The notes under the pieces: generated by a model
What the model was told of the DNA's origin: nothing
The model's database searches: none
The model's input: the letters and a program-made list of their open reading frames with translations, nothing else
Assembly: GCF_003610235.1 (NCBI RefSeq)
Contig: NZ_RAPR01000001.1
Span: forward strand, 310,001-374,000
DNA length: 64,000 bases
Direction: 5' to 3'
Source: Catellatospora citrea
GTDB taxonomy: Bacteria > Actinomycetota > Actinomycetes > Mycobacteriales > Micromonosporaceae
Part shown: piece by piece, positions 1 through 64,000 of the stretch
How the letters are laid out: the number at the start of each line of letters is the position of its first letter
Numbering within the stretch: position 1 is the stretch's first letter
Made by a program: the position numbers and the translations under genes

Positions 1-3000
1 GTCGCGCCGTCACCGAGCCGGACGAGGTCGGACTCGGGCAGCCAGTAGGTTTCCAGCCACACCCCACGCCCGATCTTCGCGCCCATGGTGCGCAGCCAGG
101 CGGGCAGCAGCGGGCTGCCGCCGATCCGGCGCAGCAGCCAGATGACGGCCAGGACCTCGACGAAGGTGTCGGCGAGCTCGTTGCGCCATACGAACGAGCT
201 CCACAGGGGATGTTCCACCGCCCGGAAGCGGCCCACGAGCAGCCACTTGACCGCCGTCGCGGTGATGGCGGCCACGATGCCGGCGGCCAGCAGCAGCACG
301 CCGGACAGCAGCGCGCCCCGCCACGGCCCGAGCCAGAGCAGGGCGCCGGCCACGGCGGTCAGCAGCACCGCGCTGCAGATCACCGGCAGGATCCGCAGCA
401 GCTCGACCGCGGCGCGGGCCGCCTTCAGCCGCCGGGGCGGCTGGAAGGTCCGGGCCAGGTCGGTCACCTGCACCGACCGGCGTACGGCCATCGGTGGCAT
501 GCCCAGCCACGAGGTCCCTTTCTTGGCTTTGCGGGGCGCGGCGGACAGCACGCCGATGAGCCCGCGGTCGGGGACCGCCCGGCCGGGACCGGCCATCCCG
601 GAGTTGCCGAGGAAGGCGTTGCGGCCCACCTGCGCGGGGGCGACGCGCAGCCAGCCGTTGCGCAGCTCGTAGCAGGCGACCATGGTGTCGTCGGCGAGGA
701 ACGCGCCGTCGGCGACGGTGGTCATCGACGGTATCGCCAGCACCGTGGACACCTCGGCCCCGCGGCCGACGTCGGCGCCCAGCAACCGCAGCCAGACCGG
801 CGTGAACAGGCTGGCGTACAGCGGGAACAGGTCGATCCGGGCCATGCCCATCAGCCGCTCGGTGGTCCACGCCTGCCAGGCCACCCGTCCGTGGACCGGA
901 TGGAAGCCCTTGCGCAGGCCCGGCGCCAGCAGCCGCACGCCGAGCAGGACCAGCAGCGCGTAGGCGCAGAGGTAGCCGACGGCTGCGGCGGGGGCTGCGA
1001 GCAGCGCCGTGCGCAGCGCGGCCGGCAGGTTCGCGGCGTCGGCGGCCAGGGTGCCGACCCAGACGACGGCTGGGGCGGCCGCGAGCAGGGGCAGCAGTCC
1101 CAGCAGCAGCGACGTGACGCCGTAGGTGATCGTCCATCGGTAGCTGCGTGGGGGCCGTTCGGCCGGCCACTTGCGCAGGTCGGGGCGTGACTGCTGGGCC
1201 GGTGAGCCCGCCCAGCGTTCGCCGGCGGGCACGGCGCCTTCGACGGTCGAACCGGCGGCGATCGACGCGCCCTTGCCGACTCGTGCTCCCGGCAGCAGGG
1301 TGCTGCGGCTGCCGATACGCGCCCCCGCGCCGATGCGGATCTTTCCGACGTGCAGCAGGTCGCCGTCGACCCAGTGCCCGGTCAGGTCGACCTCCGGCTC
1401 CACGGCGCTGCCCTTGCCGAGTTTGAGCATGCCGGTGATCGGCGGAGGCGAGTGCAGGTCGACGTCCTTGCCGATCTTCGCGCCGAGGGCCCGGGCGTAG
1501 AGGCCGGTCCAGGCGGCTGCGGAGACGGCAGTGACGCCGCTGGCTTCGGCGAGCTTGTCGGCGGCCCACAGCCGCAGGTGCACGCTGCCGCCACGCGGGT
1601 AGTGGCCTGGTCGCACACCTCGTAGCAGCAGCCGCGCCCCGCCCGCGGCGAGGCAGATCCGGCCCGGTGGGCTGAACAGCACCAGCCACCCGGCCAGCAG
1701 CCACCACCACGACGCCCCGCGGGCCCAGGGCACGGCCAGCAGGTTTGCCGCGGCCAGCGCCACCAGCGACCACCGCAGCCCCACGACCGTGAACAGCGGC
1801 AGCAGCAGCAGGGTCTGCAGCACGCCCGCGCGCCGCGGCGTCGGCGCGATGTCCCGGTGGACGGCCGTCTCGTCCGGCATCGCGTCCAGGTAGGCGGCGA
1901 GCGCGCCGAGCCGCGGGTTCTGGTAGACGTCGCCGATGGCCGCCTGCGGATACCGGGTGCGCAGGTGGGTGACCAGTTGCGCCGCGGACAGGCTGCCGCC
2001 GCCGTTGGCGAAGAAGTCGGCCTTCGGGTCGGCCACCTGCACGCCGAGGATCTCCGTCCAGGCCTCGGCGACCCAGCGCTCGGTGTCTGACAGTGCTGCG
2101 CCCGCCGTGCCGACACCGGGCAGCGGCCAGGGCAGCGCGTCCCGGTCGACCTTGCCCGAGGTACGGGTAGGCAGCGTGGGCACCCGGGCCAGCAGCGGCA
2201 CGAGGGCGGCCGGCAGCTGCTGCCGCAGCCGCGCGACGGCGTCGTCGACGTCGAAGGACTCGGGGGCGACGACGTAGCCGACGAGCACCTGGTTGCCGGC
2301 CTTGCTGCGCTGCACGACCGCCGCGGCGCCGGCGACATCCGGCAGGGCCTGCAGCGCGGCTTCGATCTCACCCAGTTCGATCCGGCGGCCGCCGAGTTTG
2401 ACCTGCTCGTCGCCGCGTCCGACGAACACGAGCCCGGCGGGGTCGGCGCGTACCACGTCGCCGCTGCGGTAGGCGCGCTCCCAGCCCAGCGACGGCAGCG
2501 GGGCGTACGCCTCGGCGTCTTTGTCCTTGTCGAGGTAGCGGGCCATGCCCACGCCACCGATCACCAGTTCGCCGGTCTCGCCCATCGCCACCGGCTCGCC
2601 GGCCGCGTCGACGACGGCCAGGTCCCAGCCGTCCAGCGGCAGCCCGATCCGGACCGGGCCTTCAGCGCTCAGCAGTGCGGCGGTGGCCACGACGGTCGCC
2701 TCGGTCGGCCCGTACGTGTTCCAGACCTCGCGGCCCTCGACGGCGAGGCGTTCGGCGAGCTCGGGCGGGCAGGTCTCGCCCCCGAAGATCAGCAGGCGGA
2801 TGTCGTCGAGGTCCTCGGCGGGCCACAGCGACGCCAGCGTCGGGACCGTGGACACGACCGTGATGCCGCGCTCGATCAGCCACGGGCCGAGGTCGACGCC
2901 GCTGCGGACCAGCGCGCGCGGCGCGGGCACCAGGCAGGCGCCGTGCCGCCAGGCCAGCCACATCTCCTCGCAGGAGGCGTCGAAGGCGACCGACAGGCCG

Positions 3001-3590
3001 GCAAGGACACGGTCGCCGGGCCCGAGGGGCTCATCGGTGAGGAACAGTCGGGCCTCGGCGTCGACGAAGGCGGCCGCCGACCGGTGGGTGACGGCGACGC
3101 CCTTGGGTTTGCCGGTCGAACCGGACGTGAAGATGATCCACGCGTCGCCGTCCAGGGTCGCCTGGCCCTGGACAGCCCCGGCAACCGTGTGGCCGACGAC
3201 GGTCAGGGCGCCGCCGTCGCCGAGCACGGCATCGACCTCGGCCTCGCCGAACACCAGGTCGGCTCGTTCCTGCGGGTCGTCGGCGTCCACCGGCACGTAG
3301 GCGGCCCCGGCGGCCAGGGTGCCCAGGATCGCCACATACAGGTCGACGGTTCCCGAGGCGATTCGCACGCCGACCCGGCGTCCGTCGCCGACTCCGGCCG
3401 CGTGCAGTTTCCTGCGCAGTGCCTCGACCTCATCGGCGAGCTTGCGGTAGGTCAGTGACGTGGCGCCGGTGTCCAGCGCCACCGCGTTCGGGTGTGCCGC
3501 GACGGTGTCCCGGAAGACATCGATGAGGGTGCGTTCGGCGGGGGCGTCGGCCGACGGGAAGACCGCGCGGGACATCGTGGTGTTGGGCAC
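1..3590 (-). CDS. NRPS-like synthase with Pls/PosA-type C-terminal membrane region (3' end outside window)
   Basis: Partial gene of about 1196 codons that runs off the left edge. The N-terminal half is an adenylation domain: the phosphate-binding motif TSGSTGKPKG lies near residue 153, followed by NTYGPTE and YRSGD. A carrier domain follows near residue 527 with the phosphopantetheine serine in FFANGGGSLSA. The rest has several hydrophobic segments and hexapeptide-repeat stretches (for example KIRIGAGARIGSRSTLLPGA), the layout of the Pls/PosA/MBT family of single-module synthetases related to epsilon-poly-L-lysine synthase. No condensation domain is seen. In characterised relatives the membrane part forms amide bonds between repeated amino acids; the substrate here cannot be read by eye. 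The GTG start at 3590 has AGGTGG just upstream; ATG at 3575 is an alternative. Confidence 0.85.
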   Translation of the reverse strand, partial: MPNTTMSRAVFPSADAPAERTLIDVFRDTVAAHPNAVALDTGATSLTYRKLADEVEALRRKLHAAGVGDGRRVGVRIASGTVDLYVAILGTLAAGAAYVPVDADDPQERADLVFGEAEVDAVLGDGGALTVVGHTVAGAVQGQATLDGDAWIIFTSGSTGKPKGVAVTHRSAAAFVDAEARLFLTDEPLGPGDRVLAGLSVAFDASCEEMWLAWRHGACLVPAPRALVRSGVDLGPWLIERGITVVSTVPTLASLWPAEDLDDIRLLIFGGETCPPELAERLAVEGREVWNTYGPTEATVVATAALLSAEGPVRIGLPLDGWDLAVVDAAGEPVAMGETGELVIGGVGMARYLDKDKDAEAYAPLPSLGWERAYRSGDVVRADPAGLVFVGRGDEQVKLGGRRIELGEIEAALQALPDVAGAAAVVQRSKAGNQVLVGYVVAPESFDVDDAVARLRQQLPAALVPLLARVPTLPTRTSGKVDRDALPWPLPGVGTAGAALSDTERWVAEAWTEILGVQVADPKADFFANGGGSLSAAQLVTHLRTRYPQAAIGDVYQNPRLGALAAYLDAMPDETAVHRDIAPTPRRAGVLQTLLLLPLFTVVGLRWSLVALAAANLLAVPWARGASWWWLLAGWLVLFSPPGRICLAAGGARLLLRGVRPGHYPRGGSVHLRLWAADKLAEASGVTAVSAAAWTGLYARALGAKIGKDVDLHSPPPITGMLKLGKGSAVEPEVDLTGHWVDGDLLHVGKIRIGAGARIGSRSTLLPGARVGKGASIAAGSTVEGAVPAGERWAGSPAQQSRPDLRKWPAERPPRSYRWTITYGVTSLLLGLLPLLAAAPAVVWVGTLAADAANLPAALRTALLAAPAAAVGYLCAYALLVLLGVRLLAPGLRKGFHPVHGRVAWQAWTTERLMGMARIDLFPLYASLFTPVWLRLLGADVGRGAEVSTVLAIPSMTTVADGAFLADDTMVACYELRNGWLRVAPAQVGRNAFLGNSGMAGPGRAVPDRGLIGVLSAAPRKAKKGTSWLGMPPMAVRRSVQVTDLARTFQPPRRLKAARAAVELLRILPVICSAVLLTAVAGALLWLGPWRGALLSGVLLLAAGIVAAITATAVKWLLVGRFRAVEHPLWSSFVWRNELADTFVEVLAVIWLLRRIGGSPLLPAWLRTMGAKIGRGVWLETYWLPESDLVRLGDGA

Positions 3591-3625
3591 CGGCCCACCT
3601 CACTTGCGGCTGCCTGACCTGAAGA

Positions 3626-6487
3626 TCATACGGCAGGCCGATCGGACGGTTCGCCGTCGGCATCGGTATCGCGTGGCATCACCTGCGGGCTGCCACGGAG
3701 GTCCGCGAGTATGCCTGCGGCACGTGCCGGGTCGACAGTACCCAGCACCTCGGCTGCCTCGATGCGGACCCTGTCGCCGAACAGGCGAGCAACGCTCCCG
3801 TCCAGCGCGATCGCGTGGAGCAGATCAGCAGCCCGGGGATCACCGATGGCGAGCAGCATCTTCGCCGCGTACACCCGGTCCCGCCCGTCGGGGGTGTAGT
3901 TGCCGGCGACGGTGAACAACATGTCCGCCGCTCGGGGATCACCGAGCGCGACCAGGGTCTTGGCCGCCTCCTCACGGCCGTTGACGTACACGTCCAAGGC
4001 GAGCGTGCACAGCAGGTCCGCAGCTCGGGTGCGGTCGATGTCGATGAGTGCCTTGGCGGCGGCAAGCCGCCTGCGTTCGGTGACACGCTCCCAGGAGGTG
4101 TCTCGACGGTCCAGCGTCGAGTCGAGCGCACGTGCGTGCAACAGGTCGGCAGCCAGATCCGCGTCGAACGCCGCCAACGCCACCGCAGCCTCGATGGACC
4201 GGTCATGCCTACGTGTGAAGTCGGCGAGCCGGGCGGCCGCAACGACCACAACCGGCTCCGACAGCCGTGTACGGAGACGAGCCAATGCCGCGAGGAACCG
4301 CAGGGCCTCCAATGTCCCCTCGGCCGCCAGACGTTCAACACGCTTGGCCCCGGCCGACATGCCGGCCTCGGCGGCGGCGTCCAAGAGGAAGCCGACATAG
4401 GAGGCGTCAGTAGTAGGCGGCCGATTGCCGTTGGCACGAAGCGCCCTCCACACGGGCCATCTTCGCGGCCGTGTCGGTAGCTCTGATCCGAGGGCCGCCG
4501 AGACGGCCTTGGCCCCGAGGTGCCGAACGGCATGCTGGGCGGCGAAGTACTCCACGACCGTCTGATGGGTGAACTGAAGGTCTCCGTCGGCCCCGATGAA
4601 CAGGCCGGTACGCCGCAGCACATCGTCGAGGAACACGGACCAGTCACGCGAACCCACTCCGGCGGGACGGACCGCGACGCCAGCTGGCGCTTCCTCCGCC
4701 ACGTCGACCGCGGGCCGCGTGCTGCCGAGCCGACGCTGCCAAGCCAGGTGGGCGATGACTTCCACAACGCTCGACAGCACGCCCTCCGCCCGCGAATGCA
4801 CCTCCGGCCCGTAACGGTCCAGGCCCGGATAGCGCGCGGCCAGCTCGGTCACGCGAGCGGGCGGCCGCCACAGCAACTCGACAAAACCGCCATATAGCTG
4901 GCTGCGACCGCTGGGAAGTGGGCGCGTGGGGTCGTCGACGTGGAGCTGACACAGCATCGCCGCGATCAACGGTGTACGCGCAAGATCGGTCAAACGACCG
5001 TCCTCCAGCGCCCGGAGGAATCGCTGCGCTGCCGGTTTGGGGTCGGGCGCACGCGCCGCCGTGAACCAGTGCTCCGCCATGTCGGCGACATCCCGCTCCT
5101 CAAACGGCAGCAGGTCATACCACGGCACCGTCTGGCCAAGGACGTTCAGCTCGCCGTCGGGCAGCGGCCGGGTCGCGATGACGAATGTGTGGAGCCGAGC
5201 ATGCTCGCCTGACATGGCCAGGGCAATGCGTCGAAGAATGTCCGCTCGGGCGAGTCGGTCACCGACCTCGTCCAGGCCGTCGACCAACACCAGCCAGCGG
5301 GCACCCGGTCGTGGCTCGGTGGTGAAGACTGTCGGGTCCAGCCCGACGACAAACCCGAGGTCGGCGGTGATCGCATCGGCGATGGCCTCGGCGAGCGGCC
5401 GGCCCGCCAATGCCGAAGCCGGCACCAGTACCGGGAGCCGGCGCTCGTCGGAACCGTCCCGCCAGGCCGTGATCCCCTGTGCCAACCGTGTTCGCAGCAG
5501 ACTGGACTTGCCGCCACCTGCTTCGGCGACAATCACACACGTCTGCGGATCGGCCAGTATCTGGCCGGCAGGCAGGGGAACCCCGGGACTGACATCGACC
5601 AGGAGACCGGCTGGCCGATCCTGCATGTGCGCCCTCGACCCGGCGGATGCGGTGTTGTCGCGTGGAGGGCGCAGGCTCAGCCGCTGTGGCCGATACACGG
5701 CCTCCAATGACGGGAGAGACAACGGCAGCAGACCGCCATGAGGATGCCGGGCACCGACGGCGTGGGCGCCGTCCAGGTAGGCGTCGAGACGCCGAACCGC
5801 CGGGCCGGCATGTTCGAGCTCGACCGTCACACCGTGGGCGGCCAGCGTTTCACGAAAGCCGGCCGACCCGGCCAAGGCTGTCAGGGGCGCGGCTGCGAGC
5901 ACGCCGGCGTCGTCGGCGATGGCGCGATCCGCGGCCAGGACGCCGACGAGCAGCGGCCCGCAGAAGATGGCCGTCCCCGAACTGCCCGCCCATCGCGAAC
6001 CGACCGGCATACGGCGCGGCACGATGCCCTCATCCACGTGAATGGTCAACATCCCGGACCGAAGCGCCTGCAGGGTGTCGATGTGACCACGCACCGGCAT
6101 GGTGTCGCGTCGCCTGTCCGGCCGTGCCTCGGCATCGGGAAACCCCAGGCCAAGACACGCGATGCGATCCTGGCCGCGCACCTGCCCGAAGCGAACGGCG
6201 CCGACGAGGTGCTGGTCGAAGCCCGGCGGGTCGTCGATCGACAGCAACGCCGCATCACGTTCGGGAGTGGCGTCGACGTCGACGGGCTCGTCCGGCCAGC
6301 ACATGGTGGCGGCGAGCCACGAGGAACGCTGTGGGATCTGCAAGGGCCGAACCTCGGCGCGATCTCCCGGCCGCAGCGCCTGCACGACGTGGTACGACGT
6401 CAGCACGAGACGGTTGGTGAGCAGATAACCGGTGCCGATCCGCCGACCGGCCTCGACCCAGATCTCGGCGACACGAGACTGATCCAC
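3626..6487 (-). CDS. Trypsin-like protease - NACHT NTPase - HEAT-like repeat protein
   Basis: A 953-residue protein with three parts. Residues 1-210 are a trypsin-fold peptidase with a readable triad: His33 (LTSYHVV), Asp78 (ERDAALL) and Ser170 (AGSSGTA). Residues about 315-600 are a NACHT-type STAND NTPase with Walker A AEAGGGKSS (Lys327) and Walker B VLVDGLDEV (400-408). The C-terminal third carries HEAT-like repeats built on the phrase DPRAADLLHAIALD, seen at least four times, a usual sensor module. Proteins of this plan belong to STAND conflict systems, where sensing drives oligomerisation and switches on the effector, here probably the protease. It is divergent from the second protease-NTPase gene and no Trypco1-like gene lies directly upstream on its own strand. 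The target is unknown. Confidence 0.85.
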   Translation of the reverse strand: MDQSRVAEIWVEAGRRIGTGYLLTNRLVLTSYHVVQALRPGDRAEVRPLQIPQRSSWLAATMCWPDEPVDVDATPERDAALLSIDDPPGFDQHLVGAVRFGQVRGQDRIACLGLGFPDAEARPDRRRDTMPVRGHIDTLQALRSGMLTIHVDEGIVPRRMPVGSRWAGSSGTAIFCGPLLVGVLAADRAIADDAGVLAAAPLTALAGSAGFRETLAAHGVTVELEHAGPAVRRLDAYLDGAHAVGARHPHGGLLPLSLPSLEAVYRPQRLSLRPPRDNTASAGSRAHMQDRPAGLLVDVSPGVPLPAGQILADPQTCVIVAEAGGGKSSLLRTRLAQGITAWRDGSDERRLPVLVPASALAGRPLAEAIADAITADLGFVVGLDPTVFTTEPRPGARWLVLVDGLDEVGDRLARADILRRIALAMSGEHARLHTFVIATRPLPDGELNVLGQTVPWYDLLPFEERDVADMAEHWFTAARAPDPKPAAQRFLRALEDGRLTDLARTPLIAAMLCQLHVDDPTRPLPSGRSQLYGGFVELLWRPPARVTELAARYPGLDRYGPEVHSRAEGVLSSVVEVIAHLAWQRRLGSTRPAVDVAEEAPAGVAVRPAGVGSRDWSVFLDDVLRRTGLFIGADGDLQFTHQTVVEYFAAQHAVRHLGAKAVSAALGSELPTRPRRWPVWRALRANGNRPPTTDASYVGFLLDAAAEAGMSAGAKRVERLAAEGTLEALRFLAALARLRTRLSEPVVVVAAARLADFTRRHDRSIEAAVALAAFDADLAADLLHARALDSTLDRRDTSWERVTERRRLAAAKALIDIDRTRAADLLCTLALDVYVNGREEAAKTLVALGDPRAADMLFTVAGNYTPDGRDRVYAAKMLLAIGDPRAADLLHAIALDGSVARLFGDRVRIEAAEVLGTVDPARAAGILADLRGSPQVMPRDTDADGEPSDRPAV

Positions 6488-6960
6488 TCATCCACCTTCT
6501 CGGCCGACAGCCGGACACCACTGAGATTAGTACGGCAACGGCATGTAGCAGTTATGCGCAGGTAGCGGGCTCGAAGCGCCGCCTGTAGTGGCTTCGTTCA
6601 GCGCCGGCTTGGTGTCGTCGCCATTCTGACCAGGCGAGGATCCAGTCAGGGTCGTGCTGGCCGGGATGGCGGTGTTGATCAGGCACCTTCACGCGGATCG
6701 CATTCGGACGGTGCGCGGTCCGTACTCTCCTGCGAATCGGACGATCGTTCAACCGGGCCAGCGGGACCGCCTGCCTACCCAACTCTGCCCGACTTGGCGC
6801 AAGCATCGCGAGTCATTCGTCGACAATAGTGCTACCCCAGAACTGATGTGAGGTCGGCTGGAGTTTCTCGTTTCTGCCACTGATCCGAAGAATGGCCATT
6901 GGTAACCATCTCGCAATAAGACAGTCACATGCCTCTATCGGCGGAATGAGGAGAGCATCT
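6488..6960. other. Intergenic gap between the divergent protease-NTPase genes
   Basis: This 473-base gap must hold both divergent promoters. I see no intact gene in it, only a probable transposase C-terminal remnant on the minus strand (listed separately). No convincing -35/-10 pair could be fixed by eye. Confidence 0.5.
6552..6663 (-). pseudogene. Probable transposase C-terminal remnant
   Basis: The minus strand encodes about 35 residues including ILAWSEWRRHQAGAERSHYR before a stop. A terminal AWSxWRRxHQAxAxxSHYRRR segment resembles the ends of actinobacterial DDE transposases (IS701-like), from memory of that family. There is no catalytic domain upstream; the reading frame before it looks random. 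I take it as the scar of an insertion in the gap between two conflict genes. The family assignment is tentative. Confidence 0.35.
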
Positions 6961-7401
6961 ATGATGCAGGACCAGCCTGTGCAGGCAGGCATCTCGTCCG
7001 ATGGGGAGCGCTTAATGGATGATCGTGGTGTCGAGCGGGTCGTGACGGCGTACCTGTCGAGCGGCGAGCCGGTGCGCGTGGTGCTGTCCGAGGCAGGATC
7101 CAGTGACGGGCTCACGAGCGTCGGACTGCGGGACCTGGAGTTGGAGAGAGCGTTGGCCGCGATCGGGGAGATCGGGTCTGCGGTCATCGAGAAACTCAAG
7201 GCAGCCCGGCCGAGCCGGGCGACGGTGGAGTTGCGGCTGGGATTCTCCGTGGAATCCGGAAAGCTCACGACACTATGGCTCGGAGGGCGAGGGGACGCGT
7301 CCATGGCGGTCACGCTCGAGTGGTTGCGACACAACGATGACGGGGGCGACGACGCTAACAGCCTGCCAGACGAGGAGGCGGAGGCAGGCCAACATGGCTG
7401 A
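6961..7401 (+). CDS. Trypco1-like (trypsin-co-occurring) small protein
   Basis: A 146-residue protein with no membrane segment. Its C-terminal half (RATVELRLGFSVESGKL, then a hydrophobic strand and a terminal VTLEW) resembles the trypsin-co-occurring domain 1 family (also named CU044_2847), whose members sit beside trypsin-like peptidases in conflict operons. The ATG at 6961 follows GAGGAG at good spacing; an upstream in-frame ATG at 6892 lacks a site. The stop overlaps the next gene's start by 8 bases (ATGGCTGA), which implies translational coupling and probably a matched amount of the two proteins. A second, diverged copy is at 27946-28266. The molecular role of the family is not established; regulation of the protease is an inference from context. 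Confidence 0.7.
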   Translation: MMQDQPVQAGISSDGERLMDDRGVERVVTAYLSSGEPVRVVLSEAGSSDGLTSVGLRDLELERALAAIGEIGSAVIEKLKAARPSRATVELRLGFSVESGKLTTLWLGGRGDASMAVTLEWLRHNDDGGDDANSLPDEEAEAGQHG

Positions 7402-10400
7402 GCGACTGGAGGATCTGGTGCGGCTGTCCACCGTCCGGGTCGTTGGAGGGCGGGCGGCAGGCGCGGGGTTCTTTGTGGGACCGGGAGCCGTGCTCACGTG
7501 CGAACATGTGGTAGCTGGCGGCGGCCCACTCATGGTCCGGTGGGACCGGGACCGTGAGGAAACCATTGAGGTTCCGGTCCTCGGAACGCCGATTGTCGTG
7601 CCCGGACGAGGACGCCCGATCCCGGCGCTGGACTGCGACTATCCGGATATTGCCGTTCTTCGGGTGGACGGCCTGCCGGATCATCCCTGCGTAATGCTCG
7701 AGGACGACTGGCCCGAACCAGGCGATACATTCCAGGTGTTTGGGTATCCGGCCGAGGGCGGGGCTACACTCCTGACTCCGGCACGGTTGATCTATCGCGG
7801 ACCGCACGGAACAGCGCCAGCCGTGTTCGTGGATCTGGGATCGGACACCATCAAGCCGGGGATGAGCGGTGCCGCGCTGTTGAACTTACGTACTGGTCAG
7901 GTCTGTGGCGTTGTCACGGCTTCCAAGCATTCAGACCGGCCCGACGGCGCGCTGGCTATACCATGGGCCGAAATCCGCGCAGAATTGCCAGACATCGCGG
8001 CGGCAAACCGGGACTTCCATCACCGCGACGGACGTTGGGAGAAGGCCCGCAGACTGGCGTCGGGTGCCGATGACGTGGCTGGTGTTCGCGCCGAGACGGC
8101 ACAGTCGCTGGGTGGCCTCGCAACCGCGACGAGGACGCTTCCCCGCGACGTCGCTTCGTTCACCGGCCGTGAGCGTGAACTCGAGTCACTCATGGACATC
8201 GCCCGTATCAGTACCACTGAGGGCGCGGTGGTCGGCGTCCACTCGATCGGGGGGATGGCCGGAGTCGGCAAGACAGCGTTCGTGGTACGGGCCGGCCACC
8301 TGATGTCTGGCATGTTTCCTGATGGGCAGATATTTCTCCAGTTGCACGGACACACGGCTGGTCAGCGGCCGGTGGATCCCGCCGATGCGCTGGCCAGTCT
8401 GTTGCAGACGGCGGGTCTGTCGGCGAAGGAGATTCCCACTGGCCTCGACATGCGCGCACGAATGTGGCGTGACTACCTGGCGGCACGCCGACTCCTCATC
8501 GTCCTGGACGATGCCATCGGCTACGACCAGGTCAGCCCACTTCTGCCCGGCACGGGTGAAAGCATGGTGCTGATAACCAGTCGTCGGCACCTGACAGCAC
8601 TGACCGACGCTCACGTCATCAATCTCGAAACTCTGCCGCCGCATGACGCGGCCCAACTATTCGCCAGGGTGGCTTCACGCACTGATCTGATGCTGGACGA
8701 GTCGGCCGTGATGCCGATCGTCGAAGCGGCCGGGTACCTGCCGCTCGCCATCAGCCTGCTCGCGTCGCAGCTACGGCACCATCCGACCTGGACTGCGACG
8801 GACCTTCTGGCTGACATACTCGCAGCGCGTAACCGTCTTGAGCTGATGGCGGCGGAGAATGTGTCCGTGACGGCGGCCCTTGAGCTGTCTTACCAAGATC
8901 TGACCGTCGAGCAAGGTCGCCTGTTCCGTCGCATCGGCATGCACCCCGGTACCGACCTCGACCGTTACGCGGCGGCGGCGCTAGACGCCGTCGATGTCTC
9001 GACAGCACGGCGACAACTCGAGGTCCTGTACGACTACAACCTGCTCACGCAGCCAGTACACGGCAGATTCCGCGCGCATGACCTCGTCCGTGAATACGCT
9101 CGTGGCTTGGCCGCCGCGGAGAACGCGGCCAAGGCGGAGGCCGCGGGAAAGCGCCTCTTGAGTTACTACCTCTACACCGCTCGACTCGCGGACACGTTCC
9201 TGGAGCGGCGCGCAGCGGCTGGCGTTCCCGAGGTTCAGATCGACCCGCCGCCGTGGGTTCCCGATATCCGCAGCACGCGGGCGGCCGGAGCGTGGATGAA
9301 CAACGAGATCGCAAACCTGTTTGCGGCTGCGGAACATGCCGCCCTCCACGGCTGGCCCGCGATCACCGTGGCGCTGTCGTCGTCCGTACATGGATTCCTC
9401 CGCGGGCGCAGCCAGCTCGACCAGGCCGCAGCCTTTCACAGTTCTGCCCTGCGCGCGGCCCACGACCTGGACGATCCGCTGGCCGAGGCCAGCATCCTGA
9501 CCGACTCTGGGGGCTTTCAACGTCTCTTCGGTGATCCGAACGGAGCAGTCGAGTGCCTACGCAGGGCAGTCGACATCTACAGGTCGGCCGGCGATGCTCT
9601 GGGGGAGGCTAACGCGCTGGACGAGTTGGCGGCATCGCAGGTGAGGATCGGTGAGTATGCGAACGCGTCCGACAACCTCACGCGGGCACAGGGCCTGTAC
9701 CGGGATCTCGGCGACAGACGTGGTGAGGCCCACGCTCTGAACCACCTTGGAGCGATGCAGGATGTAGTCGGTGATTACCATGCCGCCCTGGCGAGCCAGG
9801 ATAAGGCTTTGGCCCTGTACATCGATGTCGACTATCTCGTGGGAGCCGCTAACGCGGCCAACGAGCTGGGCTACGTACAACGGCTCATTGGTGACTACGG
9901 GGCGGCGGCCGCGAGCCAGGAACGGGCGATCGAACTTGCCCGCACGGCCGGTTTTCCCTCCGGAGAAGCCGATGCGCTAAGCGAGCTGGGCGCCGTGCAG
10001 ATCGCAACCGGGAACCTTACCCTGGCCGCAACCACTCTCGCACAAGCGTCTCGCCAATGCCGAAGCATCGGCTACCGTCGCGGTGAGGCCGCAGTACTGC
10101 TCAGCCTGGGCGCGGTGCAGTACACGCTCGGCGAACACGAGGAAGCCAGGGCCAACCTGTCTCGTGCGCTCAGGCTGTACCGCGATGCGCGAGACCGTCT
10201 AGGGGAAGCCAAGGCACTCAACGCCATCGGAGAGACGGCACTGCCCGATGAAGCTGTCGCTTCGCACCAGGAAGCGCTAACCCTAGCCACAGAAATCCGT
10301 TCGCCGGAGGAACGCGCCCGGGCACTAGAAGGACTTGCCACCCATCATCTCAACAGAAACGAACACGAGGAGGCCGAAGATTTATTGAAGCAGTCCCTCG

Positions 10401-10534
10401 CGTCATACCGTCAGACATCCTCGCCGCGCGTCCGGAACGTAGAGTCCCTTCTGTCGGAGCTAGAAGGCAGCCGATCAGTCGACAAACCACAACGCCCTGA
10501 CGGCACATTGCGACCCGACGGCACATCATCATGA
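7394..10534 (+). CDS. Trypsin-like protease - NB-ARC - TPR protein
   Basis: A 1046-residue protein. Residues about 10-200 are a trypsin-fold peptidase with triad His38 (TCEHVV), Asp85 (YPDIAVL) and Ser158 (GMSGAAL). A short linker leads to an NB-ARC STAND NTPase starting near 255 (FTGRERELESL), with Walker A GMAGVGKTA, Walker B LLIVLDDA and the GYLPLAI motif. A winged-helix-like segment follows, and from about 690 to 1020 there are seven or eight tetratricopeptide repeats, for example GEANALDELAASQVRIGEY. The ATG at 7394 was chosen because it overlaps the Trypco1 stop and because the protease domain begins just after it; the frame is open further upstream only as a shadow. By analogy with other NB-ARC-TPR switches, the repeats sense a signal and the protease acts as effector. 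Confidence 0.88.
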   Translation: MAERLEDLVRLSTVRVVGGRAAGAGFFVGPGAVLTCEHVVAGGGPLMVRWDRDREETIEVPVLGTPIVVPGRGRPIPALDCDYPDIAVLRVDGLPDHPCVMLEDDWPEPGDTFQVFGYPAEGGATLLTPARLIYRGPHGTAPAVFVDLGSDTIKPGMSGAALLNLRTGQVCGVVTASKHSDRPDGALAIPWAEIRAELPDIAAANRDFHHRDGRWEKARRLASGADDVAGVRAETAQSLGGLATATRTLPRDVASFTGRERELESLMDIARISTTEGAVVGVHSIGGMAGVGKTAFVVRAGHLMSGMFPDGQIFLQLHGHTAGQRPVDPADALASLLQTAGLSAKEIPTGLDMRARMWRDYLAARRLLIVLDDAIGYDQVSPLLPGTGESMVLITSRRHLTALTDAHVINLETLPPHDAAQLFARVASRTDLMLDESAVMPIVEAAGYLPLAISLLASQLRHHPTWTATDLLADILAARNRLELMAAENVSVTAALELSYQDLTVEQGRLFRRIGMHPGTDLDRYAAAALDAVDVSTARRQLEVLYDYNLLTQPVHGRFRAHDLVREYARGLAAAENAAKAEAAGKRLLSYYLYTARLADTFLERRAAAGVPEVQIDPPPWVPDIRSTRAAGAWMNNEIANLFAAAEHAALHGWPAITVALSSSVHGFLRGRSQLDQAAAFHSSALRAAHDLDDPLAEASILTDSGGFQRLFGDPNGAVECLRRAVDIYRSAGDALGEANALDELAASQVRIGEYANASDNLTRAQGLYRDLGDRRGEAHALNHLGAMQDVVGDYHAALASQDKALALYIDVDYLVGAANAANELGYVQRLIGDYGAAAASQERAIELARTAGFPSGEADALSELGAVQIATGNLTLAATTLAQASRQCRSIGYRRGEAAVLLSLGAVQYTLGEHEEARANLSRALRLYRDARDRLGEAKALNAIGETALPDEAVASHQEALTLATEIRSPEERARALEGLATHHLNRNEHEEAEDLLKQSLASYRQTSSPRVRNVESLLSELEGSRSVDKPQRPDGTLRPDGTSS

Positions 10535-10536
10535 GC

Positions 10537-10549
10537 GGCGCGCTGCGCC
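10537..10549. terminator. Small hairpin between convergent genes
   Basis: GGCGC-gct-GCGCC lies in the 31-base gap between the convergent NB-ARC gene and the aminotransferase gene. The stem is only 5 bp and has no T tract, so a terminator role is weakly supported. Confidence 0.25.
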
Positions 10550-10565
10550 CCGCGGCGTGTTCCTC

Positions 10566-11831
10566 TCACAAACTGCCCCAACGCGCCACATGATCGGCAA
10601 CCTTTCGGATACCGACTACATAGGCTTGTACGACGGCCTCGTCCTGCGCGAACGCCCAGACGGGGATCTTGATGATCTCCGCAGCGTACGCCCGGGCAAC
10701 TGGAAGGTTGGAGGGCGTTGACGCCGGCCGCCCGGTGACACGGCGCCTGCCCAGTACCTTCTCCGGCGCCGAAAACAGTGGTAGGTCGGCAATGACGCCC
10801 GTCGCGGCCGGCACGTCGACCTCGGACAGGCCCTCGGCCCGTAATGCCGCGACGAAGTCTTCGCGGGTCAACCGCCCCGCCGCACGGGCGTCGAAGCGCA
10901 ATGGTAGTGCGTACCAGCTGGGGATCATGCCGTCGATGTCGGGTAGGCGCAGGAACTCGTATTCGCGTAGCCCCTCGACCACCAACTGTGCAAATAGGCG
11001 CTTCTGGTGCAGGAAGGCATCGAGATGACCGAACTGCTCCAGCGCAATCGCTATGGCGAGTGGATGCGCACGCAGTTTGAGCCCGAGTCCGGTCTCGTGG
11101 TAGTTCCATAGCGGACTCGATCGAGATATCTCATCGCGGGTACGACGGTTGTAATGACCCTGTAGCACCGCGCGTTCGAAGATGCTTTCATCATCGGTCA
11201 GCAGAATGCCGCCTTCACCTCCGGACACAATCTTCTGACCCTGGAGGCTCCAAGCGGCAGCGGTGCCGATACTTCCCACAAGCGAACCGTGGAGCGTCGC
11301 GCCGTGTGCATGTGAGCAGTCTTCAAACAGATATATACCTTTCCGCGCACACTGCTCAGCGATCGCAAAGGTTTCGGTCGTCGGTAGGCCCCACAAGTGC
11401 GAGACGACGATTGCTTTGGTGTTCTCGCCGACCAGGGACATCGCCCACTCGGCCGACAGGCCACCTTGTTCGTCGATGTCGGCGAAGACGACGTCTGCGC
11501 CCATATACACGGCTGGACTTACTGATGCATGGAAGCCGTACGCAGGCGCGATGACCTGGTCACCTGGGCCGATCTGTATGCCTTCGAACATCGACATGAT
11601 GGCGGAGGTACCCGAATTGGACAGCAGCGAGTAGCGTCGAGCATGATATTGCGCAAAGGCGTCTTCAAATTCTCTGAACACTCCCGACCGGTCGCGAATG
11701 GACAAAGTTGTCGCGAGCTGCTGGATCACCGCCGCTTGCATCGACAATGTCGTCACAGGCCACTCGAATACGCCCATGCCTGGCTCCAGAACAGGCTTTC
11801 CGCCGTGAATCGCGAGTTTTTCCACAATCAT
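10566..11831 (-). CDS. DegT/DnrJ/EryC1/StrS family PLP-dependent aminotransferase
   Basis: A 421-residue fold-type I aminotransferase. The sequence IHGGKPV near the N-terminus, the PLP ring contact FEDCSHAHGA and the lysine in SLQGQKIVSGGEGG (the Schiff-base position in this family) are all present, so it looks active. Relatives put amino groups on keto-sugars, cyclitols or AHBA precursors; the substrate is not predictable here. Its start overlaps the stop of the upstream oxidoreductase gene (ATGA), so the two are translated together. A GGAGG site is too near the ATG at 11831 but well spaced for the GTG at 11825, which may be the true start. Codon use and lower GC set this pair apart from the neighbours and suggest transfer. 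Confidence 0.85.
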   Translation of the reverse strand: MIVEKLAIHGGKPVLEPGMGVFEWPVTTLSMQAAVIQQLATTLSIRDRSGVFREFEDAFAQYHARRYSLLSNSGTSAIMSMFEGIQIGPGDQVIAPAYGFHASVSPAVYMGADVVFADIDEQGGLSAEWAMSLVGENTKAIVVSHLWGLPTTETFAIAEQCARKGIYLFEDCSHAHGATLHGSLVGSIGTAAAWSLQGQKIVSGGEGGILLTDDESIFERAVLQGHYNRRTRDEISRSSPLWNYHETGLGLKLRAHPLAIAIALEQFGHLDAFLHQKRLFAQLVVEGLREYEFLRLPDIDGMIPSWYALPLRFDARAAGRLTREDFVAALRAEGLSEVDVPAATGVIADLPLFSAPEKVLGRRRVTGRPASTPSNLPVARAYAAEIIKIPVWAFAQDEAVVQAYVVGIRKVADHVARWGSL

Positions 11832-12895
11832 CCCTCCAACATGTGCATCGAGTCGTGCGGACTGGCTGGAGCGCCCATGCCCGCGGAGCGGTATGCCGCG
11901 TCTATGAACGCGATATGTTCGAGATAGGATGACGAGATGGTTCCGTTAATCGAGTCAGAACGTATGTTGAGAACAAAAGTGTTCAGCTGGTCCATCAGCG
12001 ACTGAGAACGCGAACCGCCGGGCGACAGACACTCCAGGACCGTGCCGTCAGGGCTCCTCAACTCGCATTGATCCCTGGTCACCCCGACTGACCCGGCCGT
12101 GCCGTAGATCTGCAGTGACTCGTCGTGGTATGGGTAGACTCTTGAAACGACGAGGCTTCCCATGACGTTGGTGCTCAGGTCGGCCGACTTGAAAGCGAAC
12201 TGGACAAAGGCCGTGTCCTCGGTGTCGTAATCTTGGCCGGGACGATTCCCGGCGGCCATTTGGCAGCTCACCAGGTCGGGCAGTCCCAAGTACCACACTA
12301 TGAGATCGACGTAGTGGTAACCGAGGTCAAGTAGGGCGCCGCCGCCCGCTTTCAGCTGGCTGGCGCGCCAGCCCTCGTCCAGGCGCTCCACATTCATCGT
12401 GTAGCGCGCCTCGACGGCATGAATCCGACTGATACGTGATAGGAGTCTTGAGAAGTTGACGTAAACCGGGTCGAAGCGTCTCTGAAGTGTCACCTGTAAG
12501 GATATTCCCGCACTGGAGACAATCTTCTTCAACTTTCTCGCCTCGTCCACCGACACCGCATATGGCTTTTCCTTGATGACATGGATGCGAGCGGCGGCCA
12601 GGCTCGACACTATCGAGAGGTATTCGCTGTGCGGTACGGCGACTAAGGCTGCTTCGGGCGGCATGGCAAGATTCTGGAGAAGTTCGTCGACATGTGATGC
12701 GAACGGGACGCGCAGCCTCATGCCTATCGTCCGGGCGAGTTCCAGATTGTCATCGACAACACCCGTCAGAGTCACGAGATCGTTCGCCAATATAGTTGGA
12801 ATGTGATGCTTGACGCTGCGATGTCCTAAGCCGACTATGATGATACGTAGAGGCGGGAAGCCTGTGACGAGTGGCCGACCGTGCCCGATAGACAT
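11828..12895 (-). CDS. Gfo/Idh/MocA family NAD(P)-dependent oxidoreductase
   Basis: About 355 residues. The Rossmann start IIIVGLGHRS, the AALVAVPHSEYL stretch and the conserved HVIKEKPYAVS (EKP motif with the catalytic-region lysine) identify the Gfo/Idh/MocA fold; the C-terminal part contains a GGGALLDLGYHYVDL motif typical of the family. Together with the coupled aminotransferase it probably carries out oxidation then transamination of a sugar or cyclitol. The frame is open to 13093, but the domain begins just after ATG 12895. That ATG has no ribosome-binding site; the sequence TATGCTATACATAAAT directly before it contains a -10-like hexamer, so the message may be leaderless. Substrate unknown. 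Confidence 0.82.
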   Translation of the reverse strand: MSIGHGRPLVTGFPPLRIIIVGLGHRSVKHHIPTILANDLVTLTGVVDDNLELARTIGMRLRVPFASHVDELLQNLAMPPEAALVAVPHSEYLSIVSSLAAARIHVIKEKPYAVSVDEARKLKKIVSSAGISLQVTLQRRFDPVYVNFSRLLSRISRIHAVEARYTMNVERLDEGWRASQLKAGGGALLDLGYHYVDLIVWYLGLPDLVSCQMAAGNRPGQDYDTEDTAFVQFAFKSADLSTNVMGSLVVSRVYPYHDESLQIYGTAGSVGVTRDQCELRSPDGTVLECLSPGGSRSQSLMDQLNTFVLNIRSDSINGTISSSYLEHIAFIDAAYRSAGMGAPASPHDSMHMLEG

Positions 12896-12899
12896 ATTT

Positions 12900-12912
12900 A
12901 TGTATAGCATAT
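12900..12912 (-). promoter_or_regulatory. Possible -10 element for a leaderless transcript
   Basis: On the minus strand TATGCT (TANNNT type) followed by TATACAT lies 6-13 bases before the chosen ATG at 12895, in an AT-rich island. No purine-rich ribosome site is present. This is the spacing seen for leaderless actinobacterial mRNAs, but no clear -35 was found. Confidence 0.3.
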
Positions 12913-13149
12913 GCGCGTTCCGAGCGAACACCATGCTTCTGCCGGTTGGTGCAATCGAGTCCATCCAGTGAAGGAATCCCGTGCCCGGCTTTCGGCAGGC
13001 CGACCTCGGCCTCATGGACCAGGCCCGAGGCGAGGTAAACGTAGCTACCGTTAAGCGCGCGCTGCAGAAGATACGTGACATAGGCGCGTACACTAGGGCG
13101 TGTTTCGTAATGTGCGCCGATCGGTCAGACGAGCATCCGTATTGGACTG

Positions 13150-13906
13150 ATCTTCACCTGGCGCGCTGAGAGCTGAGTGACAAGTAGTGGCGGGCGCTGG
13201 GGCAGCTGCTGCCGGGCACGGTAGGCGGCGGTTTGCCCGCTGTGTGGTCGAAACGGCTGGTGATCGACGGGATCTGGTGGCGGGTCCGCGCCGGCGCACC
13301 GTGGCGTGACGTACTGGCCCGATACGGACCCCGGCAAACCGTGTACAGCCTGTTCCGCAGGTGGCAGCGTTCTGGTGTCTGGGTGCAACTGGTCACCGCG
13401 ATGCAGGCACGTGCCGACGCCGACGGTCGTTTGTGCTGGAAGGTCAATGTTGACTCCACCATCTGCCGTGCCCGTTAGCACGCTGCAGGCACCCGCCGGG
13501 ACGGGCAACCCGCAAGGATCCACCCGGTCCGGTCACGTCCGAACTGGCCGATCACGGTCTGGGCTGCTCGCGAGGCGGGTTCTCAACAAAGATCCATCTG
13601 GCGTGTGAGCAGGGCCAGAAGCCGCTGTCGGTGCTGGTCACGTCGGGCCAGACGGCGACTCGCCCAGTTCGTGGCCGTGCTGGAGCCATCCGCGTGCCGC
13701 GATTCGGTCCGGGCAGACCTCGGACCAGGCCACTTTTCGTTCGCGCAGACACGGCCGTACTTGTCGCGGGCCGATCGCGCCCACCTGCGCCGCCGCAGGA
13801 TCAGGCCGCGATCGACGAGCGCGCCGAACACTCGGCCAGGCGAACCAACTGCTTCGAACAGATTATCTTCCGGACCAACCTCTTATCGTGGCTAATCATC
13901 GTATGA
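13150..13906 (+). pseudogene. Decayed IS5-type transposase
   Basis: The plus strand keeps blocks of an IS5-family (IS112-like) transposase: the N-terminal DGIWWRVRAGAPWRDV and VNVDSTICRA, then in another frame GGFSTKIHLACEQG and VPRFGPGRPRTRP. It is broken in several ways: a TAG at 13185-13187 where the family has a codon before the Trp-Arg pair, a TAG at 13476-13478 in place of the usual His-Gln after STICRA, at least two frame changes after 13500, and no C-terminal part. I could not find terminal inverted repeats. It cannot make an active transposase. Its place beside the low-GC aminotransferase pair supports a mobile origin for this patch. Confidence 0.75.
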
Positions 13907-14827
13907 TCTTGACCTGCGAAAGCTCGTCGAGAAGGTCTCGCCATTTATACCGCCTGGGTGGACCGCCCCGACCGGTCGCATCCCCATCGCGGTCAGCACC
14001 TCCCGGGTCCACTGGCTCGGCAGAGACGCGTACGCAAAGACCCGGTCGGCGCTGAGCTCGTCACGCGCGAAGGCAAGCATCGCCTGCACGATCTGCACCG
14101 CGTAAGCGTGACACTGTTCCTCTGGCAAAACGGCGCACCGCATAACCAGTTCACGGACGCCTGAGGTCTGCCTTGGGGTCAGTATGCCGTAGCCGATGAC
14201 CTGCTGTTGAACGTCACGTCGAAAGGCAAGCCAGCCGTATCCAAGACCCGCATCCCACTGCATGCCCAGAGTAGTTGCGAGCACGGGCACCTCGCTACCT
14301 TGTAGTCGGCAGCCGCCAAGGGTTACGAGATCATTGCGGCTGAGGTCATGTATCACGTCCACGGAAGCGGAACCGATTGGCTCCAGCCGCAGATCGCCTG
14401 TCAGGCGGATGCGAGTCGCCTGCCGAATTATGGTCCAGAGCTCATCGTTTCCGATGTCATACCGCGTACGAATCATTTCCGGATTGTCAAAACCGACCCA
14501 GCCGAATTTGTCGTGTTTGCCGTACTCGAGCCTGGGCGCAGCGAGGTCGCCCTTGATGTCGACGAGATAGTCCACCTCGCGCTTCACGACGCCGTCGTGG
14601 GTCCATGTCCAATCGGCAACCACGGCCTCGATACGATTCAGTTGCCAGCCAGTTTCTTCGGATATCTCGCGAGCGAGGGCGTCCTCGGGGGTCTCACCGG
14701 GCTCGACGTGGCCGCCTACGATGTCCCAGGCACCGGGGAACAGCTTTCTTCCCAATAACCGCCGCTGGACGAATACACGATTCTCGTGATCGCGTATTAA
14801 CGCGCCGACACAATCGGGCTGGCTCAT
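13892..14827 (-). CDS. Nudix hydrolase - GNAT acetyltransferase fusion
   Basis: About 311 residues. Residues 1-140 carry a complete Nudix box, GHVEPGETPEDALAREISEE followed by TGW, with the spacing G-x5-E-x7-REUXEEXGU, so the hydrolase half looks able to bind metal and cut a nucleoside-diphosphate-type substrate. The C-terminal half (about 150-300) has the look of a GNAT domain, with TTLGMQWDAGLGYGWLAF, a middle strand VRELVMRCAVLPEEQ and a terminal MGMRPVG turn. The start at 14827 was chosen because the Nudix domain begins there; upstream codons to 14938 look random. The bifunctional layout hints at linked steps on one small molecule. No partner is evident nearby and the GNAT assignment is less sure than the Nudix one. 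Confidence 0.75.
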   Translation of the reverse strand: MSQPDCVGALIRDHENRVFVQRRLLGRKLFPGAWDIVGGHVEPGETPEDALAREISEETGWQLNRIEAVVADWTWTHDGVVKREVDYLVDIKGDLAAPRLEYGKHDKFGWVGFDNPEMIRTRYDIGNDELWTIIRQATRIRLTGDLRLEPIGSASVDVIHDLSRNDLVTLGGCRLQGSEVPVLATTLGMQWDAGLGYGWLAFRRDVQQQVIGYGILTPRQTSGVRELVMRCAVLPEEQCHAYAVQIVQAMLAFARDELSADRVFAYASLPSQWTREVLTAMGMRPVGAVHPGGINGETFSTSFRRSRSYDD

Positions 14828-14975
14828 GCGGCGATAATAGCGGATATGTGTTCCGAAGCACTCTTGGTAGCTGGGACCGCAGGTCGCGGCGCCAGCCAGC
14901 GAGCGGGCGCGTGCCGTTGTACGGTGCCGGGACGGCAACTACTGAAGGTCATTACACGACGTATGGTCCCCGCCT

Positions 14976-15023
14976 GGCGTCCGGCGTCCGGCGTCCGGCG
15001 TCCGGCGTCCGGCGTCCGGCGTC
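14976..15023. repeat. Tandem heptanucleotide repeat (GGCGTCC)
   Basis: Six exact copies of GGCGTCC in a row plus a seventh that differs only in its last base. The array lies in the gap between the Nudix-GNAT start and the LRV gene stop. The unit is 7 bases, so copy-number change would shift any frame crossing it. No gene reads through it convincingly. Confidence 0.9.
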
Positions 15024-15119
15024 TTGAGCATGACCGCGCGACTCGTGGCAGGTCCGAGTCACGTTGGCATCGCGCCCGAAAAAGATCACTTTATTGTCGC
15101 CAGTCGCGGGTTCCGATCC

Positions 15120-16582
15120 TTACCCGGACGTCCGGCGATGTTGTGCTGTGGCGAACGCAAGGATGCGGTCACCAGCCGGCGAGGGAAGGCTCGGATTCCG
15201 AGCGAGCTCCAAGAGCACCTCCATATCGGGATGGGATGCCAACTCCACCAGCACGTCAGGCGGCGCCGCCGGGTTGCCCGCCACGTAAACGGCATTCTCT
15301 GGATATCGCAGACATGCCTCCAGCGCAGCGGGCGGCGACGCCTCGTTCCAGGCGACATCTGTGACCGCTTCCGCTGGAGCCTGCGGGTGCGTCGCGATGG
15401 TGAGCAGAACGTCGGGCGGGCAGGATGGATGGGCGGCCAGCGTCGAAAACGTCGCCGGTCCGTGCCGAACCGCGGTCGCCCGGATCTGCTCGGGCGACGC
15501 CGACACATGACGAACCGCCCGAAGCGCAACCTCAAAGTCCGGGTCTGCGATGAGCAACGCTCGCAGCTCTTCGGGTATCCGGTGACTAGCGGCAGCGACC
15601 AGGCGAACCTTGGGATCGACGTTCGCGGCCAGGACGCGCAGCCCATCGAGGTCCGGATGGTTGTCCGTGTTCGGTGACCCGCCCGCGTGGCTGTGCCGCA
15701 CCAGCAGGTCCAGCGGAGTACGCGGATTGGCCAGAACGAGGCCCCGCCAGCGGCCCGCCTCCATGTCATACAGCCGACGGAGCAAGTCGGCCGGCGCCGC
15801 CCAATTGATCGCGACACGATCGGTTACCTGGGGGTCTTGCAACGCCACCAGGCGGTCGTAGGTCTCCTCGGCGAGATCCGGGCGACCCGCGAGCGCGAGC
15901 GCCATCAGCGGGTCCCATTCGATGGCGAAAGGCCCGACCGCAGCAACAGGTGTCGCCTGGTTGCCCGCCGCAGCCAGGCGCACGTCGCGTAGGGCGGCAA
16001 CGTCATCCGGGCTATGCGGGCATGGGTGCAATGGCGGTGATCCGCCGCGGGCGATGAGCTCAGCGAGGATCCGAGGCGGTGCATGCCAGCTCGAAGCCAA
16101 TGCGACCCTGACACAGGCTTCGGTCCGGTCGGCCAGGCGGAGCGCCAGCTCCTCGGGCAGTTCCCAGAGCTGCGCGGCGCAAGCGGCCACCGAGCAGACC
16201 TCATCGCCTGCGAGCACCTCGGCGATGTCGCGACGCTCCGCGGCGTGCGCGGCGAGCGCCTGTCGTACCCCGATGTTCGGCCACGACGCGAGCACTCGAA
16301 GCCAATCTTCGGATGCATCCGCGCGGTCGATGCCGGCGAGCACCATCCACGGGTCACCACGCGGGATCCGCTCGACCGCGAGTTGTCCCGACCCGATCAG
16401 TGCCAGCAGGACATCACGGTCCCACTCGCTGCCAGCCTCTCGATCTGGGCGGGTGTCAGGCATTGCTCCTGGGCGAGTTCCCTTGACACTGCCGGGTCGT
16501 CGGTAGCGATGAGCTCGTCCACGTGCACGGGCAGCAAGGCAGAGTTGCCCGATAAGGCGAGCAGGATCTGCTGGACGGACAT
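15120..16582 (-). pseudogene. Leucine-rich-repeat-variant (LRV) protein, interrupted by a frameshift
   Basis: Two overlapping minus-strand frames together make one LRV-type protein of about 487 residues. The first runs from ATG 16582 (AGGAG at good spacing), including LTPAQIERLAASGT, and stops near 16397. The second continues from about 16420 as DRDVLLALIGSG to the stop at 15120, with many repeats of about 24 residues such as HPSCPPDVLLTIATHPQAP. Adding one C to the CCC at 16421-16423 (a G on the coding strand) joins the frames as ERLAASGDRDVLLAL, exactly an LRV repeat. So this is a broken gene, a sequencing slip, or (less likely) a slippage site. If the shift is real, an internal start at 16463 could still make 447 residues. 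LRV proteins form curved binding scaffolds; the partner is unknown. Confidence 0.7.
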
Positions 16583-16940
16583 AATGCTCCTGGTCGTTCT
16601 AGAACAGCAACGCCGATCACCGCGCTCGTCCTCATGATCAGCAAAGAGAACTACCACAGCAAGCCCTTTTACCCTGCACAGTCAGTCGGCCCCGACGAGC
16701 CGCATCGCACATCCGCTAGATCTCGATACGTGGCGCGCCCGCTGGCGCCTATGCGGGCCGCTCGTCAACTTTGACCAGCGGTCAAGAAGCGCTTCCAGCC
16801 AAGCGCACTTGACCAGCTGGTCCCAGGGCGCGAAAGAAGGCCAGGGCTGGCCGCCACCGACAGCACCTGCTTTGGTGGGTGAGGATAGGCCTCGTCGTCG
16901 AGACGGCATTGCCCATCCTCACCCACGCCGGCGAGCGGTG
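16583..16940. other. Intergenic region between giant gene and LRV gene
   Basis: A 358-base stretch that contains the terminator of the giant operon (16875-16926) and should contain the promoter of the LRV gene. I see no supported gene; open frames here have no recognisable protein features. Confidence 0.5.
16875..16926 (-). terminator. Strong hairpin terminator of the giant operon
   Basis: GTGGGTGAGGAT (16875-16886) pairs perfectly with ATCCTCACCCAC (16915-16926), and the stem extends inward with GGC/GCC after one unpaired base. It starts 15 bases after the stop codon of the giant gene. No T run follows, which is normal for actinobacterial terminators. Confidence 0.7.
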
Positions 16941-19900
16941 TCAGATCCGGCTCGCCAGTGAGTCGAGCTCTTCCTTGAACTGCGCGGGTATCTGACGCAG
17001 CGGCGGGAGCAGAGTCATCGGCCACCGAGCAACGATGTGCCGTTTGAGCTGATTCGACACCATTGTCAGGTGGGCGGGTAGAAGTGTGTCAACCGCGATC
17101 AGCTGATCATCTCGCGGAGTCAGGCTTCTGGACAGGGTGCCCAGCTCGGCTAGGTTGGGCGCGTCGGCCAGCAGGTCGGTGGCATCCTGTAGCGCGCCTG
17201 CCGCCGCGAGCACGGCCCGCATCAGCGGTGCACGGCTGTCGGGCGCTCCTTGGACCACGGGACGAGCTAGGACCGCTTGTCCGAATCTCACCACGTCGAG
17301 CCAGCTGGTCACGGTCAACTCAGCGGCCAGTGGCAGTGCCCGCACCCGGGCCCAAATCCCGGTCCTGGGCAGTTCCTCGGCCGGGCGCAGCCACTGGTCG
17401 AGTAGCGGTTCGACATGCAGGGACCGCAACGCCCGTCGGCCGAGCTGATGCGCGGCGAACACGCTCAGCCTGGCGGCGGCTGGGTTGGTCCGGCCGGTCG
17501 TGGCGAGGACGACGATCGCTGCGAGGTGCTCGGTGAGATCGAGCTCGCCGGCACCGGCCAGCGCGGGCAGCCGGGCGTCCAGCCAGGACCGTAGCGCCGG
17601 TTCGGTGGGCATCGGGTCTGCCCGCAGCGCCGAGCCCGCTGCTCTGAGGACGGCCTCGGGGATGCCGGACCAGGTGTCTTGCAGCCCTTCGCGGAACCAA
17701 TCGCCGTAGTCACCGAAGTGGTCGGGCAGTGCCACGGCAGCGCCGAGCGCGGCGGTCGGCAGCTGTTGCCCAACCCACGCTGGCAGGTCGAGGCGGACCT
17801 TGCGTGCGCCGGCCTGCACCGCCTCGACTGCGGGCTGGCCGCCTGTGGTTGTCACGGATCGTACTTCGGCGATGATCTCGTCGCCTTCCGCGATGTCCCC
17901 ATCGTGCAGGACGGTGAGCAGGACGTCGACGAACTTGACTCGGGCGATGTAGCGCGCGGTGGTGCCGAGGTCGGAGGTCCGGCCGACGATCACCACTGGC
18001 AGCTGGGCACCGACTGCCATGGTGCCGAAGGCCCGCTGAACGTCCTGATCGGCGGTGAACGACACCGCTCCGTTCGGTTGCCTGCGGCATCTGATGGTCC
18101 GTTCGGTGCCGAGGGCCTGGGCGAGTTCGGCGATCGGCAGGTCGGGGATCCAGCTGGCTTGGTCGGCGGGCATGAAGCACAGCGACTCGGTCGTGCTGTC
18201 GCTGCAGACGATGCCGCCAGGGTCGCCGTCGCGGGCTGCGACGCCCAGCAGTGGGCGGACGTGGGCCTCGGTGTCTATGGCATTTTCGGCTACGGGCAGG
18301 CCGGTGTGCACTGTTCGCGCCTTATCGGTGTGCCACCAGAGTTCGAGCTGTTGCCGTTGCGTCGCCAGCGCGGCCGCGACCGCACGGCTGTTGCCGCCGG
18401 CGACGACCCGGTCCAGCGAGATGCGGCGAAGTGCGTGGCCGCAGCGTACGACCAGTGTTCCGTCCTCGAGGTCGGCAGCGATCTCGGCGCGTACGACACG
18501 TTCGGCCGGCCAGACGCCGGTGGGTTGCAGACGGCGGGAGATGCCGACGGCGTCGGTGTCGGCGTGCTCGACGGTGACCGGAATTGCACCGCCGAGTTGT
18601 GCGATCAGGTTCTGGCGGCCGGTGCGGTCGGAGAGCACGTCATGCAGCCAGTCGAGGCCTGGCCAGCCGACCTGGCTGCGGGGGGTTAGCACGGCCGGGC
18701 GACGGGTGCCGTGGATGTACAGGTCGCCGTCGCTGTTCACGCCGAGTAGTGCGACGTCACCTGGCGTCATGGCACGTTCGGCGAGTGGGACCAGCTGGTT
18801 GTGAGGGCTGAGCCAGACCGCCGTGCGTGTGGCGTGCTCGTCGACGCGGCTTGTGGCGATCGGGTGGCGTATGGTGCAGCGGCCTTCTCCCAGCAGTAGC
18901 GCGCCGCCGGGTTGTGGGTGGCCGACGGGGAGCACGATCGATGACGTCGGTGCGCTCGCGCCGCGTATGCCGTGGTCCACGCCGAGCAGTTCGAGGCTGA
19001 GGTAGTCGTCGGGTGCGATCGCGTCGACTCGTACGCGGATCCGGTCACCAGGGGCGAAGATCGACCAGTCGAATGCCATGCCTGCCAGCGACCGGCCGAA
19101 CTTGACCAGGCTTGCCGGCACTTCGATCACTCGTCCCGGGCTCAGCTCGAGCCAGAGACCGTCCGGCTGATTGGCCACCGTGCGCACGGCGGCGACGGTG
19201 AGCCAAGTGGGCTGGCCGAGAAGCTGTGGCTGCTCGAGCAGTTCGGTGGCGGGTAGTCCGTAGCGCAGGAGATCGGATCCGCGGAACAGAGCGGTGGGTC
19301 CGATGTCGTCGCGGGTCAGGAACAGCGGCCCGGTGACGGCGCTCATGGGTTGAACGCTGTACTGCTGAGGGGTGTCGGCGTCGAGGGCCCAGTGCCCGGT
19401 CTTGCTGTCGTGGTAGCGCCAGTGTGCTGTGCGGCAGGCGTCGGCGATCTCGGCTGCGCTCGATGCGGTGAAGGACAGCCGGGCCCATTCGACGTGCTGG
19501 GTTGCCGCGTCGGCTGAGCTGATCGGGATGACCAGTGCGGGCTGGTCGTGGTCGCTGACGTCGACAGTGACTGCCAGCAGGTCGTCGCCGGCGGGTCGGA
19601 TGATGACGTCGTCGCCGTCGCGGGTGGCGATGGCGAATCTCGGATGGGGCGCCGCCAGTAGTTGCCGTCCGTGGGCCGTACGGGCTTCCAGTGATGGCAG
19701 GCCGGCGATGGTGAACAGGCGGCGGTCGCGCCGGGCGGCAAGGTCCCGGCCGTCGGTTCGCAGAAGGGGAGTCTTGGGCAGTGCCACCACCGGACGTCCC
19801 GCCGGGGCGATGTATCGCGATTCAGCGGGCATGGCGAGGTCGGCTTGGATGCGGCTCGTCGCGGTGTCCAGGGTCAGCCGGACCTGGGCTCCGCGGTCGA

Positions 19901-22900
19901 TGCCGCGTCCGACGGCGGCCTTTGGCAGGTCGAAGAACACGCCCGTGCGCACCTCGACCTTTCGCCCGCCGTAGGTCGCAAAGCACGCTCCACGCTGCTG
20001 GCGTAGGTAGCTTCGTAGATCTTCGACGGGACGGGCGGGCGCTTCGACGATCGAGCCATGCCATTGTGTCGGGCCGGTCGGCGACTGCAGTTTCACCAGC
20101 AACCCCAGCCGACCGGCCAGTGCACGGGTTCCGCCTGCGGCGAGGGTTCGGCGCAGCAGGTCCTGGCGGTAGGAGAACTCGCGCCGCATGATGGCGATCT
20201 CGAACGGGCGGCGGCGGACTGCGTCGATGGTGCGCTCGGGTAGGTGGAAGGTGATGAGCGCGTCGTTGCCCAGGTCGGTGATCTCACCGGCGGTGGCGTA
20301 GAGGAGGTCGCCAACCTTGAGCGCGTTCTCGCCGGGTAGGCCGGCTTCCAATGGAATGTAGGTGAACTCCCGGATACGGCCGTTGCGATTGGTTCGCGGG
20401 TCGACGGCCAACCTGGCCAGGATCTGCGTGGATTCCGGATTCACGCGGCGCTGCCGGGCCGCAGCGATAAGCGGTTTGACAGAATCCTGGTTGAGCGTCG
20501 CCTGGATCCTGGCGCTGTAGATCTGGTCGTGCGGGCGCTCCGCGGACAGGCCCTGGCGTGCCGTGTAGACCCGTAGCACGGTCACGACTTCAGCGTCGAC
20601 GTCGATGGCCACCTCGACCTGGTGCACGACACCCGACGCGGCTTCGCGGATCACCTGCCCTTCGATCCGCGGGTGGATGTCGTTGCGGCTGAGGTGGACG
20701 GTCGTGACGGCGCCGTCGCGTTCGAACCGGAACGCCGAGACCATGTCGCCGTGGAACAGGGCCGCCTGGCCCTCGAGGCGAAGTTGGGTGCTGGGCACGT
20801 CCACGGTCCAGCCCCGGCCCCATTCGAATCGGTGGACGGATGCGCCGTTGTCCTGCTCCTCGCCGACGTAGTAGACATTGCGCTCGGGCCGGTGGCGGCG
20901 ACGGTCCCCGACGCGGGCAGTGCGGAACGCGGTATCGACGAACGCGTCGACCGTCAGTGGGGTCACGTCCTGGTAGGTGCCGGCGATCGCACCGCCGTGC
21001 TCGACGACCCGTACCCGTGTTCTCCCCTTGTAGTCGCGGTCCACCTGCGTCTGCTCAGCGCGGATCAGGGCGAGGTAGGGCACCCAGTCACCGAACGGAC
21101 CGGGAGCCAACAGGCCGTGGTCGAGCAGCAGCCGCTCCCCCCGTTTGTCGCCGGTCAGGTGCCCCTCGCCCGCCTGCAGAGCCTCGGCCCAGCGTGCGCG
21201 GTTGGCAGCGTCCGGGTCCGGCGGCGCTGCGGGTTGGGACGTCTGCGTCGACGCCGCGGCGAGGACGAACTCGCGCCGGGCGATGATGAGGTCGTCATCC
21301 ACCTGGGTCAACCGCAGCGACACCCGCCGCAGCCGCACGCTGTCGGCGACCGTGTCGGTCAGCGCGTCACCGACCATCGTGTCGTGGCCGACGTGCACTC
21401 TGAGCCGGGTGTAGGACATGCCGCGATATCCGACGTACGGCCGACCGAGACGGGCGACCGTGACCGACCTGCCGTCTCCACCGGCCGTCCGGGGCTGCGA
21501 CTCGGCTGCCAGCCACGGCCTGTCGGGGTGCTGGTAGACGGGGTAATGCTGGCCGTACTGCGTATTCGTGCCGACCTCGACCCAGGAGTCCTCACGGGGG
21601 TGCCGGATGTCGAAAAGGGCGTTGACGTCGATGACCCGGTGTTGCACCTGGAAGATCCAACCCTGGTCGTCCCTGCAGACCGTCACTTTGTCGCCCGGCT
21701 TGCAGTCGTCGACGTCGAAGTGTGCCGCGTCGATGACCAGGTGCCGCACCTGGCCGTCCATCAGCAGCCAGATGCCATGCTGGACCGCCTTATGGCGCGC
21801 GTTGGTGCCCACGGTCACCACCATCGCGGCGAAGGTGTCGTGGCCGATCAACTCGGTGGTGAGCTGCCGCGACAGGTCCGATTCGGGTAGCGGCTGTGGG
21901 GTGCGGACCGTCTTGGGCGGGACCACCCGGTCCATGCGAACCACCAGCGGCCGGTTCTCGACGAGCCCCTGGGTCCGGCCGGGCTTGCTGGCGACCAGCG
22001 TCAGGGATTCCGTGGCGACCTGGACTTCGATCTTGTCGGTCGTGACGCCGCGCACGAATGCACCGCGCCAGCCGCCTGGCCGTAGCGAGCGCAGCGTGCA
22101 GATCGAGTCCTTGGGCAGGTGGTATAGCCGGTCCCAGCGTACCCGGCTGGGCATGTCCGGCAGATCGATGCCTTCGCTGCGTAGCGGCTCCACCGTCAGC
22201 CGCGCGAGCCGGGCCTCAGGCTCGCCCCACGCCGTGACCGTGCAGGCCACCTGGTCGCCAAGATGTGTGCCGAGGCCGGTCACCATCAGAGCCGGGGGGC
22301 TGCCGGGCGGACCGTCGACGGTGATCTTCCAGTCATCTTCCTCGCGGTGGGCGACGACGTCGACGTCGTCGGAGAACATACGCAACCACGCGACGTTACT
22401 GTCGTCGATCGGCTGGTCGCCGTCGAGACTCAGGCGGCCGCCGCTGAGCAGCACATGAACCGCAAGCCCGATCATGTCATCGGACAGGTGGTGGGCCAGT
22501 TCCCTTCTGCTGTCGTCGCTCCAGTCCGTCCGGTCCAGGCGGTACACGGTGCCGGGCGCACCGGCAAACCGCCACGCATCGCCGTCGACACCCACGAAGA
22601 CGAGCCGGGCCCGGGTCTCCTGCGCCGTCGTCATGTCGAGCAGCAGCTCGTCCATGGTGCGGTCGGCGGGCAGCCAACCCTGGAGGTTGGCGCTCCACTG
22701 CGCGACCGTTTCATAGGTCATCGGCTCGCGCGCGCGGAGCAGGTCTGGATCCCAGCGCATGCGCACCGCGCTGTCGGCCGGCGACGTGCCTGACGGGTAC
22801 GTCTCGGCTCCCTCGACCCTGACGCTGAGCATCGGAAAGGTCGCCGTCGTCGTGACGGTGGCGGTCCGGCGTTCACCGCCGCGGGGGTCGACTCGTTCGA

Positions 22901-25898
22901 GCGGGCGCGGACGACCGGTCACCTCGCGTCGGCCGTCCCTGACCACGGTCTGCACGGCGACCGCAGTGCCGGGTGCGGGGTGCGGGGTGCCCGGCTCCGG
23001 TCGCCAGCAGACGAAACCGCGAGATCCGCAGTTGATCCACACTTCCACGTCCCAGCCTGACGGCTGGGCCGCCGTCACCACGCCGAAGTCGTAGCCGCCC
23101 TCCCCGGCCGTGCCCGCCTGGCCGGCGAGGAACGGATCGGCGACGCGCTCGATCACCGCGCCGTGCGGCGACCGCACCGCCAGATCGACATCCTGGACGT
23201 ACCAGAGCTCGTTGCCGACATAGTCACCGGCCATCGCGGCCATGGCAAGGCGCTCGTGCCGCCACGGCAGCTCGGTCGGGCTGTCCACGCGTGCCGAGGG
23301 CTGAACGGCAAGCTCAGGGGAGATCTTGTCCGCGGACCATTGACGGCTCAGGATCGCACCGAGGCGCGTGCCCTGGGCTACGACCGGGGAGCGGGCAACC
23401 GACGCCAGCATGCGCCGCCGCGCCGTCGTCGTCACCGACCGCGACTCGGCGTCGACTTTGAGCGCGTACGGGTTGCGTGGTTTCAGGTCGGCCAGTACGT
23501 TGTGGCGCCTGCGCAGCGTGCTGATCATTCGCAGGCGCAGGTCGTTCGTGGCGTCTACGCCCAGCGTCAGGTCCGTGGCGAGGGTGTCGAACAGGCGGTG
23601 GTAGTAGCGCGGTGCGGAGCCACTGAAGTCGATGATCGAATCGACGATCACCTCCGCCGCCCCGGCGACCCGCGCCCGCGAGCCGGCCCCTTCCACCCGG
23701 GCACGCAGCAGTTTGATGAGGCGCGGGCGCAGCGCACGCGGAACGTCCTTGGCGGCACTCAAGCCCGACATGAACTCCAGCCAATGCCGCACCCAGCGAT
23801 CATGGGCACCGGCATCGCCGAGTGCCGGGTCGGCCAGGACCTGCTCCAGCAGCAGCAACAGGTGGGTCACCTTGGCCGACGGGAACAGCCACGCATCTAT
23901 CCGCTGGTCGACGTCCTCCCACCGATCGATGCTGTACGCGGGTGCCATGAGCAAGCGCTGCCAGTCCAAGACCGCGCCCTTGCGCTTGTGGTGGTCCAGG
24001 ACCCGCCGGTGCTCCTTCTCGATCGCGCGCACGTTGCTCATCCAGTCTTCGTGCGCCGTGCGCTGGCCGACCTCATGTTCGTAGATCTCCAGCGCCACGC
24101 GGCGTGGATGCCATCGGAACATGCGCACGTCGTGGCTCATGGCCGCACGCAGGATGCGCAGCGCCGGAGCGTCATCGGCGTCGGGGAACCAGCGGCCGCT
24201 CAAGCGCGGATCGGCGGGATCGACACCTGCGGAATAGGAGTTGTACAGCCACGTGACCGCGGAATTGAGCGCCGCGTGCGCGAACAGGTTGTGCCATTGC
24301 GCGACGCGGCCCGCTGTCGCACCGCTGTCGCCGGGCCCGCCACACAGGAAATCGGCGACCCGTGCCGGCGAGAACTCCGCGTACCCGCCGCCGCCCAGCC
24401 GCCGCACCTGGTCTGCGGCGTACTTGAGCAGCAGTTGAACACCCAGGCCGAAGGCAGCAGGCGGGGTGGCCGACCTGTCGTCGACGGCGCTCTCGAGCTG
24501 GCTGGTCCTGCTGATGACGTCCGCGGTGTGCAACACCACGGCCATCAGGTGCTCGTACTCCTCCTGCGGGTCGGCTGGGTCGGGCAGCGAACGCAGCAGG
24601 CGGACCGCGATCGCGGCACCGGCGGCCATCCGCACCAGGTCGGCTGGCTCCTCCCACGCCGGGTAGAGTGCGTCCGCCCCCTTGGGCGGCAACTCAGCAC
24701 CGAGCCGGTACAGCCACGGTGCCGCGATCAACGGCCACACCCTCGCCTGGGTCGTGTCCAGCGGACCGTCCCCCAGCTCGACTGTGATCTTCCGGCCAGT
24801 CTCGCGCAGCGAGATCGCCGCGCACAGGTAGTCCCACGCGCGACCCCAGTCCTGCCGATTGACGGGCGCGGTCACCTGCACTTTCTTGAGCGAGGTCGTC
24901 TCCTCGGGCACCGCCCACCAGCGAGCCAGCAACGCGGCGGCGCTTCGGCAGTCACGCTGCGCGGCCAGCGACCACAGCGTCATCTGCCACAGCACCACCG
25001 ACATGGCCGGATGCGGCTCAACGTCGGCGAGAGCACCCAGGCGGGTGTGTGCGTCGCGGCGTACAGCGGTGCGAGGATCGACGTTGCCCCGCCAGGTCCA
25101 GCCCCTGACCCCGGTCGCGATCTCCTGTTCCAACGCCGACATGTCGCACGGTCGGCTGCCTGTCGCCTCACCGAAGGTCACCCGGGCGAACGCCGCGAGC
25201 AGATCCGGCTCGAGATCGGCCGCGCCGTTGCCGAAACGGCGCAGGTCCTCCCCCAGCTCGGCGATGGTCGAGGGCTCGGTGGCCAGTACAGCCGACAGCC
25301 GGACCGCCAGCGTGAACGCCAACCGCCCGTGCTGACCGCCACGAGCCTGGCTCAGCAGCGGCAGCTCGCCCTGTGTACCCGCGCAGATCTGCTCGGCCAG
25401 GCCCTGCTCGCGCATCGACAGTTCGAACAGCAACGCCACGCCAACCGTCGCAGCCACGTGCCAGGCCAGATCGTGGTAAGGCTCACCGCGCGCGACAGTC
25501 GTCTCGAACTCGAACGTCTCCGCCAGTTCGCGTAGTCGATCGGCCAGGTCCGTAGGCGAGTCCTGCACCGCCTCCAACGCCGCCCCACACAGATCGCGCT
25601 CGATCTTCAGCCTGGTCAAGGACGCGATCTCCTGGAAGTACGTACCACATTCGGCCGCGACCTGCGCGTCCAAAACATGCCTGCGCTGCGCCGCCAGCAC
25701 CCGGGGCAGGGCGTACAGCAGCAACGCCGGTTCGACCCGGCGCAGCTGCCGAAGGGCCTCGCCGACCAGCTCGGCGCCGGCAGGATCGGCACCGGTGTCA
25801 CGAACGGGCTCGTCGAGGGCGGCGAGGATGTCCAGGTACGTGTCAGCGTTCCTGAGGGTCATCCGCATTGCCGAGCAGAAGTACCAGTCGTCGAGCAC
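16941..25898 (-). CDS. Giant protein of unknown family (about 2985 aa), partner of trypsin-like protease
   Basis: I do not recognise this family. No signal peptide, membrane segment, Walker motif or catalytic signature is visible. Three zones can be seen: an alpha-helical N-terminal part of about 800 residues; a very long beta-rich middle (about 810-2600) with repeated short motifs of the form hydrophobic-GD-hydrophobic-strand, such as KPGDKVTVCRDDQGWIFQV, KVGDLLYATAGEI, APGDRIRVRVDAI and AEGDEIIAEVRSV, which recall S1-like OB folds; and a helical C-terminal part of about 300 residues. The GTG at 25898 is preceded by AGGAG and lies 8 bases after the protease stop; GTG at 25904 is an alternative. 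Third gene of the Trypco1-protease-giant operon, closed by a hairpin. A nucleic-acid-binding scaffold or sensor is a guess from the OB-like motifs and the context. Confidence 0.7.
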   Translation of the reverse strand: MLDDWYFCSAMRMTLRNADTYLDILAALDEPVRDTGADPAGAELVGEALRQLRRVEPALLLYALPRVLAAQRRHVLDAQVAAECGTYFQEIASLTRLKIERDLCGAALEAVQDSPTDLADRLRELAETFEFETTVARGEPYHDLAWHVAATVGVALLFELSMREQGLAEQICAGTQGELPLLSQARGGQHGRLAFTLAVRLSAVLATEPSTIAELGEDLRRFGNGAADLEPDLLAAFARVTFGEATGSRPCDMSALEQEIATGVRGWTWRGNVDPRTAVRRDAHTRLGALADVEPHPAMSVVLWQMTLWSLAAQRDCRSAAALLARWWAVPEETTSLKKVQVTAPVNRQDWGRAWDYLCAAISLRETGRKITVELGDGPLDTTQARVWPLIAAPWLYRLGAELPPKGADALYPAWEEPADLVRMAAGAAIAVRLLRSLPDPADPQEEYEHLMAVVLHTADVISRTSQLESAVDDRSATPPAAFGLGVQLLLKYAADQVRRLGGGGYAEFSPARVADFLCGGPGDSGATAGRVAQWHNLFAHAALNSAVTWLYNSYSAGVDPADPRLSGRWFPDADDAPALRILRAAMSHDVRMFRWHPRRVALEIYEHEVGQRTAHEDWMSNVRAIEKEHRRVLDHHKRKGAVLDWQRLLMAPAYSIDRWEDVDQRIDAWLFPSAKVTHLLLLLEQVLADPALGDAGAHDRWVRHWLEFMSGLSAAKDVPRALRPRLIKLLRARVEGAGSRARVAGAAEVIVDSIIDFSGSAPRYYHRLFDTLATDLTLGVDATNDLRLRMISTLRRRHNVLADLKPRNPYALKVDAESRSVTTTARRRMLASVARSPVVAQGTRLGAILSRQWSADKISPELAVQPSARVDSPTELPWRHERLAMAAMAGDYVGNELWYVQDVDLAVRSPHGAVIERVADPFLAGQAGTAGEGGYDFGVVTAAQPSGWDVEVWINCGSRGFVCWRPEPGTPHPAPGTAVAVQTVVRDGRREVTGRPRPLERVDPRGGERRTATVTTTATFPMLSVRVEGAETYPSGTSPADSAVRMRWDPDLLRAREPMTYETVAQWSANLQGWLPADRTMDELLLDMTTAQETRARLVFVGVDGDAWRFAGAPGTVYRLDRTDWSDDSRRELAHHLSDDMIGLAVHVLLSGGRLSLDGDQPIDDSNVAWLRMFSDDVDVVAHREEDDWKITVDGPPGSPPALMVTGLGTHLGDQVACTVTAWGEPEARLARLTVEPLRSEGIDLPDMPSRVRWDRLYHLPKDSICTLRSLRPGGWRGAFVRGVTTDKIEVQVATESLTLVASKPGRTQGLVENRPLVVRMDRVVPPKTVRTPQPLPESDLSRQLTTELIGHDTFAAMVVTVGTNARHKAVQHGIWLLMDGQVRHLVIDAAHFDVDDCKPGDKVTVCRDDQGWIFQVQHRVIDVNALFDIRHPREDSWVEVGTNTQYGQHYPVYQHPDRPWLAAESQPRTAGGDGRSVTVARLGRPYVGYRGMSYTRLRVHVGHDTMVGDALTDTVADSVRLRRVSLRLTQVDDDLIIARREFVLAAASTQTSQPAAPPDPDAANRARWAEALQAGEGHLTGDKRGERLLLDHGLLAPGPFGDWVPYLALIRAEQTQVDRDYKGRTRVRVVEHGGAIAGTYQDVTPLTVDAFVDTAFRTARVGDRRRHRPERNVYYVGEEQDNGASVHRFEWGRGWTVDVPSTQLRLEGQAALFHGDMVSAFRFERDGAVTTVHLSRNDIHPRIEGQVIREAASGVVHQVEVAIDVDAEVVTVLRVYTARQGLSAERPHDQIYSARIQATLNQDSVKPLIAAARQRRVNPESTQILARLAVDPRTNRNGRIREFTYIPLEAGLPGENALKVGDLLYATAGEITDLGNDALITFHLPERTIDAVRRRPFEIAIMRREFSYRQDLLRRTLAAGGTRALAGRLGLLVKLQSPTGPTQWHGSIVEAPARPVEDLRSYLRQQRGACFATYGGRKVEVRTGVFFDLPKAAVGRGIDRGAQVRLTLDTATSRIQADLAMPAESRYIAPAGRPVVALPKTPLLRTDGRDLAARRDRRLFTIAGLPSLEARTAHGRQLLAAPHPRFAIATRDGDDVIIRPAGDDLLAVTVDVSDHDQPALVIPISSADAATQHVEWARLSFTASSAAEIADACRTAHWRYHDSKTGHWALDADTPQQYSVQPMSAVTGPLFLTRDDIGPTALFRGSDLLRYGLPATELLEQPQLLGQPTWLTVAAVRTVANQPDGLWLELSPGRVIEVPASLVKFGRSLAGMAFDWSIFAPGDRIRVRVDAIAPDDYLSLELLGVDHGIRGASAPTSSIVLPVGHPQPGGALLLGEGRCTIRHPIATSRVDEHATRTAVWLSPHNQLVPLAERAMTPGDVALLGVNSDGDLYIHGTRRPAVLTPRSQVGWPGLDWLHDVLSDRTGRQNLIAQLGGAIPVTVEHADTDAVGISRRLQPTGVWPAERVVRAEIAADLEDGTLVVRCGHALRRISLDRVVAGGNSRAVAAALATQRQQLELWWHTDKARTVHTGLPVAENAIDTEAHVRPLLGVAARDGDPGGIVCSDSTTESLCFMPADQASWIPDLPIAELAQALGTERTIRCRRQPNGAVSFTADQDVQRAFGTMAVGAQLPVVIVGRTSDLGTTARYIARVKFVDVLLTVLHDGDIAEGDEIIAEVRSVTTTGGQPAVEAVQAGARKVRLDLPAWVGQQLPTAALGAAVALPDHFGDYGDWFREGLQDTWSGIPEAVLRAAGSALRADPMPTEPALRSWLDARLPALAGAGELDLTEHLAAIVVLATTGRTNPAAARLSVFAAHQLGRRALRSLHVEPLLDQWLRPAEELPRTGIWARVRALPLAAELTVTSWLDVVRFGQAVLARPVVQGAPDSRAPLMRAVLAAAGALQDATDLLADAPNLAELGTLSRSLTPRDDQLIAVDTLLPAHLTMVSNQLKRHIVARWPMTLLPPLRQIPAQFKEELDSLASRI

Positions 25899-25906
25899 GG
25901 TCACTC

Positions 25907-27946
25907 CTAGGGGCGTGGTTCCAGCGGGGGCAGGTCGGGCATAAAGGCGCGGCAGTGGTCGTCGAACACGTCGTCGCCGGGATCACCGGGCAGGTTCAGC
26001 CGGCGCAGCAAAGCGTCCAAAAGCGTGTCGGGCACTGTCGCGAGCCAGGCGGCCGTCTGCGGTGTCACGCGCCGCCTGCCGACGACAGACCAGCACGCTG
26101 GGCTGGCGAAGGCCTGAGGCAGGCCGTGCGGAACCATGTCACCGACGATGCAGGCCCGCTCCGCCGCCGTGGCGAAGGCAGCGCTGGCCCGGCGCAGCGT
26201 GTCGGCGAGCAAGTCCCCACCACGCCACTGATCGGCGATCTGACGCACGATGGTCGAGGTGTAGGGCTGCCAGGCCGCGACGGCCGCTTCTGAACGGCCC
26301 CGCCGGATGAGCCCGAGCACCACCGCATCGATCGTATCGGCATCCAGCAGCGCCAGATACTCGGTAGCCGGGTCGCCATCGGCTGCCGCCAGCCATCGGT
26401 CGACCTGGCTGTCACGGCGGGCTGCCGCCCGAAGGGACGCGCACCGTCCCGGATACCGTCGGTTGCGAGCGTGCTCGGCCATGATGGCGGGCGCGAACTC
26501 CGGCAAGAAGTCCTGAATCGCCATCAGCAACGTCGTCTCGCCGTCCAGGTCGTCAGCACCGGCGTTCAGCTCGGCCACGAAGTCCTCGGCCGCGAGGAAC
26601 GGGTCGGCCTGAGCCGGCAGCGCTTCAGCTGTCACGACCCCCACGCGACGGTGCGGATACCGCCGCTGCCGGGTGCGTAACAGCGACGTGAGCGCACCGA
26701 GCACCGAGCCCGCCGAGACCTCCAACCCCTGCCTCTCACCATCGTCACCGTCGACGAGGGCAGGCCGTACCAGCACCTCCGATGCGCCCACCCGCCGCGC
26801 GACGCCAGCCGCCGCGTCCATGACCTCGATCGGCCCTACTCCGTACACGTTCACGACCACCGGTGCCTGCGGGAACACCGATGCCAACGCGTGCACGTAA
26901 CGCTCCGCGTCCGCCTCGTCGTTCCTAACCGGCCACGGCACCACGAAGCCCGGCCAGCTGCCGAACTCGTCCACGCGGTCGAAACGCGAGTCGTTCACCC
27001 TGGCCCGGATGTCAGTCGCGCCGCTCGGTGGCAGTCCGTGAGCGGCGAGGGTGAACCAGGGCCGCGGCGCGCGCAGCGGGGTCAGCGACCGTTCCACGAC
27101 GTTGAGGTGAAGCGCGAGGTCCGGTTCGGGCACCCCGGCCACGACGGTCACGGATCGTCCGCGGGCCAGGCCCACGCGCACGTCCAGCGTTGTACGGTAC
27201 CGATCGCTGATCGGCGGGGGCTGACGGGCGCCGCGTGCTTCCCATCGGGCGTCGAGACGGTAGACCTCCAGGTTCGTCGGTGCGTCGACTGTCGGAGTCA
27301 GCACCGGCGCGTGAACCTGGACCGAACGCGCCAGCAGCTGCGAAACCTCCATCAGCTCATGCATCGGAGTCGCGTAGATCGTCATGCCCGCCACGCGGCT
27401 CGGGTCCTCCCGTGACACCATGCGACGACGGATGATGCCGAACACCAGGTTCTCCGGATGACCGAGCAGGACAGGTGCGCCGCTGAATCCCTCCAGCATC
27501 ATGTCCGCGGTGGCCTGGCCGCACAGCAACTGGACGCACGGGGCACCGTCGCCGAGCTGGCTCGGTGGCCCGGCCACCGAGCCGGTCAGATTCGTCGGGT
27601 AGCGTGATCGCACCTGGCCTGGGAAGCCCTGGCTCCAGAACGCCGCTCCGTTGTCCCCGACGCCTCCGACCAGCAACGGCACGAGCTCATCGGGTAGCGG
27701 TTGCTCAAGCCGGAGCAGAGCCACGTCCAGATACTCGTGTGACTCGACAAGCGTGGCCGCCAAGCCCGGCAGATCACTGTGCAGCAGAACCGCCTGCTGG
27801 TGGTGCCCGTCCCTCGTCTTCAGGCAGTGCAGAGCGGTGATCGCCAACGTACGGGAAACAGCGAATGCGGTTCCGATGATGCCGGCGGCGGACTGTGCCT
27901 CAGGATCCACTGACAGTCCGAAGATCGCCGGCGATCTGTTCGGCAT
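25907..27946 (-). CDS. Trypsin-like serine protease with C-terminal extension of unknown family
   Basis: A 679-residue protein. Residues about 15-210 form a trypsin-fold peptidase with a readable triad His40 (TALHCL), Asp74 (YLDVALL) and Ser155 (EGFSGAPV). The remaining 470 residues are mixed alpha/beta then helical (for example TIDAVVLGLIRRGRSEAAVAAW) and match nothing I know; no P-loop NTPase motif is seen, unlike in the other two protease genes of this window. The ATG at 27946 overlaps the Trypco1 stop by one base (TAATG), so translation is coupled; the longer open frame to 28072 is only overlap with that gene. The giant gene follows after a few bases. Probable effector or processing enzyme of this three-gene system; the substrate, possibly the giant protein, is unknown. 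Confidence 0.82.
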   Translation of the reverse strand: MPNRSPAIFGLSVDPEAQSAAGIIGTAFAVSRTLAITALHCLKTRDGHHQQAVLLHSDLPGLAATLVESHEYLDVALLRLEQPLPDELVPLLVGGVGDNGAAFWSQGFPGQVRSRYPTNLTGSVAGPPSQLGDGAPCVQLLCGQATADMMLEGFSGAPVLLGHPENLVFGIIRRRMVSREDPSRVAGMTIYATPMHELMEVSQLLARSVQVHAPVLTPTVDAPTNLEVYRLDARWEARGARQPPPISDRYRTTLDVRVGLARGRSVTVVAGVPEPDLALHLNVVERSLTPLRAPRPWFTLAAHGLPPSGATDIRARVNDSRFDRVDEFGSWPGFVVPWPVRNDEADAERYVHALASVFPQAPVVVNVYGVGPIEVMDAAAGVARRVGASEVLVRPALVDGDDGERQGLEVSAGSVLGALTSLLRTRQRRYPHRRVGVVTAEALPAQADPFLAAEDFVAELNAGADDLDGETTLLMAIQDFLPEFAPAIMAEHARNRRYPGRCASLRAAARRDSQVDRWLAAADGDPATEYLALLDADTIDAVVLGLIRRGRSEAAVAAWQPYTSTIVRQIADQWRGGDLLADTLRRASAAFATAAERACIVGDMVPHGLPQAFASPACWSVVGRRRVTPQTAAWLATVPDTLLDALLRRLNLPGDPGDDVFDDHCRAFMPDLPPLEPRP

Positions 27947-28266
27947 TAACCCGCCCGCGACCACGTCAGGCAGACCTCGAACCCCGCCGACGTGGCGGCT
28001 CGCGAGACGATGACCCCAGCCTCCGCCTCCAGATCGATCGAGAACGTGACCTGCGCCTGCGACAACACCCACGGCGGCTTCGCCGCGGAATGGCCTGTGA
28101 CGGGAGGATCATCAGCGGCAATACGCTCGCCCAGACGGCGGGCCATTGTCACGATGGAGTCGCCGAGTTCGTTGACGCGATCGAGCATCTTTTCGACCAA
28201 CGGTCCACTCGACAGATCCCCGGTCCACCCCTCCGCAGGTACGACCCGAACATGAATATCTGTCAT
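27946..28266 (-). CDS. Trypco1-like (trypsin-co-occurring) small protein
   Basis: A 106-residue protein and the first gene of the giant operon. The C-terminal part, with SQAQVTFSIDLEAEAGVIV and the terminal FEVCLTWSR, has the same strand pattern as the Trypco1-like protein at 6961-7401 and ends in the same W motif. The start has a GAGG-containing leader. The stop overlaps the protease start by one base. It also lacks membrane segments. The repeated pairing of this family with trypsin-fold proteases, here with two differently built partners, supports a direct functional link; the biochemical role is unknown. Confidence 0.7.
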   Translation of the reverse strand: MTDIHVRVVPAEGWTGDLSSGPLVEKMLDRVNELGDSIVTMARRLGERIAADDPPVTGHSAAKPPWVLSQAQVTFSIDLEAEAGVIVSRAATSAGFEVCLTWSRAG

Positions 28267-28701
28267 GCCTCAACCTCGTTCCGTGACGGCCCACGCCCGA
28301 CCCTATCGACCGGCAACGATGATCAGTTCGGTCAGTCGGGTCGAACGGCCGCTTTCGAGGCGGATCGGCGATCGGCAAAAAGGACGGTTGCACATCAACG
28401 ACTTCCTGGCGGCCGCGCGGCAGGCGCGCACGTACCACGAGCTCTACGAGGCGATGATCGCGTTGGCCAGCGCCGGCTCGGCCGCGGCAGCGGCCGCGAA
28501 GAAGGAGCCGCCGACGAGCATGGACAGGCCACCGATGACGATCATCGGCCACGGCCCGCCCATCCCGCGGCGAGCAGGCCGACAGCGACGTTCACGTACA
28601 GCGGGTGGGCGATCCCTGAAGACTTCAACGCCCTCACCTGCGACTACGGACCCGGCAGGGCCAAGCCGGCACCCGGAACGCCCCGGGGGTCTCGTCCCGT
28701 C
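28267..28701. other. Gap between giant operon and tetR, possible gene remnant
   Basis: This 435-base gap should hold the promoter of the giant operon. The minus strand carries membrane-like scraps in two frames, HPLYVNVAVGLLAAG and MIVIGGLSMLVGGSFFAA, near 28460-28610, as if a small membrane protein gene had decayed. No intact gene is supported. Confidence 0.35.
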
Positions 28702-29271
28702 TCACGACGCGCGGCGGCGCAGGCCGTCGAGCACGAGGGTGACGGTGCCGTCCGCGTCGGCCTGTGCGCCCGGCTGGTCGCAGGCCGCACAGATGCCCTG
28801 CAGGGCCATCATGACGGCGCCGATGCCCACGTCGTCGCGGATGGCGCCTTCCTCGACGCCTGCGGCCAGCAGTTCCGCTATGGCCTGGCCCAGTTCCCGG
28901 CCGCCCTCAGCGAGTGGGTCTGAGCGCCCGGCCATGAGGGTAGCGAGCGTACGAGCAAGACCCTGGTGGGCGTGCAGATGGCTCACGAAGCCGCGCAGGA
29001 AGGCGGCCAGCGCCTCCGCCGGTGGGAGCGTGGCCCGCAGTTCGCGGGCGTGGGCGCACATCGCGGTGAGTTCTTCGCGGTAGACCGCCTCGGCCAGCGC
29101 CTCGCGGGTGGGAAAGTGGCGGTAGAGCGTGCCGGTGCCCACGCCGGCGAGCCGGGCGAAGTCGTCGAAGCGCAGGTCGTAGTGACCGTCGGCGAACAGC
29201 TCACGGGCCTTGGCGAGCAGGGCGTCGCGGTTGCGCCGGGCGTCAGCGCGTAGCGGTTTGGCACGGGTCAC
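28702..29271 (-). CDS. TetR family transcriptional regulator
   Basis: A 189-residue regulator. The N-terminal helix-turn-helix is clear: DDFARLAGVGTGTLYRHFPT, with the standard TLYRHF end of the recognition helix. The C-terminal two-thirds is the helical ligand-binding and dimer part, with no family-specific marker. The GTG at 29271 was chosen because AGGAGG lies six bases before it; the frame to 29364 is open but has no site. It is divergent from the ketopantoate-reductase-like gene at 29376, and inverted repeats in the gap overlap that gene's likely promoter, so it probably represses the neighbour and perhaps itself. Ligand unknown. Confidence 0.9.
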   Translation of the reverse strand: MTRAKPLRADARRNRDALLAKARELFADGHYDLRFDDFARLAGVGTGTLYRHFPTREALAEAVYREELTAMCAHARELRATLPPAEALAAFLRGFVSHLHAHQGLARTLATLMAGRSDPLAEGGRELGQAIAELLAAGVEEGAIRDDVGIGAVMMALQGICAACDQPGAQADADGTVTLVLDGLRRRAS

Positions 29272-29284
29272 CCGGCGCCTCCTT

Positions 29285-29313
29285 TGACAAACGGAAACTG
29301 TCTCCATATCTTG
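29285..29313 (+). promoter_or_regulatory. Promoter of the ketopantoate-reductase-like gene
   Basis: TTGACA at 29285-29290 and TATCTT at 29308-29313 are 17 bases apart, a good sigma-70-type promoter pointing to the gene at 29376. A TetR-type half-site (CTGTCTCCA) fills the spacer and a full palindrome lies just downstream. Confidence 0.65.
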
Positions 29314-29333
29314 AAAGTGGAGACGGTCTCCAA
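29299..29333. promoter_or_regulatory. TetR operator region
   Basis: TGGAGAC-G-GTCTCCA (29319-29333) is a perfect palindrome around one base. Just upstream ACTGTCTCCA (29298-29307) is the near-exact inverse of TGGAGACGGT (9 of 10), so two overlapping inverted repeats share an arm. Both sit on the promoter of the downstream gene. Confidence 0.7.
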
Positions 29334-29375
29334 TTGTAGGCGATCTGGCCAGGACCATGGCCATGAGGGTGCGGG

Positions 29376-30359
29376 ATGAAGATTCTGATGTTCGGCCGGG
29401 GCGTCATCGCCGCGGCGTACGGGTGGGCACTGGAGCAGGCCGGGCACGACATCGAGTTCTACGTACGTCCCGGCCGGGCAGCGAAGTACGGAAACGTGAT
29501 CGACCTCGAACTGCTCGACGCGCGCCACCGGTTACGAGGGCGACGCGTCACCGAGAAGTGGGCGGTGCGTTACCGCGAAGCGCTGGAGCCGGACCACGAC
29601 TTCGATCTGATCGTGGTGAGCGTGCAGCACTACGGCTTCGCCGAGGCGGCATCCTTCCTGGGGCCGCGCGTGGGCACAGCGACGGTGCTCGTCTTCAACA
29701 ACCTGTGGGTCGAGCCGCTGGAGGCGGTCGACGCTTTGCCCGCCGACCAGGTGACCTGGGGCTTTCCCGGCGCTGGTGGCGGCTTCGGCGACGACGGGGT
29801 GCTGCGGGCGGCCCTGCTGCCCAAGGTCTTCTTCGGCACCCTCGGCCGGCCGCCGACCGACCGCGAGCAAGCCGTGCGCGCGGCGTTCCGCCAGGCCGGG
29901 TTCAGAATCCAGGAGAACGCCGACTTCCGGGGCTGGCTGTCGATCCACTTCATCCAGAACGCGGGCCTGCACACGCAGAGCTTGAAACTGGGCTCCCTCG
30001 CCGACCTGGCCGGGAAACCCCGCAACGTCCGCGAGGCGATTCTCGCCATCCGCGAACTACTGCCCCTCGTCGAGGCTCGCGGCGTCGACCTGCGGCGACA
30101 TCGCAGCGCCGTGGTGCCGTTCACGGCGCCCGCCTGGTTGACGGCTCCGGTGCTCGCCTGGCTGCTCGGCCACTTCCCGCCGGTGCGCACGGTGATGCAA
30201 GCGCACGCCAACCCGGAGGAGCTGCGCGCGGTCTGCCGCGACACCTTGGCTGAAGCGCGCCGCCTGGGCGTGCCGGTGCCGCGGCTGGAGGCTGCCGAAA
30301 CCTATTTCACCGCCGAGACTGCTGTGCACACCTCACACGAAGGGCGGGTGCCCCTCTGA
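29376..30359 (+). CDS. Ketopantoate reductase (ApbA/PanE) family protein
   Basis: A 327-residue protein with an N-terminal Rossmann domain (MKILMFGRGVIAAAYGWAL, GxGxxA type) and the helical C-terminal domain of the ApbA/PanE family. The middle stretch FDLIVVSVQHYG is the family's second nucleotide-site strand. Members reduce 2-dehydropantoate to pantoate with NADPH, but many TetR-linked actinobacterial copies are of unknown substrate, and this one lacks any pantothenate neighbours. It is divergently transcribed from tetR, with its own promoter and operator in the gap. It converges on the LPMO gene across a bidirectional terminator. I infer a stress- or substrate-induced reductase rather than the housekeeping enzyme. 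Confidence 0.8.
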   Translation: MKILMFGRGVIAAAYGWALEQAGHDIEFYVRPGRAAKYGNVIDLELLDARHRLRGRRVTEKWAVRYREALEPDHDFDLIVVSVQHYGFAEAASFLGPRVGTATVLVFNNLWVEPLEAVDALPADQVTWGFPGAGGGFGDDGVLRAALLPKVFFGTLGRPPTDREQAVRAAFRQAGFRIQENADFRGWLSIHFIQNAGLHTQSLKLGSLADLAGKPRNVREAILAIRELLPLVEARGVDLRRHRSAVVPFTAPAWLTAPVLAWLLGHFPPVRTVMQAHANPEELRAVCRDTLAEARRLGVPVPRLEAAETYFTAETAVHTSHEGRVPL

Positions 30360-30375
30360 TCAAAGGGCACCCGCC
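30343..30375. terminator. Bidirectional terminator between convergent genes
   Basis: GGCGGGTGCCC (30343-30353) and GGGCACCCGCC (30365-30375) form a perfect 11-bp stem with an 11-base loop. It overlaps the end of the reductase gene and lies before the LPMO stop, so it can serve both strands. Confidence 0.7.
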
Positions 30376-30391
30376 GTCCTACCACTCGTGA

Positions 30392-31558
30392 TTACGGGCT
30401 GGAGCACGTGAGACTTGGCGGGGAGTTGCTTCCCGACCAGTTCCCGAGGAAGCCGAGCGATCTCGTGCCGCTCGGATCGATGGTCGCGTTGTGGGAGGCG
30501 TTGCGGAACGTCACCACGCTGCCGCTCTGGCTATAGGTGCTGTCCCACGACTGCGTGACCGTCTGCCCATTGGCGAATGTCGCCCTGACGGTCCAGCCGT
30601 TGACGCTGGCACTGGAACTGTTGTTTCGTACGGTGATCGCGCCTTGGAAACCGTTGTTCCACTGGTTGACCTGGGAGTACGTTGCCGAGCATGCTCCGCT
30701 GGGCGGAGGGGACGACGGCGGCGGGCTCGAAGGCGGAGGACTCGACGGAGGCGGGCTCGACGGAGGCGGGCTTGACGGTGGCGGCGGGCTCGACGGAGGC
30801 GGCGAGCTCGGCGGCGGCTGTGTCTGGCTTGGACCGACACCGGTCACCTGACCGTTGCCCCCATCGAAAGTGATGTCGGAGCAGCTGAAGAAGTTCTCGT
30901 TGCTGTCCGATCGCACCCACCGGATGTACAGCATCGCCCGGCCGCTGCGGCCGGTCGGCAACTGTGCGTTCCAGTAGTAGTAGTTCAGCGCGCCGGGCCC
31001 GCCGTTCGACGGCGGGTTGGTGACGCTCGCGAATTCCTGAAGGTCACTCCAGGCCAGTGGCGAACTGGGGCTCCAGCCTTGGCGGGTGATGGCCAGGTGG
31101 AACGTACCTGGGTGGTGTGCCCAGTTACTGTGCCGGAACTGGATGTTGGCCCCAGAGGTGAGGTGGGTCAACGGCCAGTCCGTGCGAGTCGCGTTGTAGG
31201 CGGTGAAGTTGTACGGGCCGCCGGTCCCGCCGCTGCACAGCTGTCCATCCGGGATGAAACCGGTCGTGCGACCTCCGGCGTCGGAGCGCAGCACCGCGAA
31301 CCAGTTGTACAACGGTGTGGTGCCGCTCGGATCGGATGAGCTCTTGCTTCCCTCGATCGCGGCAGCACATGCCGGGTTGTAGGCGGCGATCGACCCGTTG
31401 GACCGAAGCCCGTCCTGATAGCACAGCCAGGTGCGGCTGCCCGGGAACATCGTCACGCCGTGGGCCTGCGCCGCAGAAGTATTGATCACCGCGAAGCCGA
31501 CGCTCGCCGTGATCACTGCTGCGGCCAAGCTTGCCAGGAGTTGGCGTCTGCGATTCAC
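30392..31558 (-). CDS. Secreted AA10 lytic polysaccharide monooxygenase with CBM2
   Basis: A 388-residue secreted copper enzyme. The signal peptide (MNRRRQLLASLAAAVITASV onward) ends at AQA before His, so the mature protein starts HGVTMFPGSRTW, giving the N-terminal His of the copper brace; the second His is in the NWAHHPGTFH stretch, and NFFSCSDI carries the axial aromatic. A proline-serine linker made of repeated SSPPP units follows, then a CBM2 cellulose-binding domain (about 285-388, NQWNNGFQGAITVRN). AA10 enzymes with CBM2 cleave cellulose or chitin oxidatively outside the cell; the CBM favours cellulose. The GTG start at 31558 has AAAGGA upstream; the longer frame to 31762 lacks a signal peptide. 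Its neighbours do not include other glycoside hydrolases. Confidence 0.92.
   Translation of the reverse strand: MNRRRQLLASLAAAVITASVGFAVINTSAAQAHGVTMFPGSRTWLCYQDGLRSNGSIAAYNPACAAAIEGSKSSSDPSGTTPLYNWFAVLRSDAGGRTTGFIPDGQLCSGGTGGPYNFTAYNATRTDWPLTHLTSGANIQFRHSNWAHHPGTFHLAITRQGWSPSSPLAWSDLQEFASVTNPPSNGGPGALNYYYWNAQLPTGRSGRAMLYIRWVRSDSNENFFSCSDITFDGGNGQVTGVGPSQTQPPPSSPPPSSPPPPSSPPPSSPPPSSPPPSSPPPSSPPPSGACSATYSQVNQWNNGFQGAITVRNNSSSASVNGWTVRATFANGQTVTQSWDSTYSQSGSVVTFRNASHNATIDPSGTRSLGFLGNWSGSNSPPSLTCSSP
30711..30820. repeat. Degenerate 15-base repeat encoding the Pro/Ser linker
   Basis: The plus strand shows repeated GGAGGCGGGCTCGAC-like units that encode the SSPPP linker of the LPMO on the minus strand. 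It is a length-variable coding repeat, prone to slippage. Confidence 0.8.
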
Positions 31559-31793
31559 CCTGTCGTCCTTTCCTTTTGACGGATAGGCCGACGCCTGCCG
31601 GAGGACAGAGCGCACAGGAACATCGGCCTGCAAGGAATTGCCGACGCATGCCATAGACCTCGGCGCACACGAAATCGACCTCTGTGCGCCCGTTGCTCGG
31701 CTCCCGACCGGTCTGACAAACTCAGACATCGACAGCTTGACATGAGATCGCTCCCATGACAATGCCGCGGAGTCGACTTCCAGAGTCCAGCGG

Positions 31794-32324
31794 CTACACG
31801 ACCGCCTGTTCGTAGCGCGTGCGCAGTCCGGCCAGTCTGCCCCATTCGTGGAGGCTGGCGGCTGCCTTCTGCTCCAGATCGTCGGGGATCATCGCCCATA
31901 CCCGACCCGGATCCACACCAGACTTCGCCGTCTGGACGGCCGGTGGATCGGTCAGCGCGATGACCGCTGGACCCGAACTGCGACTCGCATAGTCCCACGG
32001 GGTGCCGGGCTTGACCATCGCGCAGAAGTAGACGGCATAGATGACCTGAACGTCCTCGATGCGCTTGGCGGTTGGAGGTTCCGTTCCGAATGACTCGGCG
32101 GCGCACAGGACCTTGCCCCCGTGGTCCACGGCATGCCCGCTGGGCGCGTAGAGCTCAAGCTCGGCTGGCGAGAGCTGCTCCAGCGCCGTTTGCGCCCGGG
32201 CGGCCAGTTGATCCTGAAAGCGGTTGGGCTGCACGGTGAGCAGACCGGCAGCGAGGATCGCGACAGCAACCAGCTCAGGTAGGAGCCACCAACCGTGGCG
32301 TCGCAGAAAGAGCACGAGGCACAT
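31794..32324 (-). CDS. Single-pass membrane protein, hypothetical
   Basis: About 176 residues; I do not recognise the family. A single hydrophobic segment near the N-terminus (LPELVAVAILAAGLLTV) after a basic stretch LRRHGWW suggests an N-in membrane anchor with the rest outside. The outer part has two cysteines (KVLCAAE and YFCAMV) that may form a disulfide. ATG 32324 was chosen because the basic and hydrophobic segments follow it; the frame extends to 32381 without a clear site. It lies upstream of the LPMO gene on the same strand, but the 235-base gap argues against one transcript. Confidence 0.55.
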   Translation of the reverse strand: MCLVLFLRRHGWWLLPELVAVAILAAGLLTVQPNRFQDQLAARAQTALEQLSPAELELYAPSGHAVDHGGKVLCAAESFGTEPPTAKRIEDVQVIYAVYFCAMVKPGTPWDYASRSSGPAVIALTDPPAVQTAKSGVDPGRVWAMIPDDLEQKAAASLHEWGRLAGLRTRYEQAVV

Positions 32325-32334
32325 GCTCGCATTG

Positions 32335-32685
32335 ATGGACGACACTGTGCAATGGAGCGGCAAGCGGCACCCGGGGGGCAAAGAGGTATGGGTGACCGAC
32401 CTTGGACGGCCGGTCGCCGCCCGCTACCGCGACCACGCCGGAGCCGACCGTGTCGAGCTGCGCGTCGTGCTCGCCAGCCCGACGAACCAGACCGCATGGG
32501 GCACGGGCGCGGCACCTGCTCGCCGTTACCTGCGCCGTCATGCAGCGCGCCCTCGCCCCTACCTGCCTCGGGGACAACTTGCGCATGAGCGCGGCGCGCA
32601 TGGCCGATGTTCAGCACGTACGGCAAGCACCACGGCTGGTTCAGCTTCGAAACGACGATGCGCAGAACCGCCGCACGCACCGTGA
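32335..32685 (+). CDS. Hypothetical protein or gene remnant
   Basis: A possible 116-residue product. The first half (KEVWVTDLGRPVAARYRDHA, then VELRVVLASP) looks like real coding sequence; the second half is Arg/Ala-rich and looks like noise, as expected after a frameshift. There is no ribosome site and the start lies only 10 bases from the divergent membrane-protein start. Not recognised; may be a remnant. Confidence 0.25.
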   Translation: MDDTVQWSGKRHPGGKEVWVTDLGRPVAARYRDHAGADRVELRVVLASPTNQTAWGTGAAPARRYLRRHAARPRPYLPRGQLAHERGAHGRCSARTASTTAGSASKRRCAEPPHAP

Positions 32686-32723
32686 GCTGTACCGGGCTGG
32701 TCAAGATGTGGCATGTTGAGCGA

Positions 32724-33380
32724 ATGATCGACAACGTCGGGGCCTTGAACGCCGTAGTGCGGCACGCGGTGGAGCTCGAGGGCGACTACCACGACATCGC
32801 GCCGACGCTCGCCGCGCTGTCGGCTTGTGGGGACAGCGCCCTGGTTCCCCGTCTGCACGAGGAACTCGACCGGTTCCTCAACGAAGAGAACTTCTATGGC
32901 CGCGATCTCATCGCCAGCATCCTGGCCGGCATCGACGGCATAGCGGCACTTGGGACGCTGCTGCGCGCATCCAGCCGCGATCTCGGCGACGACCAGGACA
33001 GTCTGAGCGCAGAGATCGTCGACCTACTGAGAACGGACCAGGAAACCGCCCGGCTCACGGTGCTCGAGCTCGCTACCAGTGATGTACCTGAGCTGCGCCG
33101 CACGGCCCTGTGGGCGTGGGGATTCGTGGCCCAGGCGCAGGACTTCGAGCTGCTCGCCGCAGCCGCAGCCGACCCGCAGATCAGATCCACGGCGATCGGC
33201 TCGATCCCCGACCCCGCCGACGACGACCGGGCATTCCATGTGCTCGTTCTGGCGCTGCGCGACCCGCACGAGCAGGTGCGGGTGTCGGCGGTCAGTAGGC
33301 TCGGCTACACCGGGCGGCCCGACGCGGCTGCGCCGCTCGCCGTCGACCGCAAGGGGGGTGCGGATGATCGAATGGCTTGA
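32724..33380 (+). CDS. HEAT-repeat-like protein
   Basis: About 218 residues, almost all helical, with repeats such as PELRRTALWAWGFVAQAQD and HEQVRVSAVSRLGYTGRPDA that match HEAT/PBS-lyase-type repeats. No enzyme motif. The ATG at 32724 is chosen because the repeat region follows; earlier in-frame ATGs exist but the residues there look unrelated. The end overlaps the start of the next gene by 17 bases, so the two are translated together and probably act together. A scaffold or inhibitor-binding role is typical of such repeats; the partner here is likely the coupled downstream protein. Confidence 0.65.
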   Translation: MIDNVGALNAVVRHAVELEGDYHDIAPTLAALSACGDSALVPRLHEELDRFLNEENFYGRDLIASILAGIDGIAALGTLLRASSRDLGDDQDSLSAEIVDLLRTDQETARLTVLELATSDVPELRRTALWAWGFVAQAQDFELLAAAAADPQIRSTAIGSIPDPADDDRAFHVLVLALRDPHEQVRVSAVSRLGYTGRPDAAAPLAVDRKGGADDRMA

Positions 33381-34221
33381 CGCCGTCTGGTCGCGAACAC
33401 ACCTGGTCCAGATCGTCGAAGGCGGCGAGGACGGCGGCCCCCTTTCCGGTCGTGCGGTTCTTGCTGAGCTGCGAAGCGCGCCATCGATCGACGCGGGCAG
33501 AACGTTGACGACGACCGGTTGCTTCACGGACGACATCTGCCGTTGTCATGGCGGGCCGACCATCGTGCTCCTCGACGCTGCGGGACAGGTGCTCACCAGC
33601 GCCAGTCTCCATGGCCACGGCTCCGTCAGTTGGCAGCGGTCGCGGTTCCGCACCGACCTCGTCGTGGCGGATCCCACCGCGCTCCATCTGTTCCTGGCCG
33701 AGCACGGTGTACCCGACCAGCTGGCGTCGTTCCTCGCCCCGCTGGCCGATCTGCTCAACCTGCACGAGGGGCAACCGCAGTTCCGACCCGCCGGGAAAAC
33801 AGCCAAGCGGTACCTGGCCGAACGCGGCGTCCCGGAGGTCCTGCACGCACAGTTGGTGACGATCACCGGCCAGCAAGCCGGCGAGTTGTCAGACGATCAG
33901 GTCGACGACATCCGCCAGCGACTCGCCGCCGCCACCTCGCCACCCACCGATCGGGCGGTGCTGCTGCTGTCGTGGCTCGGCCGGCTCACCATCCCCGCAG
34001 AGGCTCTCTGGGGCGAAGGTGTACTGGTACGGCAGCTACTCGCCGACCTCTCCCTGCCCGATATCACGACCGCGGCCTCCGACATTCGAACCGCACACGT
34101 CGCGATGGGCGTGGTGAACCTGGCCTTGCACGCCGGCGACGACGGCATGCTCGCCATGGCGGTCGGCCCGACCCTGCGTCAACTGTTCTCACCGGCACCG
34201 GCGGACGACATCGTCGGGTAG
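33364..34221 (+). CDS. Conserved-looking hypothetical protein coupled to HEAT-repeat gene
   Basis: A 285-residue soluble protein that I cannot assign. The N-terminal half has a cysteine-rich patch TTTGCFTDDICRCHGG followed by TIVLLDAAGQVL and GHGSVSW, a beta-rich layout; the C-terminal half is helical (LAEHGVPDQLASFLAPLADL and two later helices). Start ATG 33364 overlaps the HEAT gene's end by 17 bases. Cys-X3-Cys-X-Cys-His could bind metal, but that is a guess. The gene converges on the VOC gene at 34317. Confidence 0.6.
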   Translation: MIEWLDAVWSRTHLVQIVEGGEDGGPLSGRAVLAELRSAPSIDAGRTLTTTGCFTDDICRCHGGPTIVLLDAAGQVLTSASLHGHGSVSWQRSRFRTDLVVADPTALHLFLAEHGVPDQLASFLAPLADLLNLHEGQPQFRPAGKTAKRYLAERGVPEVLHAQLVTITGQQAGELSDDQVDDIRQRLAAATSPPTDRAVLLLSWLGRLTIPAEALWGEGVLVRQLLADLSLPDITTAASDIRTAHVAMGVVNLALHAGDDGMLAMAVGPTLRQLFSPAPADDIVG

Positions 34222-34316
34222 CCGTCAAACGTTGGGACCAACCGTTCGCAGCACAAGCCATCCACCGTCAACACGCAAGCTCATCACCAGTGCCGGATTT
34301 CGGCATTGAATCAGAG

Positions 34317-34700
34317 TCAAGCCACACAGAACTCGTTGCCCTCGGGGTCCAGCATGACGACGTGCCCGAGGTCATCGCCATACCACTCCTCGCGGACCAC
34401 CGTCGCGCCGGCGGCCACCAGCTCGGGCACCTTCTGCCGGATCATCCGGGCCCGCTCGACCATGTCCCAGGGGCCCGGCCCGGCCACCCGGATATCGATG
34501 TGCAGGCGGTTCTTGGCGGACTTGCCTTCAGGCACCTTCAGGAAACCGATGGCAGGGCTCCGGCCATCGGGGGCGACGATGGACGCGTTGTCGGGCTCGT
34601 CGAAACCCGGTTCCTTGACATAGCCCAGTGCCAGCGCCCAGAAATCAGCGAGCCGCTGGGGATCATCGGCGTCGGCGCCCAGGGTCCAGAAAGTAGTCAC
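34317..34700 (-). CDS. VOC (glyoxalase/bleomycin-resistance) family protein
   Basis: A 127-residue protein with the paired beta-alpha-beta-beta-beta modules of the vicinal-oxygen-chelate fold: FWTLGADADDPQRLADFWAL at the N-terminus and HVVMLDPEGNEFCVA at the end, where the Glu of GNEFC is the usual metal ligand. The His in KNRLHIDI is another ligand position. Members are small metal enzymes or binding proteins; substrate is not predictable. It stands alone, with no cotranscribed neighbour. Confidence 0.85.
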   Translation of the reverse strand: MTTFWTLGADADDPQRLADFWALALGYVKEPGFDEPDNASIVAPDGRSPAIGFLKVPEGKSAKNRLHIDIRVAGPGPWDMVERARMIRQKVPELVAAGATVVREEWYGDDLGHVVMLDPEGNEFCVA

Positions 34701-35097
34701 CGCACCAAACTACCCCGGCCACAAACCGGCTGCGGTCGTCGCCACCGGCCGATCACCACGGCATGGCCATCGACGTCTACGGAAAGTGACTAGACGCCTG
34801 CGCGCCACCTCGCCGCCTCATCAGCCATGGTCGACAGTGGCACCCGTTCTCGCCGACATTCGCGACGGAACGGGCCGGCGAGGTGGCGCCGATGGTGACG
34901 AACCTCTGGCTCCCGTTCTCACAGACGTACTCACCCGGCGAGCCCCGTGGCTGCGCGGCACCGGCGAGAACGCGAACGGGCCGCTGCGCCGGTACTCCCC
35001 AAGGGCAGCGACCTATCCCAGCATTCTGCGGACGACCTAGCCAGGCCCTGGCCCGCCTCCTGTGCCCGGGGCCTGCTTCCACGGATTCCTTGCCGCG
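34701..35097. other. Non-coding stretch rich in inverted repeats
   Basis: No supported gene in 397 bases. It contains nested inverted repeats at 34802-34889 and further copies of the CCCGTTCTC motif at 34912-34920 and, inverted, at 34963-34980; see the repeat entry. Confidence 0.5.
34802..34980. repeat. Nested inverted repeats
   Basis: GCGCCACCTCGCCG (34802-34815) pairs perfectly with CGGCGAGGTGGCGC (34876-34889). Inside it CCCGTTC (34843-34849) pairs with GAACGGG (34868-34874). CGTTCTCGCC (34845-34854) also pairs with GGCGAGAACG (34963-34972). This could be a structured RNA, a terminator cluster or a small non-autonomous element. Confidence 0.6.
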
Positions 35098-35607
35098 TCA
35101 GTTCGGGTAGACGTGGCAGGCGACGCCTTCGTCGACGTAGCCGTGCGTGGCGACCGCGTTGTCCCGGTCGGACGCCGAGATGGTGTAGAAGTGATCCCCG
35201 GTGGCCGGCTTGTGCACCCGCAGCAACGGCGTGGTGCCCGTGCCGGCGCTCGGGAACACGTGGCACGCGACGCCCTCATCGACGTAGCCGTGCGTGGCGA
35301 CCGCGTTGTCCCGCTCGGACGCCGAGATGGTGTAGAAGTGATCCCCGGTGGCCGGCTTGTACACCCGCAGCAACGGCGTGGTACCAGTGCCGGCGGTCGC
35401 GAACACGTGGCACGCGACGCCCTCGTCGACGTAGCCGAACTCTGCGACCGCATCGTCCCGCTCAGCGGCCGAGGTGGTGTAGAGGTGGTCTCGGCTGACG
35501 GGGTTGTACATCCGCAGCAGTGCTGTGGTGCTACCGGACGGGGTCTGGGGCGCGCCGGTCTGCGCAGAACTTACGCGTGACTGCACTGGATACCCCGATG
35601 AGGGCAT
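35098..35607 (-). CDS. Protein with three DUF5648 repeats
   Basis: A 169-residue protein made almost entirely of three copies of a 49-residue unit, each containing a DHxYTxSAxERD core and GYVDEGVACHVF (DUF5648-type). The second and third copies are nearly identical in DNA over 147 bases. No signal peptide or membrane segment is seen; the N-terminus is Ser/Gly/Pro-rich. ATG 35607 is preceded by GGAGGAG. It starts 26 bases after the stop of the GAF-GGDEF gene, so the two likely form one operon. Such repeats are usually found on secreted or surface hydrolases, so a stand-alone, apparently cytosolic set beside a c-di-GMP enzyme is unusual. Function unknown. Confidence 0.75.
   Translation of the reverse strand: MPSSGYPVQSRVSSAQTGAPQTPSGSTTALLRMYNPVSRDHLYTTSAAERDDAVAEFGYVDEGVACHVFATAGTGTTPLLRVYKPATGDHFYTISASERDNAVATHGYVDEGVACHVFPSAGTGTTPLLRVHKPATGDHFYTISASDRDNAVATHGYVDEGVACHVYPN
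35101..35500. repeat. 147-base tandem coding repeats
   Basis: The DUF5648 coding region repeats with a 147-base period; for example the phrase GATGGTGTAGAAGTGATCCC begins at 35179 and again at 35326. The two copies are nearly identical, which suggests recent duplication or gene conversion. Confidence 0.85.
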
Positions 35608-35633
35608 GAAGCTCTCCTCCACCTCGGATGGAA

Positions 35634-37193
35634 CTAATCGTCATTCATACGCGAGTCGCCGGACCCCGGCAACGGTCCTCCGGCTCGGATGTGCGGCCTT
35701 GCGGGTTCACACGAACCGGGTCTCTTGACTTCGTCACGGGCGGAGGTTGGTCGACCACCATCAGCTTGCCGCTTGTCGCGCTTTGCTGCGTACAACGCTT
35801 CGTCGGCACGGCGGAGAGTCGTCTCCACGTCCTCCGCCCGCCGCAGGGTCACCCCGATGCTGATGGTGTGGCCGCCATCGGCTACCGCGGCGGCTATCCG
35901 TTCCGCGACCTGTACAGCCTCGTCGTGGCCGGCCACGTTCAGGACGGCGACGAATTCATCGCCGCCGACGCGGAACACCTCGTCGCCCTCCCGCAGCGCT
36001 TGGCAGATGGTCCTGGCCACCTCGGTGAGGGCGCGATCTCCGGCGTCGTGGCCCCACCTGTCGTTGATGGCCTTGAAGTTGTCGATGTCCATGGCGAGCA
36101 CGGCGGTGGACGACGGGGCGACGGAGGCCAGCTGCCGAGCCAGTGGACGCCGGTGGCGCAGGCCGGTGAGCGGGTCGGAGTCGGCCAGAGTCTGCAACTT
36201 GTGTTGTGTGGACATGCGCTCGTAGGACGCGACAGCATTGATCATCAGCAACTCGAGTATGACTGTCGTGTCGGGGAGCGGCTGGACCGCGAGTTCGTCC
36301 ATGATCAGTGTGGCGGCGTCGAACTCGGGATTGCGTGTATCCACCGGTAGGGCGGCGGCGACGACGGTGCGTACGCCGGCGTCGACGAGTGGTTCGAAAC
36401 CGTCGACGTCGGCGACGCCTACTTCGCCTCGCGAGTACGCGGACTGGTGTCGGGCTGCGGAGTGCATCAGCTGCGACAGGCTTTCTGGCGGCATGGCGCC
36501 GACGGCATCGACAAGCCGCCGCGACCCGGACCCGCAGTGGTCGGCCATGACGGTGCACGGCGGACCGTTCTCGGCGGCGTCGTTGGGCCTACGGACGACC
36601 GTGACGGCGCATCGCAGGCCGGACAGGTCGACCGCCGCGCGGCAGACGCGTGCCGCCAGCTCGGTGAGATCTTTGGCGGTGGCGATGCTCAAGGCGTGGC
36701 TGAGCAGCCATTGGGGCGGACTCGGCTCGGCCGGCCCACCAAGCTGATGGATGCGCGTGCCGAGGAGTGCGCCGATCTTCGTCAGCACCGACTCCCAGTC
36801 TCTGGGATCGGCCGGCACGACGTCGAACTCGACCAGGATCACGCCGATCACGGTCTCGTGAGTGCTGCGCACCGGCGCGCAGATCATCGAACCGGCTTGC
36901 CGGCCTGCCAGCGGACCGTTGTGGTCGACAGGGGTGTTGTGCTGCATGGCCGTGTGACCTGTGGTGAGTACGCGCCCTGCGAGGCCGTAGTCGATGCTCA
37001 CTGCCCGTGGCGCGTACCAGACACCGCTGCTTGCGCCCAGGTACAGGTAGTTGGCGTTGGTCAGTAGAACATTCACCGAGGCGTTCGTGCAGGTGCTGAC
37101 TGCATCGACCACCGCATTGCAGGCTCGATAGACCGATTCGGAGACTTCTACAGATTGCGCAACCTCGTTGACGAGCTCTGTTCTTGCGGTCAT
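35634..37193 (-). CDS. GAF-domain diguanylate cyclase (GGDEF)
   Basis: A 519-residue cytosolic protein. Two GAF-like sensor regions occupy about 10-150 and 165-310, followed by a GGDEF domain (about 340-490). The active-site motif RVGGDEF is intact, and REGD lies five residues before GGDEF, matching the RxxD inhibitory site, so the enzyme should make c-di-GMP from GTP and be product-inhibited. The metal aspartate is in AMDIDNFKAIND. A Pro/Gly-rich tail follows. The DUF5648 gene lies 26 bases downstream and the membrane EAL gene is upstream on the same strand after 190 bases, so synthesis and breakdown genes are neighbours. Ligands of the GAF regions are unknown. Confidence 0.88.
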   Translation of the reverse strand: MTARTELVNEVAQSVEVSESVYRACNAVVDAVSTCTNASVNVLLTNANYLYLGASSGVWYAPRAVSIDYGLAGRVLTTGHTAMQHNTPVDHNGPLAGRQAGSMICAPVRSTHETVIGVILVEFDVVPADPRDWESVLTKIGALLGTRIHQLGGPAEPSPPQWLLSHALSIATAKDLTELAARVCRAAVDLSGLRCAVTVVRRPNDAAENGPPCTVMADHCGSGSRRLVDAVGAMPPESLSQLMHSAARHQSAYSRGEVGVADVDGFEPLVDAGVRTVVAAALPVDTRNPEFDAATLIMDELAVQPLPDTTVILELLMINAVASYERMSTQHKLQTLADSDPLTGLRHRRPLARQLASVAPSSTAVLAMDIDNFKAINDRWGHDAGDRALTEVARTICQALREGDEVFRVGGDEFVAVLNVAGHDEAVQVAERIAAAVADGGHTISIGVTLRRAEDVETTLRRADEALYAAKRDKRQADGGRPTSARDEVKRPGSCEPARPHIRAGGPLPGSGDSRMNDD

Positions 37194-37383
37194 GTCGGCG
37201 GCACTCCTCTCCCTGCGGTTGTACGTTCAGGCGGCAGCGGACTCATCGGTGGCGCGTTTTGGTGCGCTGTCGGGGAGTGCCGCCCCCGGCACCAAGGAAT
37301 GGGGTCCATCCGGGTTCGCAGGTCGGCGGCGGCTGCACTGGATGAGGGTGTCCTGTCCGCCAGACACGGACACCCCTGGCACC

Positions 37384-38391
37384 TCAGGCCTCGCCGCAGG
37401 TTCCTCCCGTGTCGAGCGTCGCGCACAGCGCGTCCAAGGGCTGCGGCACGGCGAGGTGGTAGCCCTGCGCATACCCGACGCCCATCACGGCCAGCGCCCG
37501 GAGCTGCTCGGCGGTCTCGACCCCTTCTGCAGTCACATGCAGACCCAGGCCGTGCCCGAGCTCGGTCAAGACCTTGACCACGGTGTGGTCGCGGGGGTTG
37601 TGCCCCATACCCGCCACGAAATCCTTGTCGATCTTGATGCCCTGGATCGACACCATGGACAGGTAACGCATGGTCGTAGACCCGGTACCCATGTCGTCCA
37701 GCGTCACGCCCACGCCGTGGGCGATCAGCCGCTCCAGCCGCGGTCCGGCGGCTGTCAGCGTCTGCAGATCGGCATCCTCGGGCAGTTCCAGACGCAGCCG
37801 ATCGGACCGCAGACCGGTACGTTGCAAGATCGATATCACCAGTTCGTCGAAGTCCCCGCTCAGGGTCTGCGGTGACAGGTTCACGTTGACCGAGGACGGT
37901 GCCGTCCCGCCAAGGCGTGAGGTCAGCTCCACCAGGTCCGCGCACGCCTGCTGCAGCACCCACTCGTCCAGTAGCGTCAGATGCCCGGCGCGCCGGGCTG
38001 AGGGCAGAAACTGCCCGGGTGCCATCAACCCCAGGGCGGGATGCTGCCAGCGCACCAACGCCTCCATCGACACCACCTCCCGGTCAGAGATACGCACGAT
38101 CGGCTGGTAGTGCATCCGCAACTCCCCGTGATGCACGGCATGCGCGAAAGTACGATCGAAAGCCTCCAGAGCAGTGGATCTTGCCCATACGTCGCCGGGA
38201 GGACGCCGCCGAAGCAGGTACAGCAAGATCGCGCTCCCGCCGCCGGCCATGAAGAAGCCCAGCGGCACTGAAGCGGCCGGCACAGAGTCTGCGCCGACAG
38301 CCATGAGTCCGGCCATGGCCAGGGTGAGCAGGCCGGTGAACGCCACTACAGCGGCGACGACGACCGGCGTGAGCTGCGTACTTCGTGCCAC
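37384..38391 (-). CDS. Membrane-anchored EAL phosphodiesterase
   Basis: A 335-residue protein. Two hydrophobic segments (about 8-30 and 40-60) anchor it, followed by a complete EAL domain. Key residues of active c-di-GMP phosphodiesterases are present: Glu in SMEALVRW, Asn in NVNLSPQT, Glu in RLELPED, the Asp pair in TLDDMGTGS, Lys in IKIDKDFV and Glu in TAEGVET. It should hydrolyse c-di-GMP to pGpG at the inner membrane. There is no GGDEF partner domain. It lies upstream of the GAF-GGDEF gene on the same strand, so one transcript may carry both activities. No sensor domain outside the membrane is visible. Confidence 0.87.
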   Translation of the reverse strand: MARSTQLTPVVVAAVVAFTGLLTLAMAGLMAVGADSVPAASVPLGFFMAGGGSAILLYLLRRRPPGDVWARSTALEAFDRTFAHAVHHGELRMHYQPIVRISDREVVSMEALVRWQHPALGLMAPGQFLPSARRAGHLTLLDEWVLQQACADLVELTSRLGGTAPSSVNVNLSPQTLSGDFDELVISILQRTGLRSDRLRLELPEDADLQTLTAAGPRLERLIAHGVGVTLDDMGTGSTTMRYLSMVSIQGIKIDKDFVAGMGHNPRDHTVVKVLTELGHGLGLHVTAEGVETAEQLRALAVMGVGYAQGYHLAVPQPLDALCATLDTGGTCGEA

Positions 38392-38566
38392 TTACATCTC
38401 CTTTGCGCCTGCACTCATCGCTACCGTTCCGCATACGGAACGATAGCACGTGCACGAGGTATTCCTTCGGACTCGTCCGGGGCCACTCGTCCCTGGCGGC
38501 GTCCGGCCAGGAACCCCCGTCACCCGCGATCCGGCCCCGGAAGGCGGGCTGGCCGTCATGCAGATG

Positions 38567-38624
38567 TGGCATGTGCGCCCTGGCGGTCAGCGATTCCTCG
38601 GAGCCCGCCAGGGCGCACATGCCA
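38567..38624. terminator. Perfect 20-bp stem hairpin downstream of the hydrolase gene
   Basis: TGGCATGTGCGCCCTGGCGG (38567-38586) is exactly repeated in inverse at 38605-38624, with an 18-base loop. It lies about 60 bases after the stop of the minus-strand hydrolase. The stem is longer than most terminators, so it may also be a repeat element or structured RNA. Confidence 0.6.
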
Positions 38625-38686
38625 GATTAGACAGAAGTGCACGCAGAATTCCGCTTGCTCCTCCGCGAGCCCTGATGGTCGGTGCG

Positions 38687-39391
38687 TCAGCGAGCGCCTG
38701 TGGCGTTCTGTGCTGCGGTCACGATGACGTCGGCGACGGTGCCGGACTGAGTCATGAACAGCGCGTGGCTGGCAGCGACGTTGGTGATCTTCGCGCCGAT
38801 ACGGTTGGCCATGTGCTGAAGCATGGCCTGGTCGAACGCCTTGTCCTGCGTCGCGATGGCGGCCCAGCAGGGCTTGTCGCGCCAAGCGGCGTTCTTGACC
38901 GGCGTCGCGAACGCCGCCATGTTGATGGGCACCTGGGCGTCGCGCAGGAAAGCGGCGTCGGCGTCGCTGGCGTCGGCTGCGAAGCCGGCTTTGAACTTGT
39001 CGTGGTTGAGGAAGCCGTATCCGTCCACGACGTCGATGACGAAGTCGGGCGTCGGGGCGAATCCCTCGTACTGCTGGGAGGTGGTCTCGCCCGCGTCAGG
39101 CGCCAGCGCCGACACGTACACCAGTCCGGCGACGTTCGGGTGGACTCCCGCCTCGGTGATGACCGTACCTCCCCACGAGTGGCCGACCAGAATGGTCGGA
39201 CCGTTCTGCAGGTCGAGAACTCTCGTGGTCGCCGCGACGTCGTCTTCCAGCGAGGTCAGCGGGTTCTGCACCATCGTGACCCGGTAGCCGCGGGCCGTCA
39301 GGTTGTCGTACACCCCGCGCCAGCCCGAACCGTCAGCGAACGCGCCGTGCACCAGCACGACATTCTTGATCTCTTGACCGGTGGTGCTCAC
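38687..39391 (-). CDS. Alpha/beta hydrolase, cytosolic paralogue
   Basis: A 234-residue alpha/beta-fold hydrolase. It starts near NVVLVHGAFADGSGW (oxyanion-hole HG), has the nucleophile elbow GHSWGG and a late histidine in AASHALF. The same HGAFAD phrase and length are shared with the gene at 40130-40981, so the two are paralogues; this one lacks a signal peptide. GTG 39391 follows AAAGGACGAG at good spacing, and residues upstream to 39457 look random. Relatives include esterases and plant-type salicylate/MeNP hydrolase-like proteins annotated from homology; the substrate is not known. A 20-bp hairpin downstream probably ends the transcript. Confidence 0.82.
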   Translation of the reverse strand: MSTTGQEIKNVVLVHGAFADGSGWRGVYDNLTARGYRVTMVQNPLTSLEDDVAATTRVLDLQNGPTILVGHSWGGTVITEAGVHPNVAGLVYVSALAPDAGETTSQQYEGFAPTPDFVIDVVDGYGFLNHDKFKAGFAADASDADAAFLRDAQVPINMAAFATPVKNAAWRDKPCWAAIATQDKAFDQAMLQHMANRIGAKITNVAASHALFMTQSGTVADVIVTAAQNATGAR

Positions 39392-39496
39392 CAGGCTCGT
39401 CCTTTCGTTGCCGTGCCCCGGCGTTGCGCTGGAACGGCTCGAGTTGATTGGCGGCAAGCCGCCTCCATTATGTGATTTCTGCGAATTCTATGCTTC

Positions 39497-39730
39497 TTAC
39501 AGTATTTTATGCCGCTTCGGGTCATTCGCCGGCCGACCCGGTGTCGACGTCAGGCGCGCCTCGGTGATGCGCATGCCAGCCGTGGCGACATCCGCAGCGG
39601 CCATGGCCTCACTCGATGCCGGCAGCAGGCGAGCGTCCAGCCCCGAAGCCCGCAGTACGATCCACAGATCCCTGACGGCGTCGAGGCGGGCAGCGCCGTC
39701 TGACGCGTGCGAGATGAGAACGTGGGACAT
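39497..39730 (-). pseudogene. Possible SEFIR/TIR-like domain fragment
   Basis: About 77 residues beginning MSMSHVLISHASDGAARLDA and continuing VRDLWIVLRASGLDARL. A V-x-I-S-x-A/H start with an LW..LR..G.DARL helix-strand is the first third of SEFIR/TIR domains. The rest of the domain is missing; the sequence stops at 39497. So this is either a truncated domain or an unrelated short protein. No ribosome site stands out. Confidence 0.35.
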
Positions 39731-40129
39731 CGACACACTCCCGCTCGCCTGTACCATGTGGATCTCCCGACGGTCATGGGCTGCCTGTGATTGCCGCGCT
39801 CGCGCCAACTAGACATACGGATCTGGCGGCCGCCGGTTCACCGCCCCGCTGGGCCGGGCCTTCGCGCTGCTCACCGTCCGTTTCAATCGGCTGACGACGC
39901 CCGTCACCCGGCGTAACATGACGTGGACAAAAGGGCACACGAATGGCCCCGGTACGCGTGCCGTACCGACCGGGAGCCATCGACGGCAGCTTGCCCGTCT
40001 GCGCGGCAGCGACACCCGCCATGGGGCTGATTCGCCGCTTTCAGCTACTTCGTGTGCGACCAACCGTGGGCTGTGTTCACGATCGAGTCCGCCGTCCGGC
40101 CGACACGTGGACACGTTGAAGGAGGAACT
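39731..40129. other. Intergenic region upstream of the secreted hydrolase
   Basis: About 400 bases without a supported gene. It should carry the promoter of the hydrolase at 40130. Nothing else could be fixed by eye. Confidence 0.4.
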
Positions 40130-40981
40130 ATGAACCGCAGGCCGAGAATGCGCCTGTCGTGGGCCGCAGCCACCGCACTGGGAGCCATGATCGGTGTGGC
40201 TGCATCGATCATGGCCGGCTCCGCTGCCACGTCGGCGAGCCCGGTCCAGCCTCAGCAGGGCCTGCAGCCGGACAAACCGACGGTGGTCCTGGTCCACGGC
40301 GCCTTCGCCGACGCGACGAGCTGGAACGGCGTGATCGAGCGCCTGCGGGCCCAGGGCTACCCGGTGGTCGCGCCCGCCAACCCGCTGCGCGGCCTGGCCT
40401 CGGACGCGGCCTACGTGCGAAGTGTGCTCGACAGCGTGCAGGGCCCCATTGTGCTGGCCGGGCACTCCTACGGCGGGACCGTGATGTCCAGCGCCGCAGC
40501 CGGTGACCCGGACGTCAAGGCGCTGGTGTACATCGCTGCTTTCGCCCCGGAGGTGGGCGAGAGCACCGGCGAGCTGGCCAACAAGTTCCCGGGCAACACC
40601 CTGGGGGCCAACCTCAAGCAGGTGCCGTACCCGCTGGCCGGCGGAGGCGAGGGCACCGACCTGTACGTCAAACCCGAGGCATTCCACGAGCATTTCGCTG
40701 CTGACGTCCCGGCCCAGACCGCCGCGCTGATGGCCATCACACAGCGTCCGGCCGCCACCACGGCGCTGGAGGGCAAGGCAACCGAGGCGGCCTGGAAGAC
40801 GATCCCCTCCTGGGCGCTGCTCGCCACCGACGACAAGGCGATCCCGCTGGCCTCGCAGAAGTTCATGGCCGAGCGCGCCAAGTCCAAGACCGTCGAGGTC
40901 AAGGCGTCGCACGCCGTCGCAGTCTCTCAACCCGGCCCGGTCGCGGACCTCATCATGCAGGCCGCCGAGGCCTCCAAGTAG
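40130..40981 (+). CDS. Alpha/beta hydrolase, secreted paralogue
   Basis: A 283-residue alpha/beta hydrolase with a Sec-type signal peptide (basic MNRRPRMRLSW, hydrophobic AAATALGAMIGVAASIMAG, then an Ala/Ser-rich cleavage region). The catalytic domain has VVLVHGAFADATSW, the nucleophile elbow GHSYGG and a late histidine in KASHAVA. It is clearly related to the cytosolic hydrolase at 38687-39391, from which it is divergent. An excellent GAAGGAGGAAC site fixes the ATG at 40130. The product is probably exported and acts on a small ester or amide outside the cell; the substrate is unknown. A strong terminator follows. Confidence 0.85.
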   Translation: MNRRPRMRLSWAAATALGAMIGVAASIMAGSAATSASPVQPQQGLQPDKPTVVLVHGAFADATSWNGVIERLRAQGYPVVAPANPLRGLASDAAYVRSVLDSVQGPIVLAGHSYGGTVMSSAAAGDPDVKALVYIAAFAPEVGESTGELANKFPGNTLGANLKQVPYPLAGGGEGTDLYVKPEAFHEHFAADVPAQTAALMAITQRPAATTALEGKATEAAWKTIPSWALLATDDKAIPLASQKFMAERAKSKTVEVKASHAVAVSQPGPVADLIMQAAEASK

Positions 40982-41025
40982 TCCCGTCCGGCCGCAGGTC
41001 GACGCACGACACTGCCGCGTACGGC

Positions 41026-41067
41026 GAAGCTCCCGCAAGGCCTGGAGGCCGCTTCTGCGGGAGCTTC
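41026..41067. terminator. Bidirectional terminator
   Basis: GAAGCTCCCGCA (41026-41037) pairs perfectly with TGCGGGAGCTTC (41056-41067), 12 bp, with extra GGCC pairing in the loop. It lies between the convergent hydrolase and flavoprotein genes and can serve both. Confidence 0.75.
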
Positions 41068-41215
41068 TCCGTGTTCGGCGGCGACCGGAACACCTCCTCG
41101 ACATCGCCTTCGCGCGGTCGTCAGGTCTGCCGGCGGGCGCCATGAAGTCCCGGGAAGCGCCGGGTGGCCTTGGCGGGCCGGCATCGGCGATCGCCGTGCG
41201 GCCGCCGCCTGCCTG

Positions 41216-42625
41216 TCACGCGGGAGCGATGGCTGGAGTGGCCCGGAAGATGTTCGTCGGGTCGTAGCTGGCCTTGATCGCGGCCAGCCGCCGGTATGTC
41301 TCCGGCAGATACGCCTCGGCGACTGCCTCGGATGTCGCGTCGGAGGCGGTCAGGAAGTTCACGAATCGCCGGCCGGTGCTCCACGGCCGGATGGCCTGGA
41401 AAACGCGGCTCAGGTGCGCCTGGACCGCCTCGGCTCGGTCCGGGCCGCCGATCCCGACGGCGTGGCAGGTGAAGGCGGCGCCCTGCAGGTCGACGGCGTT
41501 GCCGCAGCGGGGGCGGCGCTCCAGCGCTCCACCGAGGTGCCGAAGCTCGAAGATGGTCAGCGGGCTGCCCGCGTCGGGGCCGGCATGGGCGATGATCGCG
41601 TCGACCAGTTCCGGGGTGAACTCCCGCAGCAGCGTCGAACGGTCTTCGACCGGGACAGGGGTCGGCGGGTCGGCGTGGATGGCGGCGAACGCGGTGTACG
41701 TCATCATGGTGACCGAGTCGATCAACGTCGGGGCGATCGCCCGAAGCGGCGCGATGAGTCGCTCCCCTTCGTCGGCGGGTCCGACGTAGGCGATCCGCAC
41801 GCCTACCACCATCCGGCCACCTAGCGCCTGAGGCACCGCGGGTAGGGGCGGCAGCTGCAGCAACGCGATGGACGAGTTCAACTGGTCCGGCATCCCGGCG
41901 GTCCACCGGCCCCACGCGTCGAGGACCTCGGCCGCCCGATCACCGGCGAAGAAGAGGGTGCCGCCGTAGATGCGGTGGACCGGGAGGAGATTGAACTCCA
42001 GGGCGGTGACCACACCGAAGTTGCCCTTGCCGCCGCGCACGGCCCAGAACAGATCCGGCTCTTCGGAGGCGGTCACCACGCGCAGACGACCGTCCGCGGT
42101 GATCAGCTCGATCCGGCGTACCTGGTCGGCGGCGAAGCCGAAGGTCCGGCAGATCGGGCTCAACCCGCCGCCGAGCGTGTAGCCGACGACCCCGACGGTG
42201 GGTGCCGCGCCATTCAGCGCGGCCAGACCGTGCTTGCCCGCGGCCTCGACGACCTGCTGCCACCGGACGCCGGCCTCGACCCGGGCGGTACGGGCTTCGG
42301 CGTCGATGGTGACCGCGTCCATCCGCCGCGTGTTGATCAGCACCGCTCCGGCCGAGGAGAGCACGGAGTGACCGGTGGCCATCACCGCGACCGGCAGGCA
42401 CTGCTCTGCGGCGAAACGGACGGCGGCCTGGACATCGCCGATGCCCGCGGCGCCCACCACGAGCGCGGGCCGCTGCGGGATGGCGAGGTTGTACGACGCG
42501 CACTCGGCGTCATACCCGTCGTCGTTCGGGAGGAGCACCGGCCCGACCGTCTGTTCGGCGAGCCGTGTCGCGGCAGCCCGGTCGATCGCAGGGCCGTCCT
42601 GGGTCGGAGTCTGATTGGGGTTCAT
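41216..42625 (-). CDS. FAD-binding oxidoreductase (BBE / FAD_binding_4 type)
   Basis: A 469-residue flavoprotein. The N-terminal FAD_binding_4 domain is clear: RPALVVGAAGIGDVQAAVRF, then ATGHSV, where the His is the usual attachment site for FAD, and GYTLGGGLSPICRTFG. WAVRGGKGNFGVVTALEFNL is the standard second FAD-binding loop. The C-terminus ends with a short berberine-bridge-type segment (AEAYLPETYRRLAAIKASYDPTNIF). Members oxidise sugars, alcohols or natural-product intermediates; the substrate is unknown. There is no signal peptide. ATG 42625 has GAAAGG upstream. The MMPL transporter gene lies 219 bases upstream on the same strand, so the pair may be linked. Confidence 0.87.
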   Translation of the reverse strand: MNPNQTPTQDGPAIDRAAATRLAEQTVGPVLLPNDDGYDAECASYNLAIPQRPALVVGAAGIGDVQAAVRFAAEQCLPVAVMATGHSVLSSAGAVLINTRRMDAVTIDAEARTARVEAGVRWQQVVEAAGKHGLAALNGAAPTVGVVGYTLGGGLSPICRTFGFAADQVRRIELITADGRLRVVTASEEPDLFWAVRGGKGNFGVVTALEFNLLPVHRIYGGTLFFAGDRAAEVLDAWGRWTAGMPDQLNSSIALLQLPPLPAVPQALGGRMVVGVRIAYVGPADEGERLIAPLRAIAPTLIDSVTMMTYTAFAAIHADPPTPVPVEDRSTLLREFTPELVDAIIAHAGPDAGSPLTIFELRHLGGALERRPRCGNAVDLQGAAFTCHAVGIGGPDRAEAVQAHLSRVFQAIRPWSTGRRFVNFLTASDATSEAVAEAYLPETYRRLAAIKASYDPTNIFRATPAIAPA

Positions 42626-42843
42626 CAAGATGGCCTTTCGTGTCAAGGACGAGCATCCGTTGCCGTGGAGGGGGTCGCGCCGGACAAGTTCGAAGGCCCG
42701 GCACGCCCGTGTCGCGCCCCACCGTCAGAGCAAGGTCGAGAACGACACGTCCGGGCCGGTGGCGTGGCGTGATGTTGTCGTTGCCGGCTGAGGACGGCAT
42801 CACCGGCCGGAGACAGCGCCCCGAGCCGGTGACGCCGCTCAGG

Positions 42844-44994
42844 TCAGCGTGCGCTGACCTGCCTTGCCGGACGGCTCGCTTCGTTCGTCGCGTTCTCGGC
42901 GCTCAGCACATCGGGGAGAGCACGTCCATGGCCGAGGGTCGGCAGCATCCGGTCCAGCCACCTCGGCAGCCACCAGTTGGCCCGACCGAACAGCATCATG
43001 GTCGCCGGCACCAGGACCAGCCGGACGATCGTGGCGTCGAGGGCGACCGCGGTGGCCAGCCCGACACCGATCATCTTCGTGACGATGTCGGCGTTCGTCA
43101 TGAAGCCGGCGAACACCGCCACCATGATCAGTGCTGCGGCGGTGATGGTCCGCGCTGTGGCAGCCAGGCCACGCACCACGCTCTGCAACGGGTCTGCGGT
43201 GGCCAGCCACTCCTCCCTGATCCGGGACAGCAGGAAGACCTCGTAGTCCATGGAGAGCCCGAACAGGACGGCGAAGAGCAGCAGCGGAACCCAGGTCGAG
43301 ACCGGTACCGGGCGGTCGACCCCGAGCAACCGGCTGCCCCAGCCCCACTGGAAGACCATGGTCAGCACGCCGTACGCGGCGGCGACGCTGAGCAGGTTGA
43401 CCAGCGCAGCCTTGACCGGCACCAGGATGCTGCGGAACACGATGGTCAGCAGGATCAGCGACAGCCCGACCACCACGGCCACCACCAGCCACAGCCGCTC
43501 AGCCAGCAGGTCGGCGATGTCGACGAAGACCGCGGTGACGCCGGTGATCTCCGCGCCGGCCGGCAGCACCTCGGCGCGTAGCTGATCCACCAGCTCCCCG
43601 GAGCGCTCGTCCTGCGGGCTGAACTCCAGCTGCACTGTCAGTGCGGCCGCTGTCGCCTCGGGCGACATGAGCGCCTCGGAGACCGTCGCCACGCCCGGCA
43701 CCGCTGCGATCTGCTCGCGCAGCGCCGGCACGGATCCCTGCGGCACCGAGGTCAGGTCCACGGCCACCACGAGCGGGGCGTACGCGCCGGGTCCGTACTC
43801 GGCGGCGATGAGGTCGTACGCCCGCCGGACCGTGTTCTCGGTGGGCTGGCTCCCTGCGTCCTGGGGCCAGGTCCGCATGTCCAGCGCGGGGGCGCCGAGC
43901 GCGAGCAGGGCCACGAGGGCCAGCAGTGCCCAGCCGGCGGGCCGTCGACCCACCCGCGCCGCCCAGCGTGCGGTCATCGGTGGCCGCCGCGGTCCGGTGT
44001 GGCCGACGCGCCGACGTCGGATGAGCCGACGGCCGCTGATCACGCAGAGCGCCGGCACCAGCGTGATCGCCGCCGTCATCACCGTCGCCACGACGATCGC
44101 CGTGGCGTATCCGTAGGTCCGGTACGCGGCGAGGCCTGATAGGACCAGCCCGAACAGGGAGAGCAGGACGATCGCACCGGCAACCAGGATCGACCGGCCG
44201 GCGGTCGCGGTGGCCCGGGCCGCCGCCGCCCTCGGCGCCAGGTCGGCCGCCAGCCCCTCGCAGTGCCGGGTCACCAGCAGTAGGGCGTAGTCGATGCCGA
44301 TGCCCAGGCCGACCATCGCGGCGGCGGTGGGCGCGGTGGTGCCGATATCGGTGAGCGCGGCAAGCAGCAGGATGCCCGACGAGCCGATGCCGAGTCCGAC
44401 CAGCGCGGAGATGATCGGCAGTCCGGCCGCCACCACCGACCCGAAGGCGATGATCAGCAAGACGAGCGCGATCAGCACGCCGGCCAGCTCGCCTGTATGG
44501 CTGGTGGGCTTCTCACCCTCCGGCACCTGGCCCGCGTACTCCACCTGAAGGCCCGCGTCCCGTGCGGGCCCGGTGGCTGCACGCAGCAGGTCCATGGCGT
44601 CGTCGGGAAGGTCGGTCACCGGGACGGTGTAGCGGACGTCGATGATCGCGGTGTCCCCGTCGGCGGAGCTCTGCGCCGGCCCGGCCAAGCCGACCTGTTC
44701 CACGGCGCGCAGCGCGCTGGCCACCTGGTCCAGCAGTGCCGGATCCAGCTTTGCGCCATTCGGGTCGTGCACCACCACCCGCGCCTCGGTGCCGGACAGG
44801 TCAGGGAACCTCTCGCGGAGCAGATCCGTGCCGGCCTGCGACGAGGTGCCGGGTACGTCGTAGTCGTCGCGGGTCGTGCCGCCGGCGGCAGCGGCCAGCC
44901 CGAGCGCCAGCACCAGTGCGGCGACCCAGGCGGAAACGGTCAGCCAGGGCCGCGCGGCGCACCTCGCCCCGATCCGGTGCAGTGTTCGGCTCAC
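42844..44994 (-). CDS. MMPL family (RND-type) transporter
   Basis: A 716-residue membrane protein, usual size for actinobacterial MMPL proteins. It shows the RND plan: a first helix (TVSAWVAALVLALGLAAA), a large outer domain with TRDDYDVPGTSSQAGTDLL, a block of helices from about 170 to 360, a second outer domain, and five more helices near the end with the family's MDYEVFLLSRIREEW loop. GIGIDYALLLVTRHCEG carries the central Asp-Tyr pair used for proton coupling. Such proteins export lipids or antibiotics; the cargo here is unknown. A flavoprotein gene follows downstream. No regulator gene is adjacent. Confidence 0.92.
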   Translation of the reverse strand: MSRTLHRIGARCAARPWLTVSAWVAALVLALGLAAAAGGTTRDDYDVPGTSSQAGTDLLRERFPDLSGTEARVVVHDPNGAKLDPALLDQVASALRAVEQVGLAGPAQSSADGDTAIIDVRYTVPVTDLPDDAMDLLRAATGPARDAGLQVEYAGQVPEGEKPTSHTGELAGVLIALVLLIIAFGSVVAAGLPIISALVGLGIGSSGILLLAALTDIGTTAPTAAAMVGLGIGIDYALLLVTRHCEGLAADLAPRAAAARATATAGRSILVAGAIVLLSLFGLVLSGLAAYRTYGYATAIVVATVMTAAITLVPALCVISGRRLIRRRRVGHTGPRRPPMTARWAARVGRRPAGWALLALVALLALGAPALDMRTWPQDAGSQPTENTVRRAYDLIAAEYGPGAYAPLVVAVDLTSVPQGSVPALREQIAAVPGVATVSEALMSPEATAAALTVQLEFSPQDERSGELVDQLRAEVLPAGAEITGVTAVFVDIADLLAERLWLVVAVVVGLSLILLTIVFRSILVPVKAALVNLLSVAAAYGVLTMVFQWGWGSRLLGVDRPVPVSTWVPLLLFAVLFGLSMDYEVFLLSRIREEWLATADPLQSVVRGLAATARTITAAALIMVAVFAGFMTNADIVTKMIGVGLATAVALDATIVRLVLVPATMMLFGRANWWLPRWLDRMLPTLGHGRALPDVLSAENATNEASRPARQVSAR

Positions 44995-45241
44995 CGTCGG
45001 ACCTCTCCAGCAGGCGACGACAGGGCGAAGACGCCCGCTGACACGTTCAGATTCGGACTCGATCTCATGTCGTAGCCGACGGATGGCGCCCTCGCTCGTT
45101 CACCGGCCGATCCGGTTCAGTTACCACGCGGTATGGCACCCGGCCCGGATCGGGCGGCTGCCATACCGCGTCGCTGTTTGGAACGCTGAGAGTCGACTGC
45201 CGGTGGTGGCCGTCGGTCAGCTCGACCTCACGTCCCTGACG

Positions 45242-45682
45242 TCAGCTCTGTTCGTCGGTGACCGGCAGATCGACCATGGACGGATGACGGACGAACCTGC
45301 GCCACACGGCGGCAGCGTTGTCGACGAGCTTGCGTTCGGTGAGGTTCATCAGGCCGGTCAGGCTGATCAACTCGGCTGCCACGGCGCCGTCGGAGCGACG
45401 AATAGCCGACTGAATGACCTTGACGACCTTCGGTGACGGGTATTCGAAGCGCGTGTTGACGTCGATCTCGTCGCCCAGCATGAGCTCGTGCAGGTACCTG
45501 ATGGACACGTCCAGCTCGACCGGGCTGAAACCCGCCGCGGCAAGCTGCTTGACCGAAAGTCCGGCCTGTGAGAGCGCGATCCAACGGGCGTGCACGGCGT
45601 AGTTGTAGTACTGGGAAGCTCGAACGTGCCCGTTCGAGTCGATATCGTCGCTGCGGATCGTGATGCGGGTCGAGTGCGGCAT
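45242..45682 (-). CDS. Hotdog-fold acyl-CoA thioesterase (4HBT type)
   Basis: A 146-residue single hotdog domain. SDDIDSNGHVRASQYYNY is the signature region of 4-hydroxybenzoyl-CoA-type thioesterases, with the Asp and the GHV turn. It is clearly homologous, at over half of positions by eye, to the C-terminal domain of the SARP fusion at 48926-50278 (shared PVELDVSIRYLHEL / PVELEVSIKYLNEL and VDNAAAVW). The ATG at 45682 has GGAG at good spacing; the open frame extends far upstream but the residues there look random. Likely splits an acyl or aryl thioester. The closely related fusion 3 kb away suggests duplication and a shared substrate type. Confidence 0.85.
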   Translation of the reverse strand: MPHSTRITIRSDDIDSNGHVRASQYYNYAVHARWIALSQAGLSVKQLAAAGFSPVELDVSIRYLHELMLGDEIDVNTRFEYPSPKVVKVIQSAIRRSDGAVAAELISLTGLMNLTERKLVDNAAAVWRRFVRHPSMVDLPVTDEQS

Positions 45683-46278
45683 GGGCGTCTCCGTCGTGGG
45701 GGTTGTCGTCGAGTGGAGCCTCTGGCCTGTACCGACGAGCGCGGGTCGCCAGGGTTCAGCGGCTCGCGCCGTGGCGGTGTCGCGCGCGCAAACCCTGCCC
45801 TGGCCGAGGGCGCCGACCTGTGCAGCAAGTCCGGGCATCATGGCCATGCGGAAGCACCTCACTGTCCACGGTGTACCGGCGGGCGGCCGGCAGGATGGGG
45901 CGTACCGACGACTCGGAGCAGCCGTCGGCCGCATCGGGCCGCCCGGAGTACGACGGGTCGCGGCCGGCGTCACCACGAGGGAAATCACCATGCGCTTCAG
46001 CTCTCGCCACGGGTGGTAAGCGCTCTCGCAGGCACGCTCGGAATCAATCAACGACCCCGGCCCGCACGGCGTTTTCGGCATGAACCCAGAGATCGGCTTG
46101 ACAAGCCATAAGTGATTGAATGAGATTCCAGAGCCCTTGTTCAAGGCCCTATTCGCACGTCCGACAAGGCCTTTATTGGGTCAATCACAACGACTTCAGT
46201 GGTAATTAAGTAGATCTACACTGACCCCCCAATAGGTTTGCCCCCGAACTGCTCATTTCTACCGGGGGAACTGACCAC
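45683..46278. other. Intergenic region between thioesterase and sigma factor genes
   Basis: About 600 bases. The left two-thirds are GC-rich with no convincing gene. The last 180 bases (46100-46278) are clearly AT-richer and must hold the promoter of the divergent sigma-factor gene, but I could not place the elements with confidence. Confidence 0.4.
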
Positions 46279-46863
46279 ATGACCATCGCCACTGCTCTGA
46301 ACAGCACCGACCTTCCCACCCACGAGCGCATGTCCGGCGCTCAGTCGCCGACGCGCCGTGCCGAGGTCTGCGTCCGCGAGATACACCGCAACAATCGCAG
46401 TGCCCTGCTGCGCTTCCTGGGGGGTTTGGTGTCCTCGGACGCCGCCCACACCGCCGAGGACCTGGTTCAGGAAACGATGCTGCGTGCCTGGCGGAATCTC
46501 GATGTAGTGCCGACCGACCCCGAGTCGCAGCGTCGCTGGCTGTTCACCGTGGGCCGCCGGGTGGCCATCGACGCGTACCGCAAGCGGCAGTCGCGGCCGG
46601 CCGAGATCAGTCTCGTCGACACCGAACCCGCCGACTACGGCAACGAGGTTGCCGAGACGGCGATCGCCAAGCTGGCACTGCAGCAGGCCATGGCCCAGCT
46701 GAGTTCCGCCCACCGATCCGTCCTGGTGGAGTTGCATGTGAACGGACATTCACACGAGGAAGCCGCCGCACGGCTCGCCGTTCCCGTCGGCACGGTCAAA
46801 TCGCGTGCCCACTACGCCATGAAGGTCTTGCGCACCGCGCTGGACTGGACCGAAGTGACGTAG
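46279..46863 (+). CDS. ECF-type RNA polymerase sigma factor
   Basis: A 194-residue group-4 sigma factor. Region 2 runs from about 45 to 110, with AEDLVQETMLRAWRNL and the following RRWLFTVGRRVAIDAYRKRQ; region 4 runs from about 135 to 190 with HRSVLVELHVNGHSHEEAA, then RLAVPVGTVKSRAHYAMKVL as the recognition helix. Region 3 is absent, as expected. No anti-sigma factor gene follows, so its control is not evident; the N-terminal 30 residues are a short extension. It probably directs expression of a local or stress regulon; no target promoter could be recognised. Confidence 0.9.
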   Translation: MTIATALNSTDLPTHERMSGAQSPTRRAEVCVREIHRNNRSALLRFLGGLVSSDAAHTAEDLVQETMLRAWRNLDVVPTDPESQRRWLFTVGRRVAIDAYRKRQSRPAEISLVDTEPADYGNEVAETAIAKLALQQAMAQLSSAHRSVLVELHVNGHSHEEAAARLAVPVGTVKSRAHYAMKVLRTALDWTEVT

Positions 46864-47070
46864 CGCGTCGTTCACCAGATGGGCGCCGACAGATTGATCA
46901 TGTTGGCGGTGCGGGGGGCTCGGCGTGCGATATCGCCGAGCCGGGCGACCTGCTTTTCTTCCTGGCAATGCACTCAACCGCCCTACCTATCCGCTAGTGG
47001 GCGATTAGTTAGTCCAGGAGTAAACTGGTCGTTCGACGACCATACGCCGCGAGGATCAAGAGGATCTTGC

Positions 47071-47532
47071 ATGAGTGAGGTGACCGCGCCTGCACCGGAG
47101 GCGCCATCGATGCTGCTGGAAGATCAGCTCTGCTTCACTCTGTACGCAGCGTCCCGCACGGTCACCAGCGCCTACCGTCCCATCCTCGAACCCGTGGGGC
47201 TCACCTATCCCCAATACCTGGTGATGCTGGTCCTGTGGGACCGCGGCCCGGTCGCGGTCAAGGATCTGATCTCCGCGTTGCAACTGGAGTACGGCACCAT
47301 CACCCCCCTGATCAAGCGGCTTGAGGCGAACGGCCTGATCACCCGGCATCGCCGGGGCGACGATGAGCGCGTCGTCGAAGTCGCGCTCACCGCCCAGGGC
47401 GAGGCGCTGCGCGAACGCGTCCAGTGCGTCCCGACGGCGATCGGCGAGGCGATGGGCCTGACCGCCGAGGAGATCGACGCCGTACAGGTCATCCTGCGCC
47501 GCCTGACGGCCAACGCCGCAAGACACGCGTAG
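47071..47532 (+). CDS. MarR family regulator, OhrR-like
   Basis: A 153-residue MarR protein. LEDQLCFTLYAASR contains the single reactive Cys (Cys21) at the place used by OhrR peroxide sensors, and the winged-helix region has YPQYLVMLVLWDRGPVAVKD and GTITPLIKRLEANGLITRHR. The ATG at 47071 follows an AAGAGG site; the longer frame from 46879 has no domain. OhrR proteins repress organic hydroperoxide reductase (ohr), but no ohr gene is nearby, so its target may lie outside the window. Oxidation of the Cys would release DNA. Start of the domain and function are well supported; the target is not. Confidence 0.87.
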   Translation: MSEVTAPAPEAPSMLLEDQLCFTLYAASRTVTSAYRPILEPVGLTYPQYLVMLVLWDRGPVAVKDLISALQLEYGTITPLIKRLEANGLITRHRRGDDERVVEVALTAQGEALRERVQCVPTAIGEAMGLTAEEIDAVQVILRRLTANAARHA

Positions 47533-47598
47533 GCCGATCGTCGCGCACCGTGCGTCGGAAGCCTGACTCACGACCCTGCGCACTGTCGGCACAGATCT

Positions 47599-48816
47599 TC
47601 AGCTCGTTGTCACGAGGAGCTCCTCAAGTCCGTGCATCAGCGCGCTGCGCCGCCAGCGGGGGGCAAACCCCTCGGCCAGCCGCAGCTCAGGCAGGCGCGC
47701 CACCAACCTGCTGAAAGCGATGCGTGCCTCCATGCGGGCGAGCGGCGCGCCGAGGCAGTGGTGAATGCCATGGCCGAAGGCCAGGTGCGGATTCCGTTCG
47801 CGTGCCGGGTCGAATGCCTCGGGCGCGGTGTACTGACCGGCATCACGGTGTGCTGCGAGGATGGAGAGCAGCACGGTCGATCCGGCCGGGATGACCTGGT
47901 CACCGTATTCGACGTCTTCGGTGGCCACGCGGTGGGTCCCTAGCTGCACCGGGCTCTCGTAGCGCAGTACCTCCTCGACGACCTGGGGCAACCGATCAGG
48001 ATCGGCGCGAACCCCACTCCACCGCGTACGGTCGTCGAGCAGCAGCAAGGCACCGTTGCCGATAAGGTTCGCCGTAGTGTCGTACCCGGCCAGCAGGAGC
48101 AGGTACACCGTCGAGACGAGTTCGTCCTCCGTGAGCCGATCCCCACCGTCGCGCTCGGATATCAGGGCGGAGACGAGGTCGTCACCTGGCTGCCGGCGTT
48201 TGCTGGAGACCAGGCCGCGGATGTAGTCGATCATCGCGATCATGGCGCCCGGCAGCTCGCGGCCGCGGTTCGGTCCCGACACGATGATGCTCGCCGACCC
48301 CATGAAGATGCCGCGGTCGCCGGCGGGCACGCCGAGCAGTTCGGAAATGACCGTGATCGGGAGCGGGAATGCGAACTCCGCCAGGAGGTCATGCGTGCCG
48401 GGCGTGTCGAGCTCGTCGATCAGCCGGTCGGCGATGGTGGTGACGGCGGGCGTGAGACGTCCGATACGTCGCGCGCTGAAGGCCCCCTGGACCAGCCGGC
48501 GCAGGCGGGTGTGGTTCGGAGGGTCGACGGCGAGCATGTTCTGTGCGGTGGCGGCATAGATGTCGGGTGGCAGCTGCGGCCGGAACCCGAGAGGGGACAA
48601 CAGGCCGTCCTTGACGAGGCGAGGGTCGGCCAGCGCCCTGCGCACATCGTCGTGGCGGGTCAAGAGCCAGCCGGTGCGCCCGTCGGGCAGGCGTAGCGGC
48701 GCCACCGGCCGTCGCTGCCGGTAGTCGGCCAGTTCGCTGTGCATGCCACCTCGGAAGAAGCCCAGGAAGGGCTCCTCCTCAGCTGGTGGCTGCTGATTTC
48801 GAAGCCCCATGCCCAT
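47599..48816 (-). CDS. Cytochrome P450
   Basis: A 405-residue bacterial class I P450. Signature motifs are in place: LLLLAGYDTTANLIG in the I helix, EVLRYE (ExxR of the K helix), and FGHGIHHCLGAPLARMEARI with the heme-thiolate Cys. The upstream region LAVDPPNHTRLRRLV is the usual C-helix. It needs a ferredoxin and reductase, neither of which is seen here. The start is not certain: ATG 48816 or 48810, or a TTG at 48852. Its substrate is not predictable, but the SARP-thioesterase fusion just upstream suggests natural-product or fatty-acid modification. Confidence 0.9.
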   Translation of the reverse strand: MGMGLRNQQPPAEEEPFLGFFRGGMHSELADYRQRRPVAPLRLPDGRTGWLLTRHDDVRRALADPRLVKDGLLSPLGFRPQLPPDIYAATAQNMLAVDPPNHTRLRRLVQGAFSARRIGRLTPAVTTIADRLIDELDTPGTHDLLAEFAFPLPITVISELLGVPAGDRGIFMGSASIIVSGPNRGRELPGAMIAMIDYIRGLVSSKRRQPGDDLVSALISERDGGDRLTEDELVSTVYLLLLAGYDTTANLIGNGALLLLDDRTRWSGVRADPDRLPQVVEEVLRYESPVQLGTHRVATEDVEYGDQVIPAGSTVLLSILAAHRDAGQYTAPEAFDPARERNPHLAFGHGIHHCLGAPLARMEARIAFSRLVARLPELRLAEGFAPRWRRSALMHGLEELLVTTS

Positions 48817-48925
48817 ACTGACGTGATGGCCCTCGGTGAGTTCACCCAGCAACCAGGCGGCTGCTGCCCCGTGCTCGGCGAGCGGCGCGCGGTCTGGTGG
48901 CGTCGATCTGGGTGCCGATCCGGCA

Positions 48926-50278
48926 TCACGGCTGGTCGCTGCCCGGGTCGGCGAGGTCGACGACGGCGAGATCTCGCAGGAACTCCGCCCACACGGCGGC
49001 GGCGTTGTCGACCAGCCGTCGTTCGGCGATGTCCATCAGTCCCGTAACGCAGGTCACCACGGCGGCCAGCTCGCCATCGGAGCGGCGGAACATCGACTGG
49101 ACAAGCTGAACAATCTTCGGTGACGGATACTCGAAGCGGGTCACGACATCGATCTCATCGCCATGGACCAGTTCGTTCAGATACTTGATCGATACTTCCA
49201 GTTCCACGGGCCCCAGGCCGGCCGCGGCCAGCTCCTTGATCGACAGACCGGCATCGGCGGCTGCCGCCCACCGGGCCTGGACCGAATAGTCGAGATACCT
49301 CGAGCTGCGGACGTGCCCATTGGCGCCGATGTCGTCGGCGCTCACGGTGATCGACGCGGTGTGCGTCACGCCGTCATAGCGAGATCGCAGGTTCCGATCG
49401 GCCGTGACCGCCACACGGGGCAGAGAGTGGCGGGTTTCGCTTCTGTCCAGCTCCGTGTCGGATGTTCGCTGGCGCGTCTGCTTCTCCCCGGGTGAGCCGG
49501 GTTGCTGGAGAAGTCGCCGATACGCCGTTTGCAGCTTGGGGCCTGGGTCGACCCCGAGTTCGTCTCGCAGCTTTCGGCGCAGCAGGTGGTAACGGGCGAT
49601 GGCCTCCGCCCGCTGTCCGACGGCGGACAACACCGTTATCAGTCTTGCCTGGAGCTCTTCGTCATAGAGGTGATAGGTCGCCACGCGCCTCAACGCGGAT
49701 AACACGGACCGGCCGCCATGCAGCTGGAGCGAGAGGTCGGCCGCCTCACCGGCGATTCCGCCGCATTCGTAGTCGACAGCACTGAACGCGCCGAACTGCT
49801 CCGCCAGCAGATCCGGAGCTCCCGCGCATGGCCCCCGCCACAGTTCCAGGGCCTTGGCGTAGGCCGCCATCGCCGTGTCCGGCCGCCCTGCGCCGACCGC
49901 CGCGCGCGCATCTCGCGCGAGCCGGCGAAAGGACAGCAGATCCAGGTTGTTCTCGTCCACCAGAATGCGATATCCGGCAGCGTCGGAGGCAAGCCAACGC
50001 CCCCTGACCCGCGGCCCGATGCCCGGCTCGAAGAGTCGGCGGAGATTGCCCACGTAACGGTGCACGATGTTGGCGGCACTCGCCGGCGGCTGACTCCCCC
50101 ACACCGTCGAGATCACTTCACCGGTGCCCACGGGCTCGCCGCCACGGGTGAGCAGAAGAGCGAGGATTAGCCGCTGCTGGCGAGGGCCCAGGTCGAGCTC
50201 CCGGCCGGCGTGCCACACCTTGACCGGGCCGAGCACCTCGAACAGCAGGTGCGGAGATCTTTCGCCTTCGTTGTTCAC
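48926..50278 (-). CDS. SARP regulator fused to hotdog thioesterase
   Basis: A 450-residue two-part protein in one uninterrupted frame. Residues about 10-100 are the OmpR-like winged helix of SARP/AfsR regulators (LGPRQQRLILALLLTRGGEP) and 100-250 the bacterial transcriptional activation domain (DEELQARLITVLSAVGQRAE, DELGVDPGPKLQ). After a 50-residue charged linker, 305-440 are a hotdog thioesterase domain (SADDIGANGHVRSSRYLDY), homologous to the stand-alone enzyme at 45242-45682. Fusion of an activator to an acyl-thioesterase fold is not one I know. The domain may bind or cut a CoA- or ACP-linked signal and so gate the activator. GTG 50278 has GAAAGG six bases before it; an ATG at 50305 is the alternative. 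Confidence 0.85.
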   Translation of the reverse strand: MNNEGERSPHLLFEVLGPVKVWHAGRELDLGPRQQRLILALLLTRGGEPVGTGEVISTVWGSQPPASAANIVHRYVGNLRRLFEPGIGPRVRGRWLASDAAGYRILVDENNLDLLSFRRLARDARAAVGAGRPDTAMAAYAKALELWRGPCAGAPDLLAEQFGAFSAVDYECGGIAGEAADLSLQLHGGRSVLSALRRVATYHLYDEELQARLITVLSAVGQRAEAIARYHLLRRKLRDELGVDPGPKLQTAYRRLLQQPGSPGEKQTRQRTSDTELDRSETRHSLPRVAVTADRNLRSRYDGVTHTASITVSADDIGANGHVRSSRYLDYSVQARWAAAADAGLSIKELAAAGLGPVELEVSIKYLNELVHGDEIDVVTRFEYPSPKIVQLVQSMFRRSDGELAAVVTCVTGLMDIAERRLVDNAAAVWAEFLRDLAVVDLADPGSDQP

Positions 50279-50366
50279 GGATAGCCTTTCCGCCGTGGAC
50301 GGCACGGGTCGTAGCGTGGCACTGATCGGCTACGACCGTTCCACGGCGCCGCCTTCGTCGCTGCTT

Positions 50367-51809
50367 TTAGGGATGGTCCAGCTTCTCGAGCGTGACCGAG
50401 GCCCGGTCTGCCTCATCGGCGGGCCTGACGAGGCACTCATCCGTTGAGCCGCCTGGCAGATGATCCGGCCTGGGGCAACCGACACGGCTGCTCCTTGCCG
50501 GCTCGCTCCACTCGACGCGGTCGGCATTTCCAAACCACTCCGGGCCCCGCCCGCCCAAAGGGATGTTGTCGTAGGCGCTCTCGGCGTGCTCGACCACGTC
50601 GACGCCCTCGATCTCGGCGTCGGCGGAGACCCGGAAGCCGATGGTCTTGTCGATCAGGAAACCCAGGATGAGGGCCACCACGAACGAGTAACCGAGCACC
50701 GCGAACGAACCGAGGGCCTGCTTGCCGAGCTGGTCGAAGCCGCCGCCGTAGAACAGACCGTCGACCGCGATGCCGCCCACGGCCGCGGTGCCGACGAGAC
50801 CGATCGCCAGCGAGCCGATGAGGCCGCCGACCAGGTGCACGCCGACCACGTCCAGCGAGTCGTCGTAGCCGAACTTGTACTTCAGGCTGACCGCCAGCGC
50901 GCACAGCACACCCGCTACGACGCCCAGGCCGACCGCGCCGGGCGGTGTGATGAAGGCACAGGCCGGTGTGATCGCGACCAGACCTGCGACGGCGCCGGAG
51001 GACGCCCCGAGCAGCGTCGGCTTGCCGTCACGCAGCCACTCGACGATGAGCCAGCCGACGAGCGCGGCGGCCGTGGCGACCTGGGTGTTGATGAACGCCA
51101 GCGCGGCGATGCCGTCGGCGGCGAGTTCGGAGCCGGCGTTGAAGCCGAACCAGCCGAACCACAGCAGGCCGGCGCCCAGCGCCACCATCGGGACGTTGTG
51201 CGGCTTGAACCTGTCCTTTGGCCAACCTACCCGCCTGCCCAGCACCATCGCCAGGGCGAGCGCTGCCGCACCTGCGTTGATGTGCACCGCGGTGCCGCCG
51301 GCGAAGTCGAGTGCGCCGACCGTCGTGCCGATCCAGCCGCCGCCCCACACCCAGTGCGCGACCGGGAAGTAGACCAGCGTGGCCCAGGCGGACGCGAAGA
51401 CGAGCCAGCCTGCGAACTTCGCCCGGTCCGCGATCGCGCCGCTGATCAGCGCGACGGTGATGACCGCGAACATCATCTGGAAGGCGATGAACACGTACAC
51501 CGGGATGTCGAGCGCGCCCCAGAGCGCGTCGGTCGCGACGTTCGAACCGAGGTACTGGGTGGTGTTGCCCCAGAACCCGTTCACGTCGTCGCCGAAGGCC
51601 ACGGAGAAGCCGTAGACCAGCCAAAGGATGGAGACCAGTCCGATCGCGGAGAAGCTCATCATGAACATGTTGAGCACGTTCTTGGTCTTGGCCATGCCGC
51701 CGTAGAACAGTGCCAGGCCGGGCGTCATCAGCAGCACCAGCGCAGACGACGCCAGCAGCCACGCTGTATTGCCGGTGTCGACCACCGGTGTTTCCTCCGT
51801 GAGCAGCAC
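50367..51809 (-). CDS. amt: Ammonium transporter
   Basis: A 480-residue membrane protein with the eleven-helix Amt fold. FYGGMAKTKNVLNMFMMS is the first family signature, DFAGGTAVHINAGAAALALA the second with the pore-lining His, and the second pore His is in LDVVGVHLVGGLIGSL. The phenylalanine gate region and FGFNAGSELAAD are also present. The C-terminal 70 residues are a hydrophilic extension, longer than usual. GTG 51809 follows TTAGGAGG. It lies next to genes for glutamine synthetase and glutaminase, so this is a nitrogen-supply block, but no PII (glnK) or adenylyltransferase gene is adjacent, unlike the common amt-glnK pair. Confidence 0.93.
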   Translation of the reverse strand: MLLTEETPVVDTGNTAWLLASSALVLLMTPGLALFYGGMAKTKNVLNMFMMSFSAIGLVSILWLVYGFSVAFGDDVNGFWGNTTQYLGSNVATDALWGALDIPVYVFIAFQMMFAVITVALISGAIADRAKFAGWLVFASAWATLVYFPVAHWVWGGGWIGTTVGALDFAGGTAVHINAGAAALALAMVLGRRVGWPKDRFKPHNVPMVALGAGLLWFGWFGFNAGSELAADGIAALAFINTQVATAAALVGWLIVEWLRDGKPTLLGASSGAVAGLVAITPACAFITPPGAVGLGVVAGVLCALAVSLKYKFGYDDSLDVVGVHLVGGLIGSLAIGLVGTAAVGGIAVDGLFYGGGFDQLGKQALGSFAVLGYSFVVALILGFLIDKTIGFRVSADAEIEGVDVVEHAESAYDNIPLGGRGPEWFGNADRVEWSEPARSSRVGCPRPDHLPGGSTDECLVRPADEADRASVTLEKLDHP

Positions 51810-52210
51810 GCTGCCCTCCTAACTCGTGTTGGCGATTTCGCAGCCACCCGACGACCAGGAAGTCGTTGGGTGGGATGGCCGACGGCTTCGGCCGGTCGTC
51901 ATTGGGCGCGTCGGCTCAGCGACGCGTAGATCGCCCTCGGGCGCATCGGGCTGGGTCGTCTGCCGGCCGTGGAGTGCTTTGTGCGCCGCAGTGGTGACGG
52001 CGGCAAGGCGTTCACAGGTCGGCCAGTCCGTCGCCGGGCAGGGCGGTTCCCCTCGTTCATCGGGTGCGGGATGCCTGCTGCCTGGTACGGCAGTGCCATG
52101 TCGACCCGGTGGGCACGGACCTGCGATCGACAGCGCTTTCGACGAGGCCCGTGCCCGTATCCCGGCCGACCAGCAGGCGGCACGTCATCGTGCGGTCTGT
52201 GGGGCAGGGC
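51810..52210. other. Intergenic region between amt and glutamine synthetase genes
   Basis: A 400-base gap with no supported gene. It must include the amt promoter. I looked for GlnR-type boxes (GTnAC-n6-GAAAC) and did not find a convincing one by eye. Confidence 0.4.
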
Positions 52211-53230
52211 TCAGACGAGCTCTGCCTTTTCCAGAGCGGTGCAGCAGGTGTCGACGAGCAGACGGGTGACGACGTACGGGTCGACGTTGGCGTTGGGGCG
52301 ACGGTCTTCGATGTAGCCCTTTTTGTCCACTTCGACCTGCCATGGGATGCGTACGGATGCGCCGCGGTCGGAGACGCCGTAGCTGTAGTGGGTCCACGGG
52401 GCGGTCTCGTGCGCGCCGGTGAGCCGGTCCTCGACGCCGGCGCCGTAGTTGCCGATGTGCTTCAGCGGCTTGTCGTCGCGCCCGAGCGCCTCGCAGGCCT
52501 CGGTGATGGCGTCATAGTTGTCGCGCATCGCGTGGGTGGAGAAGTTGGTGTGGGCGCCCGCCCCGTTCCAGTCGCCCTTGGCGGGCTTGGGGTCGAAGGT
52601 GACTTCGACGCCGAAGTCCTCGGCGGTTCGCAGCAGCAGCCACCGCGCGACCCACAGCTGGTCGGCGACATCCAGCGGGGACAGCGGGCCGACCTGGAAC
52701 TCCCACTGGCCCGGCATCACCTCGGCGTTGACGCCGGAGATGGAAAGCTGCGCGGTCAGGCAGTTCTCGAGGTGCTGCTCGACCACGGCACGACCGTGGA
52801 TGTCGTCGGCGCCCACGCCGCAGTAGTAGCTGCCCTGCGGGGCCGGGAAGCCCCCGTCGGGGAAGCCCAGGGGACGCCCGCTGTGGAAGAAGGTGTATTC
52901 CTGCTCGATGCCGAACAGCGGCTGCTGGGCGGCGAACCGCTCGGCGACCGGGCGCAGCAGGGCCCGGGTGTTGGACTCGTGCGGCGTGCCGTCGATGTTG
53001 AGCACCTCGCACATCACCAGCACGTCGGCGCCACCGCGGATCGGATCGGGGAAGACCGCCACCGGCTGCAGGACACGGTCGGAGCGATGGCCTTCGGCCT
53101 GGCGGGTGCTGGAGCCGTCGAAGCCCCAGATGCCGGGCTCCACGCCATCGGCGATGATCTTCGTCTTGGAACGCAGCCCCGCCGTGGGTCGGGCACCGTC
53201 GATCCAGATGTACTCGGCCTTGTAGACCAT
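52211..53230 (-). CDS. glnII: Type II glutamine synthetase
   Basis: A 339-residue enzyme, short like GSII of actinobacteria, rhizobia and eukaryotes and much shorter than GSI. The N-terminal beta-grasp part YIWIDGARPTAGLRSKTKII and GIWGFDGSST, the metal ligands in FGIEQEYTFF and QWEFQVGP, and the family's NGAGAHTNFST stretch identify it. It joins ammonium to glutamate with ATP. GSII is not adenylylated, so control is transcriptional or by feedback. ATG 53230 follows AAAGGAAAG. The neighbours are amt and glutaminase. The housekeeping GSI gene (glnA) is not in the window. Confidence 0.93.
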   Translation of the reverse strand: MVYKAEYIWIDGARPTAGLRSKTKIIADGVEPGIWGFDGSSTRQAEGHRSDRVLQPVAVFPDPIRGGADVLVMCEVLNIDGTPHESNTRALLRPVAERFAAQQPLFGIEQEYTFFHSGRPLGFPDGGFPAPQGSYYCGVGADDIHGRAVVEQHLENCLTAQLSISGVNAEVMPGQWEFQVGPLSPLDVADQLWVARWLLLRTAEDFGVEVTFDPKPAKGDWNGAGAHTNFSTHAMRDNYDAITEACEALGRDDKPLKHIGNYGAGVEDRLTGAHETAPWTHYSYGVSDRGASVRIPWQVEVDKKGYIEDRRPNANVDPYVVTRLLVDTCCTALEKAELV

Positions 53231-53341
53231 CTTCTTTCCTTTCGTGCGCAGGCCGCGGTTCGGCCTGAGTCGGTGTTGCGACGAGCGGGCCGAGCGCACA
53301 GCGCAGTGACTCGTCCCGGCAATCTGCTGGAGCAGCTCTGT

Positions 53342-54976
53342 TCAGGCCCGTAGTGCCGAGGCTGACTTGAGCAACGAGATGACCTGCTCGTGGGCTGCCC
53401 GCTCGGCGTCGGACAGCGGGGTGCCTCCCCAGCGGTCCTGCGCTGCGGGGTCGGCGCCGCGTTCGAGCAGGTACTCGACCACCGCGAGATGGCCCTCCGA
53501 GGCGGCCAGGTGCAGAGCGGTCCTTCTGTCGTAGTCGCTGGAGTTGGCGTCCTTGCCCGTGGCCAGTGACACCCGGACGGAATCCAGGTCGCCCTGGCTG
53601 GCGGCCCACAACAACCGCGTGGTCGAGGTGGCCTCCTCCTCGTTGCGGCCTCGCCTCGGGTCGCGCTTTCCCGAAACCTCGCCGGCGCCGAACGAGTCGT
53701 AGACGTGAAAGTTGAAGCGGTTCACGAGCTCCTTGCAGAAGGCGACGCCACGCACGGAGTTGCCGAGCGCGTCCAGGCGCGGCGACCATACGCAGATGCC
53801 CATGACCCCGGGAACCACGATGATGAGGCCGCCGGAGACGCCGCTCTTGGCCGGCAGTCCGATCGTGAAGGCGAACTCGCCCGAGTAGTCGTACATGCCG
53901 CACGACGACATCAGCGACAGGCATTTGCGTACCGTGTCCGCGGAGAAGATCCGCTCACCGGTGAACGGGTTGACCCCGCCGTTGGCCAGCGACGCGGCGA
54001 CCACCGACAGCGACCGGGCGTCCATCTCGATCGAGGAGCACTGGAAGTAGAACTCCAGTGTCTCGGTCAGTTCGGTTCCGGCGGGAAACGACTTGTGCTC
54101 GCGCATGAAGTAGCCGAGAGCGAAGTTGCGGTCCGCGGTGCGGCGTTCGGACAGGTACACGGCGTTGTTGAAACCCACCGCGCCGCCGCCGGCCAGTCTG
54201 CGCCACGTCTCGGCGACGTGGTCGAACCGGTCGGCCATCTCCCAGCCGGGACGGATCAGGGAACAGCACATGATCGCACCGGAGTTGATCATCGGGTTGT
54301 GCGGCAGCCCGTCGTTGTTGAGCGTCAACTCGTTGAACCCTCGCCCGCTGGGCTCCCGGCCCACGTGCCGGTGCACCAGCTCCGTGCCGTGCTCCTCCAG
54401 CGTCAGGCAGTAGTTGATCGGTTTGCAGATCGACTGCACACAGAAGACGCTGTCGGTGTCCCCGACCGCGAAGCGCTGCCCGTCCACGGTGCACAGCGCG
54501 ATCCCGAACTTCGCCGGATCCACGCGCCCCAACTGCGGGATGTAGTCCGCGACCTTGCCATCCTCGATTCCCTTGACCGTGTCGTGGATACCGGCGACCG
54601 CCGCTTCGAGCGCGACGAAGTCGGGAATGACGAAGCCGCCCCGGATGGACCGCTCGACGACACCGCCGCCCCTCTTGCAGAGGCCGACGAAAGCGGCGTG
54701 GTCGATCCGCGAACCGCCCTCGATATCGGTGATCCGTCGTAGTTCGGCCCACATCGCCGCCGTACGCGGATCCGACTGCGAGATCCCCGAGCGCCGCAAC
54801 CGCGCCACGAACTCGGAGATCGGAATCGTCCCCTCGGCATCCGCGCTGAAGGAGGCGAACAGCCTTCGGAAGTGCCCCGTTGCCGGCTTCTCGCCCTCCG
54901 GCACACCGCGGCGGGCGTCGGGTGCCCGCCCGCCAGAGCGAGCAGGGTGCGTGGCAGAGATCTTCGACGAACACAT
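53342..54976 (-). CDS. glsA: Glutaminase with EF-hand-like N-terminus and C-terminal ankyrin repeats
   Basis: A 544-residue protein with the domain order of animal kidney-type glutaminase. Residues about 35-125 resemble the N-terminal helical EF-hand-like part of GLS (LFASFSADAEGTIPISEFV; RGGFVIPDF leads into the enzyme). The glutaminase domain (about 125-430) has the Ser-x-x-Lys pair in VQSICKPINYCL, plus NPMINSGAIM and SGEFAFTIGLPAKSGVSGG. Two or more ankyrin repeats follow (DYDRRTALHLAASEGHLAVV, then ERGADPAAQDRWGGTPL). It turns glutamine into glutamate and ammonia, opposite to the neighbouring synthetase 111 bases downstream. Most bacterial enzymes of this class are about 310 residues without these extensions. 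The start at 54976 has only a weak ribosome site. Confidence 0.9.
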   Translation of the reverse strand: MCSSKISATHPARSGGRAPDARRGVPEGEKPATGHFRRLFASFSADAEGTIPISEFVARLRRSGISQSDPRTAAMWAELRRITDIEGGSRIDHAAFVGLCKRGGGVVERSIRGGFVIPDFVALEAAVAGIHDTVKGIEDGKVADYIPQLGRVDPAKFGIALCTVDGQRFAVGDTDSVFCVQSICKPINYCLTLEEHGTELVHRHVGREPSGRGFNELTLNNDGLPHNPMINSGAIMCCSLIRPGWEMADRFDHVAETWRRLAGGGAVGFNNAVYLSERRTADRNFALGYFMREHKSFPAGTELTETLEFYFQCSSIEMDARSLSVVAASLANGGVNPFTGERIFSADTVRKCLSLMSSCGMYDYSGEFAFTIGLPAKSGVSGGLIIVVPGVMGICVWSPRLDALGNSVRGVAFCKELVNRFNFHVYDSFGAGEVSGKRDPRRGRNEEEATSTTRLLWAASQGDLDSVRVSLATGKDANSSDYDRRTALHLAASEGHLAVVEYLLERGADPAAQDRWGGTPLSDAERAAHEQVISLLKSASALRA

Positions 54977-55133
54977 AGCTGAATCCCAGAATGATCAGGC
55001 AGGGAACGCCGTTCCCTGCTTCCGGTACTAGGCCATGCGCAGCACCGCGCTCGGCGTGTCGAGGTGTACGGGACCGGTCCGCGGGTGGCACCGCCGCCGC
55101 GGCCATGCGGCGCTCCGACGCGCCCGGCGCTGT

Positions 55134-56630
55134 CTAGACGCCGGTCCGGATCAGCTCGGCGCCGTGCTCGGCGATCATGATGGTCGCCGCGTTCGTGTTC
55201 ACGCTGACCAGCGTCGGCATCACCGATGCGTCGATGACGCGGAGGTTGTCGATGCCCCGCACCCGCAGCTGCGGCGTGACCACGGACTGCTCGTCGGTGC
55301 CCATCTTGCAGCTTCCGGCCGGGTGGAAATAGGTGCCGGTGCCCGTGCGGACATAGTCGTCCACCGGCATGTTGCCGCCCGGCAGCAGTTCGAACCCACG
55401 CCAGGAGTCGAATGCCGGAGCCGCCGCGACGGTCCGCGCCTGCTCCACACCCTCGGCCAGACGAAGCCGATCGCTCGGGTCGCTCAGATAGTTCGGGTCG
55501 ATCAGCGGGCTGCTGTCCGGATCGGCGTTCGCCAGCCGGATGGTTCCCCGGCTGCGCGGCACGACGCTCACGCCGAAGGTGAAGCTGTTGGCCGGAGTGT
55601 CGAACGCCGACCGGTGGAACGGCACGTGGATGAACATGATCTGCATGTCCGGCCCGCCGACGGCTTCGCTGCTGTGACACAGCAGCGAGGTCTCCGCGTG
55701 GTTGGTGTTGCCGGGCGGGATCTGCTGAGTGGCTTCGAAGACAACGCTGGTCAGCGGATGATCCTGCAGATTCCTGCCGACACCGGGAAGGTCGTGCACC
55801 ACCGTGACACCGGCCTGCCGCAGCTCGTCTGCCGGACCGATCCCCGACAGCAGCAGCAGCCGGGGTGAGTCCACCGCACCGGACGACACGATCACCTCCC
55901 GGGCGGCCCGCACGTCGACGAGCTCACAGTCGCGTCGCACCAGAACACCCGTGCAGCGGCCTTCCCGCACGAACAGGCTGGTCGCACGCGACTCGGTCCA
56001 CACCGTGAGGTTGGCGCGCCGCAGCGCCTGCTGCAGATAGGCGGCCGCGGTGCTCTGCCGCTTGCCGTCGCAGATGGACAGATCGTGCCAGCCCACTCCT
56101 GCCTGCACCGCGCCGTTGAAGTCGCGGGTCACCGGATGTCCGACCTGTGCGGCGGCATCGACGAAGACTTGAGAGATCGGATTGGGCGCAGCCGACCGCT
56201 GCGGCATCATCGGCCCGCGGAAGCCCCGATACCGCAGATCACCGTCCGGCACCGTCTCCATGCGCTGGAAGTACGGCAGCACGTCGTCGTACGCCCAACC
56301 ATCGGCGCCGCCCTCGGCCCAGGAGTCGAAGTCGTTGCGGTGACCACGCAGGTAAACCATGGCGTTGATCGAGCTGCTGCCACCCAGCGTCCGCCCCCGA
56401 GGCCAGGTGTGCTCCAGGCCGCCCATCGCGCTCTGCGGCACCGTGCGGTACCCGTAGTCGACTTCGGTGCCCCACAGGGTCGGCCAGGCCGTCGGCACGT
56501 GGATCTCGGGCCGAGTGTCCGCAGGACCGGTCTCCAACAGCAGGACGCTGACATCCGGCTGCTCTGAAAGCCGAGCAGCCAGCACACAGCCGGCCGAACC
56601 GGCGCCGACGATCACATAGTCGAACTCCAC
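55134..56630 (-). CDS. GMC family oxidoreductase (choline/alcohol dehydrogenase type)
   Basis: A 498-residue FAD enzyme. It starts with the dinucleotide-binding motif YVIVGAGSAGCVLAARLSE, has GMC signature 1 in GRTLGGSSSINAMVYLRGH, signature 2 in SSGAVDSPRLLLLSGIGP, and the C-terminal catalytic histidine in TYFHPAGSCKMG followed by the conserved VNTNAATIMIAEH. Relatives oxidise choline or other alcohols; choline dehydrogenase (BetA) is the nearest common label, but without betB or betI neighbours the substrate is open. GTG 56630 is chosen since GGAGAGAA precedes it and the domain begins there; the longer frame to 56732 has no domain. A palindrome upstream may be its operator. Confidence 0.88.
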   Translation of the reverse strand: MEFDYVIVGAGSAGCVLAARLSEQPDVSVLLLETGPADTRPEIHVPTAWPTLWGTEVDYGYRTVPQSAMGGLEHTWPRGRTLGGSSSINAMVYLRGHRNDFDSWAEGGADGWAYDDVLPYFQRMETVPDGDLRYRGFRGPMMPQRSAAPNPISQVFVDAAAQVGHPVTRDFNGAVQAGVGWHDLSICDGKRQSTAAAYLQQALRRANLTVWTESRATSLFVREGRCTGVLVRRDCELVDVRAAREVIVSSGAVDSPRLLLLSGIGPADELRQAGVTVVHDLPGVGRNLQDHPLTSVVFEATQQIPPGNTNHAETSLLCHSSEAVGGPDMQIMFIHVPFHRSAFDTPANSFTFGVSVVPRSRGTIRLANADPDSSPLIDPNYLSDPSDRLRLAEGVEQARTVAAAPAFDSWRGFELLPGGNMPVDDYVRTGTGTYFHPAGSCKMGTDEQSVVTPQLRVRGIDNLRVIDASVMPTLVSVNTNAATIMIAEHGAELIRTGV

Positions 56631-57071
56631 GCGTTCTCTCCGATCATTCGCTGTAGCCGCGGCCGGCTGCCCGGCCGGTCTCGCCTCGCCCATGCATCGG
56701 GGCGGGCTCCTTATCGGCATTGCCCTGGCCACTCACTTCGGGCCGGATCCCGCAGCACCTACTCCGCTGATACGGGACATCGAACGACACAAAAACTCTA
56801 GCACCCGATTAGCTCGGGTACAAGTATTATGTCTACTAGATTCTAGTGTACGTTGCTTCATCCTTACGGGGTGAGCGAGTTGAGGACCTCGACGGTTCGG
56901 CCCGCGAACCTGCCCGCCCGATCGCCGCCCAGTACGCCACTCAGCAGTGAGTGCGCCGAGCCGCTGCGGTAGCAGGCCGGCTCGCCGTCGGAGCGCCCTG
57001 CCTCACCCCCACCGACCCGGTAGTCCCTGCAACCGGCCGGTCGGGGTTCGATGTCAGCAACGTTTCAACCG
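56631..57071. other. Intergenic region upstream of the GMC gene
   Basis: About 440 bases without a supported gene. The part from 56780 to 56860 is conspicuously AT-rich for this genome and includes the palindrome listed separately, so it is probably the GMC promoter region. Confidence 0.5.
56835..56847. promoter_or_regulatory. Palindromic site upstream of the GMC gene
   Basis: ACTAGA-T-TCTAGT is a perfect palindrome around one base, in an AT-rich stretch some 200 bases upstream of the GMC start. It has the size of a TetR/MarR-type operator. No regulator gene is adjacent. Confidence 0.45.
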
Positions 57072-57593
57072 TCACAGGCGGGCAGACGTGCTATCCAGAC
57101 CCCTGTTCACCTCAGCGGACGTGACAGCGCTCACATCGTGGAGTCCGCTGACGCCCGCCTCGTCCAACGGGCCGGCAGATGTCCCACCGATGGCACAGCC
57201 AGGCACAGCAGGGGCGTCAGCGTGCCGGCAGGTGAACGGCGACGATCCCGGATCGGATGGTTCGGTGCGGGCTGCGGGCCGTGCGGCCGTGCATGCCACG
57301 CACGCGCCTGGTGGCGGCGGACGGCGCTCGTCGCTGCGACGTCTTCTGCGCCGGAGCGCCCATGCGGTGACCGACAGCATCAGCAGCCCCACCGTCAGCG
57401 TCGGCCAGGAAGGACCGAGCAAGCCGAGCGCCACGGCCGCGATGCCCGCCACGCCCGCGCCGACCACGCGGCCGGAGGCCCGGTTCCGCCGCAGGGGCGC
57501 GCGAAAGGTGCCGTCGAAGTTGGCCGGGTCCGCGGCTGCGCGCAGCCGGCAGACGACGGCCACTTCGCGGGCGGGGCGCGGCGGGGCGGTCAT
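57072..57593 (-). CDS. Small membrane protein, hypothetical
   Basis: A 173-residue protein; not recognised. The N-terminal 40 residues are soluble and basic, followed by two hydrophobic segments (VVGAGVAGIAAVALGLLG and LTVGLLMLSVTAWAL) separated by a short Pro-Thr turn, then RRRRRR, which fixes the tail inside. The C-terminal 80 residues are Pro/Ala/Thr-rich and may be poorly structured. Its ATG overlaps the stop of a 55-codon frame upstream (ATGA). No strong ribosome site. Coding status is likely for the membrane part, less so for the tail. Confidence 0.45.
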   Translation of the reverse strand: MTAPPRPAREVAVVCRLRAAADPANFDGTFRAPLRRNRASGRVVGAGVAGIAAVALGLLGPSWPTLTVGLLMLSVTAWALRRRRRRSDERRPPPPGACVACTAARPAARTEPSDPGSSPFTCRHADAPAVPGCAIGGTSAGPLDEAGVSGLHDVSAVTSAEVNRGLDSTSARL

Positions 57594-57757
57594 CGCTGAC
57601 GCCGGGGTTCGGATGCCGCGCCGACGGCCGTCGGCGTGAGCGCCATGACGACTGAGTCAGCGACCGCTGTGGCTACGGGCTGCCTACGCCGGCGGGCGAT
57701 GGTCAGGTGCAGGCTACGCGCACCCGACGGAAACGTTGACCTAGTGGACAATGGCAT
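57590..57757 (-). CDS. Possible small ORF upstream of the membrane protein gene
   Basis: A 55-residue frame with a good GGAGAAACC-ATG start at 57757 and a stop that overlaps the next gene's ATG. The peptide is basic (TIARRRRQPVATAVADS) with no known domain. It may be a real small protein or a leader for coupled translation. Confidence 0.35.
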   Translation of the reverse strand: MPLSTRSTFPSGARSLHLTIARRRRQPVATAVADSVVMALTPTAVGAASEPRRQR

Positions 57758-58686
57758 GGTTTCTCCAGGATCTATGCGGTGGTTGGTCAGCGGTCGTGCC
57801 AGCCGTGCCGAGCTGCGCGCCACGGGCCGACATGTGCCGCCGTGTTGCCCATTCGTTCCGAACCGGTGCCGACGACCCCGGCGTTCAGTTCGACTACGAC
57901 GAATCCCAGGCTTGCTCCCGTACGGCAAACGGATCCGGTGGCCGTCGGTTCACCTGCCGGAGAGGCTCGTACCACCGCAACCCGGCCCACCTCGCCTGGC
58001 GACCGGGTCCGGCGGACGTGGCACCGGCGGCCAGCGGCACCGACATCTCGATCATGGAGTCGGCGCAGTCCACATCTGGGGCGACATGTGCCGGCCGGCC
58101 GGAGTCGCAGGTGTCCTGCAAGGCGATCTTCCTGGCGAGCTACGTGCAGTCGCGGGCAGACCTCTGGCCCCAACGCCTGACAGACATAGGAGCGCTCAAC
58201 ACCCGCTACGCCGGTACGTCCCCTTGCGGCCAATCCATCAGGACAGCCTGCTTACGGCCTTATCAAGCAAATGGATAAACGACATCATCGCTGAACTCAG
58301 TGATGCGCCTCACGATATTCGATGCGAGAGAACATCCCCAGGTCAGACCCGTCGTACGGAGTGACCGCATAAAGCAGTCGGGTGATCGCTCGATGAGACG
58401 GCCGGTCTCATGCCAGGTGGCGAGCTGGAGGTCGAAGTCATGGCGGTGCTGCTGACACACCGCCGCAAGCTCGTGCGATGCGATCGAACACCAGGCATTC
58501 GCCGAGTACGCCAGCGTCGCGTTGCACACCAACCGCCCAATCGCCATACCAGACGTCGACGTGCCCACCACGATGATCAACGACTCCGCATGGAAACCGG
58601 CCTCACGAAGTGACGATTACAGGGTCGGCGAGATGATTGCCGACTTCTCGATGAAGCGCCGATGCGCCGACCGGAAGGCATGAGCA
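57758..58686. other. Long stretch without a supported gene
   Basis: Over 900 bases in which I cannot support any gene. The best candidate is a minus-strand frame at 58263-58580 that begins MIIVVGTSTSGMAIGRLVCN and looks weakly protein-like, but it has no known domain or clear ribosome site. A small plus-strand frame ends just before the GGDEF-EAL gene and also lacks features. Confidence 0.4.
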
Positions 58687-60153
58687 GTGCTCGTTACAGA
58701 GACCACGACCGACCACACCCCCCTCGCCATGCCTGGCGACACCCCAGCACACGGGCACAACACCACCAGCCCCGACGGTGACCCGTACCAGCCGCAGCGG
58801 CCTCCGCCCGTTCCGCACACCCGCGGCGACGAGGCCATGCACGACCCCCTGACCGGGCTGCCCAACCGCATCGCCTTCTCCCACGCGCTGTTCGCCGTGA
58901 CGTCCTCCGACGTGGCACAGCTCCCAGTCGGTCTGTGCCACCTGGACATCGACGGGTTCACCGCGATCAACCACACGCTCGGCCACGACGTCGGCGATCG
59001 GCTACTGCAGGCGATCGCAAGGCGCCTGTCCGCCCGGCTCGGGGCTGATCGCCTGCTCGCACGCACCGGTAATGACGAGTTCACCATCCTGATGACCGCC
59101 GACGACCTCGCGCACATCGCCGTCATGGTCCAGCAGCTGATCCGTCGGCCTTTCGCGATGGCCGGACAGCAACTGCACGTGACCGCGAGCGTGGGTGTCG
59201 TCGCGCACAGCCCGTCCATCGGCTCAGCTGTCGACCTGATGAGCGCCGCCGAAGCCGCGCTGGCGCAGGCGAAGACGAGCGGCCGCGACCACATCCGCCG
59301 ATTCGACCCGGAGCAGCACGCCCGCCAGGTCGCCCGGCACGAGATCGCTCAGGCGCTGCCGCAGGCGCTGGAACGCGGCGAGCTGTTCGTGGAGTACCAG
59401 CCGATCGTGCGCGCCGGCGACGGCGAGCTGTACGGCGTCGAGGCGCTGGCCCGGTGGCATCATCCCGAGCAGGGCCGGCTCAGCCCCGCACAGTTCATCC
59501 CGGTCGCCGAGGACACCGGGCTGATCGGCGACGTCGGCCGGTTCGTGCTGCGTACCGCCTGCGTGCAGGCCGCGCGGTGGAACGTCCGCCATCCGGGTCG
59601 CCGTCTGGTCATGAGTGTGAACATCGCTCCGGCGCAGGCCGATGATCCGGCGTTCGCCGCGCACGTGGCAGGGCTGCTGGCTCAGCACGGCATCGACCCG
59701 GACCTGCTGCAGCTCGAGGTCACCGAGACGTGCATGATGCCGGCCGCCGGGCAGGCCGTGGAGACGCTGCATGCGCTGGCCCGCCTCGGTGTGCGTATCG
59801 CGATCGACGACTTCGGCACCGGCTACGCCAACCTCACCAACCTGCGGTCGCTGCCGGTGCACCAGGTCAAACTCGCCCGGCAGTTCGTCTACTCGTCCTC
59901 CGACGTGGGTACTGACCAGGTCGACTACTTACTGATCGAGATGGTCGTCCGGCTCGCCCGCAGTCTCGGCCTCGGTGTCATCGCCGAAGGGGTCGAGTCC
60001 GAGGCCCAGGTCGAGAAGCTGCGACTGCTCGGCTGCGACATCATCCAGGGGTACGTCTACGGCGCGCCGCAGTCACCCGACGCCATCGACGCCCGACTTG
60101 GCGCATGCGCCGGACAGCCGCCACGCCAGTCCATAAGGAACGGCTCACGATGA
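58687..60153 (+). CDS. GGDEF-EAL protein with degenerate GGDEF
   Basis: A 488-residue cytosolic protein. After a 50-residue disordered N-terminus comes a GGDEF domain (about 50-205) in which the active-site motif reads TGNDEF rather than GGDEF, so cyclase activity is doubtful. An EAL domain follows (about 220-475) with the required Glu in GVEALARW, Asn in VMSVNIAPA, Glu in LEVTETCM, Asp pair in AIDDFGTGY, Lys in VKLARQ and Glu in AEGVESE. The usual Lys-Ile-Asp is Lys-Leu-Ala here. It is probably a c-di-GMP phosphodiesterase with a regulatory GGDEF part that may bind GTP. The start is GTG 58687. It converges on a permease remnant. Confidence 0.87.
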   Translation: MLVTETTTDHTPLAMPGDTPAHGHNTTSPDGDPYQPQRPPPVPHTRGDEAMHDPLTGLPNRIAFSHALFAVTSSDVAQLPVGLCHLDIDGFTAINHTLGHDVGDRLLQAIARRLSARLGADRLLARTGNDEFTILMTADDLAHIAVMVQQLIRRPFAMAGQQLHVTASVGVVAHSPSIGSAVDLMSAAEAALAQAKTSGRDHIRRFDPEQHARQVARHEIAQALPQALERGELFVEYQPIVRAGDGELYGVEALARWHHPEQGRLSPAQFIPVAEDTGLIGDVGRFVLRTACVQAARWNVRHPGRRLVMSVNIAPAQADDPAFAAHVAGLLAQHGIDPDLLQLEVTETCMMPAAGQAVETLHALARLGVRIAIDDFGTGYANLTNLRSLPVHQVKLARQFVYSSSDVGTDQVDYLLIEMVVRLARSLGLGVIAEGVESEAQVEKLRLLGCDIIQGYVYGAPQSPDAIDARLGACAGQPPRQSIRNGSR

Positions 60154-60450
60154 AGGCCACCGTCCTTGGCGCGCGCTGTCGGGCGGGACGATGACCATTG
60201 TCACGATCAGGGTCCAGGCCTGGACCAGCAGGACGAGTCGCCAGAACTCTCCGAATCGGTAGCCGCCAAGCCTGTACACCATGATGCCGACGCCGTTGGC
60301 GAACGGGGTGGGAAACGATGCGCTGGCCCCCATCGCGCCCACCACCAGGTCGCCGATCCGTGCGGCCGAACCTGGCCCGATCTGGAGTTCTGGCATCGCC
60401 CAAGTCGACCAAGGGGTGCCGGATTTGGGGTAAGTGGAGTAGGAGTTTAT
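60145..60450 (-). pseudogene. C-terminal remnant of an SLC13-type permease
   Basis: The last 100 codons of a minus-strand frame read as the end of a DASS/SLC13 anion permease: GDLVVGAMGASASFPTPFAN, then YRLGGYRFGEFWRLVL and a final hydrophobic helix. The TPF(A)N and GGYRFGEF phrases are typical of the last helices of this family. Nothing upstream belongs to the permease; the 5' side changes into unrelated sequence near 60450, next to the hydrolase gene. So the gene was truncated, probably by deletion or insertion of the hydrolase/MarR pair. The stop overlaps the end of the convergent GGDEF-EAL gene. Confidence 0.6.
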
Positions 60451-60458
60451 TGGTGTGG

Positions 60459-61283
60459 TCACCGGTCGACGATGGCGGCGATCTCGTCGGGGTGTTCGCT
60501 CGGAAGGCTGTGATGCGTGGCGTGCGGCAGCTCGACGATGTCGAGTCGGCTCAGGCAGGATTCGGCCATCGCCCGTATCCTCTCGGGTCGATGCGCCCGG
60601 CTCCGCTTCGCCAGCACGAGTGTGACCGGCACCGTGAGGTGGCGCAGGTCGGCCGGCTTCGGCCGTTTCGGCAGGACCAGCTTGGGGCTGAGGCGGCCCA
60701 CCCGTTGCGTGGTGACGGTTCGCCACAGCGGGTCCAGGCCCATGCCGCCGGTCTCCCAGTCGAGCAGCCGGTCGAGCCGACGCGCGTTGGGTCGGAGCAG
60801 GAACGGCATCGCGTGCATCAGGTAGGCGGCGGAGAAGCCGCCGAAGCAGGTCGTCGGATCCAGCAGAACGAGCCGCGCGACACGCTTCGGGTGGGCCAGC
60901 GCACCGTTGAGGGCGACCCATCCACCGTAGGAGTGACCGACCACGGTGGCTTGTGCGCCGTCCGGGCCGAGGTGAATCCCATCGAGGACGTCACCGAACC
61001 AGGCGGCCAGGTCGTCCGGTGTCCGGGCAGGCCGGGTGGTCGTGAAGTCCTCGGTCATCTCTACCGCGCACACCCGGTGACTCGCACTGAGCCGTCCGGC
61101 CACGGCCCACCAGACCACGGCGGTCGCCCCGCCACCAGCGAGCAGCACCACGGGTGGCGCCGATGGCGGCCCGGTCAGATATACCCGGGTCGTGCCGAAT
61201 CGGTGCGGCACGTCGAGGTCCGCCCGATCGGAGGGCCACCGGTCCAGCAATGCCGTGTAGGCGCGCGCAAAGTCGTCGCTCAT
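60459..61283 (-). CDS. Alpha/beta hydrolase
   Basis: A 274-residue cytosolic alpha/beta hydrolase. VVLLAGGGATAVVWWAVAGR is the oxyanion-hole region, VVGHSYGGWVALNGAL has the nucleophile Ser, and ELPHATHHSLPSEHP contains the late catalytic His. It has a lid-like insertion in the middle with WETGGMGLDPLWRTVT. ATG 61283 follows a TGAGG site; the longer frame to 62009 is only a shadow. It is divergent from a MarR gene with inverted repeats in the gap, so it is probably repressed by that MarR. Substrate unknown; lipase or haloalkane-type activities are possible. Confidence 0.83.
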   Translation of the reverse strand: MSDDFARAYTALLDRWPSDRADLDVPHRFGTTRVYLTGPPSAPPVVLLAGGGATAVVWWAVAGRLSASHRVCAVEMTEDFTTTRPARTPDDLAAWFGDVLDGIHLGPDGAQATVVGHSYGGWVALNGALAHPKRVARLVLLDPTTCFGGFSAAYLMHAMPFLLRPNARRLDRLLDWETGGMGLDPLWRTVTTQRVGRLSPKLVLPKRPKPADLRHLTVPVTLVLAKRSRAHRPERIRAMAESCLSRLDIVELPHATHHSLPSEHPDEIAAIVDR

Positions 61284-61303
61284 CCTCAGCCTCAGTGATA
61301 TTC

Positions 61304-61336
61304 TCTCGACAAGCGAGATAATCGACAATCGAGAGA
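61304..61336. promoter_or_regulatory. Probable MarR operators
   Basis: TCTCG-ACAAG-CGAGA (61304-61318) is a palindrome, and ATCGACAATCGAGAGA (61321-61336) repeats one arm inverted, so the phrase TCGACAA occurs twice. They fill most of the 61-base gap between the divergent hydrolase and marR genes, just before the marR start. Confidence 0.65.
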
Positions 61337-61344
61337 GTACTCCG

Positions 61345-61806
61345 ATGAGCCGCCGCCCACCAGCCACCGCCCAGCTGCCGCAGATGCAACTGGTGCACCT
61401 GCTTCGTGCCGTGACGGTCGACCTCGACCTGCTCGGCGCAGGATTTGCCAGCACCCATGGTCTACACCCGACGGATGTCCGCGCCCTTATCCATCTGCTC
61501 GACGCCGATCGGACCGGCGTCGCTGCGACTCCTGGCTGGCTAGGCGCACACGTCGGGCTCAACTCCGCCTCGACGACGGCGCTCATCGACCGGCTGGAGC
61601 GGCTCGGCCATGTCCGGCGATCACGGGATCCTGCCGACCGGCGTCGGGTGCTGCTCAGCGTCGACCCGTCCGCGGTCGAACTCGGCTGGATGTTCTTCGG
61701 CCCCCTCATCGAGCGCATGGTCACCGCGATGCAGGCCTTCACCGACGACGAACTCGACACCGCCCGCCGATTCCTGCAGGCGATGCACGGTGCCGTAAAG
61801 GGATGA
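61345..61806 (+). CDS. MarR family regulator
   Basis: A 153-residue MarR protein with a clear winged helix: LHPTDVRALIHLLDADRTGV, then HVGLNSASTTALIDRLERLG and the wing HVRRSRDPADRRRVLLSV. No Cys at the OhrR position, so it likely binds a small ligand rather than sensing peroxide. It is divergent from an alpha/beta hydrolase, and inverted repeats in the gap are its likely binding sites. It converges on another MarR gene. The start has a GAGAG sequence at longer spacing than usual. Confidence 0.88.
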   Translation: MSRRPPATAQLPQMQLVHLLRAVTVDLDLLGAGFASTHGLHPTDVRALIHLLDADRTGVAATPGWLGAHVGLNSASTTALIDRLERLGHVRRSRDPADRRRVLLSVDPSAVELGWMFFGPLIERMVTAMQAFTDDELDTARRFLQAMHGAVKG

Positions 61807-61897
61807 CCCAGTCCCCCGCTGGAGCACCGACTCCGGTGGACTCGGATCGGGTCCCGTCGCCATGACCGAACCACGAGGGACGAAAGGCTGAGCGCCG

Positions 61898-62359
61898 CTA
61901 CTCTCGGCGGTAGCCCGGATGGACCCCCGGGAGCAGGCCGTGTTGGTCCGCGATCCGGCCGAGCAGTTCGCGCAGGGTCTGGCGTTCGGCGGCCGTGAGA
62001 TCGGCGCACAAGTCGTCCTCGTGCGCCCGGCCGACGGCGCCGATGTCGCGCATAACGGCCTGACCCTGCGTGGTCAGGTGCAGGGCGTAGGAGCGCCGAT
62101 CGGGTTCGCCGCGGCGTCGCTCGACCAGATCACGCGACTCCAGCTCGTCCACCAGGTTCACGAACCGGCTGGGGGGTACGCCGAGCCGCTCGGCGTAGGC
62201 CTGCTGGCTGCGGCCCGGCATGACGGTGATCAACCGCAGCAGCCCGGCCTGCGCCGGCGTGAGGTCCAGGGCCGCCACCCGTTCCGTGAAGAGCGCCGCA
62301 GCATGCGCCCCGAGCTGGGCGAGCAGGAATGCCACGCTGCCACGGCCGTCCGGTTGCAT
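61898..62359 (-). CDS. MarR family regulator
   Basis: About 153 residues with the MarR winged helix: LTPAQAGLLRLITVMPGRSQ, GVPPSRFVNLVDELESRDLV and the wing RRRGEPDRRSYALHLTTQ. It has no cysteine at the sensor position of OhrR. It is divergent from the membrane protein-SDR-DUF998-like operon, with long inverted repeats between them, and so probably represses that operon. The start may be 62365 (ATG) or 62359 (ATG two codons later); I chose the latter arbitrarily, since no ribosome site decides. Confidence 0.87.
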   Translation of the reverse strand: MQPDGRGSVAFLLAQLGAHAAALFTERVAALDLTPAQAGLLRLITVMPGRSQQAYAERLGVPPSRFVNLVDELESRDLVERRRGEPDRRSYALHLTTQGQAVMRDIGAVGRAHEDDLCADLTAAERQTLRELLGRIADQHGLLPGVHPGYRRE

Positions 62360-62382
62360 GGCCAAACCGTAACACGTTGACG

Positions 62383-62421
62383 ATCGTATACAGCTGTGTA
62401 TCGTATAAGCATGTATACGAT
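62383..62421. promoter_or_regulatory. Probable MarR operator pair
   Basis: ATCGTATACA (62383-62392) is exactly inverted as TGTATACGAT (62412-62421). Between them TGTGTATCGTAT gives a further half-site, so two overlapping palindromes are possible. The region is AT-rich and lies in the 75-base gap between the divergent marR and membrane-protein genes. Confidence 0.7.
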
Positions 62422-62433
62422 TGTGAGAGCGTC

Positions 62434-63114
62434 ATGACAGCAGCACCTCCTGGCCCGCCGCCGATCATCCCCGCGTCGGCCTTCGCCGGCCTCACCATCG
62501 CCGGGATCGCGCTCAGCACGAACACGCCCCGGCCGGACGTCTCCGATGCGGCCGTGCTCGCGTACCTCGGCGAGCACGCGGCACAGGCCCGGTTGGCCGC
62601 CTTCCTCACCGTCGCGGCCGCCGCGCCGCTGGCGATCTGGACCACGACGGTCTACCAGCGCATGCGAGCCCTCGGCTCCACCGCACCGGGCTCGACGATC
62701 GCCTTGATCGGCGGAGCGCTCGCCAGCGCGATGGCCGTGCTGTGCGGGTTCGTCGGCTGGGCCGGCGCCAGGCTCGGCGACGACCCCGGCGCCGCGTCGG
62801 TCGCCGGTCTGCAGCGTGACCTCGCCTTCGCGACCGGCGGTCCCGGCTTCGTCATGTTCTTCGGTCTGCTCATCGCCGGCGTCAGCGTGCCCATGCTGCT
62901 GCTCGGCATACGCCGCCCGCTCGCGATCTTCGGTCTGGTAATCGCCCTCGCGGCCGAACTCTCCACGGTGGTCCTGCTGACCCTGGACGCGGCACCGACG
63001 CTGCCGATCGCACGCTTCGGCGGTCTGGTCTGGCTGATCCTGGTGAGCCTGCTGCTGCCCGCCCGCCGTCCGGCGCGCCCCGAACGCGCGAGCACCATGG
63101 CCGGTGTCGCGTGA
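62434..63114 (+). CDS. Multi-pass membrane protein, DUF4386-like
   Basis: A 226-residue membrane protein with about six hydrophobic segments, including AAFLTVAAAAPLAIWTTTVY, ALIGGALASAMAVLCGFVGW and FVMFFGLLIAGVSVPMLLLG. The first segment and the loop DAAVLAYLGEH resemble DUF4386-type membrane proteins, though the match is loose. ATG 62434 is chosen over the longer frame because the earlier residues fall in the operator region. Its stop overlaps the start of the SDR gene (GTGA), so the two are coupled. Likely repressed by the divergent MarR. Function unknown. Confidence 0.72.
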   Translation: MTAAPPGPPPIIPASAFAGLTIAGIALSTNTPRPDVSDAAVLAYLGEHAAQARLAAFLTVAAAAPLAIWTTTVYQRMRALGSTAPGSTIALIGGALASAMAVLCGFVGWAGARLGDDPGAASVAGLQRDLAFATGGPGFVMFFGLLIAGVSVPMLLLGIRRPLAIFGLVIALAAELSTVVLLTLDAAPTLPIARFGGLVWLILVSLLLPARRPARPERASTMAGVA

Positions 63115-63920
63115 TCGCCCTTGTCACCGGCGGGACCGCCGGCATCGGTGCGCAGATCGCGGGCAAGCTGCGCGCGGCCGGCGCGACCGTCTACGTCACC
63201 GGACGCGATCCCGTCCGAGGGGCGGGCGTCGCCGACGCGCTCGGCGCGACGTTCATCGCCACCGACCACGCCAGCGTCGCCGACAACCTTCGCCTCGCGG
63301 CACGGTTGGCCGATCGGGTCGCGCCCCTGGACATCCTCGTCAACAACGTGGGCGGCATCCCAGGCCCGGATCGCGTCGTGACCGACGAGGGACACGAGGC
63401 GACGTTGGCGCTGAACTATCTCGGTCCGGTCGCCCTGACCAGCGCCCTCCTGCCCACCCTCGCCACCGGCAGCCGGGTCGTCCAGATCGTCTCCAGCGCG
63501 TTGACCATGCACGCCGGCGACCCGTTCGTCGAGCCCACACCACACCGGGCGCTCGCCGCGTACGCTCGGGCCAAGCAACTCGCGCTCCTGGCGACGCTGA
63601 GCCTGGCCCGGCGGTTGGCCGGGAGCGGTCACGTCAACGCGGTGAACCCCGGCATGGCGTGGACCCCTGGGGTCGCCGCGCTCACGCCGAAGACGATCCC
63701 GGCGTGGCGTCACCTCTGGCCGATCGTCCGCGCCGTGCAGCGCCTGGCCAGCCCCGAGAAGGCAGCTCGCCGACCTGCCGACCTGGCACTGCGGCCCACA
63801 GACACCGGCGGGTACTACGACGGGACCCTCACCACGCTGCCGGAGCGCCTACGCGCCGTCAGCCTCCAGGATCGCGCCTGGGACTTCGCCTCGGCTGCGG
63901 GGCGGAGAAACGATGCGTAG
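63111..63920 (+). CDS. Short-chain dehydrogenase/reductase
   Basis: A 269-residue SDR. The cofactor motif TGGTAGIG is at the N-terminus, NNVGG replaces the usual NNAG, the catalytic Ser lies in IVSSALTMH and the Tyr-x3-Lys in YARAK. It lacks the acidic residue after strand 2 and has TGRDP, which favours NADP(H). GTG 63111 overlaps the stop of the upstream membrane-protein gene. A DUF998-like gene overlaps its end. The set is likely controlled by the MarR at 61898. Substrate unknown. Confidence 0.88.
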   Translation: MIALVTGGTAGIGAQIAGKLRAAGATVYVTGRDPVRGAGVADALGATFIATDHASVADNLRLAARLADRVAPLDILVNNVGGIPGPDRVVTDEGHEATLALNYLGPVALTSALLPTLATGSRVVQIVSSALTMHAGDPFVEPTPHRALAAYARAKQLALLATLSLARRLAGSGHVNAVNPGMAWTPGVAALTPKTIPAWRHLWPIVRAVQRLASPEKAARRPADLALRPTDTGGYYDGTLTTLPERLRAVSLQDRAWDFASAAGRRNDA

Positions 63921-64000
63921 GTCCACCGTGGACATGACTCGCGCCTTACTCGCCGCCGGCGTGGCCGCACCGGTCCTATTCGTCGTCGGGTTCACCGTGG
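63913..64000 (+). CDS. DUF998-like membrane protein (5' end only)
   Basis: The frame starts at ATG 63913, inside the end of the SDR gene, and runs off the right edge. Only 29 residues are visible: MRRSTVDMTR and then a hydrophobic helix ALLAAGVAAPVLFVVGFTV. That is how many DUF998 proteins begin. A later ATG at 63934 would fit as well. The assignment rests on very little sequence. Confidence 0.45.
   Translation, partial: MRRSTVDMTRALLAAGVAAPVLFVVGFTV

Follow-up and report, generated by a model that had tools for sequence, protein, structure and literature searches.

The described systems closest to the locus reported here are the VMAP systems, which are common in actinobacteria and which, like our locus, hold a constant domain behind a swappable N-terminal peptidase (PMC7159879, in the portion available to us). 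In that portion of the paper, trypsin goes with Trypco and caspase with an alpha/beta hydrolase. The same partner-gene rule holds in the family described below, with trypsin and Trypco1 in our window and a caspase-like peptidase and a hydrolase at three other loci (L006, L009 and L040). As far as the accessible text of PMC7159879 carries the comparison, the two differ in that the partner here is a giant protein of 2.9 to 3.3 kilo-residues with S1/OB folds and in that CHAT is the commonest peptidase. The available parts of PMC7159879 and PMC8195603 also describe iSTAND and iSTAND2, which our locus may resemble in having a degenerate NTPase-like domain behind the peptidase and of which trypsin versions are known; PMC8195603 names CATRA systems as well. 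The EACC1 system, in the accessible part of PMC7159879, is likewise a two-gene arrangement that includes a caspase-type peptidase and in which one part can be swapped. In EACC1 it is the caspase that mostly stays the same, with different domains following it, whereas here the peptidase varies and what accompanies it, a coupler domain and the giant protein, is constant.

The window, that is the whole stretch of 64,000 nucleotides analysed, belongs to a Catellatospora citrea genome of 9.3 Mb in 4 contigs. Three closely packed ORFs on the minus strand make up the locus. The first encodes a Trypco1 protein of 106 amino acids (27946..28266; PF19493, 34.4 bits, above the Pfam cut-off of 24.6), the stop of which shares one base with the ATG of the next gene (TAATG). 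The second ORF (25907..27946, minus strand) encodes 679 amino acids, of which residues 1-207 (27326..27946) form a trypsin-fold peptidase domain and the C-terminal 472 (25910..27325) the coupler domain, delimited by blastp and profile matches and by alignment. The peptidase matched PF13365 (Trypsin_2) just below the cut-off (25.8 bits vs 27.6, E 2.1e-5), with the catalytic residues His40, Asp74 and Ser155 in place and in order. The third ORF (16941..25898, minus strand) encodes the giant, of 2985 amino acids, and corresponds to database protein P0004. Its start lies 8 bases from the protease stop if read at GTG 25898 and 2 bases if read at the alternative GTG 25904; the former is preferred because P0004 and its relatives start there. 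The original prediction of a single three-gene unit, of an intact His40-Asp74-Ser155 triad and of a Trypco1-protease linkage was thus borne out by the ORFs, their 1-base overlap and 8-base gap, the triad residues and the PF19493 match. It had also placed a 12-bp hairpin 15 bases past the last stop. An inverted repeat is indeed present (16875..16926, no strand assigned) and its outer 12 pairs are perfect when the arms are read directly, but the distance is 14 bases and the arms (16875-16899 and 16902-16926) are 25 nt each, with 80% complementarity. The repeat has no T-run and is therefore not a classical intrinsic terminator; the two terminator-like sites of the region did not exceed shuffled sequences (mean 2.9), and a role as terminator was dropped.

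One sequence search with the giant returned 6 proteins and a ten-sequence profile search 25, the query's own protein being included in both. The alignment, built from database proteins and five genome loci and holding some near-duplicates, comprises 35 sequences of 2936-3345 amino acids with 22-36% identity to the window's giant (own entry excluded), and 77 of its columns are conserved in at least 34 of the 35 rows. Since it is kept as a full-length family across these 35 sequences, the frame is more than a chance ORF. Named hosts are Streptomyces, Micromonospora, Saccharothrix, Amycolatopsis, Nucisporomicrobium and Nocardia, next to unnamed contigs. Pfam gave no convincing match in the giants scanned (the best S1-type match, in one of ten members, had an E of 0.43), NCBIfam none on the window's giant and PADLOC none on the giants of the window and L009; a PDB sequence search with the giant profile returned nothing convincing, its one ribosomal chain having an E of 0.87. 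Internal repeats were dropped as a claim from sequence, the best probability of 45% (hhalign, 150-residue windows) being too weak.

Structure prediction gave a different picture of the giant, for which the original prediction had recognised no domains: that description stands for sequence profiles and fails for the structure model of the C-terminal third. This AlphaFold model (1101 amino acids, 16944..20246, minus strand; pLDDT 88.7, pTM 0.77) shows beta-rich modules followed by a helical end. It contains S1/OB folds, with an S1/OB-fold module at residues 2623-2699 (17802..18032, minus strand) and a second, S1/OB-like module at residues 2537-2617 (18048..18290, minus strand). HIN-type DNA sensors and S1 proteins are among its best Foldseek matches, p204 HINab being the top one, and the S1-type folds matched are as in RNase R, NusA and ribosomal protein S1. 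Whole-model TM-scores are low. These predicted folds point to nucleic-acid binding by the giant. The likeness to the animal HIN-domain DNA sensors of the p204/IFI16 type lies in the tandem OB folds; given the low scores and the lack of a sequence relation, it is an analogy only. In animals, the link between AIM2 and caspase-1 is a case where OB-fold sensors lead to caspase activation.

Neighbourhoods of the giant gene were compared at 17 loci with DNA: the window, L005-L009, the plasmid loci L016 and L017, L023, L024 and L034-L040. Most of the 30 giant proteins listed lie outside this set, and its members are not all independent (L006/L040, L035/L036 and L038/L039 are close relatives, and the giants of L016 and L017 differ at one residue); the giant of L039 runs past the contig end. 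At all 17 loci, the gene directly 5' of the giant on the same strand ends in the coupler domain of about 450 amino acids, with a gap of -4 to 213 bp to the giant. Pairwise blastp with the window's coupler gave E values of 1e-23 for L006, 8e-8 for L009, 5e-7 for L005 and 1e-6 for L008, and only 0.005-0.055 for L007. A coupler profile built on 6 loci recovered the other 11 with E values of 4e-143 to 5e-21, the match being split into two stretches in L023 and L037-L039. In a genus sample around Streptomyces spiralis, the giant profile matched 8 of 392 genomes and the coupler profile exactly those 8. Among 72,556 plasmids, two linear Streptomyces plasmids carry the giant, and tblastn with the window's peptidase-coupler matched only these two records, at the CHAT gene next to the giant. 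The conserved unit is therefore the strictly paired coupler protein and giant of the sampled loci, and not the exact trio. Of the expectation that the trio would be found together elsewhere, the coupler and giant core holds, as it co-occurs at other loci; the combination of Trypco1, trypsin and giant was seen once. The coupler has no Walker A motif and no Pfam match. Foldseek with its AlphaFold model (pLDDT 75.7) returned nothing under E 0.001, and the PDB sequence search with the protease-coupler returned nothing.

The position in front of the coupler is occupied by CHAT at 12 loci, by a caspase-like domain at three (L006, L009 and L040), by trypsin with Trypco1 at one and by no fused enzyme at one. 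CHAT was called by Pfam over the cut-off at 11 loci and by record annotation at L017, whose protein is identical to that of L016. The caspase-like label has two grounds: a GHG...DAC/DVC motif recognised by eye, and an alpha/beta-hydrolase gene that, at each of the three loci, lies ahead of the peptidase gene or overlaps it. Pfam gave E 0.02, below the cut-off, for L009 and no match for L006 and L040. The hydrolases of L006 and L009 scored 25.5-25.6 bits vs a cut-off of 26.3, and that of L040 was assigned by its likeness to L006. His and Cys motifs, found by regular expression or by eye, are present in 12 of 12 CHAT and 3 of 3 caspase-like versions. A hydrolase-looking ORF of L037 (3772-4491) does not adjoin the coupler gene. 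CHAT is one member of the broader caspase superfamily. The count of caspase versions in the accessible part of PMC7159879 may include CHAT.

A divergent gene of about 715 codons is conserved in the CHAT clade formed by L005, L016/L017 and L034-L037. In L005 it adjoins the CHAT-coupler gene (506-2653, minus strand), and the matching genes of L016, L017 and L034-L037 share 43-49% identity with that copy. In the two copies scanned, the CHAT match was over the cut-off for L005 and just below it for L016; the PDB sequence search with this second CHAT protein returned nothing. The CHAT-coupler and the divergent CHAT protein could possibly form a two-protease cascade. The coupler without a fused enzyme, at L023, stands beside a PNP_UDP_1 gene (E 3.6e-18). 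There the PNP_UDP_1 enzyme (2788-4053, plus strand) and the coupler (4175-5728, plus strand) have a short glycine-rich GNVNT-type motif in common (score 68; none of 300 shuffles attained it), which may act as a recruitment signal of an amyloid-like or EAD-like kind.

On a tree of 16 giants, in which L009 and L023 sit on long branches, the CHAT label changes at least three times and the caspase label at least twice, and the window's giant groups with L006/L040 (support 98/99) despite their different peptidases. It seems, therefore, that the occupant of the slot was exchanged while the coupler and giant chassis stayed constant. All peptidase labels taken together require 4 changes on this tree, and equally few were obtained in 29 of 200 shuffles. 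Trypsin, accompanied by Trypco1, is one interchangeable input among several.

The giant is rare. It turned up in 2 genomes of a phylum sample of 396 (our own and one weak partial), in 3 of an order sample of 397, our own included, and in 4 of a family sample of 299; the large genome samples were scored at 4-6 candidates per genome, and absences in them may be misses. A full-length protease-coupler was present in 1 of 101 genomes, our own, 10 of the 101 being of the same genus, with one other weak partial. Two weak matches were set aside: a partial giant with a stop (G279, E 2.9e-5) and a partial coupler (G026, E 4.9e-4). An accessory system agrees with the sporadic distribution and with the copies on two linear plasmids. 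No relative was confirmed in IMG/VR and no phage record encoding the giant was found, and a viral origin of the giant was dropped. Near the plasmid copy L016 (NZ_CP108566.1, 2586-8415) lie genes for a putative T7SS-secreted protein, an SseB-family protein and hypothetical proteins. At L006, a 775-aa ORF with the P-loop GPGGVGKT (21834-24161, minus strand) lies about 3 kb past the giant and is perhaps another STAND gene.

The window carries another two trypsin-STAND genes at 3626-10534, one of them accompanied by a Trypco1 gene of its own. They are situated about 6-13 kb beyond the 3' end of the giant and agree with the conflict-type setting first proposed. One of them forms, at 6892-10534 (plus strand), a conflict gene pair of STAND type close to the trio: its ORF of 1143 amino acids, coding for a trypsin-NB-ARC-TPR protein, overlaps the second Trypco1 gene (PF19493, 40 bits), which precedes it. 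The other, at 3626-6487 (minus strand), encodes a trypsin-NACHT-HEAT protein of 953 amino acids (NACHT E 2.8e-9; Trypsin_2 E 3.3e-4, below the cut-off). Two more Trypco1 genes elsewhere in the genome (G000:C2:12577-12867 and G000:C1:3194553-3194849) bring the total to four. The ten ORFs scanned to the right and in the left flank are mostly ordinary genes, a point against a conflict system. DegT aminotransferase and GFO/IDH/MocA oxidoreductase genes (10566-13093, minus strand) have a GC content of 0.589 vs 0.678 for the window and are perhaps sugar genes of recent acquisition. Neighbouring GGDEF (with GAF) and EAL genes at 35634-38391 (minus strand) are a possible cyclic-di-GMP pair.

There is about an even chance, in our judgement, that the locus is a variant of a modular actinomycete conflict system built on two core genes, with a giant that senses nucleic acid and a peptidase held by the coupler. 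In such a system, the giant would act as a sensing scaffold and bind, through its S1/OB modules, nucleic acid that is foreign or abnormal, or nucleoprotein. The coupler would tie the peptidase to the giant and keep it off. Binding of the trigger would alter the giant-coupler complex and free the peptidase. The latter, in our locus a trypsin with Trypco1 as its helper, would then cleave host or invader proteins and lead to growth stop or cell death. A sensor-adaptor-executor system for conflict or self-sacrifice is favoured because of the folds of the giant, the catalytic residues in place, the VMAP-like partner rule and the nearby trypsin-STAND genes. As for the undescribed defence or conflict system of the original prediction, the setting and a giant that no profile scanned convincingly names agree with it, and the defence role itself stays an inference.

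The locus could be a disguised ternary system of the MoxR/vWA type (VMAP, iSTAND or iSTAND2), with the coupler as a divergent inactive STAND and the giant replacing a distant MoxR-vWA pair or working with it, which we regard as improbable. VMAP-C had no Pfam match up to E 5 in 15 couplers, and hhalign of the coupler against 13 VMAP-C sequences (from 13 of 20 loci, seven being left out by a strand test) gave a probability of 2%. Of the 14 giant-holding genomes searched, 12 have VMAP-C elsewhere (11 over the cut-off), so that the model does detect this domain; a search of the window's own genome, in which no control matched either, gave none. The coupler was rejected as VMAP-C on the Pfam and hhalign results, and the locus, as far as these searches reach, as a VMAP system. 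No MoxR-type P-loop gene was seen at motif level in the flanks scanned (0-12 kb a side, with less than 7 kb on both sides at 9 of 17 loci): P-loop matches outside the pair are confined to L006, to L007 and, in the trypsin-STAND genes, to the window, and the one vWA-like motif match, in L035, is probably due to chance. Pfam found neither MoxR nor vWA among 20 ORFs of the window. Plasmid L016 does carry a vWA gene about 13 kb past the giant, outside the flank range scanned. Known defence models reached the peptidase only: those of PADLOC for Avs1b, LmuA and RT-protease matched the trypsin domain weakly and nothing outside it, and the NCBIfam equivalog of Avs1b (AVAST type 1) scored 15.9 of 1500 bits, below the cut-off.

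The same modular system might instead respond to a protein or to an internal stress signal, its OB folds serving as a protein-binding scaffold and its output being developmental or stress-induced death of cells in multicellular actinomycetes and not phage defence. OB/S1 folds are versatile and can also bind proteins or sugars, many of the actinomycetes named as hosts are hyphal, several giant copies lie on megabase contigs, and the absence of the giant from phage records and of confirmed relatives from IMG/VR also speaks for a developmental death; yet the best structural matches of the giant are nucleic-acid-binding proteins, and such a patchy distribution with plasmid copies would be odd for development, so we hold this reading to be rather unlikely. 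Similarity of the S1-type folds to those of RNase R, NusA and ribosomal protein S1 could be taken to indicate a nucleic-acid or translation-linked regulatory machine, with RNA or ribosomes as the target of the giant, partner proteins trimmed by the peptidase and no role in conflict. This we find very improbable, as the protease-coupler is not conserved at full length within the genus, the peptidases that are swapped are of the death type, and neither Pfam nor NCBIfam matched the giant to a housekeeping family, an outcome that would have spoken against the original prediction.

Returning to the conflict system with a nucleic-acid-sensing giant, we tentatively, and with less assurance than for its general outline, propose a new bacterial innate-immune machine. 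A sensor of about 3000 residues with an OB/S1 array, functionally HIN-like, would use a degenerate NTPase-like adaptor without recognisable NTP-binding motifs to drive a nucleotide-signal enzyme or a death protease of the trypsin, CHAT or caspase-like kind, each peptidase coming with its own partner gene. If this is right, the family adds a conserved chassis of coupler and giant that no Pfam model named here, and Trypco1 and the alpha/beta hydrolases are partners that move along with their peptidase from one unrelated chassis to another. As in animals, death proteases of bacteria may then be linked to nucleic-acid sensors with OB folds in tandem.
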